Source: Paragorgia papillata (Eukaryota; Cnidaria; Anthozoa; Scleralcyonacea; Coralliidae). From it: a DNA stretch of 64,000 bases. The position numbers and the translations under genes were made by a program. This document shows positions 1 to 64,000 of the stretch, in pieces (position 1 is the stretch's first letter; each line of letters starts with the position of its first letter). Where the stretch lies: assembly GCA_035771165.1 (NCBI GenBank), contig JAWNZC010000107.1, positions 1-64,000 of the forward strand. Reading direction: 5' to 3'. Below the pieces are notes generated by a model. It was given only the letters and a program-made list of their open reading frames with translations. It had not been told where the DNA came from and did not search any database.

Positions 1-3000
1 CACAGTAATCACACTGTCGCAGTGTTGCTGTTAACTTGTAAAAATTATTCAATTAATTTTGTTGAATAAATTGAAATTAAGATAGCTTCTTGTGAATGTC
101 CGCACTCCGCAGAAGCGTTGATATCTGCAAAAAGTGCAAAGCCTGATAATATAGCGAATAGCGATTATCAAGGGCCGCGGGCCCTCCGGCCGCGGCAATC
201 GACAATGACAACAAAATGAACGAATCAATCGCGCATTGGAGTTGACTGCTTCAGGCACATTTGTGGCTCGCTAGCCAATTTAGGTAATAGGTATATTCAT
301 GTTGTTCGCCGGTTCGCCCGCTCCAGCCTCGCTTGCTGCGGCAATATTTCTCGTTTGAAAATTAAATCCAGGACCTTTGCCAATTTACAATAATAATAAA
401 AACCAGAACTTATTTTGAACTCTTTTATTAATCTGATCATCTGAGGCTACTATAGCCTGTAGATATGTCCGACAACCGACAATCCAAAAGAAAAAGATCC
501 GGAGCTGAATCCAGAAAAGCAAAGAAAGCTAGGCAACTTGAGAATAGGCAGCTTTGTTCTTTCATGACACAGTACTTCCAACACGAAGATGAGTCCAATG
601 TGCCTGAAGCAAAAACTGACCTTAGGTCAGACGCAGAAGGGGGCGGAAACTGTGAAAGAGATACGCCTGGACTGCCTGGTCCAGGAGCCTTAGAGTTAGA
701 TACCTTGACGTTTGAAGACGAACAAGGATCTCCAGTTGATTCTCCAGTAGCAGTAAACCAAGGTGAGGAAAGTTCAATAGTTGAAGTTCATCAGGATGTC
801 GAGAACTTGCTTGAGGTTGAAGAAAGGGCAGAGACGACATTGCAAGAACAAGAGTATGTCAATGAACCATTAACCGTGGAGGAACCATTAACCGTGGAGG
901 AACCATTAACCGTGGAGGAACCAAGCGAATGCAGGGAATTTCTGTCACATCCAAGAATCGTTGTTGATGAAGTCAGTGGAACATTTGATCCTGCATCAGT
1001 TGTTGGCTTGAAGCTCAGCACAGAAGAAAAGGCAAAATTAATTAAAATGAAGCCTTGCCAACCAAATCAGTCTACATTAAAGTTGAGAAAAAAGCAGTTT
1101 GGCGAACGTTCCAGATATTGCTCGCAGCAAGTATTTTCTCATGATGACGATACCAGACGGAAATGGATTTCCTATTCATTGAGCACATGCAGATAGCCTG
1201 TTTCGTATACCTTGTCTCCTGTTTACAGATGCATTATCACGGGGTGAATTTATACGCGCAAATCAAGGAAACACCTTCACGTCTACTGGATTTTCTAACT
1301 GGAAGAAACAACAAAGCGTTATTGACAAGCAAGCATGAGATGTCAGCAGCTCACGCAAACGCAAAAGTCGCAGAGGTGCTTTTCTTGCAAGACAGAAATA
1401 TTGCTTCATGCTTGGGGCAACAAGAACAGGAAGAAGCTGCACGAAAAAAAATGGAAGTTATTAGCAATAGGAATGTAATGACGCGCATCGTAGATTGTGT
1501 TATGTTCCTTGGAAAGCAAGGACTTGCATTTAGAGGCCATCGAGAATCACTTGCAAGTGAATTATTAAACACTGGAAATTTCTTGGAAGTGTTGAAGCTC
1601 TTGTCTGCATATGATATTACCATCCGCGATCATCTTGAAAAAGTTCGGAAACAGCATGAAATAGACGTGGCAACGGTTGGACAGCGATCAGTAGCCAAGT
1701 CAACAAAAGCAGTGAAAGGCCGCGGCTCGAAGCTCACATTTCTAAGTAATAAGACCCAAAACAACGTTATTGATGTCATCGGGAAGGAGATAACCTCGGA
1801 GATAGTAAAGAGAATCCAGGAATGCAAAGCTTTGATAGCTGATACCACCATTACCACGCCGGATGTTAGCCACCATGAACAGCTTAGCATTTCCGTCAGA
1901 ATAGTTGACCGTGTTGGTCACTGCTCTGAGCATTTGTTGTGTTGCAAAAGAGCATCTGGTACAACTGCGCAAGAGCTCTATACGACGATTGTAGAAGCTT
2001 TGAAGTCTGAAGGTGTCTCCTTTGATAAATTAGTTGCACAGACGTATGATGGGGCTTCAAATATGAGTGGTTGCTATAACGGGCTGCAAGCAATCATGAA
2101 AGATGCAATCGGCAGCCATGTAGTATACACTCATTGCTATGCTCATACGCTCAACGTAGTCTTGTCGGACTCAGCCGGTGCCGCCATCAATGTCATTTCT
2201 CTATTCAGCAATCTGGAGAAGACGTACACCCTCTTCAGTCAGTCTGAAAAAATTCACTCGATGTTCGAATCCATTCAGAAAGATCAGCAGCTCAAAGTCC
2301 TTGCGTTGAAGCGTATCAATACTGTCCGCTGGCATTCTCGTGAGTTTAGCCTTCAAGTCTTCCTTTCACGATACGATTGTGTTATGAAAGTTCTTGGAGA
2401 AGTTGCTGCAGAAAGTTCATTCTCGGTAAACCAGAGAGCAACTGCTGAGGGGCTTCTTGCATGCCCCGTTCCAATCAAAGCAAATTATGGCTACAGCTTG
2501 TCTTTTTCGCGAAATTTTCGTCATTACAGGTCCTCTAAGTCGATACTTACAAAGTGTTAATGTAGATCTTGGTAAAGCGTTAGCCATGGTCGACTCCTCT
2601 CTTTCTCGGCTTCAAAGTTTACGCAGCGATCCAGATAAGATCATTCAAATTTTCTGATAAAGACTGCGGAACTGTTGAATGGAAAGAACGAAGGGTAAGA
2701 CGTCGAAGAGTAATGGATGGTGAGATTGCCAGAGATGAACCAGAGGAAACACCCCTTGCTGAGTGGAAACGCGAAACGTTCCATGTTGCTGTTGACACCG
2801 TCATTAATTCGATGAAAAATCGTTTTGAGAAAAACCGGCCATTATTACAGTCTCTTGCAATGTTTTCCCCAAGCGGGTTCCCCGAACTTGTGAAGAACAT
2901 TCAAACTGCCCACGACTTGGAAGCGAAGATAAGCAGTTTCTGCACGACATATAACATCAACACATCCCGCTGCGCTGAAGAACTGTTCACATTTGCACCG

Positions 3001-3761
3001 TCATTTCAAATGCTCAATCGTTCCATTTTTGCCAATGAAAGCAAGGAAGATGGTTCTGATTTTCCACAAGAATATGATGAGAACGATGCAGATCTTGATT
3101 CAGATGATCACGATGACAACGGAGACGAAGCCACCTCTGCCAACGAAAAAGCACGGGACAAAGATGTGCCATCTTTTCTCGAGGCTTTAAATATTCTCTT
3201 GCATCCCGATTATCACCTAATCGATGCGTATCCTACACTTTGTCAAGTGTACGCGATTTCGCTTGGAATACCAATCAGTTCCGCGACTGCTGAGCGCTTC
3301 TTCTCAGCCCTAAAGAGAGTGAAAACGCGCATCCGTTCATCCATGTTGCAAGGAAGACTGGAAGCGTTACTATTGATGGCAGTTGAACGGGACATTTTAT
3401 TGTCTTTAGACAAAGTGCGAATTATTGATGTATTTGCAAAGACATCGACGGAACTACCCAAGGCACTTTTTTAAATTAACATTCAGTCTTAACAAATGAT
3501 TGGGATAACTATATGTACAATTGTTCAATTTTATATTTTTGAGATTTTGAGCCAAGACCCTTAAGCTACACTAGGAAAGAACTTGTTTCCTTGCACTCAT
3601 TGTTGTATATCTTAGTCCTGAAAGTCGAAAATAGATAATAAAATACCATATAATAGATAGTTGGATATTGATGTTTCTAGTAAATTCGCAACTATAACAA
3701 ACAGGGGGGCGCCAAATTTACTGTTGGCCTCCCCTGCCAAACAAGGGCCAGCACGCCACTG
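1..3761 (+). mobile_element. hAT-superfamily DNA transposon, decayed
   Basis: The protein pieces at 465-3474 together resemble a TTF-zinc-finger/DUF4371/hAT-dimerisation transposase of the ZMYM1-like type. The right end at about 3703-3761 reads, on the minus strand, CAGTGGCGTGCTGGCCCTTG and onward, a typical hAT terminal inverted repeat beginning CAGTG. A matching left repeat is not clear: CAGTGTTGCTG at about 20 shares only the first bases, and no 8-bp target duplication could be matched to TTCACGCC, which follows position 3761. The left boundary is therefore uncertain and may lie outside the window. Confidence 0.6.
465..3474 (+). pseudogene. hAT transposase (TTF / DUF4371 / dimerisation domains), frameshifted
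   Basis: A cut-and-paste transposase acting in the nucleus on its own terminal repeats. The first open frame (465-1196) holds a basic N-terminus and an acidic linker with three tandem EEPLTV repeats. The TTF-type zinc-finger region at about 1150-1330 is broken: its signature GFSNWKK is only found in another frame at about 1290. The long frame 1163-2560 carries the catalytic region, with ADTT near 1840, TYDGASNMSG near 2045 and HCYAHTLNVV near 2135, as in DUF4371 proteins. A further break lies at about 2460-2660. The last frame (2713-3474) ends with the hAT dimerisation motif (SATAERFFSALKRVKTRIRS, about 3280-3340). At least three frame changes make this copy non-functional. ZMYM1-like domestic genes have the same architecture, but the frame breaks and terminal repeat favour a transposon. 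Confidence 0.8.
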
Positions 3762-5261
<1,500 letters not shown>

Positions 5262-7296
5262 CGCGACTGGCGCCGCAATTTGTTTAAAGCTTGTCTGAGT
5301 AGTTCATGGGTCTATGCCACTCTGGGGACTTACTCTAGATTAAAAAGCATGAAATTCTGTATAACATATCCAAATTAAAAAAAATCGTATAGAATAGCGG
5401 CTGAGAAAATTGTACCTTTTGTGAGAAAATCTGAAATATACAGCATAACCGTGGTCAGTCGTTTTAATGACGACGCGGCGCAATTTGTTTAAAGCTTGCC
5501 TGCGTCGTTCATGGGTCTATGCCACTCTGGGGACTTATACTACATTAAAGAGCATGAAATTCTGTATAACATATGTAAATTAAAAAAAATCGTATAGAAT
5601 AGCGGCTGAGAAATTTGTACTTTTTCTGAGGAAATCTGAAATATACAACATAACATCCGTCAGTCGTATAAATAACGCCGCGCCGCAATTTGTTTAAAGC
5701 TTGCCTGCGTCGTTCATGGTCTATGCCACTCTGGGGACTTATACTATATTAAAGAGCATGAAATTCTGTATAACATATGTAAATTAAAAAAAAATCGTAT
5801 AGAATAGCGGCTGATAAATTTGTGTTTATATCTGATGTAATATGATATATACAACAAACATCCGTGAGTCGTTTTAATGACGCCGCGGCGCAATTTGTTT
5901 AAAGCTTGCCTGCGTCGTTCATGGGTCTATGCCACTCTGGGGACTTATACTAGATTAAAGAGCATGAAATTCTGTATAACATATGTAAATTAAAAAAAAT
6001 CGTATAGAATAGCGCCTGAGAAATTTGTGTTTATATCTGATGTAATAAGAAATATACAACATAATTCCCGGTCAGTCGTTTTAATGACGACGCGGCGCAA
6101 TTTGTTTAAAGCTTGCCTGCGTCGTTCATGGGTCTATGCCACTCTGGGGACTTATACTACATTAAAGAGCATGAAATTCTGTATAACATATGTAAATTAA
6201 AAAAAATCGTATAGAATAGCGGCTGAGAAATTTGTACTTTTTCTGAGGAAATCTGAAATATACAACATAACATCCGTCAGTCGTATAAATAACGCCGCGC
6301 CGCAATTTGTTTAAAGCTTGCCTGCGTCGTTCATGGTCTATGCCACTCTGGGGACTTATACTATATTAAAGAGCATGAAATTCTGTATAACATATGTAAA
6401 TTAAAAAAAATCGTATAGAATAGCGGCTGATAAATTTGTGTTTATATCTGATGTAATATGATATATACAACAAACATCCGTGAGTCGTTTTAATGACGCC
6501 GCGGCGCAATTTTTTTAAAGCTTGCCTGCGTCGTTCATGGGTCTATGCCACTCTGGGGACTTATACTAGATTAAAGAGCATGAAATTCTGTATAACATAT
6601 GTAAATTAAAAAAAATCGTATAGAATAGCGCCTGAGAAATTTGTGTTTATATCTGATGTAATAAGAAATATGCAACATAATTCCCGGTCAGTTGTTTTAA
6701 TGACTCCGCGGCGCAATTTGTTTAAAGCTTGCCTGCGTCGTTCATGGGTCTATGCCGCTCTGGGGACTTATACTAGATTAAAGAGCATGAAATTCTGTAT
6801 AACATATGTAAATTTAAAAAAATCGTATAGAATAGCGGCTGAGAAATTTGTGTTTATATGTGATGTAATATGATATATACAACATAACATCCGTGAGTCG
6901 TTTTAATGACGCCGCGGCGCAATTTGTTTAAAGCTTGCCTGCGTCGTTCATGGGTCTATGCCACTCTGGGGACTTATACTGGATTAAAGAGCATGAAATT
7001 CTGTACAACATATGCAAATTTTAAAAAAATCGTATAGAATAGCGCCTGAGATAATTGTGTTTATATCTGAGGTAATCTGAAATATGCAACGAACTCCCGT
7101 CAGTGGTATTAATAACGCCGCGCCGCAATTTGTTTAACGCTCGCCTGCGTTTTTCATGGGTCTGTGCCACTCTGGAGACTTATACCAGATTAAAGAGCAT
7201 GAAATTCTGTACAACATATGTAAATTTGAAGAAATCCTATAGTATAGCGCCTGAGAAAATTGTGTTTTTGTATGATGTTCTGCAATAGCGACCACC
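5262..7296 (+). repeat. Satellite A array, about ten ~206-bp monomers
   Basis: The marker TCTATGCCACTCTGGGGACT recurs at 5311, 5516, 5720, 5926, 6133, 6337, 6542, 6749, 6955 and 7161, so spacing is 204-207 bp. Each monomer also holds GCGCAATTTGTTTAAAGCTT and a Tn-Cn-Gn rich junction (GACGCCGCGGCG). Monomers at 5460-5990 and 6075-6610 match as blocks of three, giving a higher-order unit of about 617 bp. The last monomer (about 7100-7296) is the most diverged. The same satellite appears in reverse orientation at 16682-16861, 24462-25857 and 34012-36255 and as a scrap at 39136-39188. Confidence 0.95.
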
Positions 7297-7401
7297 TGAT
7301 GAATATGGAGATAACTTCGCAATAACTGCGATAATTGAATCGACGGCTGAATCGAAGGCCGAATCGAAGGCTGTGAATCGAAGGCTGAATGTGGTGCATA
7401 C

Positions 7402-8241
7402 TTCACAGTGGTGTTCAAGAAATATAAAAACGTTCTTGCTGTGCCCAGTGGCACCCTTTTGGTAGTCTGCATTAAAAGCATAGTACCCTGCAAGTAAACA
7501 AATTACAGCATTAATGATATTGGTTACTTTAAATTTGGTGACAACCATCCCTTCTGCCATGAGTGCCAAAGAGTTTAGCTCATCCAGAGACCCAGTTGCT
7601 AGAAGCTTTGGAGTTGAACATTCCTTTACTCGGTCAGAAACCTCAACCATAGCATTTTCCTGATAACGGAAAACAACAACAGAGCACTTAAAAAACAAAA
7701 TAAAAGAATACACAGAAACAGTATACATGTACCTGTATAATATAGCTAACCTCAATAAATTATTAAAAAATTTAAAAGTTAATATGTAATAATTAAAACT
7801 TACAGGTATAATTTCCCAAAATTGTTCCCCAACCTTACTCTTGCTTGTCTTTTTCTCCCCAATTGCATAAGGAAGGGCAGCCATTATGCAACGGTTTTCA
7901 ATTTCTAAAATTATAAAAAAAATAAGTTAAAATGTAAAAGTAACAAAGCTTCAACTTTGTTTCGGAAAATTGTTGTTCATCAACATATTTATCTTTACCA
8001 CATCTTGTGAGGCCTTGCTAAACATTTCTACCAGGTCTTTCCGCTGACTTTCCATCGTCTCAAAGGTCTCCCCATCACGAATTGCAGGCAGAGTTGTATA
8101 CTTTCCAGCTTTATTTCTTTTTCGCCCTTGTTTTCGTTTTGGTATTACAACACCATCTTCTAGGAATTTTCGTTTCTCATTCCGTGCTGCTCTTCTTCTC
8201 AAATTCAGCACTCTTTCTTCAGTCTTCCTGGCCCATATTTG
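7402..8241 (-). pseudogene. Three-exon host-like gene fragment, unknown function
   Basis: Read on the minus strand, three pieces join through standard splice signals. Exon a starts at 8241 after TTCATTTTAG and codes a basic, charged segment (AARNEKRKFLED, KRKQGRKRNKAG) ending near 7956 before a weak AAA/GTTGAA donor. Exon b follows TTATAATTTTAG, begins near 7907 and includes AALPYAIGEKK, ending at 7804 before GTAAGT. Exon c starts at 7659 after TTATCAG and codes LDELNSLALMAEGM and LLAGYYAFNADY, ending near 7402 at a GTATGC donor. The b/c junction is in frame. No start, no terminal exon and no known domain were found; it resembles uncharacterised multi-exon proteins of marine invertebrates. 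The downstream part has been replaced by satellite A, so it is probably a gene relic. Confidence 0.5.
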
Positions 8242-8306
8242 CTAAAATGAATGCAAAAAAACCAACTTGGAATTATTTAAAAAAAATATTTTAAATGAAT
8301 AGTACA

Positions 8307-8385
8307 GATATCAGTGTCTGTAAATGTGATACAGAACTGTTTAATAAAACATCAGTTCTGTATCACATTTACAGACACTGATATC
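8307..8385. repeat. Perfect 33-bp inverted repeat
   Basis: 8307-8339 is the exact reverse complement of 8353-8385, with a 13-base loop (TTTAATAAAACAT). A diverged second copy of the stem (ATCAGTTCTGTAGCAAGTGT) follows at about 8382. Probably the end of a foldback element. Confidence 0.85.
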
Positions 8386-8788
8386 AGTTCTGTAGCAAGT
8401 GTACAGACACTTTGCATTCAACTATCTTGAGTGAGGTACGTTGGTAGCATCCTCATACAAGATGAAGATGCAAACATTTGTCGAACAACAACATTTGTTG
8501 AATAACAAATGATGATCAGAACGGCTATTTATGGCACGTCACTTAGAATATAAAATGTGGGACTAATATTAAATCATAGCGCATGCTCACATCAGTAATT
8601 TAATAATTGTAAACCTATTACCGTAAACCTTACCTCAAAGGTTTATCAGCTCTTAACATGATGTAGTTTTAGCCAACTTAATAGACGTTTTAGAAGTCAT
8701 TAATTTACAGAATTTGTGTCCGCTCTGTATCGGGATACAGGCACTCGGCTTCTACCCCGATACAGAACGGCCACTCATTCTGTAAATA

Positions 8789-8823
<35 letters not shown>
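8386..8823. other. AT-rich repeat relics upstream of the duplication
   Basis: Contains a partial extra copy (about 8508-8620) of sequence also found at about 8947-9060 and 10398-10510, a short hairpin around 8725-8770 (GTATCGGG/CCCGATAC) and a (TA)n run at 8788-8824. No gene was seen. Confidence 0.6.
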
Positions 8824-8826
<3 letters not shown>

Positions 8827-10198
8827 CTAAACTTCAATAATTCATGAGAAAAATTCAAAAGAAATTAATCTTTAATCAGTGCCTTTATAGTATGATATAA
8901 ACCCATTAACCTGTATATAAATGTGAGATAGAATTGTTGAATAACAAATGATGATCAGAACGGCTATTTATGGCACGTCACTTAGAATATAAAATGTGGG
9001 AAAATATTAAAATCATAGCGCATGCTCACATCAGTAATTTAATAATTGTAAACCTATTATCGTACCTTACCTCAAAGGTTTTATCAGCTCTTAATTTATT
9101 ATCGAGTCGGTTTTCTTTGTTCTTCCGAGGTCTTTTATATCGCATAAAGACCTTGAATAATAATTAGATACGAAATGAAGAAAAAAACAAGGAAAATCTT
9201 TGTCCAAGGTGGAAAAAATGGACAAAACTTTGTTGGAAAACCTCCTCGATATAGCATACATCCCTCGTTCTCGAGATTTATCTATTACTTAACCTTACTT
9301 AACATGATGTAGTTTTAGCCAACTTAATAGACGTTTTGGAAGTCATTAATTTACAGAATTTGTAATTTGATCGGCCACTCATTCTGGAAATAGTATATAT
9401 ATAATATATTTCTAAACCTCAATAATTCATGAGAAAAATTCAAAAGAAATTAATCTTTAATCAGTGCCTTTATGTACTGTTTAATAAACGAGCAGGAGTG
9501 TTTTATCAAATATAAAGACACGAGGCGAAGCCGAGTGTTTTTATCTCTGATAAAACACGAATTGCGAGTTTATTGAATGGCTTCAAATACGAACCACTTG
9601 GTAAGCTAATTGCCGTAGTAAGTTTGAAAAATAACCTTGTCTAAGCCGAGAAAATCAAAGCTAAAGTTTATGTAAATCAGGAGGTATCTTTATCACATAT
9701 AAAGACACTGATTAAACTTTAATTTCTTTTAAATTTTCCTCATGAATTATTAATGCGTTTTTGAAACTATAAACCCATTAACCTGTATATAAATGTGAGA
9801 TAGACGCTGATGTTTTATTAATCAGGTATATATCACATATATACGCATATGAGGTCTATATCACATATATAGACACTTGTCCCTCAACAATCTCGACAAG
9901 GGTACGCTGGTGGCGACCCCATACGAGAGGGAGAGGCAATTTTAGTTGCAAACAAGCTGTTTCTTAGATAAACACTTTATTCCTCTTTGCCTTGAATACA
10001 AAATGTGGGACTCTTTTGTATCACAGCGCATGCTCCAATCAGTATGATAATTTATAGCCTCCCACATTCGGTGATTGACTTGCTTTGTAGCTTTATGATG
10101 ATGGTTTAGAAGTTATTTAAAAACCTCGTCATCGTGCTTTATCATTGTATATTGACGCTCGCCTTCGGCTCGAAACGATGACGAGGTTTTTAAATATT

Positions 10199-10276
<78 letters not shown>

Positions 10277-11649
10277 CTAAACTTCAATAATTTCATGAGA
10301 AAAATTCAAAAGAAATTAATCTTTAATCAGTGCCTTTATAGTATGATATAAACCCATTAACCTGTATATAAATGTGAGATAGAATTGTTGAATAACAAAT
10401 GATGATCAGAACGGCTATTTATGGCACGTCACTTAGAATATAAAATGTGGGAAAATATTAAATCATAGCGCATGCTCACATCAGTAATTTAATAATTGTA
10501 ACCTATTATCGTACCTTACCTCAAAGGTTTATCAGCTCTTAATTTATTATCGAGTCGGTTTTCTTTGTTCTTCCGAGGTCTTTATATCGCATAAAGACCT
10601 TGAATAATAATTAGATACGAAATGAAGAAAAAAACAAGGAAAATCTTTGTCCAAGGTGGAAAAAATGGACAAAACTTTGTTGGAAAACCTCCTCGATATA
10701 GCATACATCCCTCGTTCTCGAGATTTATCTATTACTTAACCTTACTTAACATGATGTAGTTTTAGCCAACTTAATAGACGTTTTGGAAGTCATTAATTTA
10801 CAGAATTTGTAATTTGATCGGCCACTCATTCTGGAAATAGTATATATATATATATATTTCTAAACCTCAATAATTCATGAGAAAAATTCAAAAGAAATTA
10901 ATCTTTAATCAGTGCCTTTATGTACTGTTTAATAAACGAGCAGGAGTGTTTTATCAAATATAAAGACACGAGGCGAAGCCGAGTGTTTTTATCTCTGATA
11001 AAACACGAATTGCGAGTTTATTGAATGGCTTCAAATACGAACCACTTGGTAAGCTAATTGCCGTAGTAAGTTTGAAAAATAACCTTGTCTAAGCCGAGAA
11101 AATCAAAGCTAAAGTTTATGTAAATCAGGAGGTATCTTTATCACATATAAAGACACTGATTAAACTTTAATTTCTTTTAAATTTTCCTCATGAATTATTA
11201 ATGCGTTTTTGAAACTATAAAACCCATTAACCTGTATATAAATGTGAGATAGACGCTGATGTTTTATTAATCAGGTATATATCACATATATACGCATATG
11301 AGGTCTATATCACATATATAGACACTTGTCCCTCAACAATCTCGACAAGGGTACGCTGGTGGCGACCCCATACGAGAGGGAGAGGCAATTTTAGTTGCAA
11401 ACAAGCTGTTTCTTAGATAAACACTTTATTCCTCTTTGCCTTGAATACAAAATGTGGGACTCTTTTGTATCACAGCGCATGCTCCAATCAGTATGATAAT
11501 TTATAGCCTCCCACATTCGGTGATTGACTTGCTTTGTAGCTTTATGATGATGGTTTAGAAGTTATTTAAAAAACCTCGTCATCGTGCTTTATCATTGTAT
11601 ATTGACGCTCGCCTTCGGCTCGAAACGATGACGAGGTTTTTTAAATATT

Positions 11650-11692
<43 letters not shown>
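8824..11692 (+). repeat. Tandem duplication of a ~1.45-kb repeat unit
   Basis: 8824-10274 and 10275-11692 align nearly base for base with an offset of 1449-1451. Each unit ends in (AC)n(TA)n. Each contains two internal copies of an ATTTCTAAAC/TCAATAATTC/ATGAGAAAAATTC module and short inverted repeats around ATATCACATATATAGACAC. Each also ends with a hairpin whose arms carry ACCTCGTCATCGT and ACGATGACGAGGT (about 10119-10192 and 11570-11643). No coding capacity was recognised. The two copies differ by a few indels, so the duplication is recent. Confidence 0.9.
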
Positions 11693-11693
<1 letters not shown>

Positions 11694-11696
11694 TCT

Positions 11697-11768
11697 CCAA
11701 GTGAACAAAACCATACTGGGCAAGCAGAAAATGTTCTGCTGACCCAGTATGGTTTCATTCACTCAGAC
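11697..11768. repeat. Hairpin (inverted repeat)
   Basis: GAACAAAACCATACTGGG at about 11703 pairs with CCCAGTATGGTTTCATTC at about 11741. Likely the terminal fold of a small foldback element. Confidence 0.7.
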
Positions 11769-11838
11769 AACAACTTTATAATCCTCATTCATCACCTGAG
11801 TATCAATTTTCACATCGTATAATTATATATATATATAT

Positions 11839-12494
11839 GACAATTATTCACCGAAGTCGAGGTGAATATCGGTGAATATTTGCCGAGGCGAAGCCGAGGT
11901 AAATATATTCACCAATGTTCACCGAGACTGAGGTGAATAATTGTTATAGTATAATATTTCGGAGGTGAATATCCAAGGAAGTTAAAACACACGTTTATAA
12001 ATGTATCAGTTTATTTTATCTTGATCTTGGAAATTGAATGTTGAATCTTTTCTTCACTCAGTCACTTTCAAAAGCACGGCTTAATACGATCAAAACTCTT
12101 CCAAAATAAAAAATAATTACGACAAAGCATTTCCTTACCTTTAGACAGTTGTATCTCCAAGCTATTCGATGTATACAGTCTATTTGTCCTGAGTTATTTG
12201 AACAGTTTTGACGATATGTTCGCTTTAAAAGTACGGTCGCCATTTAAAAAAAAAAACTCCGCCATTTTGAAAATTAACATTCATCAAAATCATAATTCCG
12301 AGGGGAGACTGGAACGAGTTAACTCAATTTAGTTGGAAAAAAGTCCCAGACTCCCCTCGAAAACCTCTTTCTAGTGATGTTATTTTGTGATGTTATATTC
12401 ACCGCCTGGCGCGGTGAATATAATGATTTATGAAGAAATTTTTAACCAATCAAATGTCCGGAATCTTTATATTCACCTCTGAAATTATACTATA
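11839..12494. mobile_element. Foldback / MITE-like element with nested hairpins
   Basis: An imperfect hairpin at 11839-11947 (CAATTATTCACC with GGTGAATAATTG) abuts a second element whose ends are inverted repeats. TATAGTATAATATTTCGGAG at 11945 matches the complement of CTGAAATTATACTATA ending at 12494. The interior holds GGTGAATAT repeats (ATTCACCGCC/GGCGGTGAAT near 12395-12420) and no transposase. A minus-strand frame at 12058-12243 is not convincing. Probably a non-autonomous DNA element with TA-type insertion. Confidence 0.6.
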
Positions 12495-12508
12495 TATATA
12501 TACATGTA

Positions 12509-12568
12509 TATCTTCTGACGTTTTATATTCTTTTTGACTTTCAGGTGAGCTATTTTCAGGTGAGCTTG

Positions 12569-12615
<47 letters not shown>

Positions 12616-12657
12616 CTCACCTGAACGTCAAAAAGAATGTAAAACATCAGAAGATAT
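12509..12657. repeat. Foldback repeat around a (TA)n core
   Basis: ATCTTCTGACGTTTTATATT at 12509 is complemented by the sequence ending at 12657 (ACATCAGAAGAT). The inner arms carry CAGGTGAGCTT and AAGCTCACCTG around (TA)n at 12570-12612. Confidence 0.75.
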
Positions 12658-13317
12658 TAATCATGACTTTATTCCAACATAAAAAAAATTTTTCAGCAGG
12701 ATTTAGGTCTCCCTTCTTTAGCCCTTGCCCCACATCCGGTTCCCACCAGAATTTAAGATCAAAATACAAACTCAAATAATTACAATATATGTTATTTACC
12801 AGTCTCAAGGTCTGTACTGATTAATGTTTAGCCAGGCTAATTAATTGTCATTATACACTCAGTTATACTTACCCTTATTGGGATGCAAAAATTATTCAAC
12901 CAACCAGCAAGTGATGCTTGATAATTTGGAACAGGACTGTTGTCAAAAACCACAGGAGAGCTTTGGTGTTTCCTGGGACTTCTTCTCAATGATGCTTCTA
13001 AGGGAATTTCCTCGGGACTTTCTGATACAAAGGAAAGGGCCCTTTTGATATGCTAGATGGACTATTAGGAGTAGCAATACTAGCTGACATTATGTTGGGT
13101 CTTCTCAGAGAAACTTCTAAACATGAAGAATCTGTCATTCCTTTTTTTTTTGTTGGGCTAGGAATGAGGTTGCTTTGGGAGTTTGTTCCAATGGACATCT
13201 CTTTCCATTGATGTCAAATGTCTGTAAAAGATTTGAAAATGATCATGACTAAATAAGGTGCTACTCCAAGTGACAAACCATATGGAACAAGTACATAAAA
13301 CTCCACTTGGCCCAACT
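12658..13317. other. intergenic, nothing recognised
   Basis: No coding, RNA or transposon signature could be supported here. Confidence 0.4.
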
Positions 13318-13530
13318 TGACCTGACAGCTCAGTTGGTAGAACATCGGACTAGTAAACCGAAGGTTGCAGGTTCGAATCCCAGCCGGTGTCACGGTCTCA
13401 GCGATTCCCCAGTCTGAGTTCTCCCCTAAGACCAACTGCGCATACGTCAATGTGTGCGGATGACTGAGCACGCGGTACAGCTGGTCTGAATGTTCCCCCA
13501 GTCTGAGTTATCCCCTTCTTTTCTGCATTG
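13318..13530 (+). mobile_element. tRNA-derived SINE
   Basis: The head resembles tRNA-Thr(AGT). A-box-like AGCTCAGTTGGTAGAACA at about 13327, an anticodon arm CGGACTAGTAAACCG, and B-box GGTTCGAATCC at about 13370-13380 are present. The acceptor and T stems no longer pair, so it is not a working tRNA. The body contains CCCAGTCTGAGTTCTCCCC, repeated in variant form near 13497-13514, as expected of a tRNA-headed SINE. No clear A-rich tail or target duplication was found. Confidence 0.75.
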
Positions 13531-15564
13531 ATATTGTTGTTCTAACTCAAAAAATATGTATAAATGGAAATCATACTTTTATCACGTTCTTTTAAACCCT
13601 TGGCCTCCTTTACATCCTGTTTTATCACTTTTATGAATGTGGTTTTTTCTATTATTGACCAATTTCCAAAGCAACGTTTTATTCCAAAATAATAAAGCAG
13701 TGGCTGAGGAAAAACTTGTGTCACGACCTAATAGCACCAGAAACTGATAGCAAAAACTAACAATAATTACAGACCTATTACAAAGGTGCCTATTAAACTG
13801 TTTGAATATGATTCCTCATGTTCCAAATATAATGTTGAACCTCAAAGAAAAACATCAGAACAGAAAAAAACGTAGGTAACAGCCTGAAAACTATAGGTAT
13901 AAGAGAGGAAAAAACTAACCAGGGAAGAACTATAATGCAAAGTTTCACTCGAACCATGGAAAAAACGCCTGAGAAAATGTATATTATTTGACAAGATTTT
14001 TGCTGTTTTAACTGAGTTTAATACTGAGAAGGTTTTGGATATATACCGACTCTAATCAGCTAAAGAAAGCTGGTAAGTTAAATACGAATCACTGCTTACA
14101 GATAAATTTTCTTTTGGCTCTTCTCAGATGCTGCAAACACTGCCATACGGGCTACGGCGTTTGCTTTCCATGGTTTTCTCGTTCGCTTCTTAGCAAAAAG
14201 CAATCAATTATCTTCAAAATGTGAAAAGCTGTTTGTGTTGATGTTCCTTTCAATTTACTGTTCTCTCTCGAGTCAAGATATATCAGTGCATAAGTCTTTT
14301 GCTGGCTTTGAACAGATACACGAAGAAACATCTTCTTTTTTTTTTTCCAGTCACATTTGGCGGCATCTTTTCCGATCTTTATAGCAATTTTTCATGCTTT
14401 TTTTCGATGGTTTCTAGTCGTGTTTGTTCATCCCACTGCAACATCTCTTCTTAGCTTTCCTTTTCCGGTCATTTGTAAACCAATTTTTCTGACAAAGATT
14501 TTGTTTCGCTTCAGCCGCGAAAGTTGGCGATTTGATGTATATATATATATATACATATAAACATCTCGCAGAATTTCTTTCCCCTTCGCGTGTAATTTCG
14601 CGTGTAAGTGGACTCCACGCACGTCGAGATTAGCACCCTCACCCGGGCTCGGGGATAAATATAAAACGTCTGTGATTATTACGAAGGGCAATACCATGTA
14701 ATTCGTGTAGCGTTGTGTTTATATGGTCAATATTTGGAACCATGTTGATAACAAATGTGTAATTATTATTACCTACTTAAATAAAAAAACGATTTTCTAA
14801 GAGAGATTCGAAAGAGGCAACTTCGCTTGAGGAAAGCTGATGGGGGCTGTCGAAACCACTAAACCTGACCAAGAAGAGTTTTCTCTACTTGTCCAGTATG
14901 GTTTGTCACTTGCAGTAACGCATTATTATTATTAAAATGTTCAATAAATAGGGTTGCCTTCAATACAGTCTGGAATTCTTAATCCTTACACTGGCTGGAA
15001 AGGTGTGCACAAATCTGTTGGATTTCTTCAGGGATTAACTGCATTTTAATAGATTCTTCAGGGGATCATATATGTTTTCATATATTTATAGAATTGTTTA
15101 GGGATACTAGTATAGTCCCAAACACATAATTATGCTCCCAAAAACATGTGTATAAACCCAATAGTCTAGCAGAGAAATTTTAGCGGGAAATTTTACAGTT
15201 TACCGCTCCATCGACTAAATTTGCTAAAACACAAAGCACACAAAAGTTAATTACGGTCATAATTTGATAGCAGATTACCTACTGGTATTGTTTAAATAAA
15301 TAGCCCAAGGCTATTCGCGTGGATTGTTATAAATATACTTAAAAGTGGCATACCAAAATATTCGACAACTTCGTTCAAATGTTTTCCTCCAACAAACGAA
15401 GAACATCCTGGTATGATGATTGCCTTGAGATTGACATTCTCAACGTAACGTGAACGATAAAGGTGTAAACGATTAAACGAATGTAAATATAAAGCGAGTT
15501 AATACGGTAGTCCTTCGCTCCTTCCACGAGGTAGAGAAATAATATTGAGATTGAAAGGACGCTT
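13531..15564. other. intergenic repeat relics, no gene seen
   Basis: AT-rich sequence with a short TA run at 14538-14553 and an ATTATTATTATT tail near 14924 preceded by GGTTTGTCACTTGCAGTAACG, which could be the end of a degraded retroelement. Several short open frames exist, none with recognisable domains. Confidence 0.4.
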
Positions 15565-15780
15565 ATACTGGCCTCAAATGCCACATTTCCGGCATTCATG
15601 TGACCGCTAATTGACCAATGGTGTACACGGAGCAAAAAAACATCACCATGGATACAGTGACCTCCAACGACGCCGGACGTCGTTAGAGGTCAATGTATCC
15701 ATGGTGATGTTTTTGCTCCGTGAACACCATTGGTCAATTATCGGTCACATGACAGCCGAAGGGGCATATGAGGCCAGTAT
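15565..15780. repeat. Long foldback element (216 bp)
   Basis: Outer arms ATACTGGCCTC and GAGGCCAGTAT and inner arms ATTGACCAATGGTGT and ACACCATTGGTCAAT form a near-continuous hairpin. The core arms continue through CATCACCATGGATAC around GACGCCGGACGTC. MITE-like; the target duplication was not resolved. Confidence 0.75.
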
Positions 15781-16084
15781 ATTAACAACTATTATTAATA
15801 AGCGTCTTTTCGTGCTTTCTGTGCCGGATCAAAAGCAGGAGAACCAGTAGGAGAGAAAGTAGAGAGAAAGGAGATTGTTTATTGATAAATTTATTACTGG
15901 TAGTTCAAACAAACTATGCTGAACATTCGCTGTCAAATATGTACGACATTTGACTCTATTTCTATTTTTGGAATGTTGCACCATCTCATTCTAATGCATC
16001 TAAATGATCAAGGATTGCATTTCGCCTGTGAAATACTTGGCTGTCGTAGAACTTTCACCAAGGTTTGTCATTCAATTCGTAATA

Positions 16085-16166
16085 TATATATATATATGTA
16101 TATATATATATGTATGTATATATAATTGGTGTTCTCACATACACATATATATATATATATATATAT
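16085..16166. repeat. (TA)n-rich microsatellites
   Basis: Two TA/TATG runs at about 16082-16122 and 16144-16166. Confidence 0.8.
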
Positions 16167-16232
16167 TCAAACAAACAAAGCGTTGTTCGCGAAATGTCGA
16201 AAAGTGCTCAATACCGTAAAGATAGCGCGAAT

Positions 16233-16354
16233 ATACTATAAGTGGGCTTACCTCAAATGTTGATGGTCGCTACTGTCAGTTTCACGCTGGGCGATCTTCA
16301 GGCGGCTCTGACAGTAGCGACCATCAACATTTGAAGTAAGCCCACTTATAGTAC
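16233..16354. repeat. Foldback element
   Basis: Arms ACTATAAGTGGGCTTAC and GTAAGCCCACTTATAGT, extended inward by ATGTTGATGGTCGCTACTGT and its complement, with a loop around ACGCTGGGCGATC. A compact MITE-like hairpin. Confidence 0.8.
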
Positions 16355-16681
16355 ATACATATATATATATATATAAAATAAGTTGCTTCTTACGCACGCT
16401 GTGATTGGTCAGTTACCGTGTTTATATCAGGCTATGCAAACACGGTTGTGATGTCACAGCACATTTCTTGCCTTATTTCGTAAAATAAATGTTTGCATCA
16501 GGCTATATAAACACAGGCGGCCTTTTTCTATTTCTTAAATATTTACATATTTATAATGTATAATTTGGTCTGAACTAGTTTTCTATTTCTTTTATGAAGA
16601 AATAAGACTAAGAAATGTGCCATGATGTCAGATTGATGTCCAATACCCTCAGTCAGTCTCGATTCGGGATTTAGATTGTCG
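16355..16681. other. intergenic, nothing recognised
   Basis: AT-rich stretch with a repeated AGGCTAT(G/A)(C/T)AAACAC motif near 16429 and 16501. No gene was seen. Confidence 0.4.
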
Positions 16682-16861
16682 TCAGATATAAACATACTTT
16701 TCTCAGCCGCTATTCTATACGATTTTTTTAAATTTACATATGTTGTACATAATTTCATGCTCTTTAATCTAGTATAAGTCCCCAGAGTGGCATAGACCCA
16801 TGAACGACGCAGGCAAGCTTTAAACAAATTGCGGCTTGGCGTCATTGATACGACTGACGGG
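16682..16861 (-). repeat. Single satellite A monomer, interrupted
   Basis: One reverse-orientation monomer, including the complement of the TCTATGCCACTCTGGGGACT marker at about 16778-16797. It is cut at 16861 by the terminus of a Polinton-like element. Confidence 0.9.
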
Positions 16862-18674
16862 AGTAGTGATACCCCCCCCCCCCCATCCAGACCCCAAAGG
16901 GATGCCGCCTCATTAAATATTCAACTTATTATTTATTCATTATCAGGCTCCTTTGGGACCTCCAAACCCTAACCTCATTATTTATGCAACGTCATTATTT
17001 CTCATGCTCCTTTGGGACCCTCTAAACCCTAATTTTTATCCAACCCCCAAACCCTAGCTGTTACTCAACCCCCGTGTAGTACGTCATAACCGATAGCTCT
17101 CCGACTAATTTCGGAAGTTACGTCAATATCAAAAGGCATGCCACTTTCTTCCTTATAAGTATTAGTAATTACCTTTTCATTTATACACTTTACCCCACTG
17201 TCAGTCAACACATGTGGGACATGTAAGCATACAGAGCATGCGTACAGGAAGCTTTAACGAAATAGACGTTCTTTACAAGGAACGAGAAAGAAATTGATAG
17301 AGACACTTTATATTTTTTATCTGAAACCTTGTCTGGAGGAATAGAGAGAGTTTTGAACAGCCTAAATGTCTGAATCGGCTGAGATAACGTATAGACTTGA
17401 ATTAATAGTATATCATAAATATTATATTTTTAGAACCTAAATATTCAAAGAGAGTAAGTCATCCTAGAATCATTACTAACTAAACTCTCGTTTATAAAGC
17501 AAGTCAAGATATCGTAACAAGAACTTAAGATGTAATTTAGATGAGGAATCACTTCGAGAAGTCATGAAAAGAACGACTTTAAGTGCCGAAATATAAACTA
17601 AAGGCAAAGCGATTTATTACTTTGAAAGCGTTGCTACGCTTTCTGTTACTAAGTGTGATATTTGCATATTTATCCTCAGTGCACGTGCAGGAGACAAAAG
17701 AGAAACTCATTAGGGGTCATTAAGGAGATTAAGCGCTTAGGCAAGTCTAGGCGAGAAGGTCATTAACAGTGTTACCATAGCAAAATAGCGTCGCGTCCTT
17801 CATTCGTCTCAGGCTCCTTTGGGACTGTTACTCAACCCCCCGTGTAATACGTCACAACCGATAGCTCTCCGACTAATTCCCGAAGATCTTCATTATCAAA
17901 AGATGCTCGACTTATATAAGTAATAGGAACCAAATTTCATTTATGTAGTTTACCTTACTGATCGACAGTCAGCAGTTGTGGGGCATGTTATAAAATTCAA
18001 ACAGAATAAGTCATCCTAGAATCATTGCTTACTAAACCCTTGTTTATAAGTGAAGAAATCGTGAGAAGATAGAATCAGGAATCACTTTAAGCCGTATATA
18101 AGAAGAACTTAAGATAGTGTGAGGAATCAATTCGAAAAGCCGTGAGCTAAGGGGTTTAAAGCGTATTAACACTGGTAAATAGCAACGTAAAGCTTGTATG
18201 TGAATATTATATTAGATATTTGGTTCGCTTTTGTTGTGTTTATACGTTTAAGAACTATGCAAAGTTCATCAAAGTTCGCTTTCGATGATAACTCTTAGCG
18301 AGTTGTTAGTCTAAATATATTTTATTGTGGGAGTTCAATGTCGGAAGGTATACCGTCGTAGAATTCGATGCCTGGTATTGTTTTGATCATCTCAAGGTAC
18401 ATGGGCTGCCATTGTCCATAGCACCAAATGATACGTTCGGGAGGAGGATTAATCGTAGTTTTGGCGTTTTCCAGAAGTGTTTTCACCCATACGGTTTTGC
18501 CGCTCTGAGTACACCCTGCAACAATGCATGTAAAAGGATGCTGCATGACTGTAGATCCATTGATAACGGGGAAACATACCCGGTATTACTTTCCTGATGG
18601 AAATTTTTAATATGACGTTGAAGATTGCCTCTTGTCGAAAACGTTTTCCCGCAAGTGCTACAGATGTACGACAT
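16862..18674 (+). mobile_element. Polinton/Maverick fragment: left terminus to ATPase gene
   Basis: The element begins AGTAGTGATACC followed by a 13-C run and shares AAAGGGATGCCGCCTCATTAA with the terminus of the palindromic element (about 25889). From about 17300 to 17560 and again at 18195-18250 its non-coding sequence aligns with the palindrome arm at about 26920-27360, for example TTAGATATTTGGTTCGCTTT. The block 17060-17500 is partly duplicated at 17820-18120. It ends in the first exon-like part of a packaging ATPase gene on the minus strand, where the LINE begins. The right half of the element is missing. Confidence 0.75.
18322..18674 (-). pseudogene. Polinton packaging ATPase N-terminus with C2H2 zinc finger
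   Basis: Minus-strand start at 18674 codes one C2H2 finger (CSTCGKTFSTRGNLQRHIKN), as placed ahead of the FtsK/HerA-type DNA-packaging ATPase in many invertebrate Polintons. A one-base frame change near 18560 separates it from the ATPase frame (18546-18322), which has the Walker A motif GCTQSGKT and the family-typical PPERIIWCYGQWQPMYLEM. The frame ends at 18322 before Walker B. The enzyme would pump element DNA into capsids. Truncated and frameshifted, so not functional. Confidence 0.8.
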
Positions 18675-21369
18675 GTTGACTCTTTGACGATTAGTCTTAG
18701 AGTTACCACAGTCAGATCTGGCGTGGAGGAGTCCTTTGAATACTCTGAACTATTGGTACAGTTATCAACCTCTTGTAAGCTTAGAACTATCATTGTTTAT
18801 AGAACACCACCTTCGGAAGACAGGGTTCCCATAAGCACCTTCTTGAGGGAGTTCTCTAATATCTTGGAATCTGTTATTTTATCGAAGGAACTGTTACTCG
18901 TCCTTGGGGATTTCAATATTCACGTCGATGTCTCTACTGATGCTTACGCTGTGAAGTTCCGTGATCTATTGGTGTCGCTCGGACTTGAACAGCATGCTAC
19001 TAAACCGACTCATATCCATGGCCACACCCTGGATCTTGTTATTACTCGTAAAATGGAGAAACTCATGGGGTCGTCCCCAAGTAGCTGCCGTTACTTTTCT
19101 GATCACGCGGCTGTTCATTGCAGTATTTGCATAAACAAGCCTGCGCCCCAAGCTAAGAGGGTCACTTACAGGAAGACTAAGGCTGTCGATCTCGATTGCC
19201 TCAGGCAGGACTTGGTGAGGTCAGACCTGTGCATGCGAGGTCACGCCGAGCGCTTAACCTATTGTGAAGATCTTGATAAGCTCTTGAATAATTACAACAC
19301 CGCTCTTAGCAGCATAATTGATCGTCATTGTACCACTTAAAACGAAAGTGGTGAGGTCTAGGCCCGAGGTCCCCTGGTACAATCAAGATATTGCCGAGGC
19401 AAAGAGGAAGCGGCGTAAGGCTGAGCGAACCTGGAGGAGGACAAAGTCAGCTGAAGACCTGTTGGTGTTCAAGCGGTTAAGGAATCACGTCACCTACATC
19501 AGTAACAAGGCGCGCAAGGAGTTTTATGTGAATTTCATAGATGAGCAGGGTGGTGATCGGCGTAAACTGTTCAAGGCAACCAAGGCACTTCTCCTGCCAA
19601 AGGATGACATATGTTTTCCCGACTATCATAATAATGTGGCTCTTGCAAATGATATTGGTCGTTATTTTCACCGTAAGATCACTAATATACGCAATGAGCT
19701 TGATGTTGCTGATGTTACTCATGACGAGCTTGCTAGAGTGATTGACGATCCTGAGTTTAATCCTGACTACGAGACACTGCGTGGCTTTAAGGAACTCACC
19801 CGAGAGGATGTGCGCCAGCTTATTGAGGCTTCAGCCAAGAAAAGCTGTATGCTGGATCCTATGCCCACTTCTTTGGTAACGAGTTGCCTCGAAGAACTCC
19901 TTCCAGTCATTACCTCCATGATCAATTCTTCTTTGTCCCTTGGAAATTTTCCAGCCGAGTGGAAAGCTGCTCTGGTCGATCCACGACTCAAGAAAACTGG
20001 TCAGAGTGCTTCTCTCCCGAATTTGAGACCAGTGAGTAACTTACAGTTCGTATCTAAACTGACGGAGACGGCGGTTTGCAGCCAGACTCAGGATCATCTG
20101 TGGTGGTCGGGCCTATACCCTGTGCTTCAGTCAGCCTATCGGGCAGGCCACAGGACGGAAACGGCCCTCCTCAAAGTCCATAATGACATTTTGACTAATA
20201 TGGACCATCAGAGGGTTACTCTACTAGTATTGTTGGACTTGAGCTCAGCGTTCGATACTGTAGATCATCAAGTGCTTCTCCGTCGTCTTGACGTCACTTT
20301 CGGAATAACAGGCATTGCTCTTCGTTGGTTTAGTTCTTATTTAACTGGCAGATCACAGCAAGTGCTAATAAATGGGAGTTATTCGAAGGTTTTCCCCGTG
20401 CTTCATGGTGTCCCTCAAGGTTCCTGTTTAGGGCCACTGCTGTTCACAATATATGCTAGCAAGCTGTTTGAAGTCGTAAAGGACCATCTTCCAGATGTCC
20501 ATGCTTATGCTGATGACACTCAATTATACATCTCTTCCAAGCCTGATTCTGCTGCGAGTGAGTTAGAAGCGGTAACTGCATTGCAGAACTGCATTGCGGA
20601 TATCAAGACTTGGATGACTGTGGACAAACTTAAGTTGAACGATGGTAAAACGGAATTTCTTGTAATCGGAACTCGTGTGCAGCTGGATAAGATAAACATC
20701 ACTGAGCTGAGGATTGGTCAGGTGAAGGTGTCATCGGTATCTAACGTTCGAAATCTCGGGGCGTGGTTTGATAATAATCTAAGCATGAAAACGGCAATCA
20801 ATAAGACCTGTCAATCTGTGATTTATCATTTACACAACATTAGGCGCATTAAGAGATTTTTATGCTTTGAAGATAGAAAAATGATTGTTCAGGCAGTGGT
20901 TATGTCAATAATAGATTACTGTAACAGCTTATTGTTTGGTGTTTCGGCTACGCATCTCAACAAGCTTCAGAGAGTGCAGAATGCAGCAGTCCGCCTGGTG
21001 TGCTCAGTTCCAAAGCACGATCATATCACACCTTCTTTAATTAGATTGCACTGGCTACCAGTTAAATTTAGAGTTAATTTTAAAATTGCAATGCTCGCTT
21101 TTAAATGTATACATGGAGACGCCCCTGAATATCTAAGTAATTTAGTAAATATCAGGAAGATACATCGTTATAGCTTGAGATCAAATACTGGAATATTATT
21201 ACAGGACAACACTGCAAGGTCGAAAAAGACACTAGGAGATAGAGCATTTTCTAATGCCTCAGCAAAAGTATGGAATAGATTTCCTGTTTCAATAAGAAAT
21301 CAGGAGAATTTTAGTATTTTTAAGTCATTGCTCAAGACTCACTATTTTAGAGAAGCTTTTAATGTATAA
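18672..21369 (+). pseudogene. LINE ORF2: endonuclease C-terminus and reverse transcriptase
   Basis: The endonuclease/exonuclease/phosphatase part (about 18690-19130) shows LVLGDFNIHVD and the SDH motif (YFSDHAAVHC). One frameshift lies near 19334, between the frame ending at 19340 and the frame running 19318-21369. The second frame carries RT motifs in order: LRPVSNLQFVSKLTE (about 20020), LLVLLDLSSAFDTVDH (about 20225), GVPQGSCLGPLLF (about 20405) and the catalytic YADDTQLY (about 20508). The C-terminal thumb reads NAAVRLVCSVPKHDHITP and LHWLPVKFRVNFK. Apart from the missing N-terminus and one frameshift it is well preserved, so this insertion is fairly young. Confidence 0.9.
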
Positions 21370-21533
21370 TTTTAGAACTGATCCGTTATATCAGTTATAA
21401 ATAGCTTTCATTGTTTATTTATTTTTATTACTTTATATTAGATATAGCAGTATGTAAAGCGCATTTGATCATAACACTGTATGTTAATTTGCGCTATATA
21501 AGTATTAAATATTATTATTATTATTATTATACC
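18675..21533 (+). mobile_element. L2/CR1-type non-LTR retrotransposon, 5'-truncated
   Basis: The sequence runs from the C-terminal half of the endonuclease through reverse transcriptase to a 3' end reading GCGCTATATAAGTATTAAAT followed by (ATT)n at about 21509-21530. That tail is typical of L2-like elements in marine invertebrates. The 5' half of ORF2 and all of ORF1 are absent, as expected from incomplete reverse transcription. It separates the Polinton ATPase fragment from the Gypsy fragment. Confidence 0.85.
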
Positions 21534-24145
21534 AAGAACTGATGATATTTTAGACTCCCTTAACGGTGCTAAATTATTCACTACTCTAGATTTACGTAGC
21601 GGATACTGGCAGGTTCCCGTTGACCCGGTCGACAAATATAAAACTGCGTTCGCTACACAGGCTGGCCTGTTTCAATTTCGGTGTATGCCATTTGGGTTGT
21701 GCTCAGCGCCATCCACATTCCAGAGAATGATAGAAATTGTGCTTTCCGGTTTAAACCTAATTACTTGTTTGTGCTACCTAGACGATGTCATTATACATTC
21801 CAAAAATTTAGATCAGCATTGGAAACGAATAACAGAGGTTTTTATCACGGTTTCGTCAGCACAATTTGCGCGTTAAGTTCTCAAAATGCACTTTTGGAGC
21901 AAAAAAAGTGACATATTTAGGTCATCGAATTTCATCCGAAGGAATTTCTTCCGATCCGGCTAAAGTAAAGGTAGTACAAACTCTTCAAGCTCCAAAGACG
22001 GTCACAGAAGTCAGGAGTTTCATCGGCTTGGCGGGGTATGATAGACGTTTTGTACCAGATTTTGCTACCATAGCGGCACCACTGACGAATTTAACGAAAA
22101 ACGAACAACCATTTAATTGGACGGGTGAATGCGAAAGCGCGTTTCAAACTTTAAAAAACTTAATTAGTTCAGCACCGATTCTTAAGTACCCTAGTTTCTT
22201 TCGAGGGTTTATTTTACAAACTGACGCGTCGGACGTAGGGCTTGGGGCCGTTCTTTCGCAACTAGATGACAATGGTCACGAAAGACCAGTAGCGTTTGCC
22301 AGTCAGTCACTTAACGCAAGAAAACGTAATTACTCCACGACCGAGAAAGAAGCTTATGCGATTGTGTACGGCACTAAACATTTCAGGGTGTATTTACTGG
22401 GTAGAAAATTTAAGGTAGTAACCGATCACAAAGCACTGACATGGCTCCATAGTATGGAGCCCAAAGGACGAATTGCACGATGGCTAATGGAACTTCAAGA
22501 GTTTCAGTTCACAACACAACATCGGCCGGGCAAACAGAACGCCAATGCAGACGCTTTATCTAGGTTAGAAGTTGATAATAACGCCCAGTCAGCTAAACTA
22601 TTAGACATGCACAGCACCGGTGAACGTTCGCGAGACCAGGGTGACGTCCGATCGTGCGCAGTAACGGTTAACCCCGGCATCAACTTGAAGGAATTACAAC
22701 GCAACGATTGCGCGATTGCTAAGCTTATTGAGTGTAAAAATGAAGGTCGCGGCAAACCGGCATTTAGAGATTGGGCCGGAAAGCCAGAACTACAAAGGTT
22801 TTGGAACGAGTATGACAGGTTGGTCGTACGAAATCATCTGCTATTTCGCATCATAAAGAATAATAACCCAACACCCGCTTATGCATTAGTAATCCCCCAG
22901 CCTCTTATTAAGACGGTCCTAACCGAGGCTCACGATAGTCCATTTGCAGGGCACTTAGGAGTAACGAAAACATTAGAAAGGGTACGGGAACGCTTTTATT
23001 GGCCAGGTATGCGCAAATCCGTAGAAGCACACGTAAGAACATGCACCGTTTGCGCACAGAGTAAGGATCCCAGGGTAACCAATAAAGCCCCCTATATGGA
23101 ATTGAGGTAGGTGAACCTTTTTCGTTTTGGGCAATGGACTATATGGGGCCACTTCCCGAAACAACACGAGGTAATCGTCATCGTTTGGTAATGATGGACC
23201 ACTTTACCAAATGGTGTGAAGCAGTGCCAACTAAAGATCAAAAGGCCAGTACAGTTGCACCTATATTAGTGAGCAAGATCTTCTCTAGATTTGGCCCACC
23301 TACTGTCCTCCATTCGGATCAGGGTGCGAATTTTGAAAGTAACCTCGTGCATAATCTTTGCGACGCAATGGGAATTACAAAGACGAGAATGACGGCGTAT
23401 CACCCTAGTGGCGATGGGCTTGTAGGACGCCAGAATCGGACGTTGCAAGGCATGCTAGCAACCTTTGTTTCGGAACACTCAGATGACTGGGATTTGTGGG
23501 TTGATCCAGTCATTTACGCATATAACTCCAGTCGTCAGGAGTCGACCAGTTTATCACCATACGAAGTTACATTTGGTCGGTTACCCCGGATGCCCCTAGA
23601 ATTGGAATTAGGATTACCGTTATCTGACCCTAGTGCTGTTAGCGACTACATTCGTTCACTCAGGGGTACTTAGGGATGTTAGACAATTAGCACGCAACAA
23701 TTTAAGTAAGGCCAGGACTCACCAAGCAGAGAGTGGGAACGTAGGCAGGGTTTGGACCCCTTATGGAGTAGGACAGTTAGTGTGGTTGCGTCGACCCAAT
23801 AAGTGGAAGTTCCGTAGTAAGTGGATTGGACCAAACACGATTCTATCGCGTATGGGTGTCATTAAAATGCAGTCAGATAGGACCTTGATAGCACATCACG
23901 ACCAACTTAAACCTTACCATGCGCCTACTGGACTGCCTAATGTCGTTTGTCCTTCTCGAGAGCATGGTGACTTTACTTTTGTTGAACACGACCCATCACT
24001 TCCAGACCCACACCCCCAGGGTGTACTTGCGCCTCCCCCACGGGACCGACCAGCCAGGTTGCGCCAGAACGTCCAAGCACCACATTGGCATCAAGATTAT
24101 TTAGTTTACTTAATTGATAAAAAAACCGAATGTAAAGGTAAGTAA
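21534..24145 (+). pseudogene. Gypsy Pol: RT, RNase H, integrase, frameshifted
   Basis: RT starts mid-domain with LFTTLDLRSGYWQVPV and shows the catalytic YLDD (about 21777). A frame break at about 21850-21870 leads into the frame 21866-23110, with the RT/RNase H connection, RNase H (QTDASDVGLGAVLSQ, about 22215) and the H2C2 zinc finger of integrase (GHLGVTK to CTVCAQSKD, about 22950-23060). After a stop at 23110 the integrase core continues at 23134-23673 with D1 (AMDYMGPLP) and D2 (LHSDQGANFES). The position of the catalytic glutamate in GLVERxNRTL is glycine here (GLVGRQNRTL, about 23418). The tail frame 23633-24145 has the GPY-like C-terminal region. Dead through three frame breaks and a lost catalytic residue. 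Confidence 0.9.
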
Positions 24146-24243
24146 GTTGGCTAGGCAAACCAGTACCGAACTGTTTTTATTCAAGTAGCACATAGTTGTT
24201 TTTGTTTTGTTTTCGGGGACGAAAACCTTAAGGAGGGGGATAG

Positions 24244-24461
24244 TGTAGCGTATTGACAATTGTAATATAATTAGTTTGTTAGATAATGGATTTATCATGA
24301 AATGTTAAAAGACATGAACATCCTTTTACGTAATGGTGGTTGTCCCACTCTTCCTGTGTAAACATATATTAAACAGCGAATGTTAAGAATAAAGATCAGA
24401 TTGAAATTGAGTTTTGTGTTAGTTTTGTCCAAGTGAAGTTTGAGGTACTCGACACGCTACA
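24244..24461 (+). repeat. Gypsy 3' LTR (218 bp)
   Basis: Starts TGTAGCG and ends CGCTACA, preceded by the purine-rich tract AAGGAGGGGGATAG that would prime plus-strand synthesis. AATAAAG at about 24390 may be its polyadenylation signal. The 5' LTR is not in the window. Confidence 0.85.
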
Positions 24462-25857
24462 TAAACACAATTTTCTCAGCCGCTATTCTATACGATTTTT
24501 TAAAATTTATATATGTTATACAGAATTTCATGCACTTTAATCTAGTATAAGTCCCCAGAGTGGCATAGACCCATGAACGACGCAGGCAAGCTTTAAAGAA
24601 ATTGCGGCGCAGCGTCATGAATGCGACTGACGGGGGTTGCGTTGCATATTTTAGATTTCCTCAGAAAAAGTACAATTTTCTCAGGCGCTATTCTATACGA
24701 TTTTTTTAATTTTACATATGTTATACAGAATTTCATGCTCTTTAAATCTAGTATAAGTCCCAAGAGTGGCATAGACCCATGAACGACGCACTTTAATCTA
24801 GTATAAGTCCCCAGAGTGGCATGGACCCATGAACGACGCCGGGAAGCTTTAAACAAATTGCGGCGCGGCGTTATTAATACGACTGACGGGGGTTAGGTTG
24901 TATATTTCATATTTCATCAGATATAAACACAATTTTCTCAGCCGCTATTCTATACGATTTTTTAAAATTTATATATTTTATACAGAATTTCATGAACTTT
25001 AATCTAGTATAAGTCCCCAGAGTGGCATAGACCCATGAACGACGCAGGCAAGCTTTAAACAAATTTCGGCGCGGCGTCATTAATACGACTGACGGCGCTT
25101 GCGTTGCATATTTCAGATTACATCAGATATAAACACACTTTTCTCAGGCGCTATTCTATACGATTTTTTAAAATTTATATATGTTACACAGAATTTCACG
25201 CACTTTAATCTAGTATAAGTCCCCTGAGTAGCATAGGCCCATGAACGACGCAGGCAAGCTTTAAACAAATTGCGGCGCGGCGTCATTAATACGACTGACG
25301 GCGCTTGCGTTGCATATTTCAGATTACATCAGATATAAACACACTTTTCTCAGGCGCTATTCTATACGATTTTTTAAAATTTATATATGTTACACAGAAT
25401 TTCACGCACTTTAATCTAGTATAAGTCCCCTGAGTAGCATAGACCCATGAACGACGCAGGCAAGCTTTAAACAAATTGAGGCGCGGCGTTATTGATACGA
25501 CTGAGGGTGGTTATGTTGCATATTTCATATTACATCAGATATAAACACACTTTTCTCAGGTGCTATTCTATACGATTTTTTTAAATTTACATGTGTTATA
25601 CATAATTTGATGCTCTTTAATGTAGTATAAGTCCCCAGAGTGGCATAGACCCATGAACGACGCACACAAGCTTTAAACAAATTGCGTCGCGGCGTTATTG
25701 ATACGACTGACAGTGGTTATGTTGCATATTTCATATTACATCAGATATAAACACACTTTTCTCAGGCGCTATTCTATACGATTTTTTTAAATTTACATGT
25801 GTTACACATAATTTGATGCTCTTTAATCTAGTGTAAGTCCCCAGAGTGGCATAGACC
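24462..25857 (-). repeat. Satellite A array, reverse orientation, about seven monomers
   Basis: The complement of the marker (AGTCCCCAGAGTGGCATAGA) recurs about every 205 bp, with one shortened unit near 24780-24840 where two copies lie about 70 bp apart. The array is interrupted after GGCATAGACC at 25857 by the palindromic element and continues at 34012. The two arrays were one before that insertion. Confidence 0.95.
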
Positions 25858-26001
25858 AGTAGATAACCCCCCCCCCCCATATAGCGTATCAAAGGGATGC
25901 CGCCTCATTAATATTCAGCGTGACTCACGCACAGTGACTCACGCATGACTCACGCCTGTGACATGATTGGGCAAGATTGGAATAATTATAGTATACATGA
26001 G

Positions 26002-26009
26002 ACTATATA
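26002..26009 (+). promoter_or_regulatory. TATA box of the left-arm 181-aa gene
   Basis: CTATATAAG lies about 30-50 bp before the candidate start codons of the 181-aa gene, suiting RNA polymerase II initiation near 26032. The mirrored box is at about 33860-33867 on the minus strand. Confidence 0.55.
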
Positions 26010-26033
26010 AGCTCGGAGCTTAAATATATATAT

Positions 26034-26579
26034 ATGAAACTATACTCCAAAATGAATAACATAGTTGCGATTATAGATATGGATGGCTTCAACATTGAAA
26101 GAAAATTTTATTGTAAGGAACTCGGAGTTCTTAAAATAGGTGAAAACGAAGGGCTATCTTTCTTCTTCGACATTGGTATTTGGTGGTATGATTTAAGCGA
26201 CCAAGATGAAAAGAATTGTCTCTATGTGAAAAAACATATTCACAAACTTCCGCTGGGTGTACCACCCTGTTCTCAAGCTATTCCACTAAGTCAGCTTGAA
26301 AATATCGTAACGAAACTATACCGGCAAGTCCAAATCAACAAGTACTCAACAATAGCCTACAAAGGGGGGCATTACGAACGAGACCTGCTATCAAGGCTGA
26401 AAATCCCGTCTGTTAACCTAGAGAGTTTCGGCTGCCCCAAAGCCAAATATTTATTCGATGCCTTGGTGTGGATAGAGACCTGTGGAAACCACGAGGAGGT
26501 GAACGCATATCATCACTGCGCTAAAGTGGAGGTGGAAGCTTTTGGGCGCTGGTTATCTGACACAAAAGCAGCTCGCTGA
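26034..26579 (+). CDS. Palindrome 181-aa protein, left copy (possible DEDDh-nuclease-like fold)
   Basis: Not recognised with certainty. The protein opens with a hydrophobic strand ending in two acidic residues (VAIIDMDGF, D15 and D17) and has YKGGHYERDLLSRL at 109-122, NLESFGCPK at 128-136, and a C-terminal cluster C150, H153, H160, H161, C162 followed by VEVEAF. The order acidic pair, glutamate, His-x4/5-acidic recalls DEDDh 3'-5' exonucleases; this is tentative. A histone-type stem-loop follows 22 nt after the stop. Given the TATA position, the second ATG (26052, MNNIVAI) may be the true start, giving 175 aa. A decayed homologue lies at about 49080-49494. The right-arm copy is identical. 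Confidence 0.65.
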   Translation: MKLYSKMNNIVAIIDMDGFNIERKFYCKELGVLKIGENEGLSFFFDIGIWWYDLSDQDEKNCLYVKKHIHKLPLGVPPCSQAIPLSQLENIVTKLYRQVQINKYSTIAYKGGHYERDLLSRLKIPSVNLESFGCPKAKYLFDALVWIETCGNHEEVNAYHHCAKVEVEAFGRWLSDTKAAR

Positions 26580-26601
26580 GTCCATATCATTCTTCAAAAA
26601 C

Positions 26602-26617
26602 GGTTCTTTTAAGAACC
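26602..26617 (+). promoter_or_regulatory. Histone-type mRNA 3' stem-loop (GGTTCTTTTAAGAACC)
   Basis: A six-base-pair stem with loop TTTA, starting GG and ending CC, followed by ATCAAAT and a purine-rich AGTAAAGAG about 13 nt on. This is the layout of metazoan replication-dependent histone mRNA ends (stem-loop then U7-type downstream element). It lies 22 nt after the 181-aa stop codon. Confidence 0.6.
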
Positions 26618-26654
26618 ATCAAATCAGTAAAGAGTACAATGAAATATTCGGTGT

Positions 26655-26870
26655 ATGTCTTCCCCGTATAATAAATCTCACGAGTTTATTGAAGCGACAA
26701 GAGTGTTAAAGATCAGGTGTCATAAAGACGCTCTTGAACGTTTAAGACAATTAGAAAACACTTCAGAGTCCATATTGTATGCACTGTGGCAATTGTATAG
26801 TAATGCGGAGAATCCAGAAATGAAATGTATTCAAGGATATCTTTCTTACTGGAGAGAAAGTAATAAATGA
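26655..26870 (+). CDS. Palindrome 71-aa protein, left copy
   Basis: Not recognised. A small, mostly helical protein rich in charged residues (RVLKIRCHKDALERLRQLEN), with no signal peptide or membrane segment. It starts 37 nt after the stem-loop that follows the 181-aa gene and is followed within 10 nt by AATAAA, so it could be a separate polyadenylated transcript. Identical conservation in both arms is compatible with coding but also with recent arm copying. Confidence 0.45.
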   Translation: MSSPYNKSHEFIEATRVLKIRCHKDALERLRQLENTSESILYALWQLYSNAENPEMKCIQGYLSYWRESNK

Positions 26871-27399
26871 TTTTCTTGAATAAATGTTGTGTTTTGTCTT
26901 AAATATGGCTAATAATTGTAGACACACTTTATATTTTTATCCTAAATCTTGTCTGAAGGAATATAGCGGGTTTTGAACATTCTGAATGATTGAATCTGCT
27001 GAGATAACTTAACTCGAATATTATCTGAATAATCTATGAATATTATATTAGGGTTAGAACCTAACAGAATAAATCATCTTAGAATCATACCTAACTAAAC
27101 CTTCGTTTATAAGTAAAGGAAGATAGAATGAGGAATCACTTTGAGAAGCTGAACTTAGGATACGTACGAATCAAGCCGAAAAGCCGTGAGCTCAGAAAAA
27201 ACATATTGGCACATAGCAATGAAAAGCTTATATATGAATAATATATTAGATATTTGCTTCGCTTTTGAATATTATATTTGATATTTGCTTCGCTTTTGAA
27301 TATTATATTAGATATTTGGTTCGCTTTTGTGATGTTTATACGTATAGGAACCCTTTGAAGTTAAAAAGAGTCGCCTTGAATGGTAGCGAATCGTTATTG

Positions 27400-27508
27400 T
27401 AAACTTAGAAGAACATTATTCGACAGCATCGTTGCTAAAGATTATAGAGTGGTGTATAATAAACGTGTGCTTGTAAATAACTTTGATACTTTACCTTACG
27501 GATTTTAA
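27400..27508 (+). pseudogene. Truncated copy of the 145-aa gene, left arm
   Basis: AGAAGAACATTATTCGACAG at about 27400 and the tail DYRVVYNKRVLVNNFDTLPY, ending at the stop near 27508, match the 5' and 3' parts of the 145-aa frame (28480-28917). The middle is deleted, so this is a shortened, diverged duplicate inside the same arm. Confidence 0.7.
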
Positions 27509-27628
27509 CTTGTGTGTTTGTAAATAACTTTAAACTTTTGTGTATGTTTGTAAATAGGAAACTGAAATTATACATTTTTTATAAACACTATTCATTTGTG
27601 TTATTCTGGTGTGAGGGATAGGAGGTGA

Positions 27629-27753
27629 GATTCAATGATTCAATCTTAGGATTCAATGATTCAATCTTAGGATTCAATGATTCAATCTTAGGATTCAATG
27701 ATTCAATCTTAGGATTCAATGATTCAATCTTAGGATTCAATGATTCAATCTTA
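27629..27753 (-). repeat. 21-bp minisatellite, six copies, left arm
   Basis: Copies of the 21-bp unit ATTCAATGATTCAATCTTAGG. On the minus strand each unit reads as the heptad NPKIESL. The mirrored block is at about 32116-32240. Confidence 0.85.
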
Positions 27754-28089
27754 GAGGGCTTAATGAGGGTCTTTTAGAGCACAGGGGTAGGGGTGGGGGT
27801 CTTGAGTAAATGAGTAAATACTTTATATGGCCCTGGGGGCCTTTTTCGTGGCCCTATCGCCCTATCGCTTGAATACACTCCCTGTCCCCTCTGATCCCCC
27901 ACGCATTCGCCTAACCCGCTTTTTCTCCCTTTTGAGTTAATTTAGAAAAATTCTGAACAAATATGAAAAAGATTGCGTATGTGTGTTGCAAAATATTACG
28001 TTGTATAATAAATATTACTGGGAGTATATTTCGTTAGGAGAATATTAGTTTAGGGGTATATTTCGTTTGTTTTCTTTCAATGATTTGGT

Positions 28090-28105
28090 GGCTCTTAAAA
28101 GAGCC
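28090..28105 (-). promoter_or_regulatory. Histone-type 3' stem-loop, minus strand, left arm (1)
   Basis: Minus-strand GGCTCTTTTAAGAGCC followed by ACCAAATCATTGAAAGA. Stem, loop TTTA, ACCA flank and a downstream GAAAGA all match the histone mRNA 3' signal. A TATA box (CTTATATAAG, 28231-28240) lies about 130 bp upstream on the same strand, so a short TATA-driven, stem-loop-ended RNA of roughly 120-130 nt is predicted. Confidence 0.65.
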
Positions 28106-28388
28106 GTTTTTGTTTTGTTTTGGGTTATATCGCAACCCAGAGACAACCACATGTTGTTGACTCCTGCAAAACATTGCAGCATTCACATTCAAACCATTAG
28201 TTATCCTCCTTAACTCCTTCACGCACTGGGCTTATATAAGTATAGCAACCAACTTTAATTTATACACTTACGATTAAATTTAGATTCCATACACTGAACT
28301 TAACATTTAAGCGATGTGTTGATTAAAATATAGGGACATATATTATGTTTAACTCGAGTAAAGTTTGTCTTCTTTCGAAACATTTGGT

Positions 28389-28404
28389 GGCTCTTAAAAG
28401 AGCC
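28389..28404 (-). promoter_or_regulatory. Histone-type 3' stem-loop, minus strand, left arm (2)
   Basis: Second minus-strand GGCTCTTTTAAGAGCC, followed by ACCAAATGTTTCGAAAGAA. About 80 nt upstream of the hairpin is similar to the region before the 28090 hairpin (CAGCCAAC, TGTGGTTG, CAAACAAC blocks), so the two units are duplicates. Upstream of it, on the other strand, lies the start of the 145-aa frame. Confidence 0.6.
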
Positions 28405-28479
28405 GAGGTTGTTTGCTTTGTGGTTAAACTCCAATCCAATGGCAACCACACCACGTTGGCTGTCCGCAAATCATCATGA

Positions 28480-28917
28480 ATGGTACAGCGATATCCACGA
28501 TCACCGAACGTAATTCGTTTACACATGTTTTGTGTATGGTCGATCGTAGACACTCTGTCGTATTACCTTAAACATTGTCTAGAAGAACATCGAGTATTAT
28601 TCGACAGCATCAGTGACCAGTTAGCCTACTTTAAAAAAATTACAGAACTTGGCAATATAATTCGTCACTATGGTTTAGTATGTTATAAGATTCTCGCACG
28701 TGCAATAGTACAGAAACACGACGTTATGTGTGATATGGTGTACCTTGCTGTTATTTGTGATGTAGCTGATCCAGTTTCTGTAAATATTCCATTTAAGATT
28801 GTACGAGATAGAAATGAAAAGAGTGTTTTAACTAGGAGCGAGAGTAAAGATTATAGGGCTGTATATAACAAACGAGTAATTGTAGATAATTTTGACACTT
28901 TACCTTATGGATTTTAA
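28480..28917 (+). CDS. Palindrome 145-aa protein, left copy
   Basis: Not recognised. A helical protein with two cysteine-containing stretches (LHMFCVWSIVDTLSYYLKHC and LVCYKILARAIVQKHDVMCD) and a distinctive C-terminal tail, DYRAVYNKRVIVDNFDTLPY-GF. The tail is repeated by the truncated copy at 27400-27508. AATAAA follows at the stop codon. The tail faintly recalls the C-terminus of Polinton PolB (the DDKR...DGI-TLA-GH type), but the rest does not. The right copy differs by one residue (H to R). The true start may be further downstream or spliced. Confidence 0.5.
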   Translation: MVQRYPRSPNVIRLHMFCVWSIVDTLSYYLKHCLEEHRVLFDSISDQLAYFKKITELGNIIRHYGLVCYKILARAIVQKHDVMCDMVYLAVICDVADPVSVNIPFKIVRDRNEKSVLTRSESKDYRAVYNKRVIVDNFDTLPYGF

Positions 28918-29035
28918 AAATAAATTTTTAACTTTGCATGTCTGTAAATAATTTTAAAAATTTTGTGTGTGATTGTAAATTGAAATTACATCTTTTATCA
29001 GCACTACCTGTTGTCTTGTTTTGAAGAAAAATAAT

Positions 29036-29109
29036 TGCCAGGTGTGGGATTCGAACCCACGTCTTCTGGGACTTTAAACCCAGCGCCTTAACCATTCGGC
29101 CACCCTCGC
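29036..29109 (-). tRNA. tRNA-like sequence, left arm, non-canonical
   Basis: Minus strand. D arm TGGCCGAATGGTTAAGGCG and T arm GTGGGTTCGAATCCCAC are intact, so both internal polymerase III promoter boxes are present. The anticodon stem CTGGG/CCCAG closes an eight-base loop TTTAAAGT (Leu-TAA or Phe-AAA depending on alignment). The variable region is only five bases although the D arm is Leu/Ser-like. The acceptor stem has two mismatches of seven. No intron. Either a degenerate tRNA or a tRNA-like processing or priming element. Confidence 0.6.
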
Positions 29110-29221
29110 GCTTACATTCAAGGTTCCATATTTTCTCTTCATAAAAAATTGGATCATGGGGTTCCTTGAGGATGCAGAAAGGGTACATGTTGTATTATTC
29201 AAACGGGGCGAATATAAAACC

Positions 29222-29514
29222 CTTAGGATTCAGTCTTGGGATTCAATGATTCAATGATTCAATGATTCAATCTTAGGATTCAATGATTCAATCTTAGGAT
29301 TCAATGATTCAATCTTAGGATTCAATGATTCAATCTTAGGATTCAATGATTCATTCTTAGGATTCAATGATTCAATCTTAGGATTCAATGATTCAATCTT
29401 AGGATTCAATGATTCAATCTTAGGATTCAATGATTCATTCTTAGGATTCAATGATTCAATCTTAGGTTTCAATGATTCAATCTTATGCTTTAATGATTCA
29501 ATCTTAGGATTCAT
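29222..29514 (-). CDS. Heptad-repeat coiled-coil frame on 21-bp minisatellite, left arm
   Basis: Minus-strand frame 29514-29251 codes about twelve tandem heptads of the form NPKIESL, with isoleucine and leucine at a/d spacing, an ideal two-stranded coiled coil, and no other domain. The unit is 21 bp, so any repeat expansion stays in frame. There is no clear promoter, and the upstream neighbour is another minisatellite. It may be only a repeat; the right-arm copy (30354-30617) keeps the frame with one residue change. Confidence 0.3.
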
Positions 29515-29812
29515 GAGTAAATGAGTAACTCATGAGTTACTCATGAGTAAATGAGTAACTCATGAGTAACTCGTGAGTAAATGAGTAACTCATGAGTAAC
29601 TCATGAGTAACTCATGAGTAAATGAGTAACTCATGAGTAACTCATGAGTAACTCATGAGTAAATGAGTAACTCGTGAGTTACTCATGAGTAAATGAGTAA
29701 CTCGTGAGTAACTCATGAGTAAATGAGTAACTCATGAGTTACTCATGGGTAAATGAGCAACTCGTGAGTAACTCGTGAGTAAATGAGCAACTCGTGAGTA
29801 ACTCGTGAGTAA
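29513..29812. repeat. ATGAGTAACTC minisatellite, left arm
   Basis: Tandem GAGTAACTCATGAGTAAATG-type units containing the short palindromes ACTCATGAGT and ACTCGTGAGT. The right-arm counterpart is at 29992-30353 and is about 60 bp longer. Confidence 0.9.
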
Positions 29813-29884
29813 GGAGCACAGGGGGTGGTGGTGAGGGGTGGAGGGGTGGTCGATCGGGACACAGGGACTAATATTAGTCCCCCA

Positions 29885-29925
29885 GGGACACATTTGCAAA
29901 GTGAATATTAATTATAGGGACACCG
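29885..29925. other. Central spacer of the palindrome
   Basis: The arms close on ACACAGGGACTAATATTAGT (about 29870) and its near-complement ending at about 29947. The unpaired centre includes CATTTGCAAAGTGAATATTA between two GGGACA words. This is the symmetry point and would be the loop of a giant hairpin. Confidence 0.7.
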
Positions 29926-29991
29926 AGACTCATATTAGTCCCTGTGTCCCGATCGACCACCCCTCCACCCCTCACCACCACCCCTGTGCTC

Positions 29992-30353
29992 CTTACTCAC
30001 GAGTTACTCACGAGTTGCTCATTTACTCACGAGTTACTCACGAGTTGCTCATTTACCCATGAGTAACTCATGAGTTACTCATTTACTCATGAGTTACTCA
30101 TGAGTTACTCATTTACTCACGAGTTACTCACGAGTTACTCATTTACTCATGAGTAACTCACGAGTTACTCATTTACTCATGAGTTACTCATGAGTTACTC
30201 ATGAGTTACTCATGAGTTACTCATGAGTTACTCATGAGTTACTCATTTACTCATGAGTTACTCATGAGTTACTCATGAGTTACTCATTTACTCACGAGTT
30301 ACTCATGAGTTACTCATTTACTCATGAGTAACTCATGAGTTACTCATTTACTC
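29992..30353. repeat. ATGAGTAACTC minisatellite, right arm
   Basis: Mirror of 29513-29812 with additional units. Confidence 0.9.
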
Positions 30354-30647
30354 ATGAATCCTAAGATTGAATCATTAAAGCATAAGATTGAATCATTGAA
30401 ACCTAATATTGAATCATTGAATCCTAAGAATGAATCATTGAATCCTAAGATTGAATCATTGAATCCTAAGATTGAATCATTGAATCCTAAGATTGAATCA
30501 TTGAATCCTAAGAATGAATCATTGAATCCTAAGATTGAATCATTGAATCCTAAGATTGAATCATTGAATCCTAAGATTGAATCATTGAATCCTAAGATTG
30601 AATCATTGAATCATTGAATCATTGAATCCCATGACTGAATCCTAAGG
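30354..30647 (+). CDS. Heptad-repeat coiled-coil frame, right arm
   Basis: Plus-strand mirror of the left-arm heptad frame (open frame 30354-30617). The third heptad has N in place of K (PNIES). Same reservations about expression. Confidence 0.3.
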
Positions 30648-30758
30648 GTTTTATATTCGCCCCGTTTGAATAATACAACATGTACCCTTTCTGCATCCTC
30701 AAGGAACCCCATGATCCAATTTTTTATAAAGAGAAAATATGGAACCTTGAATGTAAGC

Positions 30759-30832
30759 GCGAGGGTGGCCGAATGGTTAAGGCGCTGGGTTTAAAGTCCC
30801 AGAAGACGTGGGTTCGAATCCCACACCTGGCA
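30759..30832 (+). tRNA. tRNA-like sequence, right arm, non-canonical
   Basis: Same sequence as the left-arm copy: acceptor GCGAGGG/ACCTGGC with two mismatches, anticodon stem CTGGG/CCCAG around an eight-base loop, five-base variable region, perfect T stem, discriminator A. No encoded CCA. Confidence 0.6.
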
Positions 30833-30950
30833 ATTATTTTTCTTCAAAACAAGACAACAGGTAGTGCTGATAAAAGATGTAATTTCAATTTACAATCACA
30901 CACAAAATTTTTAAAATTATTTACAGACATGCAAAGTTAAAAATCTATTT

Positions 30951-31388
30951 TTAAAATCCATAAGGTAAAGTGTCAAAATTATCTACAATTACTCGTTTGT
31001 TATATACAGCCCTATAATCTTTACTCTCGCTCCTAGTTAAAACACTCTTTTCATTTCTATCTCGTACAATCTTAAATGGAATATTTACAGAAACTGGATC
31101 AGCTACATCACAAATAACAGCAAGGTACACCATATCACACATAACGTCGTGTTTCTGTACTATTGCACGTGCGAGAATCTTATAACATACTAAACCATAG
31201 CGACGAATTATATTGCCAAGTTCTGTAATTTTTTTAAAGTAGGCTAACTGGTCACTGATGCTGTCGAATAGTACTCGATGTTCTTCTAGACAATGTTTAA
31301 GGTAATACGACAGAGTGTCTACGATCGACCATACACAAAACATGTGTAAACGAATTACGTTCGGTGATCGTGGATATCGCTGTACCAT
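30951..31388 (-). CDS. Palindrome 145-aa protein, right copy
   Basis: Mirror of 28480-28917, identical except for one H to R change in ELGNIIR(H/R)YGL. Function unknown. Confidence 0.5.
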   Translation of the reverse strand: MVQRYPRSPNVIRLHMFCVWSIVDTLSYYLKHCLEEHRVLFDSISDQLAYFKKITELGNIIRRYGLVCYKILARAIVQKHDVMCDMVYLAVICDVADPVSVNIPFKIVRDRNEKSVLTRSESKDYRAVYNKRVIVDNFDTLPYGF

Positions 31389-31463
31389 TCATGATGATTT
31401 GCGGACAGCCAACGTGGTGTGGTTGCCATTGGATTGGAGTTTAACCACAAAGCAAACAACCTC

Positions 31464-31479
31464 GGCTCTTTTAAGAGCC
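31464..31479 (+). promoter_or_regulatory. Histone-type 3' stem-loop, right arm (2)
   Basis: Mirror of 28389-28404: GGCTCTTTTAAGAGCC then ACCAAATG. Confidence 0.6.
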
Positions 31480-31763
31480 ACCAAATGTTTCGAAAGAAGA
31501 CAAACTTTACTCGAGTTAAACATAATATATGTCCCTATATTTTAATCAACACATCGCTTAAATGTTAAGTTCAGTGTATGGAATCTAAATTTAATCGTAA
31601 GTGTATAAATTAAAGTTGGTTGCTATACTTATATAAGCCCAGTGCGTGAAGGAGTTAAGGAGGATAACTAATGGTTTGAATGTGAATGCTGCAATGTTTT
31701 GCGGGCAGTCAACAACATGTGGTTGTCTCTGGGTTGCGATATAACCCAAAACAAAACAAAAAC

Positions 31764-31779
31764 GGCTCTTTTAAGAGCC
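31764..31779 (+). promoter_or_regulatory. Histone-type 3' stem-loop, right arm (1)
   Basis: Mirror of 28090-28105, with the TATA box CTTATATAAG at about 31629-31638 upstream. Between them a small hairpin GGGTT/AACCC lies near 31732-31748. Confidence 0.65.
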
Positions 31780-32115
31780 ACCAAATCATTGAAAGAAAAC
31801 AAACGAAATATACTCCTAAACTAATATTCTCCTAACGAAATATACTCCCAGTAATATTTATTATACAACGTAATATTTTGCAACACACATACGCAATCTT
31901 TTTCATATTTGTTCAGAATTTTTCTAAATTAACTCAAAAGGGAGAAAAAGCGGGTTAGGCGAATGCGTGGGGGATCAGAGGGGACAGGGAGTGTATTCAA
32001 GCGATAGGGCGATAGGGCCACGAAAAAGGCCCCCAGGGCCATATAAAGTATTTACTCATTTACTCAAGACCCCCACCCCTACCCCTGTGCTCTAAAAGAC
32101 CCTCATTAAGCCCTC

Positions 32116-32240
32116 TAAGATTGAATCATTGAATCCTAAGATTGAATCATTGAATCCTAAGATTGAATCATTGAATCCTAAGATTGAATCATTGAATCCT
32201 AAGATTGAATCATTGAATCCTAAGATTGAATCATTGAATC
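32116..32240 (+). repeat. 21-bp minisatellite, six copies, right arm
   Basis: Mirror of 27629-27753. The plus strand reads as NPKIESL heptads. Confidence 0.85.
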
Positions 32241-32360
32241 TCACCTCCTATCCCTCACACCAGAATAACACAAATGAATAGTGTTTATAAAAAATGTATA
32301 ATTTCAGTTTCCTATTTACAAACATACACAAAAGTTTAAAGTTATTTACAAACACACAAG

Positions 32361-32469
32361 TTAAAATCCGTAAGGTAAAGTATCAAAGTTATTTACAAGC
32401 ACACGTTTATTATACACCACTCTATAATCTTTAGCAACGATGCTGTCGAATAATGTTCTTCTAAGTTTA
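32361..32469 (-). pseudogene. Truncated copy of the 145-aa gene, right arm
   Basis: Mirror of 27400-27508, with the same internal deletion. Confidence 0.7.
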
Positions 32470-32998
32470 CAATAACGATTCGCTACCATTCAAGGCGACT
32501 CTTTTTAACTTCAAAGGGTTCCTATACGTATAAACATCACAAAAGCGAACCAAATATCTAATATAATATTCAAAAGCGAAGCAAATATCAAATATAATAT
32601 TCAAAAGCGAAGCAAATATCTAATATATTATTCATATATAAGCTTTTCATTGCTATGTGCCAATATGTTTTTTCTGAGCTCACGGCTTTTCGGCTTGATT
32701 CGTACGTATCCTAAGTTCAGCTTCTCAAAGTGATTCCTCATTCTATCTTCCTTTATTTATAAACGAAGGTTTAGTTAGGTATGCTTCTAAGATGATTTAT
32801 TCTGTTAGGTTCTAACCCTAATATAATATTCATAGATTATTCAGATAATATTCGAGTTAAGTTATCTCAGCAGATTCAATCATTTAGAATGTTCAAAACC
32901 CGCTATATTCCTTCAGACAAGATTTAGGATAAAAATATAAAGTGTGTCTACAATTATTAGCCATATTTAAGACAAAACACAACATTTATTCAAGAAAA

Positions 32999-33214
32999 TC
33001 ATTTATTACTTTCTCTCCAGTAAGAAAGATATCCTTGAATACATTTCATTTCTGGATTCTCCGCATTACTATACAATTGCCACAGTGCATACAATATGGA
33101 CTCTGAAGTGTTTTCTAATTGTCTTAAACGTTCAAGAGCGTCTTTATGACACCTGATCTTTAACACTCTTGTCGCTTCAATAAACTCGTGAGATTTATTA
33201 TACGGGGAAGACAT
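32999..33214 (-). CDS. Palindrome 71-aa protein, right copy
   Basis: Amino-acid-identical mirror of 26655-26870. Unknown function. Confidence 0.45.
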   Translation of the reverse strand: MSSPYNKSHEFIEATRVLKIRCHKDALERLRQLENTSESILYALWQLYSNAENPEMKCIQGYLSYWRESNK

Positions 33215-33251
33215 ACACCGAATATTTCATTGTACTCTTTACTGATTTGAT

Positions 33252-33267
33252 GGTTCTTAAAAGAACC
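33252..33267 (-). promoter_or_regulatory. Histone-type 3' stem-loop after right 181-aa gene
   Basis: Mirror of 26602-26617, 22 nt after the stop codon of the right-arm 181-aa gene. Confidence 0.6.
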
Positions 33268-33289
33268 GTTTTTGAAGAATGATATGGAC

Positions 33290-33835
33290 TCAGCGAGCTG
33301 CTTTTGTGTCAGATAACCAGCGCCCAAAAGCTTCCACCTCCACTTTAGCGCAGTGATGATATGCGTTCACCTCCTCGTGGTTTCCACAGGTCTCTATCCA
33401 CACCAAGGCATCGAATAAATATTTGGCTTTGGGGCAGCCGAAACTCTCTAGGTTAACAGACGGGATTTTCAGCCTTGATAGCAGGTCTCGTTCGTAATGC
33501 CCCCCTTTGTAGGCTATTGTTGAGTACTTGTTGATTTGGACTTGCCGGTATAGTTTCGTTACGATATTTTCAAGCTGACTTAGTGGAATAGCTTGAGAAC
33601 AGGGTGGTACACCCAGCGGAAGTTTGTGAATATGTTTTTTCACATAGAGACAATTCTTTTCATCTTGGTCGCTTAAATCATACCACCAAATACCAATGTC
33701 GAAGAAGAAAGATAGCCCTTCGTTTTCACCTATTTTAAGAACTCCGAGTTCCTTACAATAAAATTTTCTTTCAATGTTGAAGCCATCCATATCTATAATC
33801 GCAACTATGTTATTCATTTTGGAGTATAGTTTCAT
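33290..33835 (-). CDS. Palindrome 181-aa protein, right copy
   Basis: Identical in sequence to the left-arm protein; see that entry for residues. Upstream TATA at about 33860-33867. Confidence 0.65.
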   Translation of the reverse strand: MKLYSKMNNIVAIIDMDGFNIERKFYCKELGVLKIGENEGLSFFFDIGIWWYDLSDQDEKNCLYVKKHIHKLPLGVPPCSQAIPLSQLENIVTKLYRQVQINKYSTIAYKGGHYERDLLSRLKIPSVNLESFGCPKAKYLFDALVWIETCGNHEEVNAYHHCAKVEVEAFGRWLSDTKAAR

Positions 33836-34011
33836 ATATATATATTTAAGCTCCGAGCTTATATAGTCTCGTGTATACTATAATTATTCCAATCTTGCCC
33901 AATCATGTCACAGGCGTGAGTCATGCGTGAGTCACGGTGCGTGAGTCACGCTGAATATTAATGAGGCGGCATCCCTTTGATACGCTATATGGGGGGGGGG
34001 GGTTATCTACT

Positions 34012-36255
34012 TAGACCCATGAACGACGCAGGCAAGCTTTAAACAAATTGCGGCGCGGCGTTATTAATACGACTGACGGGGGTTCCGTTGCATATTTCAG
34101 ATTACATCAGATATAAACACACCTTTCTCAGGCGCTATTCTATAAGATTTTTTAAAATTTACATATGTTATACATAATTTCATACTCTTTAATCTAGTAT
34201 AAGTCGCGAGAGTGGCATAGACCCATGAACGACGCACACAAGCTTTAAACAAATTGCGGCGCGGCGTTATTGATACGACTGACGGTGGTTATGTTGCATA
34301 TTTCATATTACATCAGATATAAACACACTTTTCTCAGGCGCTATTCTATACGATTTTTTTAAATTTACATATGTTATACATAATTTCATACTCTTTAATG
34401 TAGTATAAGTCCCCAGAGTGGCATAGACCCATGAACGACGCACACAAGCTTTAAACAAATTGCGTCGCGGCGTTATTGATACGACTGACGGTGGTTATGT
34501 TGCATATTTCATATTACATCAGATATAAACACACTTTTCTCAGGCGGTATTGTATACGATTTTTTTAAATTTACATGTGTTACACATAATTTGATGCTCT
34601 TTAATCTAGTATAAGTCCCCAGAGTGGCATAGACCCATGAACGACGCAGGCAAGCTTTAAACAAATTGCGGCGCGGCGTTATTAATACGACTGACGGGGG
34701 TTCCGTTGCATATTTCAGATTACATCAGATATAAACACACCTTTCTCAGGCGCTATTCTATAAGATTTTTTAAAATTTACATATGTTATACATAATTTCA
34801 TACTCTTTAATCTAGTATAAGTCGCGAGAGTGGCATAGACCCATGAACGACGCACACAAGCTTTAAACAAATTGCGGCGCGGCGTTATTGATACGACTGA
34901 CGGTGGTTATGTTGCATATTTCATATTACATCAGATATAAACACACTTTTCTCAGGCGCTATTCTATACGATTTTTTTTAATTTACATATGTTATTAATA
35001 ATTTCATACTCTTTAATGTAGTATAAGTCCCCAGAGTGGCATAGACCCATGAACGACGCACACAAGCTTTAAACAAATTGCGTCGCGGCGTTATTGATAC
35101 GACTGACGGTGGTTATGTTGCATATTTCATATTACATCAGATATAAACACACTTTTCTCAGGTGCTATTCTATACGATTTTTTTAAATTTACATGTGTTA
35201 CACATAATTTGATGCTCTTTAATCTAGTATAAGTCCCCAGAGTGGCATATACCCATGAACGACGCAGGCAAGCTTTAAACAAATTGCGGCGCGGCGTTAT
35301 TAATACGACTGACGGGGGTTCCGTTGCATATTTCAGATTACATCAGATATAAACACGCCTTTCTCAGGCGCTATTCTATAAGATTTTTTAAAATTTACAT
35401 ATGTTATACATAATTTCATACTCTTTAATCTAGTATAAGTCGCGAGAGTGGCATAGACCCATGAACGACGCACACAAGCTTTAAACAAATTGCGGCGCGG
35501 CGTTATTGATACGACTGACGGTGGTTATGTTGCATATTTCATATTACATCAGATATAAACACACTTTTCTCAGGCGCTATTCTATACGATTTTTTTAAAT
35601 TTACATATGTTATACATAATTTCATACTCTTTAATGTAGTATAAGTCCCCAGAGTGGCATAGACCCATGAACGACGCACACAAGCTTTAAACAAATTGCG
35701 TCGCGGCGTTATTGATACGACTGACGGTGGTTATGTTGCATATTTCATATTACATCAGATATAAACACACTTTTCTCAGGCGCTATTCTATACGATTTTT
35801 TTAAATTTACATGTGTTACACATAATTTGATGCTCTTTAATCTAGTATAAGTCCCCAGAGTGGCATAGACCCATAAACGACGCAGGCAAGCTTTAAACAA
35901 ATTGCGGCGCGGCGTTATTAATACGACTGACGGGGGTTCCGTTGCATATTTCAGATTACATCAGATATAAACACACCTTTCTCAGGCGCTATTCTATAAG
36001 ATTTTTTAAAATTTACATATGTTATACATAATTTCATACTCTTTAATCTAGTATAAGTCGCGAGAGTGGCATAGACCCATGAACGACGCACACAAGCTTT
36101 AAACAAATTGCGGCGCGGCGTTATTGATACGACTGACGGTGGTTATGTTGCATATTTCATATTACATCAGATATAAACACATTTTTCTCAAGCGCTATTC
36201 TATACGATTTTTTAAAATTTACATGTTATACAGAATTTCATACTCTTTAAGTAAG
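34012..36255 (-). repeat. Satellite A array, reverse orientation, about eleven monomers
   Basis: Monomers of about 206 bp with a clear three-monomer higher-order pattern. One type carries GGGGGTTCCGTTGCATATTT and AAGTCGCGAGAGTGGC. The next two carry GGTGGTTATGTTGCATATTT, one of them with AAATTGCGTCGCGGCG. The trimer repeats about every 617 bp (34012, 34630, 35247, 35865). The array ends in a shortened monomer at about 36255. Confidence 0.95.
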
Positions 36256-36504
36256 AGTTATATACCTCGGATGTCGGCTTTATGCCAGATACATTCCGTC
36301 GGGGCCGGAAACTTACTTATTTAATAGTTGAAGTGGTTTTCAAGAAAGAGCTTGAAAGAACTGCGGTGCACTGTTAAGTGGGCAGCGCTTTATGTTATTT
36401 TGTGAGTTCAGTCGTTCATTCTTAGTTTGTCCCTTGGCAATTATTCACTTTTAGCACTTTTAGCACCGCCTTTTAGCACTGCGCCTGGTTGACCATTAAG
36501 TTAA
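36256..36504. other. intergenic, nothing recognised
   Basis: Unique-looking sequence between satellite A and a MITE; no gene was seen. Confidence 0.4.
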
Positions 36505-36865
36505 GGCCCCGTTCACACTATACCGGATAGCTTTTGTGCCGGCACGAAAACCATACCGGATAGGCCTTCTGTTCACAGACAAAACGCCTGTTCCGGCACG
36601 CCGTTGCGCCGCTCCGATCTCGAAAGAGGTACATCTTGTATCGGATAGCTTTTTGTGCCATTTCAGCTCCAGTGTGAACGGACATCGAAATCGTTTCGGA
36701 AGTATATTAATAGAATAGAGCGTGGTGATTGGTTGGATCACGGGGTTATATCGTATTCGGCACGAAACGGCACATAATTATGCCTGTTCACACTATACCG
36801 GATAGGTTTTCGTGCCGGTTTTCGTGCCGGCACGAAAACCTATCCGGTATAGTGTGAACGGGGCC
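36505..36865. mobile_element. Harbinger-like MITE (361 bp) with TAA duplication
   Basis: Ends GGCCCCGTTCACACTATACC and its complement GTGTGAACGGGGCC. Flanked by TAA on both sides (36502-36504, 36866-36868), the 3-bp duplication typical of PIF/Harbinger. The interior repeats CCGGCACGAAAACC and its complement, with a tight palindrome at about 36795-36860. No coding capacity. Confidence 0.75.
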
Positions 36866-37060
36866 TAAGACTTCAGAAGTCTTACACATTTGGTTGTTTT
36901 TTGCTTTGATCATAATGGGAGTAATGGCGTAATATGTATATGACTATCGTCAAATTTGAAAGAAAGATTTATCTAGGGAACCGTTATTAGCTATAATTGG
37001 TGTATTGTGAAAAGGAGGTTAAGTAAATTTTCACAACTTTATGGCGTAGTCTGAATTTTG
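36866..37060. other. 5' flank of the Crypton-like gene
   Basis: AT-rich, no distinct signal recognised. Confidence 0.3.
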
Positions 37061-37079
37061 GTGAAGTAATTAACTATTG

Positions 37080-38761
37080 CGAGAATAGAAGAAAGCGATG
37101 AAGAAGTTTTTATCACGCAGAATATTTTTCGTGAAAGTTTGGAACTAGACTTCGATTTTAGTAGCTTATTAGAAGCTGAAGAACCACTACTAATTAAGAC
37201 AGTAAGTGTTGAGGGAAATGAAGTTACTGGAGGCCAATGCTTGGTTGAGAGAGACGACTCAGACAAGAGACTAGAACAATGGCGCGATCAGAGGGAAGTT
37301 GTTGTTATCATCGATGCAGAGTTGGAGAAGAGAAATGAGACAAGGATACCCATTAATACGAAAACAAGCACCTGTTGGGCGGTTAATACATGGTCTGAGT
37401 GGGCTAATGAACGAAATTGGAAAAGTAAGGAGATATGTACCACAGACAAGTACACGAAAGTAGAGTGTGATCTTCTACACCTTAACGATGAGGAGTTGAA
37501 TTATTGGTTGAGTAAATTCGTTAGTGAAGTTCGACAAAAAAAAGAGCCAGGACGTTGTTACACGCCAAATTCACTCTACCAAATGTGCTGTGGAATACAG
37601 CGATATTTGCGAGATAATGGAAAACCTGGTTTGAATTTATTTGAGAATCCATCGTTCAAATTATTTCAAGATTCTCTTGACGCATAAATGAAATGCTTAA
37701 CAAGAAAGGGCGTTGGTAGTGAAGTGAAGCAGGCTCAAGCTTTTACTGAAGAACAGGAAGAAAAAATGTGGAGTTTGGGGGCTCTTGGCGATGGTGCAGC
37801 TGATGTGTTGTTATAGACACAATGGTTTTTCTAATCGGAAAGAATTTCGCACTAAGAATTGGACAAGAGCACCGTCAACTGAAGTTTAGCCAAATGCACC
37901 TGGTGAAGGCAAGCGAAGAAGAACCAGAAAAGTTAGTGTATCAACTTTTGGCGAGAAGAACAACGCTGGAGGTCTTAAGCACCGTGGTATTAAACGAAAA
38001 GCGATAGAACATTATCGAAATGAGTCCATGTCGGAGAGATGCTTTGTGCAGCTGTACAAGAAATACGTGTCAAAATGTCCAAAGTCAGCCTTGGCAAAGG
38101 ACTCGTTTTACTTGACTCCAAAGCGAAAGTAGAATAGTTCAGATGAAGGTATATACTGTTTTATATTTACCTCAAAATTTATTGGCAGGAAGATTGATAA
38201 ATTGTATATTACTATCTTAAAAATCATTAGGTTTGTGGTTTTTGAATTACTTTTTTCTTTTCTAATTTGTAATATATCTTTGATGTTTTTATAGTTTGGT
38301 TTACTTGGAATCCTGTAGGCCATAACAAATTGGGAACAGTTGTGCGTCGCATGTGTGAAAAAGCGGGAATTGAAGGAAATTTCACCAACCACAGTCTTCG
38401 AGCTACAACAGCTACGCGGGGATTAGCCAAAGGAATACCAGATAAGTTTGTTATGCAAAGAACGGGTCACAGGGATGCTCGCTCACTTCAAATTTATCAA
38501 AGGCCTAGTGTGTCGAGTAAAGTAGAGATTTCGAAAGCTTTTGATTCCGCGAGTCAGTTTGTGAAAGATGTGAAAAGTGATGAAACATTTCTAGCAAGTA
38601 GAAAGAGAGTGGCAGTTAGCGATAACCATAATTCGGACACGTTAAAAAAAGTGTGTAAATTAAGTTCTGAAGAAAGTCCTTTATCAAATAGTACGAAGGA
38701 AACACATGGTGTTTCATTTTCGAACTGCACGTTTGTTATAAAGAAGAATTTCATCTGTTGA
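37080..38761 (+). pseudogene. Crypton-type tyrosine recombinase (DUF3504 / QRICH1-like), with intron
   Basis: The N-terminal frame (to 37687) is acidic, then shows TSTCWAVNTWSEWANERN and LNYWLSKFVSEVRQKKEPG, typical of ZMYM/QRICH1/KCTD1-family Crypton proteins. After a stop at 37687 the homology continues in several frames (KCLTRKGVGSEVKQAQ; FLIGKNFALRIGQEHRQL at 37822; HRGIKRKAIEHYRNES near 37995). A GT-AG intron of 146 bp fits at 38149-38294, rejoining DEVWFTWNPVGHNKLG in frame. The last exon has the recombinase catalytic region: NHSLRATTATRG (H-x-x-R), GHRDARS (H/R) and nucleophile tyrosine in LQIYQRP at about 38497. An in-frame TAG at about 38130 and the frame changes make it inactive. 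Confidence 0.8.
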
Positions 38762-39135
38762 GTTAAATTGTTCGAGTGTTAAAAATTAAATGATTTTTTT
38801 GTCGATATATATTGTTTGTGCAACGATTTATACCGCTAAGGAATGATTTATACCGCGTTTTGTAGAAATACGTTGGTTGTTTCTAATATTTTAGCATTTT
38901 TATATAATATATATATATATACCGCTAAGTATACAAAGTGGTATATATATATGAATATATACCCGGTATATATGTACATATATACGGTGAATTTTTAATT
39001 AGATGTATTTGTACGTATTCAAGTCTATTCATTAAACCCATTTTCCCTGGAGAGATATCAAATCCCTCCCCTTGCTTTAAGGTTGTATCGGATTTATATA
39101 CCTATGAAGAACAATGAAAACCGACTCAACTATTA
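38762..39135. other. AT-rich 3' flank with TATACCGC repeats
   Basis: GATTTATACCGC occurs near 38825 and 38848, and (TA)n runs surround further ACCGCTAAG and GGTATATA words at 38905-38985. No gene was seen. Confidence 0.5.
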
Positions 39136-39188
39136 AATAATCCAGTATACGTCCCCAGAGTAGCATAGACCCATGAACGACGCAGGCA
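39136..39188 (-). repeat. Satellite A scrap
   Basis: Matches the monomer over GTCCCCAGAGTAGCATAGAC and ATGAACGACGCAGGCAA, then changes to LINE sequence. Confidence 0.8.
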
Positions 39189-39352
39189 ATTCTACAATCC
39201 CTACCTAATTTGATGAAAAACAGCACTAAGAAATTCTGGTCAGTTTTTAAATCAGTGTCAAAGCTGTCCACTATACCGAACAAAATGGTCTGGACACGTG
39301 ACGATGTCACTGTTACGGCTGACAATCCCACAGATGTGGCAAACCTCCTTAA

Positions 39353-39674
39353 AGTGCCTATGTCATCCTCAGGGACTTTACATATTTATACTAATTGGAA
39401 CTTTCTGAGAAGATTTGTAATATATCTTCTCAGGCGAAAATTTCATCTTCATGGATTTTTTTGCCGTTAAAGTTGACGGAAGTGACGTCAAAAGAGGAAT
39501 TTCTCTATATGAAAACCACTTTACAGATTCCTCTTTTGACGTCACTTCCGTCAAGTTTAACGGCAACAAGATCCATGAAGATGAAATTTTCGCCTGAGAA
39601 GATATATTACAAATCTTCTCAGAATGTTCCAATTAGTACAAATATGTAAAGTCCCTGAGGATGACATAGGCACT
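39353..39674. mobile_element. piggyBac-like MITE (322 bp) with TTAA duplication
   Basis: A near-perfect foldback: AGTGCCTATGTCATCCTCAG at the left is the complement of the right end, and symmetry continues inward (CTTCTCAGGCGAAAATTTCA and complement). TTAA flanks both ends (39349-39352, 39675-39678), and removing the element and one TTAA restores the LINE frame. The target site suggests piggyBac mobilisation. Confidence 0.85.
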
Positions 39675-39992
39675 TTAATAACTACTTATTCTCCATGTTC
39701 AAGCAGCTATGCACCAGAGACGAATACGAAGCGCATCTTCCAACTAATACAGTTTCCTCGGAGCAGTTATGTGATATATCCATTTCGCCGGATGAAGCAC
39801 GTGGTATCCTTTTTTCACTGGACGTTAACAAAGCAACTGGTCCAGACAACATTCCTGCCAAATTACTAAGGAACTGTGTGCCTTATATATTTCATCCCTC
39901 TGTGATTTCTACAACAAATGTCTCATCCTGGGAACGAAATATCAAATATCACTCCAATTCTGAAGGGTGGATCTGCAAAAGAAGTGTCTAAC

Positions 39993-40643
39993 TGTTAGTT
40001 TGAAACGGTTAAACTTTAATAATTTTTTAGTTAGTATAATAGTACCATTATTATTTAGTACTTCTTTGTTCCTACGGAAATGCCTTCAGGGTATTTTTAA
40101 TTGGTGACAATGTTTGGACAGAATTATTATAGTCAAGACTGTGTTTCAGTACAGACGCTACCAAAGTTAAGGGACTTTATTTCAATTTACGTCAATCTAC
40201 TTATCTACTCAATCTACAATCGCTACTTGGTACAAGTGTAAACCAAAGTAAAGTACGCAAGTCCATTCATTATTGCATGTAATCGTAAACGTATAGTTAG
40301 TACTTTTATTTATCAGTATTTGCATGCGTAACATTAGTTAACATTAGCTAAGATGGATTATCCGTTGTCGTATTTCAGTTCGAACCAACAGTATTCAACA
40401 GTACTGCAGTTCTACAGTTCCCATTGGCTAAATTTCGCAACCGACTCTACCTCTTCGTATAACCTCTGTTCAATCATTCATTACTATAATTTCGTGACCT
40501 ACATCAGCTTACCCAAGTTATTCGTTTATTTGTTAATTAAAGTCTTGTTTATTGTTTATCTGTTGAGTTCAAAAATCATTTATTGTACAATCCGCTACCC
40601 GTGTGGCTCTAGAAATATTCAGATCAGCAACCCTGGAGTTACA
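39993..40643 (+). mobile_element. Solo LTR (651 bp) with CTAAC duplication
   Basis: Begins TGTTAG, ends GTTACA, and is flanked by CTAAC at 39988-39992 and 40644-40648. The LINE reading frame (AKEVSNY then RHISLLPLV) resumes exactly across it. A 5-bp duplication and TG...CA ends indicate an LTR retrotransposon reduced by recombination between its LTRs. Confidence 0.8.
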
Positions 40644-41795
40644 CTAACTACAGGCACATTTCATTATTACCCCTCGTATCGAAGGTTCTTGAACGTTGTA
40701 TTTACAACAGGCTAATTAAACACATCTCTTCTCATCTTCACGAAGTTCAGTTTGGTTTTCTAAAGCGAAAGTCTACCACGTCCCAGCAGCTGCGAGTTTT
40801 ACATGAAAATGGAGAGTCACCTGGATTTTGCTAAAGCTTTTGACAGAATCGATCACCAACTACTACTCAAAAAGTTGCGTTGGTAATTGCTAAAATGGTT
40901 TGAGAACTACCTAGTAGATCGCTACCAGAGGGTCACCGTCCTTGGCCAAACATCACGACCACTCCGAGCGCTATCTGGAGTGCCCCAAGGTTCAATTCTG
41001 GGTCGTCTACTGTTTCTTATATATGTGAACGACCTCCCCAAGGTAGCCAACACATCTGTTGCTTTATTTGCTGATGACACTAAGTGTTACCGTGCCATAA
41101 AAACCCCACAAAGGACGTGGAGTGCCTCCAGCGTGATCTTGACAGGATATGCCAGTGGTGCAAAGTATGGCGCATGGATCTTAACCAATCCAAATGCGGT
41201 CTCCTTAGAGTGACGAGGAACATTACACCTGTCCAGTCATGCTACCATCTGATGGACACCACAGTTGACACCGTCGATGTTTAGAAAGATCTTGGAGTTC
41301 TGGTTACTCCTGATCTTAAGTGGAACTCACATGTAACCGCAGTAGTGGCTAAAGCCAACAAAATGATGGGTTTTATAAGAAGATCTTCACTTGATATCCA
41401 TGACCAGTGGGTCGTACTGCATCATACACAGTTTTAGTTATAAGTCATTTTGCATACTGTTCACAAGTCTGGTCTCCGCAATCTGTATCACTAATTCTTA
41501 ACATCGAAAGAGTCCAACGCCGCGTAACCAAGCTTATTCTGTCGTTACCATTTAGATCTGACGTCACCTATAAGGATAGACTCCTAACAACAGAACTGCT
41601 ACCTCTGTCGTACTGGCATGAATACCTGGACTTGGTATACCTTTTCAATTTCAAGTGACCCTTACAAGTGACCTTTAAATCATCCAGTCGTGTAACCAAA
41701 CATACAAATCAAACTAATGAAATTATTTTAAATATTCCTAAAGTGAACATTCTAACTTTTCAGAATAGCTTTTATTGTAGAGCTCCAAGAATTGC

Positions 41796-42835
41796 AGGAA
41801 ACTTGTTATTATGGTTTGAAAATTATTTGTCGAATCAACACCAGAGGGTAACTATTCCAGGGGCAACTTCAGATGTTCTCCAGTCCTTTCTGGCGTTCCA
41901 CAGGGGTCAATCTTGGGACCATTAATGTTCCTTATATTTATCAACGACTTACCAGATGAAATTACAGAAAATTCGACCTCAAAAGTAGCTTTGTTTGCTG
42001 ATGACTCCAAGATCTATAAATTAGTAAAGGCTGTTCAGGATTGTACTGATTTGCAAAACAGTATTGATAAAACTTTCCAATGGAGCAACGAGTGGAATAT
42101 GTCCCTCAATGCAAGTAAGTTCACCACGTTAAGTGTGACTCGTAAGCGCTCACCATTCTTTTACATTTATAATCTCAATGGAAAACTATTGGAAAAAACT
42201 AACTGTCAAAAAGATCTTGGGGTGATGGTTAAAAGCGATCTCAAGTAGGACACGCATGTTTTGTCTGTCACCAAAAAAGCAAATAATGCTTTGGGATATA
42301 TTAAGAGGGACAACATGTTACAAAGATGTTGGAGCAAGGAAAGCACTGTATTTGGCATTAGCAAGGAATCATTTCACTCGTGCGTCTCAAGTTTGGGCAC
42401 CACAAACAGTACAACTGATTAAACAATTAGAATCTGTTCAAAGAAGAGCAACAAAGTTCTTGTTGTACCTGGCATATGATACTTCTATCATGTATAAAAA
42501 TCGTCTTCTTAAACTGAACCTCTTACCGTTATCTTATTGGCACGAATATTTGGACTTAGTGTTTCTGTATAAGTTGGCTTGTGGTATGCTATGTTTAAAG
42601 CTGGAAGATTTCTTGATACCCCAAAGAACACTGCGTACCACACGAAGATCCAACTCCTCTTCTGGTTTGCTTTTTGAGATTCCCATGGTGCGTACGGTGA
42701 CTTTCCAAACAAGTTACAGCAACTCTATATCAGTTTAAGTGCAAATTATTTACGTACTATAGTGATTGCCTAAGATTCGCTTATGATATTGACGACCCGA
42801 GAACTTGGAAAACTGTGTGTCCAAAATGCCAGAAA
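41796..42835 (+). mobile_element. CR1-type LINE (copy 2), RT to C-terminus
   Basis: Resumes in mid-RT: WFENYLSNQHQRVTIPGATS (about 41810), HRGQSWDH/GPLMFLIFINDLPDE (about 41900-41960) and catalytic FADDSK (about 41995). It continues with KDLGVMVKSDLK (about 42215), RATKFLLYLAYDTSIMYKNR (about 42448) and the C-terminal motif YDIDDPRTWKTVCPKCQKC (about 42785-42840) characteristic of this CR1 group. Stops near 42246 and 42737 plus frame changes inactivate it. It joins copy 1 near 41795 without an obvious boundary sequence, suggesting unequal recombination between two LINEs. Confidence 0.85.
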
Positions 42836-43140
42836 TGTGTTTTGTTGAATTTTTACTGGGGTTGAAAAATTACTGGGTTTTTTTCCCCTGTTGTTGGTTC
42901 CTGGTTTTATTGTATTTTTGCCAAATTGATATAAAAGAAATATATATATATATAAAAAAAAATTTTTTCAACTGCTTGCCATCACCTTTGCGAGGTCCCA
43001 ATCTCTCTATAGGCCAATTCAAATCCGAATTGTTAAAATACTGCCAACATGTAACCGAACTCATATACAATATCGAAATTCCACAAACTTTTAAAACCGT
43101 TTGTGTAAAATGTCACTCGTGCCGTCCCCTATCTAGTCTT
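42836..43140 (+). mobile_element. CR1 LINE C-terminal scrap (copy 3)
   Basis: A further fragment at about 42970-43140 encodes LPSPLRGPNLSIGQFKSELL and IPQTFKTVCVKCHSCRPLSS, again the CR1 C-terminal end. It is preceded by a TA run and T-rich stretch at 42938-42967. Confidence 0.7.
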
Positions 43141-45436
43141 CTTCCCACTCTCCCACATGCATGAACAATAAATTGTTTGTGGAGTATAGAAGATTTGGTG
43201 AATATGCAAATTAAATTCAGCTCTCGGGCGGGTGGTACCGGTGCGGGTGGGAACTCTGCAGAGACTCTGCTCCAGTGATCCCTTCCCCATTGAGGGGGGC
43301 TCTTTTATTAAACTGTATATCTTTTGCAATGTTACAAAGTTAAAAAGCTGTGTTTTATTGAAAAATCATAAATTCGTCATTTTCAGACAATCCCAAGCAC
43401 TTTTGTCCAGGATTGTCTGAAAATGACGAATTAAACAAAATCGAAGAAGAAAAAACAATTTGGGCGCGGCGATTCTGCGCAGTTTGCTCCAAATAACATA
43501 AATACGCTCCCACATGCATGAACATCAAATTGTTTGTGGAGTATAGAAGGTTTGGTGAATATGCAAATTAAATAGAGCTCTCGTGCGGTGGTACCGGTGC
43601 GGGTGGGAACTCTGCAGAGACTATGCTCCAGTGATCCCTTCCCCATTGAGGGGGTAAGGGGGAGCAGAGACGGGGGCTCTTTTATTAAACTGTATATCTT
43701 TTGCAATGTTACAAAGTTAAAAAGCTGTGTTTTATTGAAAAATCACAAATTCGTCATTTTCAGACAATCCCAAGCACTTTTGTCCAGGATTGTCTGAAAA
43801 TAACGAATTAAACAAAATCGAAGAAGAAAAAACAATTTGGGCGCGGCGATTCTGCGCTGTTTGCTCCAAATGACATAAATACGCTCCCACATGCATGAAC
43901 AACAAATTGTTTGTGGAGTATAGAAGGTTTGGTGAATATGCAAATTAAATAGAGCTCTCATGCGGGTGGTACCGGTGCGGGTGGGAACTCTGCAGAGACT
44001 CTGCCCCAGTGATCCGGGGGGACCCTGCAGAGACTCTGCTCCAGTGATCCAGTGAGACGGGGGCTCTTTTATTAAACTGTATATCTTTTGCAATGTTACA
44101 AAGTTAAAAATCTGTGTTTTATTGAAAAATCATAAATTCGTCATTTTCAGACAATCCCAAGCACTTTTGTCCAGGATTGTCTGAAAATGACGAATTAAAC
44201 AAAATCGAAGAAAAAAAAACTATTTGGGCGCGGCGATTCTGCGCAGTTTGCTCCAAATGACATAAATACGCTCCCACATGCATGAACAACAAATTGTTTG
44301 TGGAGTATAGAAGGTTTGGTGAATAGGCAAATTAAATAGAGCTCTCGTGCGGGTGGTACCGGTGCAGGTGGGAACTCTGCAGAGACTCTGCTCCAGTGAT
44401 CCCTTCCCCATTGAGGGGGTAAGGGGGAGCAGAGACGGGGGCTCTTTTATTAAACTGTATATCTTTTGCAATGTTACAAAGTTAAAAATCTGTGTTTTAT
44501 TGAAAAATCATAAATTCGTCATTTTCAGACAATCCCAAGCACTTTTGTCCAGGATTGTCTGAAAATGACGAATTAAACAAAATCGAAGAGAAAAAAACAA
44601 TTTGGGCGCGGCGATTCTGCGCAGTTTGCTCCAAATGACATAAATACGCTCCCACATGCATGAACAACAAATTGTTTGTGGAGTATAGAAGGTTTGGTGA
44701 ATATGCAAATTAAATAGAGCTCTCGTGCGGGTGGTACCGGTGCGGGTGGGAACTCTGCAGAGACTCTGCTCCAGTGATCCCTTCCCCATTGAGGGGGTAA
44801 GGGGGAGCAGAGACGGGGGCTCTTTTATTAAACTGTATATCTTTTGCAATGTTACAAAGTTAAAAAGCTGTGTTTTATTGAAAAATCATAAATTCGTCAT
44901 TTTCAGACAATCCCAAGCACTTTTGTCCAGGATTGTCTGAAAATGACGAATTAAACAAAATCGAAGAAAAAAAAACAATTTGGGCGCGGCGATTCTGCGC
45001 AGTTTGCTCCAAATGACATAAATACGCTCCCACATGCATGAACAACAAATTGTTTGTGGAGTATAGAAGGTTTGGTGAATATGCAAATTAAATAGAGCTC
45101 TCGTGCGGGTGGTACCGGTGCGGGTGGGAACTCTGCAGAGACTCTGCTCCAGTGATCCCTTCCCCATTGAGGGGGTAAGGGGGGGCAGAGACGGGGGCTC
45201 TTTTATTAAACTGTATATCTTTTGCAATGTTACAAAGTTAAAAAGCTGTGTTTTATTGAAAAATCATAAATTCGTCATTTTCAGACAATCCCAAGCACTT
45301 TTGTCCAGGATTGTCTGAAAATGACGAATTAAACAAAATCGAAGAAAAAAAACCAATTTGGGCGCGGCGATTCTGCGCAGTTTGCTCCAAAATGACATAA
45401 ATACGCTCCCACATGCATGAACAACAAATTGTTTGT
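43141..45436 (+). repeat. Satellite B array, six ~378-bp units
   Basis: The marker GTCCAGGATTGTCTGAAAAT recurs at 43405, 43782, 44169, 44547, 44925 and 45303 (spacing 377-387). Each unit includes CCCACATGCATGAACAACAA, an octamer-like ATATGCAAATTAAAT, a GC-rich block (GGTACCGGTGCGGGTGGGAA) and a strong hairpin (ATTCGTCATTTTCAGACAAT with its complement). The third unit has a rearranged GC-rich block near 44010-44055. The repeated open frames across units are by-products. Confidence 0.95.
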
Positions 45437-46121
45437 AGTATATAGTATATTATTATTATTTTTTTATGTGTTGGAGTCTGGCACGAGCTCTAAACCAGTC
45501 ACATCAATTCATTTTAATTGGTTACCCAATCACAGAACTTTATTTTTTTTTCATTTCGGTGGTGTGAGCAAAAACCAGTTGGGTTTCCGTTTACGGAAAA
45601 AAAAGTTTTGTTGACGTCATTATCAGCAGGAAATGAAAGCGTAAGTGACGGTAACACTATCTCTTAGTGTATCCGTTTTGGATATATATAAGAGTGATAT
45701 CACATATCGTTCCACCTTCTGTTGTTGATGACGTGAAAAATGGTCCATAATAATATTTAAAAAAAATATATATATATTTTTTTGCGCAATGTTTTGTTTG
45801 TGTTGCGCGGAGGTCCTTCTAGCGTGACGCCATGATATTGAATGAGTGTTTTTGTCTGACGTCATCAATTATATATGCTGTGTGGGGGGTCGAATGATCA
45901 CGAGAGTGGTAAAGTAGAATTTTTTTGATTTTTTTGTGCGGAATCATATTTATTCATACGAAATTGTGTTTTTTTGTGTGTATTTGAGCTTTGGATTTAT
46001 GAATTTTTATTTTATTTTTTAAACTATGTTTTACAGAGAGGGTCTGCATATGTTTAAACAATTCGAGTAGTTTTGTGTGATTTAGTTGCATCGTGAATTG
46101 TGTTGACATGAAGTTGTTTTG
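45437..46121. other. AT-rich region, nothing recognised
   Basis: Contains T-rich tracts and a GTGTGGGGGGTCG word near 45880. It may include the left edge of the decayed virus-like block, but no terminus could be proven. Confidence 0.4.
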
Positions 46122-46349
46122 ACGAATTTTTTCCCGTTACTGATCTGATACTGCGTGATGCTATTGAGTACACCACAGAGGAAGGAGAAGCAGCGCAGAA
46201 ACTTATTTTTGAAACGGTTTCAGCAGTCGATATAGAAAAGTATATGGGTGCTCCTTTAGGATATTATTATACTTTTGATACGCTGTATAATATTGAACAG
46301 TTTATGAACAAGCGAGTATATTATGATCAAGATGAATCACGAGAGTGAA
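46122..46349 (+). pseudogene. Open frame without start, unknown protein piece
   Basis: A 75-codon open frame reads DEFFPVTDLILRDAIEYTTE and later LGYYYTFDTLYNIEQFMNKR before a stop at about 46349, followed by AATAAAG at about 46382. There is no ATG, so it may be a 3' exon or a gene remnant. Unknown family. Confidence 0.35.
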
Positions 46350-46551
46350 ATATAAGTCAATATTTGTAATTGTAATTCATAAATAAAGATTAAATGGATA
46401 TACAGAGTTGTACTAAATTGAGATGTAATTAAGAACATTTTTTTTAATTATTTTGTTTTGAACCGTTTTTTACATCTAGCTTTCACCATTGATTTTAAGA
46501 GTTGTTCACTTTTCAGCTGCTTATGTATACAGTTGAAACTATATAAAAGTG

Positions 46552-47022
46552 TTAAAAAATTTTGCGATTTCTTTTTGTTCTTCTGATTTCCAGATCGTTT
46601 TGGAGTGTGTAATGCAAGGTTGTATCATGGTCTACATAGTTAGCAATATACTTGACAGCTTCCCATGTTTTTATTCGTTGTGGTTCGAATGTGAAATGTT
46701 CATCGTCTTCTCGGTATTTCGAAGAATGCTCGTAAGTGGTGAATAGATTGTATATTCCAGTTGAAATAGAATACGTTAGGATGTAGTACTCGGGTATGTA
46801 ATCGTTGATATCACCAGCTATGTAACACGAGTCGAGTTGGTAATGGTATCGAATGAGCGGGAAGGCGATGATTTGTTTTGTTTTAGGAATATCGAACCAG
46901 CTGTACAAATGTTTACGATATGTATCCGACCATTTATAGAGAGAACCAATAGGCAGTATACTTATTTCAAACAAACAGTGTTCGCATTCCACATAACCAA
47001 ATTCATCAATAAAATCAACCAT
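46552..47022 (-). CDS. Unknown 156-aa protein in the decayed virus-like block
   Basis: Not recognised. An intact frame with aromatic-rich, likely beta-structured sequence (EYYILTYSISTGIYNLFTTY) and a C2-type pair (CEHC) near the N-terminus; a basic C-terminus (RRTKRNRK). A minus-strand TATA-like GTATATATATAAGC lies at about 47045-47060, some 30-40 bp before the start, with leader GAATAAAACAACTAAACA. Its intactness amid decayed neighbours is notable. Confidence 0.55.
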   Translation of the reverse strand: MVDFIDEFGYVECEHCLFEISILPIGSLYKWSDTYRKHLYSWFDIPKTKQIIAFPLIRYHYQLDSCYIAGDINDYIPEYYILTYSISTGIYNLFTTYEHSSKYREDDEHFTFEPQRIKTWEAVKYIANYVDHDTTLHYTLQNDLEIRRTKRNRKIF

Positions 47023-47449
47023 TGTTTAGTTGTTTTATTCACGTTACATGCTTATATATATACATATTCAACACCTTGTTGACCCTTTGACCTTAGTTGT
47101 CAACACTTTTATTTGTTCTTTAATTGTTGAGTTGATGTAAGTTATATTTATTTTGGATAATTGCACAGCGGGATTTTTTGCACAGTTGTATGTAATATAT
47201 TTATTATTATTATTTTTTGCACAACGAATAATTGGATTTGCGAGTGCGTGGGCGGGTTGAACGTATTATTCTAGTTTCGAATATAAATTAATCTTGATAC
47301 CCCCAAAAAGAATACTGAGAATGATTTATTTATATCAAACTCAGGATGTTTTGGTTTTGGATTTTTTTTTTGATATCCAAATTTACCGATATGTAATATG
47401 CAAACGATATGAGACAATGCAAAAATATTTTATTGAAGAGAGAAAAAAA
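47023..47449. other. AT-rich spacer
   Basis: Holds the promoter region of the 156-aa gene and T-rich sequence. A plus-strand frame at 47294-47533 is not convincing. Confidence 0.4.
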
Positions 47450-47878
47450 TTATTTTACATAGTAGATATTTTTACGTTGTTTTTTTTTAGGTTGGATTTT
47501 TTTTATGTCTTTTATAAGTCTTCGTTCAATTAATTCTAAATCATTCACTATTTCTTTAAAGCGTTCTAATTTAGTAACGTACGTTTCTTTTAAAAGTAAT
47601 ATTCGCCGCAGTTCTCTATATTTTACGTGTGAGTATACATGAATGTTCTCATTTGATTGCGTGAGTATATCTGTCTGTGCTTCGATACGTTCTTCACCGG
47701 TTATTGATCTTTTTATAAATACTAATTGACGTTTATATCTAACCGATCTCTTTACCCGTTTACGCAATACAACTGTTTCGTTTTCATCGGTTGTTTCACA
47801 ACATATATTATCGTCTTTTACTTGGATAATTTATTTTGCTTCATCCTCTTCTTGTTCCTCTTCGTCTTCTTCATTCAT
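47450..47878 (-). pseudogene. Acidic-basic protein, in-frame stop
   Basis: From an ATG at about 47878 the minus strand codes an acidic stretch (NEEDEEEQEEDEAK), a TAA at about 47833, then continues in the same frame through a basic region (RKRVKRSVRYKRQLVFIKRS) and a helical C-terminus ending in PKKKQRKNIYYVK. The open part after the stop is 105 aa (47450-47767). Family unknown. Confidence 0.4.
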
Positions 47879-47879
47879 A

Positions 47880-48590
47880 TCGTTGTCTAATTCTTCAGCA
47901 TTGTACAGGGCATGCAATAATTCAATGTTTTTACCTTTTGGTTGCAGCAGTGGTGGAGAAATTGGTGTGAATTGCTGGTAAGAATTGAGGAGGGATTTTT
48001 TTTTTGAATGGTAAACGGTGTTGTTGTTGTTCTCTCATCACATGCTTCGGTGTCTTTGTCATTCATACCGTTTTCCGATTCTTCATTGTGCATGGCTTGC
48101 TATAATTGAATGTCTTTACCTTTTGGTTGGGGTTGTGCAGGGGAAATTGGCGTGAATTGCTGGTAAGAATTGAGGAGGGATTCTTTTTTTGGAATGGTAA
48201 ACGGTAGTACTGTTGTTCTCTTTTCGCCTGTTTCGAGCGCTGACGAAAGATCGAACAAAATTTCGTTTGGTTGTGGTGAGGGTTGTTCTTTAAAGTAGAA
48301 ATTTGGGCAAGGAGTGTTGAGTGGAGGATAGGCAGGATCGTCTTCTTCATGTTGCGGCTGTTGTTGTCTTGGATCGGTTGGTGGTGAAAAAGAAGGATAA
48401 CGTTTGTTAGGTTGTTGAATCTTTTCTTGCGGTGGAGAAGAGGTGGAGAAGAGGTGGTCGGAATGTGTTGAATCAATTCTTGACACAATCTTGGATCGGT
48501 TGGTGGTGAAGAAGAAGAACGGTATTTTAGTTTTCTCTGTAGAGTTTCATACATTGCGATTATTTTTTCATCTGTGGAAAGGTTTTCCAT
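47880..48590 (-). pseudogene. Proline-rich low-complexity protein, frameshifted
   Basis: Starts MENLSTDEKIIAMYETLQRK at about 48590. A repeated SSPPTDPR segment and a switch of frame near 48440 lead to YPSFSPPTDPRQQQPQHEED and SLLNSYQQFTPISPAQPQPK, ending near 48100. The region 47880-48060 is a second, degenerate copy of the C-terminal part (SILTSNSHQF). Disordered, P/Q/S-rich; function unknown. Confidence 0.45.
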
Positions 48591-48668
48591 GTTAAAACTT
48601 TGAGTACAATTTTTCATGTTTAACACCAAGTAGAGATGAGAACGATACAAAATTTTTATTATTAGCAA

Positions 48669-49059
48669 GGTTTTTATAATATTTTTACAACCAATGAAAT
48701 GGTTGTACGTAATTATACACTAACCAATGATAAGTTTCACCTTGACATATATTCGAGTGCTGGGTTACGATTAGATTAGATTATAAAATAACATGTGAAT
48801 GTACACGTGATGGTTTGAGAAGAGTGAAAGAAATAAATTGAAATTTATTATTATCATGTTGACAAATCTATTTTTATTTGATCACGAACTCTCATGGTCA
48901 AAGAGTTTACAGAATTTGAAAGATTTGAGGATAATTTTATTATCTTTTTTAATATGGATACGATTATTTTTAGATCGTTTCAAACGAATGTCTACGCAAA
49001 AAATTATAATCAATTGTCTAGCGAAGAACATAAAAATTTTAAATCTACATCAGTTTGAA
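48669..49059. other. AT-rich region, no clear gene
   Basis: A plus-strand frame at 48838-49089 codes hydrophobic sequence but may only be the lead-in to the pseudogene that follows. Confidence 0.35.
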
Positions 49060-49494
49060 GCTAGTCACACATGTGTTAGATATAGATAGAATCTTTTCAA
49101 ATCGGAAAGAATTGTTATTATCGTGAAGTGTCAATTTACGATTTACACACATTGAGGGTATACAATTTTCAAATATATAATGAAGATTTGAAACCTTATT
49201 TTAATTTGCGTGAATACGAGCGAAAGTGTGTTGATTATCAAGTTCACAATATTCACGGATTAAAATTATATACTAAAAAAACCCAAACTATTACACACAA
49301 GGAGAGGTGATGGAATTTTTTAAAGATTTTAACAGAAAAAGGTAATTGCGTGATAGGATTTAAAGATGGTAACTACGAACGAAATTTGTACACGAAACTG
49401 AATGTGCTGTGTGTTAATTTGGAAATTTTCGGCGCATCCAAGTATGAAACACTATGCCAAGAGTATAAATTGGGTGAGAAATGTTGCTCTCATC
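49060..49494 (+). pseudogene. Decayed homologue of the palindrome 181-aa protein
   Basis: VLDIDRIFSNRK at about 49079 corresponds to IIDMDGFNIERK of the palindrome protein. CYYREVSIYDLHT follows after a one-base frame change, and FKDGNYERNLYTKL with VNLEIFGASK (about 49358-49440) corresponds to YKGGHYERDLLSRL with VNLESFGCPK. At least two frame changes are present. The sequence stops at 49494, where the PolB gene of the next element begins on the other strand, so the C-terminal His/Cys cluster is lost. Confidence 0.7.
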
Positions 49495-51591
49495 TCATAA
49501 CATTGTAATGTCAATATCCAATGAACTTGGCATAAATTTTAGGGAATCTAGAAACCTTAGCTCGCATTTGAATTCCCAGGTTTTCCCGGTGTTGTCGTTT
49601 GTTTTTGTTTCCATAACGACTTCCTTAGAGAAACTTATATATTTCTCATCTGTTTTTGGGATACAGTTAATTTTCCCCTCAGAAAGTCCAAGACTTTTTA
49701 TGAACAAATGGGAGTCATATCCCTCCAAATTGTGGAATAATACTGGGATAAATGTTGGCTTTTTCATCCTAAGATTACACTTATTATGGGCGGCACCACG
49801 ATATTTCCCGGTAAGATGACAATGATCTCTAACGCGGTCAATGCCTAACCTTTTTTTGCATGCATAACAGGTTTCTGCGTTTTTGAAAGCTTTTTCTTCG
49901 ACTTTGCTCATTGTAATGGGTTTGTCAACTTTTGTTATGTTATAAATTTCTCGCATTTCCTTTTCTATGTTTTCTACAAATATTTTTCCAATATCTTCTC
50001 CTTCCTTTTCCATTGTATACAAAACAGTTTTGGTCTTGTATATATTTTCCTCAATGCATTTCACCACGTAGAAGAAACCATCTGGCAAATGTTTTTGGTA
50101 TGCCGTTGTATGGCTTTTGTCGTTGTTTTTTTGCACGGTGTCAATGGGAAGAAGGAAGGATTCAAAGTCGGCATATATTACAAATGGTATATTAGTTGTT
50201 TTGTGGTATTGTTGAAATTGGATTGTACTTCCTTCCTTTGGATATTCATGCCTTTGATGTTCGTGTGTATCACAAATTTCTTTGTGGTTTTCTAGTAGTT
50301 TTTGACTACCAAAGTTGTTAAGACAACGAATACAAATGAATTTTTGTTCCTTTTTCTTACTAAGTTGGGAACTAAGAAGTCTGCTTAAACTTTTGATGAC
50401 GCTGTAGTGGTTGTCGTAGAAAAACAGGTTTATACTGTTTTTGTTTTCATCCCGACTAATTTTTAGTGGATATATTTTTTTAGTTTCATCATCATAACTA
50501 AGGACGTTTACACTAAGTTTGTTTGCTTTTTCAAACTTGTGTATGTTTTTGATTTCTGTTGGAAACACCGTTTCATTCCAGTTAAGTTTTTCGGATTGCT
50601 GTTTTAGCAGCTTTGTTACTCTTTCATCATTTTTTTCAACGGGATTTAAGGCTCTCGTAACAGCCCACTTAAAACACATATCATCATCGTTTTTCATGTT
50701 AGTAACAGCTTTTTTGATTTTAATGGATGGTGGTAAGGGTTTGTGGCTTTTTCCTTTTAATGGTTTGTACTTTGTAATAAATATATCAAGTTTGTCCACA
50801 TAGAGCAACCTCCAACCACTCCCCTCTTTTTGAAACTTAGCAAGGTTTTCAAGCATTCTTTCGCACATTTGGCTGTAGCTGGTTGAGGCATCCTCTTCTG
50901 AAATTATGGCATGTGTTTTACTTCTGAAATGGTGAGTATTTACTACGTCAACAGTTTTGGAATTTACTAGCGTGCATATAAGAACGCAGTTTACCTTTTT
51001 TCCGACACTGTTTACATTGTTAATTAAGTTTTCAACTGCAAGTCTGGAGTTATTTAGAAAAACTGCCGGGTCTTTGAAATCATAGCCGTTAATAACCCAC
51101 ATTTCCGTGTTTCTTTTGTATGCACTTGTAACTAACAACGGCGTGGTAAGTTTAATTTTTCTTGCTTCTGTGTTAAAGATTTTTGAAAGCTTTTTTCCCA
51201 ACCTTGTCCTTAAAATTCCCAGTTTTTTAGAACCTTTCCATTTTAGTTTTTCATTGAGATTAAACAGACGCTTGCTTTCCTTTTTAATTTTCTTTTCCAA
51301 TTTTTTTGTTTTTTCACGCAGTTCCTTTTTTACCTTTTTTTCCAATTTTTTCTTTTCTTTTGCAAGAGCATTGTTTAACTTTTTCTGTAACTTTTGTTTT
51401 AATTTTTTTTCACGACGATTGGCTTGTTCTTTGAGTTTTTCTTCATGACGCTTTGTTCGTTCTTTAATTTTTTCTTCACGGTGCTTGGCTTGTTCTTGAA
51501 GTTTTTCTCCACGACGTTTTGTACGTTCTTCACGACGTTTGGATTGTTCTTGAAGTTTTTGAACATATTTTTCAATATTATTATTCCACAT
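49495..51591 (-). pseudogene. polB: Protein-primed DNA polymerase B, N-terminal and exonuclease part only
   Basis: The start is best placed at 51591 (MWNNNIEKYVQK), because AATAAAAGAGACGAA precedes it as at neighbouring genes; the open frame extends to 51639. Residues about 5-125 form a long K/E/R coiled coil. A C2H2-like ICIRCLNNFGSQ...H follows near residue 430. The ExoI motif VIYADFESF is near 475. A Cys/His module (CYACKKRL, DHCHLTGKYRGAAHNKCN), typical of Polinton polymerases, and ExoII FHNLEGYDSHLF are also present. The frame ends in DSLKFMPSSLD at 49495. ExoIII and polymerase motifs A, B and C are missing, so it cannot synthesise DNA. The break meets the pseudogene at 49060-49494. Confidence 0.9.
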
Positions 51592-51638
51592 TTCGTCTCT
51601 TTTATTATAGTAGTGAAAAAAAAAAAAAAATCGATTCA

Positions 51639-51667
51639 ATTTCTTATAAGGTAAAATCTTATAAGAA
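51639..51667. terminator. Hairpin, inner copy of the duplication
   Basis: TTTCTTATAAG, loop GTAAAAT, CTTATAAGAAA: an 11-bp perfect stem. Its twin at 52067-52095 follows the stop of the 111-aa gene; this copy came with the 428-bp duplication. Confidence 0.6.
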
Positions 51668-51712
51668 ATCGTACAAAGTTATACTTGTTTACGTTTAACC
51701 GTATATAACTCT

Positions 51713-52140
51713 CCTTCCATCAATCCAATTTTTTTGTTTTTTCACGCAGTTCCTTTTTTACCTTTTTTTCCAATTTTTTCTTTTCTTTTGCAAGAGCATT
51801 GTTTAACTTTTTCTGTAACTTTTGTTTTAATTTTTTTTCACGACGATTGGCTTGTTCTTTGAGTTTTTCTTCATGACGCTTTGTTCGTTCTTTAATTTTT
51901 TCTTCACGGTGCTTGGCTTGTTCTTGAAGTTTTTCTCCACGACGTTTTGTACGTTCTTCACGACGTTTGGATTGTTCTTGAAGTTTTTGAACATATTTTT
52001 CAATATTATTATTCCACATTTCGTCTCTTTTATTATAGTAGTGAAAAAAAAAAAAAAATCGATTCAATTTCTTATAAGGTAAAATCTTATAAGAAATCGT
52101 ACAAAGTTATACTTGTTTACGTTTAACCGTATATAACTCT
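51713..52140 (-). repeat. 428-bp tandem duplication of the PolB 5' end
   Basis: 51720-52140 repeats 51292-51712 with an offset of 428 and essentially no differences, including the hairpin and the promoter-start region. The outer copy yields a 115-codon frame (51720-52067) coding only the coiled-coil N-terminus. Because the outer copy sits between the 111-aa gene and full-length PolB, a transcript from the outer promoter would make a short coiled-coil protein. Confidence 0.9.
52067..52095. terminator. Hairpin after the 111-aa gene
   Basis: 11-bp perfect stem TTTCTTATAAG/CTTATAAGAAA with a seven-base loop, 12 nt past the minus-strand stop at 52107. Confidence 0.65.
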
Positions 52141-52442
52141 CCTTCCATCAATATGATTGATTCTCTTTTTATGTAAAAAGGAATACAACTTGGATTAACA
52201 CCAAGATGTTTTGCAGCTTTGTAAATGCTTGGAAATTCTATTTTTTCGTCTGAGTCTTTGTTTTCAAAAATAATACAAACCGGTTTGGTAATTTTGTTTT
52301 TGTTATGTGTATCAAAAGATTGGTTTCTTACTAGCGGTATATTAAGTAGTTCACATAACGTTTTTGTGTTCATATTGGATGTGTTTTTAATTCCTTGTTC
52401 TTTTCCCATTCGACGTAATTGTCTAAGTGTAAATGTTGTCAT
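52107..52442 (-). CDS. Small DNA-binding protein, NUMOD1-like C-terminus
   Basis: 111 aa. The N-terminal half (TLRQLRRMGKEQGIKNTSNM, TLCELLNIP) resembles a SAP-like helix-extended-loop-helix. The C-terminal half (FPSIYKAAKHLGVNPSCIPF) resembles the NUMOD1 helix-turn-helix found with homing endonucleases. It probably binds DNA; no nuclease motif is present. Promoter-like TATATAATAAAAGCAATACA precedes the start. Confidence 0.6.
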   Translation of the reverse strand: MTTFTLRQLRRMGKEQGIKNTSNMNTKTLCELLNIPLVRNQSFDTHNKNKITKPVCIIFENKDSDEKIEFPSIYKAAKHLGVNPSCIPFYIKRESIILMEGELYTVKRKQV

Positions 52443-52475
52443 TGTATTGCTTTTATTATATATCTCTTTTTTTAT

Positions 52476-52616
52476 TTATATATTAAAGAGAAAGTCATCA
52501 AAGTCATCAAAGTCATCAAAGTCGTTATAATCGTTATCCAAAAAACTTGTTTCTTCTTCCAACATTCTTTCCATGACATTATTATCACCAAAAGTATCTA
52601 GTTCAAAACCTTCCAT
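52476..52616 (-). CDS. 46-aa acidic DDF-repeat protein
   Basis: A short frame starting MEGFELDTFGDNNV and ending with three DDF repeats (NDFDDFDDFDDFLFNI). It has the element's promoter pattern (AAATAAAATG), sits in line between integrase and the 111-aa gene on the same strand, and is followed directly by the next gene's promoter box. No family recognised; highly acidic with aromatic spacing, possibly an interaction peptide. Confidence 0.5.
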   Translation of the reverse strand: MEGFELDTFGDNNVMERMLEEETSFLDNDYNDFDDFDDFDDFLFNI

Positions 52617-52623
52617 TTTATTT

Positions 52624-52665
52624 GCGCGAAATTTTGTTTCGCGCGGGTGTAAAATCTTATTTTAC
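52624..52665. terminator. Twin hairpins after integrase
   Basis: GTAAAAT/ATTTTAC (52649-52655 with 52659-52665) touches the integrase stop, and GCGCGAAA/TTTCGCGC (52624-52631 with 52637-52644) follows. The GC-rich stem stands out in AT-rich DNA. Confidence 0.7.
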
Positions 52666-53628
52666 TCATTGTATAACTTTAACTAACTCTTCATTGTAAA
52701 ACTTTCCAATAACATTTTCCCCATCTTCATCCTCAATGTTGTACATCACTGGATCACCACGAAACACAGCTGATACTTTAAAAACTTCGCTTGTAAAGTT
52801 AGGATCATGTCCCTTTGCAAAGTTCTTTTTGTATTTGTATATTCTTACATGATCACCAACCTTAAATCTTGGTTTTGGAAACTCTGTTGGTGGTAAACCA
52901 TATAAAATTTTAAATACCTCGTCCTGATTATCTGTATTAACATCAATAGGTTTTCTTTTGATGGTCGAGTGGAATGTGTTGTTATAACTTTTAGTAAATT
53001 TATCTAAAACATCTATCCAAGTTTTGGTTTGTTTGTATGTAAAATATTTCCACATTCTAGTTTTAAGAGTTCTGTTAAATCTTTCTACAATAGCTGCTTT
53101 TCGTTCTGAAAGTGTTGAAAAGTACTCTATGTCATGAGATTTTAAAAGGGATTTTACTCCAACATTATAAAATTCATTACCATTATCAAACTGAACAACC
53201 TCAGGATATTTTTGAAAGTGATGTTTAAATTCCTTAAGCATTTTGCCAACACCATCTACCATACTTTCAGTATTTTTTCTGTGCACAGGAACGGTAAAAG
53301 CAAACCTGCTTAAAATCTCAACACCTGTCAAAATCCAATTAAACTTTTTATTCACAGAACTAAACTTAGCCATATCCACTAAGTCCATTTGAAGCTGATC
53401 AGCCAGATTTTTAACAAAGGTTCTTTGCGTTTTACGTGGTTTTCTTAGCGGTTTATGGATTGTATACGTACTTTGTGATGATAACCACTCCTTAACTAAC
53501 TTTCGGCTTACGCGCTCCACTCCCAGTTCAACCGCCTTTTGATATAACTTTTCCGCACTTTGATATCCGGTTACAGGATTGTAATATATATTTCTTAACT
53601 CAAGGTCAAGTAATGTTAAAGCAGCCAT
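52666..53628 (-). CDS. int: Polinton integrase (retroviral-type DDE)
   Basis: 320 aa. Inserts element DNA into the host chromosome. An N-terminal helical region (SRKLVKEWLSSQSTYT) precedes the catalytic core with all three acidic residues in place: D in QMDLVDMAKF (about 79), D in VVQFDNGNEF (about 148) and E in AIVERFNRTLK (about 184). The SH3-like C-terminal domain reads RFKVGDHVRIYKYKKNFAKG. No frame break, so this gene could be functional. It diverges from the 569-aa gene with only 14 bp between start codons; TATAATAAAATGG covers its start. Twin hairpins follow the stop. Confidence 0.93.
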   Translation of the reverse strand: MAALTLLDLELRNIYYNPVTGYQSAEKLYQKAVELGVERVSRKLVKEWLSSQSTYTIHKPLRKPRKTQRTFVKNLADQLQMDLVDMAKFSSVNKKFNWILTGVEILSRFAFTVPVHRKNTESMVDGVGKMLKEFKHHFQKYPEVVQFDNGNEFYNVGVKSLLKSHDIEYFSTLSERKAAIVERFNRTLKTRMWKYFTYKQTKTWIDVLDKFTKSYNNTFHSTIKRKPIDVNTDNQDEVFKILYGLPPTEFPKPRFKVGDHVRIYKYKKNFAKGHDPNFTSEVFKVSAVFRGDPVMYNIEDEDGENVIGKFYNEELVKVIQ

Positions 53629-53642
53629 TTTATTATAAATAA

Positions 53643-55352
53643 ATGGTGTCTGAGGAAATACAAATTATGAAAAACTACTATGGAGAAAAAAATTATAAAA
53701 AAGTTCTTAAAGAAAGCTCTATAGAAAAGGAAAAACTTCGTAATAAGTTTTTAAAAAAATATCCAAATGCTGATGTGGACAGGTTTGAATTTGATGTTTC
53801 ATTTGACCAAGACGGAACGGTTGGTGATAAATCAATTTTTTTTCAGGATCCGGATGATGCAATTTCATCCTTTGACATTACATCAGATGCGTTTAAGGAT
53901 AACCCTAGTTGGACACAGTATTTGTTCATATCAAAAGATCAAAAAAAGAATGAAAAATATTACAAAAAAGTTACTAAAGATCTTTTTGTAGAAAAGGAAA
54001 AACTTCGTAATGAGTTTTTAAAAAAATATCCAAATGCTGATGTAAAAAGGTTTAAATTTATTGTTACGTTTAATCCAAACAAACCGTCCGGTGATAAATC
54101 CATATTTTTTCAGGACCCGAATGATTCGGTGTCATCCTTTGACATTACATCATCCACGTTTAAAAACAACCCTGATTGGACACAGTATTTATACTGGCCA
54201 AGAGGATGGAAAAATGATGGAAAGGTGGAAAAGCTTAAGACTTGTAAAAAGAATAAATTTAAACTAGATCACGATAACATTGTGATTTACGTTACAGAAA
54301 AGAAAAAGTTCATACTCCATCTTAAACCAATCAGTATAAGTAAGTCAAAACATCAACCGTTTGACTACATTGGCGTTCCGTTTTTTACCGCAATAGCTGC
54401 AACTTACGTTATTACATATTTGTGTGGTATCTCACAAGAACATTTTTCAAATAAAATAGTAAGAGCATCGTCTAATGTTATAACAAGTATTGTTCATTAC
54501 CACTTCGCCTTCCATTTTAGAAGATTTATGAAACAACCAGAAAAGCTTAAAAGGTACATAACAAAAGATGTAATGAAAACATTAGAAAAACATAACCCAA
54601 TTGTAGAACGTTGGACAGCTCGGGCTAGAGACTCCAGTGGAACGTACACAGCACAAAAACAGGAATTAGAAAGTCAGGGAAAAAGGGTGAGGAACTTTAA
54701 TTACATTTTACACGGAAATATGGGGGTAACAACAACATACGAAGAATATACCGGACGTGATCCATTTGAAGCAGATGATTACAAACTATTTATTCCAAAA
54801 ACCACTACGGGATTGACAAAGTTAGGACAAAGATTATTTCAACAATCGATAGAAAGCTATGTTTACTGTGTTTTAGGCGCGCAAGCAAGGACAAGATGGG
54901 CCATTGTAGAACAGGGGGCAAAAAGTACACAAACTCAAGAGGTGTTTGTAAAACTAATAAAAGACACAATTGTGCAGGATGACATTACTGTAAGCATTTC
55001 AAACATGCGAAAAGCTATTAATAGTACTAACGTTATTCTAAATTTCGCAATTTCACCGGGTTTAATTCTAATACCGTCGGATATGAGAATTCTTATTAAC
55101 CCAATTAGTGGATTTAACAATGTATTAACATTAGCAACAGGTAAGATGTCATTTGGTAACAATAAAAATATTAATAAGTCATTAGTTAAACCTGTTCCGC
55201 AAATAGAATATCCAGTAAAACCACAAAAATTTCCAGTTAATCCGCAGATTAACATGGAAGATTATAATCAACCAGAGTCAGAAGTGGTATTGCCATTAGT
55301 TTTTGGAGCTTCACTTGCTGGTGTTTTTCTCATCTTTAAAAAGTTTTTCTAA
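53643..55352 (+). CDS. 569-aa element protein with duplicated N-terminal module and two hydrophobic segments
   Basis: Not assigned to a family. Two tandem modules of about 85 residues (about 25-95 and 110-180) share EKLRN(K/E)FLKKYPNADV, GDKSIFFQDP and SSFDITS. A hydrophobic segment near 240-260 (GVPFFTAIAATYVITYLCGI) is followed by a charged middle region, and a C-terminal membrane segment (LPLVFGASLAGVFLIF) closes with KKFF. Position beside the structural genes on the plus strand suggests a virion or membrane component. The start follows TTATAAATAAATG. The 3' end overlaps the convergent zinc-ribbon gene by 42 bp. Confidence 0.75.
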   Translation: MVSEEIQIMKNYYGEKNYKKVLKESSIEKEKLRNKFLKKYPNADVDRFEFDVSFDQDGTVGDKSIFFQDPDDAISSFDITSDAFKDNPSWTQYLFISKDQKKNEKYYKKVTKDLFVEKEKLRNEFLKKYPNADVKRFKFIVTFNPNKPSGDKSIFFQDPNDSVSSFDITSSTFKNNPDWTQYLYWPRGWKNDGKVEKLKTCKKNKFKLDHDNIVIYVTEKKKFILHLKPISISKSKHQPFDYIGVPFFTAIAATYVITYLCGISQEHFSNKIVRASSNVITSIVHYHFAFHFRRFMKQPEKLKRYITKDVMKTLEKHNPIVERWTARARDSSGTYTAQKQELESQGKRVRNFNYILHGNMGVTTTYEEYTGRDPFEADDYKLFIPKTTTGLTKLGQRLFQQSIESYVYCVLGAQARTRWAIVEQGAKSTQTQEVFVKLIKDTIVQDDITVSISNMRKAINSTNVILNFAISPGLILIPSDMRILINPISGFNNVLTLATGKMSFGNNKNINKSLVKPVPQIEYPVKPQKFPVNPQINMEDYNQPESEVVLPLVFGASLAGVFLIFKKFF

Positions 55353-55748
55353 TAGCTTTTGTGATTTTCCACTTTTTGGAAGAGTGATTGTATTAGCAAG
55401 ATCTGTCAATTCACACTTATTAAGTATGAAATGAATAACAACCTTCATGTTTGGAAATGATCTGTTATTTTCTTCTAGCTGGTTAAATCTTTTCTCTATA
55501 TCAGTCATTGTTGCATCTCCATTTGGTAAAAATACATCTGGAAACATTTGACTCATCATTTTGTTATAAGACTTTACTCTTTTTGAAATCTTATTTTCAT
55601 ACATAGAGTGTTCTTTCATAAAATAATTATTTTTACAATGACTTTGTTTAAAAAGCTGATCAAAAACTTCCCCGCAGGTGAAACAGGTTAATGCACCATT
55701 AAATTCATCAATAATGTGGTCGCAATCATCATTATAATACATTGACAT
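55311..55748 (-). CDS. Zinc-ribbon protein, TFIIB-like N-terminus
   Basis: 145 aa. The first 30 residues (DDCDHIIDEFNGALTCFTCG-EVF) resemble the zinc ribbon of TFIIB-type and viral late transcription factors: a C-x-H half, a spacer, then CFTCG. The remainder is helical and ends with a basic C-terminus (LPKSGKSQKLLEKLFKDEKN). It could act in element transcription. The promoter AATATAATAAACA lies just before the start. It overlaps the 569-aa gene tail-to-tail. Confidence 0.55.
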   Translation of the reverse strand: MSMYYNDDCDHIIDEFNGALTCFTCGEVFDQLFKQSHCKNNYFMKEHSMYENKISKRVKSYNKMMSQMFPDVFLPNGDATMTDIEKRFNQLEENNRSFPNMKVVIHFILNKCELTDLANTITLPKSGKSQKLLEKLFKDEKNTSK

Positions 55749-55967
55749 TGTTTATTATATTGTTTTTTAACATTTGCTTACAAACAAGTTACAGCTAGCT
55801 AACAAACAAATTTAAGCTAGCTAACAAACAAATTTAAGCTAGCTTACAAGCAAATTACAGCTAGCTAACAAACAAATTACAACAAATTTAAGCTAGCTTT
55901 ACAAGCAAATTACAGCTAGCTAACAAACAAATTACAACAAATTACAACAAATTTAAGCTACTAATAA
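55749..55967. promoter_or_regulatory. Divergent intergenic region with GCTAGC repeats
   Basis: Between the zinc-ribbon gene (minus) and the 94-aa gene (plus). It consists of repeated CAAATTACA / CAAATTTAAGCTAGCT units with the palindrome AGCTAGCT at least six times. Likely a bidirectional control region or replication-related repeat; no gene. Confidence 0.55.
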
Positions 55968-56252
55968 ATGGATACAGAGAAACAAACCATTACAAAACCA
56001 ATTACAGAAGAAAAAGTTAAAAACCCAAAAAGAGTGGCACAAGGAAAAAAAATAGCTGAAATAAGTAAAGCAGCCAAAGCACGTAAACGAGCTGAACAGC
56101 AAAATGAAGAAACAAGCGGATTTCCTCAACTTCCTAACTTACCAACATCTATATCATTAATTGGTGTAATAACCGGTGTAATAGGAACGTATATTGCAAC
56201 GCCAACGCCAACAAAAATAAAATATAATAATCTTGATGATGAAGACATTTAA
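55968..56252 (+). CDS. 94-aa basic single-pass membrane protein
   Basis: A lysine-rich N-terminus including PKRVAQGKKIAEISKAAKAR, then one hydrophobic segment (ISLIGVITGVIGTYIA) and an acidic tail (NNLDDEDI). Small proteins of this build, with an RVAQGKK-type motif, recur in invertebrate Polintons and may be virion membrane or DNA-condensing components. The start follows CTAATAAATG. Confidence 0.6.
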   Translation: MDTEKQTITKPITEEKVKNPKRVAQGKKIAEISKAAKARKRAEQQNEETSGFPQLPNLPTSISLIGVITGVIGTYIATPTPTKIKYNNLDDEDI

Positions 56253-56276
56253 AAAAAACTTTTTTCATACTAATAA

Positions 56277-57485
56277 ATGAACAGTGATAGACAAACTAAA
56301 TTAAAACCCGGTTACAAACGTATTAAAAAAGGAGATATAACAGGTGAACGAACTAGACATGTAATAACATTCAATCCAAACAAGGCTAATCCTGGAGAAA
56401 CAATCTACATTCAAATTCCAAAACTTAAACCAGGAACAACACTAATTCCTGACAAAATGTTTCTTGTTTTTGACTTTAAAAATAAGAACACAAAATCCTG
56501 GTTCAACAACAATCTTTCAAAACAGCTTCAGGAAAGGTTGGAGGTAAGGTTTGCAGGTGAAAAGGTTTACGACAACACAGGTGAAAGCTTGCTTGGCACC
56601 TACGAAGATCTGTGGATGGACAAGTACGTTCGCGAAAACATGTTGGAAGATGGTATCGCAAGTGAAAACCAGCGTAAGGTTATCTCAAAATCCGATGATG
56701 CTTCTGCCGATGCGTACGCAGCAGTCTATGGAACAAAGCAACGAATCCGTTTAGGTAAAATTTTAATGGATCACGGATTGTATGCACCATACAACATGGC
56801 TAATGACTTACAGTATGTTATCACTTTACCTAAAGCTGCTGAAATCATGCAGGCGCAAAGCAGTCAAACTGTTGATGGTTACAGTTTAGAAAACATAGAA
56901 CTGGAATACGAAACCATCAGTAATTTAGATCTTGTTAATGAGGTTGAAAGTGGATACAATGTTGGTCGTGCTCTAAGCTTTGAACACGTTACACTATTGA
57001 AAACAGTTGAGTGGGAAAAATCTACAACTCTTATTAATGAAACCATTAACCTACCACGAAAAAGTATGCGTGCTGTTGTTATGCTATTTACAAACAAAAC
57101 TCGTGGTGGAAGTGAAGAATTCGTGTTTCCCAACATTGAAAATGTGAAGGTTACCATTGAAGGCATACCCAATAGTGTTTACTCACAGGGTATTGTTAAG
57201 CGAAGGCTTTTTGAAGAAGCTGAAAGACTGTTTAGTCAAGTTCCTAATGCTGTTAACGCAAAAGATTTCTTTACAGACGACAAGTTTGCGTTGGTTGTTG
57301 ATCTTAGATCTATTGATGACAATAACCTTTACGGAAATGGAGTTAAGCTACTAACCACGCAATCCGGCATCATGCTAGAAATTACCAAAAAAGCAACAAC
57401 AAAAAATCTTAATTGTCATATCTTTGTGTTATCTGATGGAGTGCTAAAGGTACAAGCTGGTGAATACCGAGGATTAAATTACTAA
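56277..57485 (+). CDS. Putative major capsid protein (double jelly-roll type)
   Basis: 402 aa, intact. Predominantly beta-like sequence with a basic N-terminus, placed immediately upstream of the packaging ATPase as capsid genes are in Polintons and adintoviruses. Notable stretches are PGETIYIQIPKLKPGTTL, KVYDNTGESLLGTYEDLW, YVITLPKAAEIM and GVKLLTTQSGIMLEITKK. Shorter than the 500-650 aa common in Polintons. Assignment rests on context and general character, since no exact motif defines the family. The start follows ACTAATAAATG; a 13-bp hairpin follows the stop. Confidence 0.6.
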   Translation: MNSDRQTKLKPGYKRIKKGDITGERTRHVITFNPNKANPGETIYIQIPKLKPGTTLIPDKMFLVFDFKNKNTKSWFNNNLSKQLQERLEVRFAGEKVYDNTGESLLGTYEDLWMDKYVRENMLEDGIASENQRKVISKSDDASADAYAAVYGTKQRIRLGKILMDHGLYAPYNMANDLQYVITLPKAAEIMQAQSSQTVDGYSLENIELEYETISNLDLVNEVESGYNVGRALSFEHVTLLKTVEWEKSTTLINETINLPRKSMRAVVMLFTNKTRGGSEEFVFPNIENVKVTIEGIPNSVYSQGIVKRRLFEEAERLFSQVPNAVNAKDFFTDDKFALVVDLRSIDDNNLYGNGVKLLTTQSGIMLEITKKATTKNLNCHIFVLSDGVLKVQAGEYRGLNY

Positions 57486-57510
57486 AAAAAAAATACTAAA
57501 AAATTAATTA

Positions 57511-57547
57511 GTAAAAAATCATATGTTTAGCAATATATGATTTTTAC
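57511..57547 (+). terminator. Hairpin between capsid and ATPase genes
   Basis: GTAAAAAATCATAT pairs with ATATGATTTTTAC (one bulged A) around GTTTAGCAAT, directly upstream of CCAATAAATG of the ATPase. Confidence 0.65.
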
Positions 57548-57553
57548 CAATAA

Positions 57554-58141
57554 ATGAATCCTTTTAATATGATAATAGTTGGAATGACAAGCTGTGGAAA
57601 AACTTATTATTTACTTAAAATGTTAGAAGAAAAGTATGCTAAACAGTTTGAAAACATTTTTTTGATCTGTCCAACATTTGAGTGGAATAAAACATATTTA
57701 GAATGGAGTCATACAAATGATCCAAATTTTTTTGTTATTCCCTGTAATCAAGATCAAACAGAAGACTATTTGAAATTTGTTGTTGACTTCTGTAAGGGAA
57801 GTCCATCACTAATTATTCTAGATGACTGTGCGTCCGGCCAATCAGTAAAAAACCGTACTAGTGAATTAGTTAAACTTGGGTTTGGAGCAAGACATACGAA
57901 TATCAGCACAATAGTAATAACACAGCAACTTACATCTATTGCAAAACCATACCGTGAAAACATTTCTAAACTAGTTTCATTTTACAATCCAAACAGAAAA
58001 GACATGCAAGTTATTTTAGATGACTACTTAGACATTAGTAAGGAAGAGGAAAAAAAAAAAAAAGAAACATTAAAAAATACAAAGTATAGTCGTCTTGAAA
58101 TTAATTTAAAACATCCATACAATCATGAAATAGTATCATAA
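57554..58141 (+). CDS. FtsK/HerA-type DNA-packaging ATPase
   Basis: 195 aa. Drives element DNA into capsids. Walker A GMTSCGKT at residues 10-17, Walker B SLIILDDCAS near 93-102, and a glutamine-bearing ITQQLTSIAKPYREN near 120-135 that fits the sensor region. The C-terminal KKEEEKKKKETLKNT-type run is lysine-rich. No frame break. Compact relative to the zinc-finger-bearing ATPase fragment at 18322-18674, so the two Polintons in this window belong to different lineages. Confidence 0.88.
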   Translation: MNPFNMIIVGMTSCGKTYYLLKMLEEKYAKQFENIFLICPTFEWNKTYLEWSHTNDPNFFVIPCNQDQTEDYLKFVVDFCKGSPSLIILDDCASGQSVKNRTSELVKLGFGARHTNISTIVITQQLTSIAKPYRENISKLVSFYNPNRKDMQVILDDYLDISKEEEKKKKETLKNTKYSRLEINLKHPYNHEIVS

Positions 58142-58153
58142 AAATTTTTATGT

Positions 58154-58183
58154 AAAATCATATGCAATTAAAACATGATTTTT
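58154..58183 (+). terminator. Imperfect hairpin after ATPase
   Basis: AAAATCATATG and CATGATTTT flank a loop CAATTAAAA, in the same position as the other inter-gene hairpins. Confidence 0.45.
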
Positions 58184-58194
58184 TTTGAAAATAA

Positions 58195-58833
58195 ATGAGA
58201 CTCCTAAGAATCCTTATAAAAAAAGATAGTGGAAATGAAACCACTGTTAAATTTGATGAACCGCTGGTTATTGAAAACGAAACAATGACGGTAAAGCGTG
58301 TAAGTGTGTTCTGGGATTTTAACAATATCACAGACCCTATTTTTATCGCAAATGGCACCAAAAAATTATGGTTTAAAACTGGATATTGGACAGCAAACAT
58401 GATCATCGAAAAACTAAAGGAAGTAAAGGCAAGTGCAGAGCTAGTACATTACTCCCAAAAAATATGAATTACACCAACGGAAAACCTATCATTAGAAAAA
58501 CTAGCACCATTACTCGGATTCTCTAAAACACGTCGGCTTATACCAAAGGGAAGTAGCTACGTCTCTAACACATCAGTTAACGTTAATCTTGGGCTAAAGT
58601 ATATCAACATCAAGTGTAACGCTATCAACAGGTCAAAAACATCATTTCAAGGACAGCGTGATAATACCATTGCATTACTTCCAATCACAACCACACAATC
58701 ACTAAAGGGTTCTGTTACACACTATGACAATATCAATAGTGAAACCGAGCTGGATAACGGAATCTATAGTGAACTAAAGTTCACAACAAGTCATGAGATT
58801 GGAGATATACTATTGGAAATATTAATAAAATAA
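58195..58833 (+). pseudogene. Putative minor capsid (penton) protein, in-frame TGA
   Basis: The frame from 58195 runs 90 codons to TGA at 58465-58467 and continues in the same frame to TAA at 58831-58833. The second half (LGLKYINIKCNAINRSK, IALLPITTTQSLKGSVTHY) is typical of the single-jelly-roll penton-like protein of adintovirus-type Polintons. One stop and no frameshift: either a young null mutation or a read-through site. The start follows GAAAATAAATG. Confidence 0.6.
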
Positions 58834-59326
58834 TGGCGTTAAATTATGGCTTTGAAAACAAGCAAAATGAAAGTATTAAAGAAAAAATAATGCAATACAC
58901 GCTAAGATATCCAAAAACATCGTTAAACACAGCAGTGTATTCAGTAAGAACCAATTCATCAGGATACAAATACATAACATCGTATGGATTAACCCCAAAG
59001 TCAACAATCACCCTTTTAACCCACTCCTTTTCCACTTCATCAGGTAACAACATGGATGGTGGTGTTATCACATACTCATTTGAATTTTTAGACAAAGCCG
59101 GAAGTTTCTTATATTTTAATATTGATGAACTAAATATAGGTCTGTTAAAAATACCTAAGTATGGCAATAAGTACAATATGTTTTTTTTAAACAAAACCTA
59201 TTCATTTTCAGAAACATTATAAACATACGACTTATCAAATTTCACTATGTTTTCGGTGTTTATCACACAAAAATCAGGGACGCTATCTAACGACACGTCA
59301 GAACTGGAGCTAATCATCACTTTCTA
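58833..59326 (+). pseudogene. Structural-region protein of unknown family, in-frame TAA
   Basis: 129 codons to TAA at 59220-59222, then 34 more codons in the same frame (TYDLSNFTMFSVFITQKSGT) to the next stop at about 59326. It starts overlapping the last base of the preceding gene's stop. Beta-rich sequence with no recognised domain; by position a virion protein such as a fibre or spike. A second single-stop lesion in adjacent genes. Confidence 0.45.
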
Positions 59327-59348
59327 AAAAAAATATTTACACTAATAA

Positions 59349-59576
59349 ATGGGTGATAACAAAAAGGAAGTAATTCAAGATCTATATAATGCCGCGCTAG
59401 TTACAGCAGGGGCTGTAGCCGTAAGCATGGCTTCAAAACGTTTAACAGGCCAACCTCTGGCTGCACCAGCCAGCCTGAAAGAAACCGCAAAGTTAGCTGT
59501 AGCTGTTGCAGTAGGCAGTTTTCTAATCAAAAAAGGGCAAACCGCAGGGTACATACCTAAAGAATTAAATTTATAA
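59349..59576 (+). CDS. 75-aa hydrophobic Polinton protein
   Basis: Begins MGDNKKEVIQDLYNAALVTA and has two alanine/valine-rich hydrophobic stretches (TAGAVAVSMASKRL and KLAVAVAVGSFLIKKG). This small protein family is found next to capsid genes in many invertebrate Polintons; probable membrane or virion component. The start follows CACTAATAAATG. Confidence 0.65.
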   Translation: MGDNKKEVIQDLYNAALVTAGAVAVSMASKRLTGQPLAAPASLKETAKLAVAVAVGSFLIKKGQTAGYIPKELNL

Positions 59577-59583
59577 ATAAAAC

Positions 59584-59985
59584 ATGGCATCAATGATAGC
59601 AGGAGGATTATTCAATGCAGTTGCTTTTGCAGGTGCGGGATATCTATTCTCAACATTCAACAAAAAAGATTACCTAAAAGAAACAGAAAGACATAACCTT
59701 GCAATGGAAAAACTACAAAAATCTAAAGAAGATTATTCAGAAAAAGAAACAGCAAAAAAAGATAGAGAAAGAAAACTAAGAGCTGAACTATACGATGCAA
59801 AAAGCGATATGAAGGAAACCAACAAAGCATTTAACGAGCTTAAAAAAATACAACTACAACGTGAAATTCCACCTCCAAGGTTGGAGGACTTTTACCAACC
59901 ATCAGATGAAATGAAAAAATATCAAATTATAGCTGTGAGTTTGATGGGAGGTGGTGGTGGCTGGCTACTACACAAATTAATATAA
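59584..59985 (+). CDS. 133-aa coiled-coil protein with N- and C-terminal hydrophobic ends
   Basis: The N-terminal AGGLFNAVAFAGAGYLFSTF is hydrophobic, residues about 30-95 form a charged coiled coil (RHNLAMEKLQKSKEDYSEKE), PPPRLEDFYQPSDEMKKYQ follows, and the C-terminus is a glycine-rich hydrophobic segment (LMGGGGGWLLHKLI). The same layout recurs in invertebrate Polintons, beside the 75-aa protein. It starts 7 nt after that gene's stop, and a perfect 12-bp hairpin follows. Confidence 0.65.
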   Translation: MASMIAGGLFNAVAFAGAGYLFSTFNKKDYLKETERHNLAMEKLQKSKEDYSEKETAKKDRERKLRAELYDAKSDMKETNKAFNELKKIQLQREIPPPRLEDFYQPSDEMKKYQIIAVSLMGGGGGWLLHKLI

Positions 59986-59991
59986 ATAAAA

Positions 59992-60020
59992 AAATTTCTA
60001 AGAAAAAATCTTAGAAATTT
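59992..60020. terminator. Perfect 12-bp hairpin between convergent genes
   Basis: AAATTTCTAAGA, loop AAAAA, TCTTAGAAATTT. It lies between the plus-strand 133-aa stop and the minus-strand 94-aa stop and could end both transcripts. Confidence 0.75.
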
Positions 60021-60047
60021 AAATTAATCATTTACATTGTTTCATTT

Positions 60048-60332
60048 TTACCAACCATCTGGCAATGGTTCTGGTTCATCTTCATCAAGATCATGTTTTA
60101 CTTCCTCTTCAAATTTTTCATAAGAATAATCTCTGGTTAAAAGACCCCATAAAACAAAACAATAATATTCATCAAAATTTACTAAATCCGTTTTGCTATA
60201 TATTAACCAAAGTTTATATCCTTTTTCACTTCCTTGAGTAAGGTTGAAAAGAAGTTTACCAATATCAAACCACGTTTTACTTTTGTATTCGCATTTTGTT
60301 GCGAAGTTAATAATTGTTTCATTAACTAACAT
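60048..60332 (-). CDS. 94-aa primase-C-terminal-like protein (short paralogue)
   Basis: SKTWFDIGKLLFNLTQGSEK and GYKLWLIYSKTDLVNFDEYY align with the N-terminal region of the neighbouring 260-aa protein, followed by an acidic tail (LDEDEPEPLPDGW). The pattern W-x-x-(I/V)G...GSE-GY-x-(I/L)W resembles the PriCT-2 domain placed between primase and helicase in viral D5-type proteins. It could be a decoy or regulatory subunit. Promoter ACTATAATAAAAGAGAG immediately precedes the start. Confidence 0.5.
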   Translation of the reverse strand: MLVNETIINFATKCEYKSKTWFDIGKLLFNLTQGSEKGYKLWLIYSKTDLVNFDEYYCFVLWGLLTRDYSYEKFEEEVKHDLDEDEPEPLPDGW

Positions 60333-60378
60333 CTCTCTCTTTTATTATAGTATTTTTTTAAAAAAAACATAAAACAAT

Positions 60379-61161
60379 TTATAATTTTAGTTTAAGTAGT
60401 TTCTTTTCTCTATTTCCAAGATGACCTTTTAGGTAAAATGGTTTGTTACCTATATCATCTATTCTTTTTAACTGTCTCTTTGTTTTCTCAACCCATTCTA
60501 AGTTGTTGGGATAGTAATATTGAATTTTACAATACTCTTTTGTTGAATATTCAATATAATTTTTAAATTTTTCTATTTGTTTATGATATTTTTCATCTTC
60601 ATCATTATTTAACCAATCAATAATATCATTTAATCCATACTGAGCTGGAAAGTATTTATGTTTCCAAGATGAAACAAATATGTTTCTTAATTCTACGTCC
60701 TTAATCCTTTTACAAACATCATCTAATACATCCCTGTCCTTTCCTGATGAAATATGGTATAATGCAGAACATAAATTATTAAGAGCTTTCACGTTTCTCA
60801 TTCTTCTTATTGAAAGTTTAGGTAATAACACATCGTAAACAAGGTTTCTTACTTCATCCTCTATCATCTGTTTGTGGTTAGGATTATATACCGATCCGCC
60901 ATCTTCGTAAATGAATGGAACAAGTGTTTTTAATGAAACAAAATACTTTTTTTCTCTAAATAATTTCCATTTTTTATCGCAAAAATCTTTACAATATTTT
61001 TTTGTATCCTGTTTTGAAAACTTGTGCCAAATATTATAACCTTCTTCGCTTCCCTTGGTATGATTGAAAATAGCTTGACCTACAGTCCACCATGATTTTG
61101 AAAAAGTGGTTGCACGTTTTGGTGAAAGTTGACTAATGTAAAAGTTTAGTGTTTCATACAT
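60379..61161 (-). CDS. 260-aa primase-C-terminal-like protein
   Basis: N-terminal SKSWWTVGQAIFNHTKGSEE and GYNIWHKFSKQDTKKYCKDF resemble PriCT-2 domains of primase-helicases. The rest is helical and lysine-rich, without a visible Walker A motif, so it is not a helicase by itself. Probable role in element replication. Same promoter box (ACTATAATAAAAGAGAT) before the start as its short paralogue. Confidence 0.55.
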   Translation of the reverse strand: MYETLNFYISQLSPKRATTFSKSWWTVGQAIFNHTKGSEEGYNIWHKFSKQDTKKYCKDFCDKKWKLFREKKYFVSLKTLVPFIYEDGGSVYNPNHKQMIEDEVRNLVYDVLLPKLSIRRMRNVKALNNLCSALYHISSGKDRDVLDDVCKRIKDVELRNIFVSSWKHKYFPAQYGLNDIIDWLNNDEDEKYHKQIEKFKNYIEYSTKEYCKIQYYYPNNLEWVEKTKRQLKRIDDIGNKPFYLKGHLGNREKKLLKLKL

Positions 61162-61208
61162 ATCTCTTTTATTATAGTAAAAAAGTTTGGTTTCTTATAA
61201 GGTTAAAA

Positions 61209-61233
61209 ATTCCTAAGATTTTTTCTTAGGAAT
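61209..61233. terminator. Hairpin after the LamG-like gene
   Basis: ATTCCTAAGA, loop of five T, TCTTAGGAAT: a perfect 10-bp stem just past the minus-strand stop at 61241. Confidence 0.7.
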
Positions 61234-61240
61234 AATACAT

Positions 61241-61993
61241 TTATGAAATTTCATGGTCTTTCATTATATCTCTGCTTATATCATTTATGTCGCCCGGTTC
61301 TAAAAATCCGTTAATTATTTTTATATCATATATTTCTCCTGTAAAAGGTCTTGATAATGGACTAGAAACACCTGTAAACCTCTCGTTAGCAAATATTGAA
61401 CCATATGTTTCTCCTATCATTTTTGGATTTGCAGTAAAATCTGAGTCTACCGACTTTACTCCATTTATGTACAAACAACTTCCTTCCAATAACCAATGAC
61501 ATGATATTAAGTGCTTGTTAAAAATGTTAACGCTGCTCTGAATTGTGCAGTTATACTCTTTAGCAGGAAGCCCTCCTCCATACGATAGCTGGTTTAATGT
61601 ATTGGTTTTATATCCTATAAATTTATCATAACCACCATTGTCGTTACCAATAATGTAACCCCATTTTCCAGATTTGGGTGTTCCTCCAATAACGCGTAAC
61701 GCGATAAATATTGAAATGTTAATATTAACCATTTCCGGACATTTAAAAAGCATAAAGCACTTTCTGGTGTTTTGTATAAAATCTAATCCAGGTATTGGCC
61801 CTCTCCTATATTCGCTTTGAAAAAGTGAATATTCACCATCTTTTACTCTTCCAACTCTAACACCTTTATCAGATTGACCAGTTTTTTTCGCTTTCAACAA
61901 GTTAACATCAAAAACAGTGGTGTAATGTTTATGTTCTAATGTTGTTAAATAACGCTTATCGCAATATTTGTCATAACCATAGTGTATACTCAT
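61241..61993 (-). CDS. 250-aa concanavalin/LamG-like lectin-fold protein
   Basis: Beta-rich protein with LLEGSCLYINGVKSVDSDF and FTGEIYDIKIINGFLEPGDI. These match the closing strands of LamG/concanavalin-type folds (an 'x-x-Y-(I/V)NG' strand and 'G-x-I-x-x-(I/V)-x-I' strand). Probably a surface attachment or fibre-type protein, glycan binding being the usual role of the fold. TATAAATAAAAAAATG precedes the start; a hairpin follows the stop. Confidence 0.6.
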   Translation of the reverse strand: MSIHYGYDKYCDKRYLTTLEHKHYTTVFDVNLLKAKKTGQSDKGVRVGRVKDGEYSLFQSEYRRGPIPGLDFIQNTRKCFMLFKCPEMVNINISIFIALRVIGGTPKSGKWGYIIGNDNGGYDKFIGYKTNTLNQLSYGGGLPAKEYNCTIQSSVNIFNKHLISCHWLLEGSCLYINGVKSVDSDFTANPKMIGETYGSIFANERFTGVSSPLSRPFTGEIYDIKIINGFLEPGDINDISRDIMKDHEIS

Positions 61994-61999
61994 TTTTTT

Positions 62000-62209
62000 A
62001 TTTATACAATTATTTACAAAAACTGTTTGTTCACCAAGAAAAACATTCTAAAAGGCATGAACACATTCAGAAGCCGGCAGCACGAGATTTACACGGAACA
62101 TATCAACAAAATAGCGTTAAGTGCAAACGACGACAAAAGAATCATATGCGAAGACGGAATTCAGACATTGGCAATCGGACATCGGGAAACCAGAAATTCG
62201 GAAATGTAA
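62000..62209 (+). pseudogene. C-terminal scrap of a Polinton DNA polymerase
   Basis: FRSRQHEIYTEHINKIALSA and DDKRIICEDGIQTLAIGH match, from memory of the family, the conserved C-terminal tail of invertebrate Polinton PolB. It is on the opposite strand to the PolB at 49495-51591, so it is probably from another element or an inverted rearrangement. No upstream polymerase motifs remain. It ends in a minisatellite. Confidence 0.5.
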
Positions 62210-62214
62210 AAATT

Positions 62215-62500
62215 TGTGGGAATTGGGAATTTGGGGATTTGGGGGAAATTGGAAAATGCGGAAATGGGAAATTGGAAAATTGGGAAATTGGGGAAAATTC
62301 GGAAAATGCGGAAATTCGGAAAATGCGGAAATTGGGGAAAATGGGAAAATGGGGAAATTGGGAAAATGCGGAAATTGGGGAAATTCGGAAAATGCGGAAA
62401 TTCGAAAAATGCGGAAATTCGGAAATTGGGGAAAATGGGAAAATGGGGAAATTGGGAAAATGCGGAAATTGGGAAATTGGGAAAATGCGGAAATTCATAT
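62215..62500 (+). repeat. GGAAATTGGGAAAATGCGGAAATTC minisatellite
   Basis: A purine-rich imperfect repeat built from GGAAAT(T/G)(G/C)GG and GAAAATGC words with a period of about 7-8 and higher multiples. All three plus frames and one minus frame stay open through composition alone. Strong strand asymmetry (almost no C). Confidence 0.9.
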
Positions 62501-62588
62501 TTTTTAAAAATATGAATTTAAATATTCAAAATGGCGGATTATAAAAGCATAATTCCAAAATGAGCCAGAACCCGCCTTTTTCTACTAC

Positions 62589-64000
62589 TCACTTCTCTTT
62601 CTCATATCGGCCTCCAACATTACCTCTGACAACTGGTGCAATATCTCTTTGGGCTGCAATGGTTAGATCATTGTAACCAAATTGCTGGGCTGTTGGGTTA
62701 TCTGACCGTCCTCCTTTTGCTCTTTGGTGCCCAAAGTAATCTTCCACCATATCCTGCATAAACCTCTCACTCAGGACATACTCGAACCCCTCAGCAAGCA
62801 AAAATTGGATGGCCTCAACATGTGAGTAGATGGAGATCTTGAAGCCCTCATAGGTCTGGCTAGAAATAAACATTTTCCCTCTGGCATCAAGAGAGTAATT
62901 TCCTTCCCTAGTCAGCGTTCTCTTCTTCCAATTATCCAGGTACTGTAAGAACACATTCTTCAGCCACGTGAATCGCTCATCATCTTGGGAGGTGTGTGGC
63001 TTCATGAAATGATTTCTCTTCCTGACCTGTTCAGTCGGTGACCTCGCATTTGTACAGTCAAATAAATCATTCATCATCATACAGAACTGCACAGTTCCCA
63101 GGACCTCTTCATTTCCACTTTCTTCCAGGGATATTGCAACTGACCGACTCAGGACTTGGGTTGCCAGCTTCACCTTCATCTTACTGTAGGACGTTAGGAC
63201 AATGTGATCCATGGTGAGCTTTGGTAGGGAGTGCAGAGCAAACTCTTCGTCGCTGTAGAAGAGATCTGCTATATGCTTGAATAGCAGATACTTCCCATCA
63301 TTCCACATGTAACGACTGCAGGAACCTGACCCAGAGTTGTAGAGGCAGTTACGTGCGGTCTTCATTAAATGAGGAGAATCTGCAAAAAAGTAGATGAAGT
63401 GTGACATTGCAAAAATATTTGGTGTCTTATATACAACATCACACTCCAGATTTACTGCCAACTTGGAATGGAGGCGGAAGAACTTGCGGTTAGGAGAAGC
63501 ACCATCGTTTACTGCAGCACACACCCAGAGATTTAACGAGAGCTCCAAAGTAGATACAACTTTCCAGAAAATTGGCATTAACTGGAAAGAAGTGACATTT
63601 CCTGTAAAAAAATATGCAATGACATGTTTTAAATCAGTGCACAATCCTCTTACAAGAAATGCCAAAGCATGGCTAGCCATAGAATCTTCTTCTTGCAGGT
63701 TGGAAAAATTGGTCATTGGATCTCCAAGATCAATAAAGCCAATCAAGTCCCCAGAATACTTGTCAAAGACGAGAATAGACTGGATTTTCATCTCATCCAT
63801 GACAAGTGCAACATATTGTTGAGCACCACGAAAGGAAGAAGCTTTTTCTCGTAGCGATTCCACATTTTCCTTGTTTATCCCAGCTTTTGGCTTAAAATAG
63901 TTCTTGTAATCCCGTAGAACCCGCTCGCTCGGTAGAATTAAAGCACCACTATCTCTAAGCTCTCGATAAGCAGATGGGGATTTTCCATGCAGGGACAAGG
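62589..64000 (-). CDS. P-element-type transposase (THAP9-like), partial at window edge
   Basis: 469 codons in one frame with no break; the N-terminal THAP finger lies beyond the right edge. Family features: VALVMDEMKIQS (catalytic Asp), LVFDKYSGDLIGFIDLGDP, the region FADSPHLMKTARNCLYNSGS (target of the GTP-binding insertion in P transposases) and C-terminal SERFMQDMVEDYFGHQRAKGG-type segment. The stop is at 62589 after NVGGRYEKEK. The uninterrupted frame suggests a recently active or domesticated copy. Cuts and joins P-element ends in the nucleus. Confidence 0.88.
   Translation of the reverse strand, partial: LSLHGKSPSAYRELRDSGALILPSERVLRDYKNYFKPKAGINKENVESLREKASSFRGAQQYVALVMDEMKIQSILVFDKYSGDLIGFIDLGDPMTNFSNLQEEDSMASHALAFLVRGLCTDLKHVIAYFFTGNVTSFQLMPIFWKVVSTLELSLNLWVCAAVNDGASPNRKFFRLHSKLAVNLECDVVYKTPNIFAMSHFIYFFADSPHLMKTARNCLYNSGSGSCSRYMWNDGKYLLFKHIADLFYSDEEFALHSLPKLTMDHIVLTSYSKMKVKLATQVLSRSVAISLEESGNEEVLGTVQFCMMMNDLFDCTNARSPTEQVRKRNHFMKPHTSQDDERFTWLKNVFLQYLDNWKKRTLTREGNYSLDARGKMFISSQTYEGFKISIYSHVEAIQFLLAEGFEYVLSERFMQDMVEDYFGHQRAKGGRSDNPTAQQFGYNDLTIAAQRDIAPVVRGNVGGRYEKEK

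What the first reader, a model, noticed from the sequence alone, without database searches (positions are those of the whole stretch)
25858..34011. An 8.15-kb mobile element that is one complete palindrome
Both ~4-kb arms carry the same three protein genes, tRNA-like sequence, stem-loops and minisatellites, with only a ~40-bp centre. Mirror ends AGTAGATAACC+C12 and a 6-bp TAGACC duplication of satellite A show it inserted as a unit. Known Polintons have terminal repeats of hundreds of bases and unique interiors. Here the terminal repeat is the element, which could arise if a protein-primed linear genome folded back and was copied. I know of no described element of this form.
Basis: partly seen in the sequence, partly recalled or inferred. 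Interest (0 to 1): 0.95.

Follow-up and report, generated by a model that had tools for sequence, protein, structure and literature searches.

The report
Palindromic satellite elements of Polintons
This genome carries many copies of virus-related jumping elements in which one half is a mirror copy of the other, and the two halves are kept matching each time the element spreads, which fits a DNA that copies itself through a folded-back hairpin.

Summary
Confirmed and extended. The 8,154-bp element at 25858-34011 is a near-perfect palindrome with mirror ends and an exact 6-bp TAGACC duplication, inside satellite copies of one orientation, so it is not a fold-back assembly artefact. It is not a one-off. 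The end motif occurs 107+111 times in the 618-Mb genome (backward control 0). Of the 16 convergent pairs under 10 kb among the listed places, 8 are at least 80% palindromic; 11 have exact 6-bp TSDs, 4 match 5/6, 1 fails. A second end family (94+97 ends) behaves alike in the 10 pairs sampled. Same-ended Polintons (integrase, PolB, ATPase) live in the same genome, and the arms carry relatives of their genes: the palindromes look like non-autonomous Polinton satellites.

New result: arms evolve in concert. In 13 element comparisons, 239 fixed differences are shared by both arms of an element and 0 link arms across elements. Two copies with the same centre behave the same (7:0:0). Best mechanism: protein-primed strand displacement, with the displaced strand folding into a full-length hairpin that corrects the arms; gene conversion is the main rival. 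ORF1 has a Maelstrom-like nuclease fold and a histone-type stem-loop behind it.

The parts
25852..25857 (.). left copy of 6-bp target-site duplication TAGACC (part of satellite A)
   Evidence: sequence
34012..34017 (.). right copy of 6-bp target-site duplication TAGACC
   Evidence: sequence
25858..25878 (+). left end AGTAGATAA + 12 C
   Evidence: 107 fwd and 111 rev genome places of the 18-base end, control 0
33991..34011 (-). right end, mirror of the left end
25858..29880 (+). left arm
29926..34011 (-). right arm
29881..29925 (.). unique central core (limits approximate); the spacer 29811-29995 around it also lies, flipped, at the centre of the C111 copy (98.4% over 186 columns)
26034..26579 (+). 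ORF1, 181 aa, DnaQ/MAEL-type nuclease fold with ECHC-type tetrad
33290..33835 (-). ORF1, mirror copy (identical protein)
26602..26617 (+). histone-type 3' stem-loop GGTTCTTTTAAGAACC, 22 nt after the ORF1 stop
   Evidence: the homologous ORF in the C91 Polinton is followed by an Rfam Histone3 hit
33252..33267 (-). histone-type stem-loop, mirror copy
26643..26870 (+). 75-aa ORF across the junction of a ~855-bp deletion present in both arms (relative to C399 and C139)
32999..33226 (-). 75-aa ORF, mirror copy
27629..27754 (.). 21-bp minisatellite (outer), mirrored at 32115-32240
28066..28110 (-). histone 3' stem-loop (RF00032, 38.4 bits)
28364..28409 (-). histone 3' stem-loop (RF00032, 34.1 bits)
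31459..31504 (+). histone 3' stem-loop, mirror
31759..31803 (+). histone 3' stem-loop, mirror
28480..28917 (+). 145-aa ORF; 25 residues 72% identical to a 144-aa ORF of the C91 Polinton that has weak E1B-19K/Bcl-2 hits
30951..31388 (-). 145-aa ORF, mirror copy (99.3% identical)
29036..29109 (-). tRNA-like sequence (RF00005, 53.6 bits; ARAGORN assigns no amino acid)
30759..30832 (+). tRNA-like sequence, mirror copy
29227..29513 (.). 21-bp minisatellite (inner), mirrored at 30355-30641
29511..29812 (.). self-complementary TGAGTAACTCA-type array next to the centre, mirrored at 29993-30357 (longer by 63 bp)
16862..18690 (+). left part of a second element of the other end family (AGTAGTGATA + 13 C) in satellite A, with a minus-strand fragment like the packaging ATPase at 18337-18555; no right end found in the window

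Best explanation
The palindrome is a non-autonomous satellite of a Polinton (Maverick) family living in the same genome. Shown: it shares end sequence with those Polintons, inserts with 6-bp duplications, exists in many palindromic copies, carries relatives of Polinton genes but no match to their integrase, polymerase or putative capsid genes, and its two arms are re-matched in each lineage examined. Inferred: the helper's protein-primed polymerase starts at the shared ends and displaces a full-length single strand. Because the two halves are complementary, that strand folds into one long hairpin (a panhandle whose stem is nearly the whole element), and repair or recopying on this hairpin makes the arms identical before the helper's integrase inserts the double-stranded palindrome. 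Self-complementary repeats at the centre are likely turn-round or deletion points that shift the axis.
For: Second insertions with their own TSDs: C399 9,209 bp AATAAG, C176 7,729 bp TAGATT, C139 8,147 bp TGGCTA, C91:537251 9,311 bp CACATC. C111 shares the window's own central spacer. 8 of 16 unselected pairs are >=80% palindromic, arms 96-99.9% alike. Second end family, first 10 of 16 listed pairs under 10 kb: 10 of 10 have TSDs (9 exact, 1 at 5/6); in 6 the inverted arm covers the whole ~1.18 kb sampled at 98.8-99.9%. Same-ended Polintons with rve+chromodomain, DNA_pol_B_2 and a weak Pox_A32 ATPase hit; end sequence shared over ~160 bp with L015 (94-96%), L013 (85%) and C1 (87-95%), ~29-66 bp with C91. 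Arms by element: quartets 239:0:0 over 13 pairs, W/C111 7:0:0; 19 of 22 arms of 11 elements have their own partner nearest; so do all 10 long arms of 5 ATPase-centre elements. Symmetric ~855-bp deletion in both arms of the window copy. Some copies have arms 1-4% apart, two of them with one-sided frame damage (C382, C384), so matching does not go on for ever after insertion.
Against: No replication intermediate was seen and no reads were available. Matching could also come from gene conversion. The 14 differences between the window's arms are spread as in free decay (largest gap 986 bp, P 0.17), which fits but does not prove a stop at insertion. Three of 22 arms are slightly closer to another element (C382_R, C384_L, C384_R) and so is L021_L over 486 bp. 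7 of 16 unselected same-ended elements are at most 25% palindromic and 1 is 62%, so the ends do not require the form; 4 of 10 sampled family B pairs have shorter or broken arms. One of 16 has no TSD (L010). The best-preserved Polinton examined (C91) shares only a short end with the window copy. I saw no direct test of panhandle repair in Polintons.
Confidence: 0.63

Rival explanations
1. Same satellite identity, but the arms are kept alike by ordinary gene conversion between inverted repeats in the chromosome (as is known, from recall, for long sex-chromosome palindromes), not during element replication.
For: Concerted arms with a conserved single-copy centre is what arm-to-arm conversion gives; W and C111 keep the same centre.
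Against: Copies with arms 1-4% apart (C58 1.9%, C382 1.0%, C384 3.1%, C214 3.1%, L021 3.9%), two with frame damage in one arm only (C382, C384), show that arms drift after insertion; 239:0:0 needs conversion to be complete between insertions.
Confidence: 0.27
2. Each palindrome arose anew by fold-back copying of a single arm (template switch in the self-complementary centre), so likeness of arms just dates that event.
For: Centres differ among copies with the same arm module: the window's spacer is in C111 only, not in the pieces of C399, C191, C57, C150, C158, C82 or C9, and C399, C191, C158, C82 and C150 are symmetric about other axes (read by eye); self-complementary arrays at the centre.
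Against: W and C111 share centre and spacer yet differ by element, not by arm (7:0:0); L010, L011, L019 and L023 share one ATPase centre (by eye) with concerted arms. Axis shifts can also be centre deletions.
Confidence: 0.15
3. Assembly fold-back or a one-off chromosomal rearrangement.
For: None beyond the near-perfect symmetry.
Against: Same-orientation satellite on both sides, exact TSD, 14 arm differences; more than a dozen other palindromic or long-armed copies with their own TSDs.
Confidence: 0.02

Closest known systems
Polinton/Maverick elements (adintovirus-like)
   Same: 6-bp TSD, 5'-AG ends (the AG rule is recalled), end sequence shared with integrase/PolB elements of the same genome, homologous accessory genes
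   Different: no match to integrase, polymerase or putative capsid genes; the inverted repeat is nearly half of the element on each side, against about 0.1-0.8 kb at the ends of the four same-ended Polinton-type elements measured. Protist Polinton-like viruses are reported with TIRs up to thousands of bases (passage of PMC12220804)
Foldback-type transposons (Galileo, Tetris)
   Same: non-autonomous copies made mostly of long, internally repetitive inverted repeats (passages of PMC3573991 and PMC4079207)
   Different: TIRs there up to ~1.26 and ~1.74 kb; P or Mutator superfamily; Tetris TSD 8-10 bp, Galileo bounded by 7-bp sequences; complete Tetris copies lack conserved ORFs; here 4-kb arms with a conserved ORF, 6-bp TSD, Polinton-shared ends
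Snap-back derivatives of protein-primed linear genomes (adenovirus 12 SYREC; Kluyveromyces hairpin plasmid) - recalled, not read; searches gave no paper on them in what was listed
   Same: palindromic genomes made from one end of a protein-primed linear DNA
   Different: from recall, those are laboratory or strain by-products; here an integrated, multi-copy, diversified lineage
Maelstrom MAEL domain (for ORF1)
   Different: 181 aa only, no HMG box; acids and His in DEDDh-like places are kept, unlike metazoan Maelstrom; no Pfam hit; other DnaQ folds score as high (DinG 12.2)

Membership tests
Polinton/Maverick (autonomous) | encodes rve integrase and protein-primed PolB | tested here: not met
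   no integrase, PolB or putative-capsid match in 25858-34011 by tblastn with the C91/L015 proteins and no such Pfam hit in its ORFs; not an autonomous Polinton
Non-autonomous Polinton derivative | same termini as a co-resident gene-bearing element | tested here: met
   the 18-base end in all; ~160 bp at 94-96% with L015, 85% with L013, 87-95% with C1; only ~29-66 bp with C91
Non-autonomous Polinton derivative | 6-bp target-site duplication | tested here: met
   11 of 16 unselected exact, 4 of 16 at 5/6, 1 failing (L010); 4 of 4 exact in L031-L034; family B 9 of 10 exact, 1 at 5/6
Non-autonomous Polinton derivative | mobilised in trans by the helper integrase and polymerase | not testable with these tools
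   needs experiment; inferred from shared ends
Foldback element | long, internally repetitive inverted arms making up most of the element | tested here: met
Foldback element | TSD of the P- or Mutator-type foldbacks (7-10 bp) | tested here: not met
   6-bp TSD with Polinton-shared ends
MAEL domain (ORF1) | ECHC zinc tetrad on a DnaQ fold | tested here: met
   E29, C150, H153, C162 each in 83 of 85 aligned proteins; model pLDDT 93.7; E29 lies in strand 24-35. By spacing and strand only, not by coordinates; the C91 homologue has D in place of the E (by eye)
MAEL domain (ORF1) | sequence match to the Maelstrom family | tested here: not met
   no Maelstrom family among the Pfam hits of 85 members and no Maelstrom chain in the PDB sequence search; the relation rests on fold and tetrad only

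The most novel reading that the evidence does not exclude
A long-lived lineage of palindromic Polinton satellites whose real genome is one arm: they replicate through a full-length self-complementary hairpin, which resets both halves to one sequence in each cycle, and they carry their own Maelstrom-like nuclease-fold protein with histone-type mRNA ends and, in some branches, their own packaging ATPase.
Probability: 0.4. Interest if true: 0.88.

Novelty: new variant of a known kind. Interest (0 to 1): 0.78.

Why it matters
Multi-kilobase palindromes are usually thought unstable, yet here they are a common form among elements with about 400 recognisable ends in one genome. The concerted arms give a sequence-level record of how protein-primed virus-like DNA handles its inverted ends, which population data can test. 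It suggests that Polintons support satellites, and it points to a Maelstrom-like protein, a fold that hosts use against transposons, carried by the transposon itself.

Tried and rejected
Assembly artefact: rejected (same-orientation flanks, TSDs, many copies). Idea that the palindrome is copied unchanged with arms drifting apart: rejected by 239:0:0. Pfam, PHROGs and PDB-sequence searches gave no family for ORF1. No relative of ORF1 in viral contigs by tblastn. Literature, seen as listings: polinton+palindrom+terminal inverted repeat (18 of 18 papers listed), polinton/non-autonomous/foldback/adintovirus/maverick/histone stem-loop (25 of 64 listed), palindromic or foldback transposon phrases (15 of 45 listed), maelstrom with polinton or adintovirus words (12 of 33 listed): no title or abstract start there describes palindromic Polintons or a Polinton Maelstrom-like protein; unlisted papers and most subscription papers were not seen. 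Searches for adenovirus symmetric recombinants and hairpin plasmids listed nothing usable, so those analogies are recalled. Never answered (not completed): the count of integrase copies, the genome search with the 145-aa ORF, and the plain Foldseek search of the PDB (the pdb_via second look, and the viral library, did run). Convergent pairs over 10 kb were not examined for palindromy except C1 and C91:4110625. The host species was not identified. The codon comparison was wrong for one copy (C111 has lost its stop in both arms) and was replaced.
Full report
OBSERVATION. The element at 25858-34011 is a palindrome of 8,154 bp. Two long inverted blocks cover most of it. A full alignment of the halves gives 14 single-base or 1-nt differences up to position 29511 (two of them in the inner 21-bp array), then a 63-bp length change and a few substitutions in the TGAGTAACTCA array, and a unique core of about 45 bp. 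It starts AGTAGATAA+C12 and ends with the mirror image, between two copies of TAGACC, inside satellite A running the same way on both sides. Rfam finds a tRNA-like sequence and two histone 3' stem-loops on each arm.

A FAMILY, NOT A ONE-OFF. The window is C107:1-64000 of a 618-Mb, 473-contig assembly. The 18-base end occurs at 107 forward and 111 reverse places, with 0 for the backward control. From the places listed in that call (not all 218 are listed) I took every convergent pair under 10 kb: 16 including the window. Eight of 16 (7 of 15 without the window) are at least 80% palindromic: W 100%, L010 84%, L011 82%, L012 82%, L017 97%, L021 82%, L022 93%, L023 87%. L019 is 62%. The other seven (L009, L013, L014, L015, L016, L018, L020) are 0-25%. 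TSDs are exact in 11 of 16, 5/6 in 4, and fail in 1 (L010). Four more elements, chosen because ORF1 lies in both arms (so not an unbiased sample), have exact TSDs: C399 100% palindromic, C176 100%, C139 69%, C467 45%. One further element, L028 (57%), has a right end that I set by its inverted repeat and no matching TSD (2 of 6). The window's second element (16862) revealed another end family, AGTAGTGATA+C: 94 and 97 places, control 0. Of its 16 listed convergent pairs under 10 kb I sampled the first ten by 1.2-kb end pieces: all have TSDs (9 exact, 1 at 5/6), and in 6 the inverted repeat spans the whole ~1.18 kb sampled at 98.8-99.9%; in the other 4 it is shorter or broken. The window's centre-side module (302 bp) has 41 matches (a lower bound), lying as close convergent pairs at 8 loci (C107, C191, C399, C111, C150, C158, C82, C57).

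LINK TO POLINTONS. Elements with the same 18-base ends carry Polinton genes. C91:4110625-4125149 (14.5 kb, fetched as two overlapping stretches) has a GRF zinc-finger ORF, a 144-aa ORF with weak, below-cut-off E1B-19K and Bcl-2 hits (E 3e-4 and 9e-3), an rve integrase with chromodomain, DNA_pol_B_2 on one of several PolB fragments, and a weak Pox_A32 ATPase hit. Capsid and protease names are my reading of ORF order and sequence, without a Pfam hit. L013, L015 and C1 carry parts of the same set; C1 (L024) also holds a 2.4-kb internal inverted repeat. Their inverted ends are short: about 104 bp in C91, 171 and 159 bp in L013 and L015, ~0.8 kb in C1. The window copy's end matches L015 over ~160 bp at 94-96%, L013 at 85%, C1 at 87-95%, and C91 over only about 29 to 66 bp. 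ORF1 is 66% identical to a C91 ORF, and part of the 145-aa ORF is 72% identical over 25 residues to the C91 144-aa ORF. With the C91 and L015 proteins, no integrase, polymerase or putative-capsid match lies in the palindrome; the only other hit at E 0.1 is a chance-like 31 residues. Seven other palindromic or part-palindromic elements (L010, L011, L012, L017, L019, L023, L033) carry a 109-aa Polinton-type ORF on both arms, and six (L010, L011, L012, L019, L023, L028) have a single ATPase-like gene or piece at the centre; these ATPases are 44-50% identical to the C91 one, so they are not simple recent deletions of it. L022 has 88%-identical ATPase sequence on both arms.

ARMS EVOLVE IN CONCERT. 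If a palindrome only moved as a unit, left arms should match left arms of sister copies. They do not. In 13 element pairs (chosen by me from 11 elements, not independent; columns kept only in well-aligned stretches), fixed differences group by element 239 times and across elements 0 times in either direction. In the ORF1-end comparison 19 of 22 arms of 11 two-armed elements have their own partner nearest; the exceptions are C382_R (1.01 against 1.03%), C384_L and C384_R. Of the 32 arms taken up, eight were left out of this comparison for having too few aligned letters (C196_R, C214_L and both arms of C234, C190 and C232); C196_L and C214_R stayed in as single arms. In the ATPase-centre lineage all 10 long arms of 5 elements have their own partner nearest; L021_L aligns slightly better with another element over 486 bp only. 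Indels are symmetric too: the window lacks the same ~855 bp in both arms relative to C399 and C139. W and C111 share the same central spacer and still differ by element (6+1: 0: 0), so matching does not need a new axis. On the other hand, the window's spacer is absent from seven other pieces tested, and C399, C191, C158, C82 and C150 are symmetric about other axes, so the centre is also remade or deleted at times; C57 is not symmetric through its centre. Copies with arms 1-4% apart, two with one-sided frame damage, show that matching does not go on for ever after insertion.

MECHANISM. Polintons encode a protein-primed PolB (abstract and passages of PMC11071308), and rve integrases typically give 6-bp TSDs (passage of PMC12220804). 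In adenovirus replication single strands with a panhandle can be copied (a reference title seen in PMC9863843; restoration of one end from the other in that way is recalled). For an element whose ends are its halves, the panhandle is the whole molecule, which would correct one arm from the other in each round. Shown: ends, TSDs, copies, concerted arms. Inferred: helper dependence, hairpin, and the step at which matching occurs. Gene conversion remains a serious rival.

VERDICT. A real, multi-copy, gene-bearing palindromic satellite form of Polintons with concerted arms. It is a new variant of a known kind; the replication model is likely but unproven.

Noticed in passing
26034-26579 and 33290-33835: ORF1 has a DnaQ fold with a Maelstrom-type ECHC tetrad and possible DEDDh-like residues; a related fold is predicted for an adintovirus protein.
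   Followed up: partly
26602-26617; 28066-28409; L026:9585-9631: Histone-type 3' stem-loops follow ORF1 in palindromes and its homologue in a Polinton; two more sit in tandem on the minus strand of each arm with TATA-like sequence nearby (by eye), like short RNA genes with histone-type ends.
   Followed up: partly
16862-24500: A second element of the other end family sits in satellite A; its right end is missing and retrotransposon sequence (endonuclease, RT, RNase H, H2C2 integrase domains) follows.
   Followed up: partly
49314-58138: A different, more distant Polinton: integrase 39% identical to the C91 one, A32-type ATPase, a piece like ORF1 at 49314-49499.
   Followed up: no
51296-52152: 428-bp unit present twice at 100% identity in the same region: very recent duplication or assembly effect.
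   Followed up: no
L089 (C9:2547600-2549400): The window's tRNA module (99%) lies near the centre of a family B element; only one copy there was listed, a sign of exchange between the two end families.
   Followed up: partly
L035/L036 (C111): The ORF1 stop codon is lost in both arms alike, another symmetric change.
   Followed up: no
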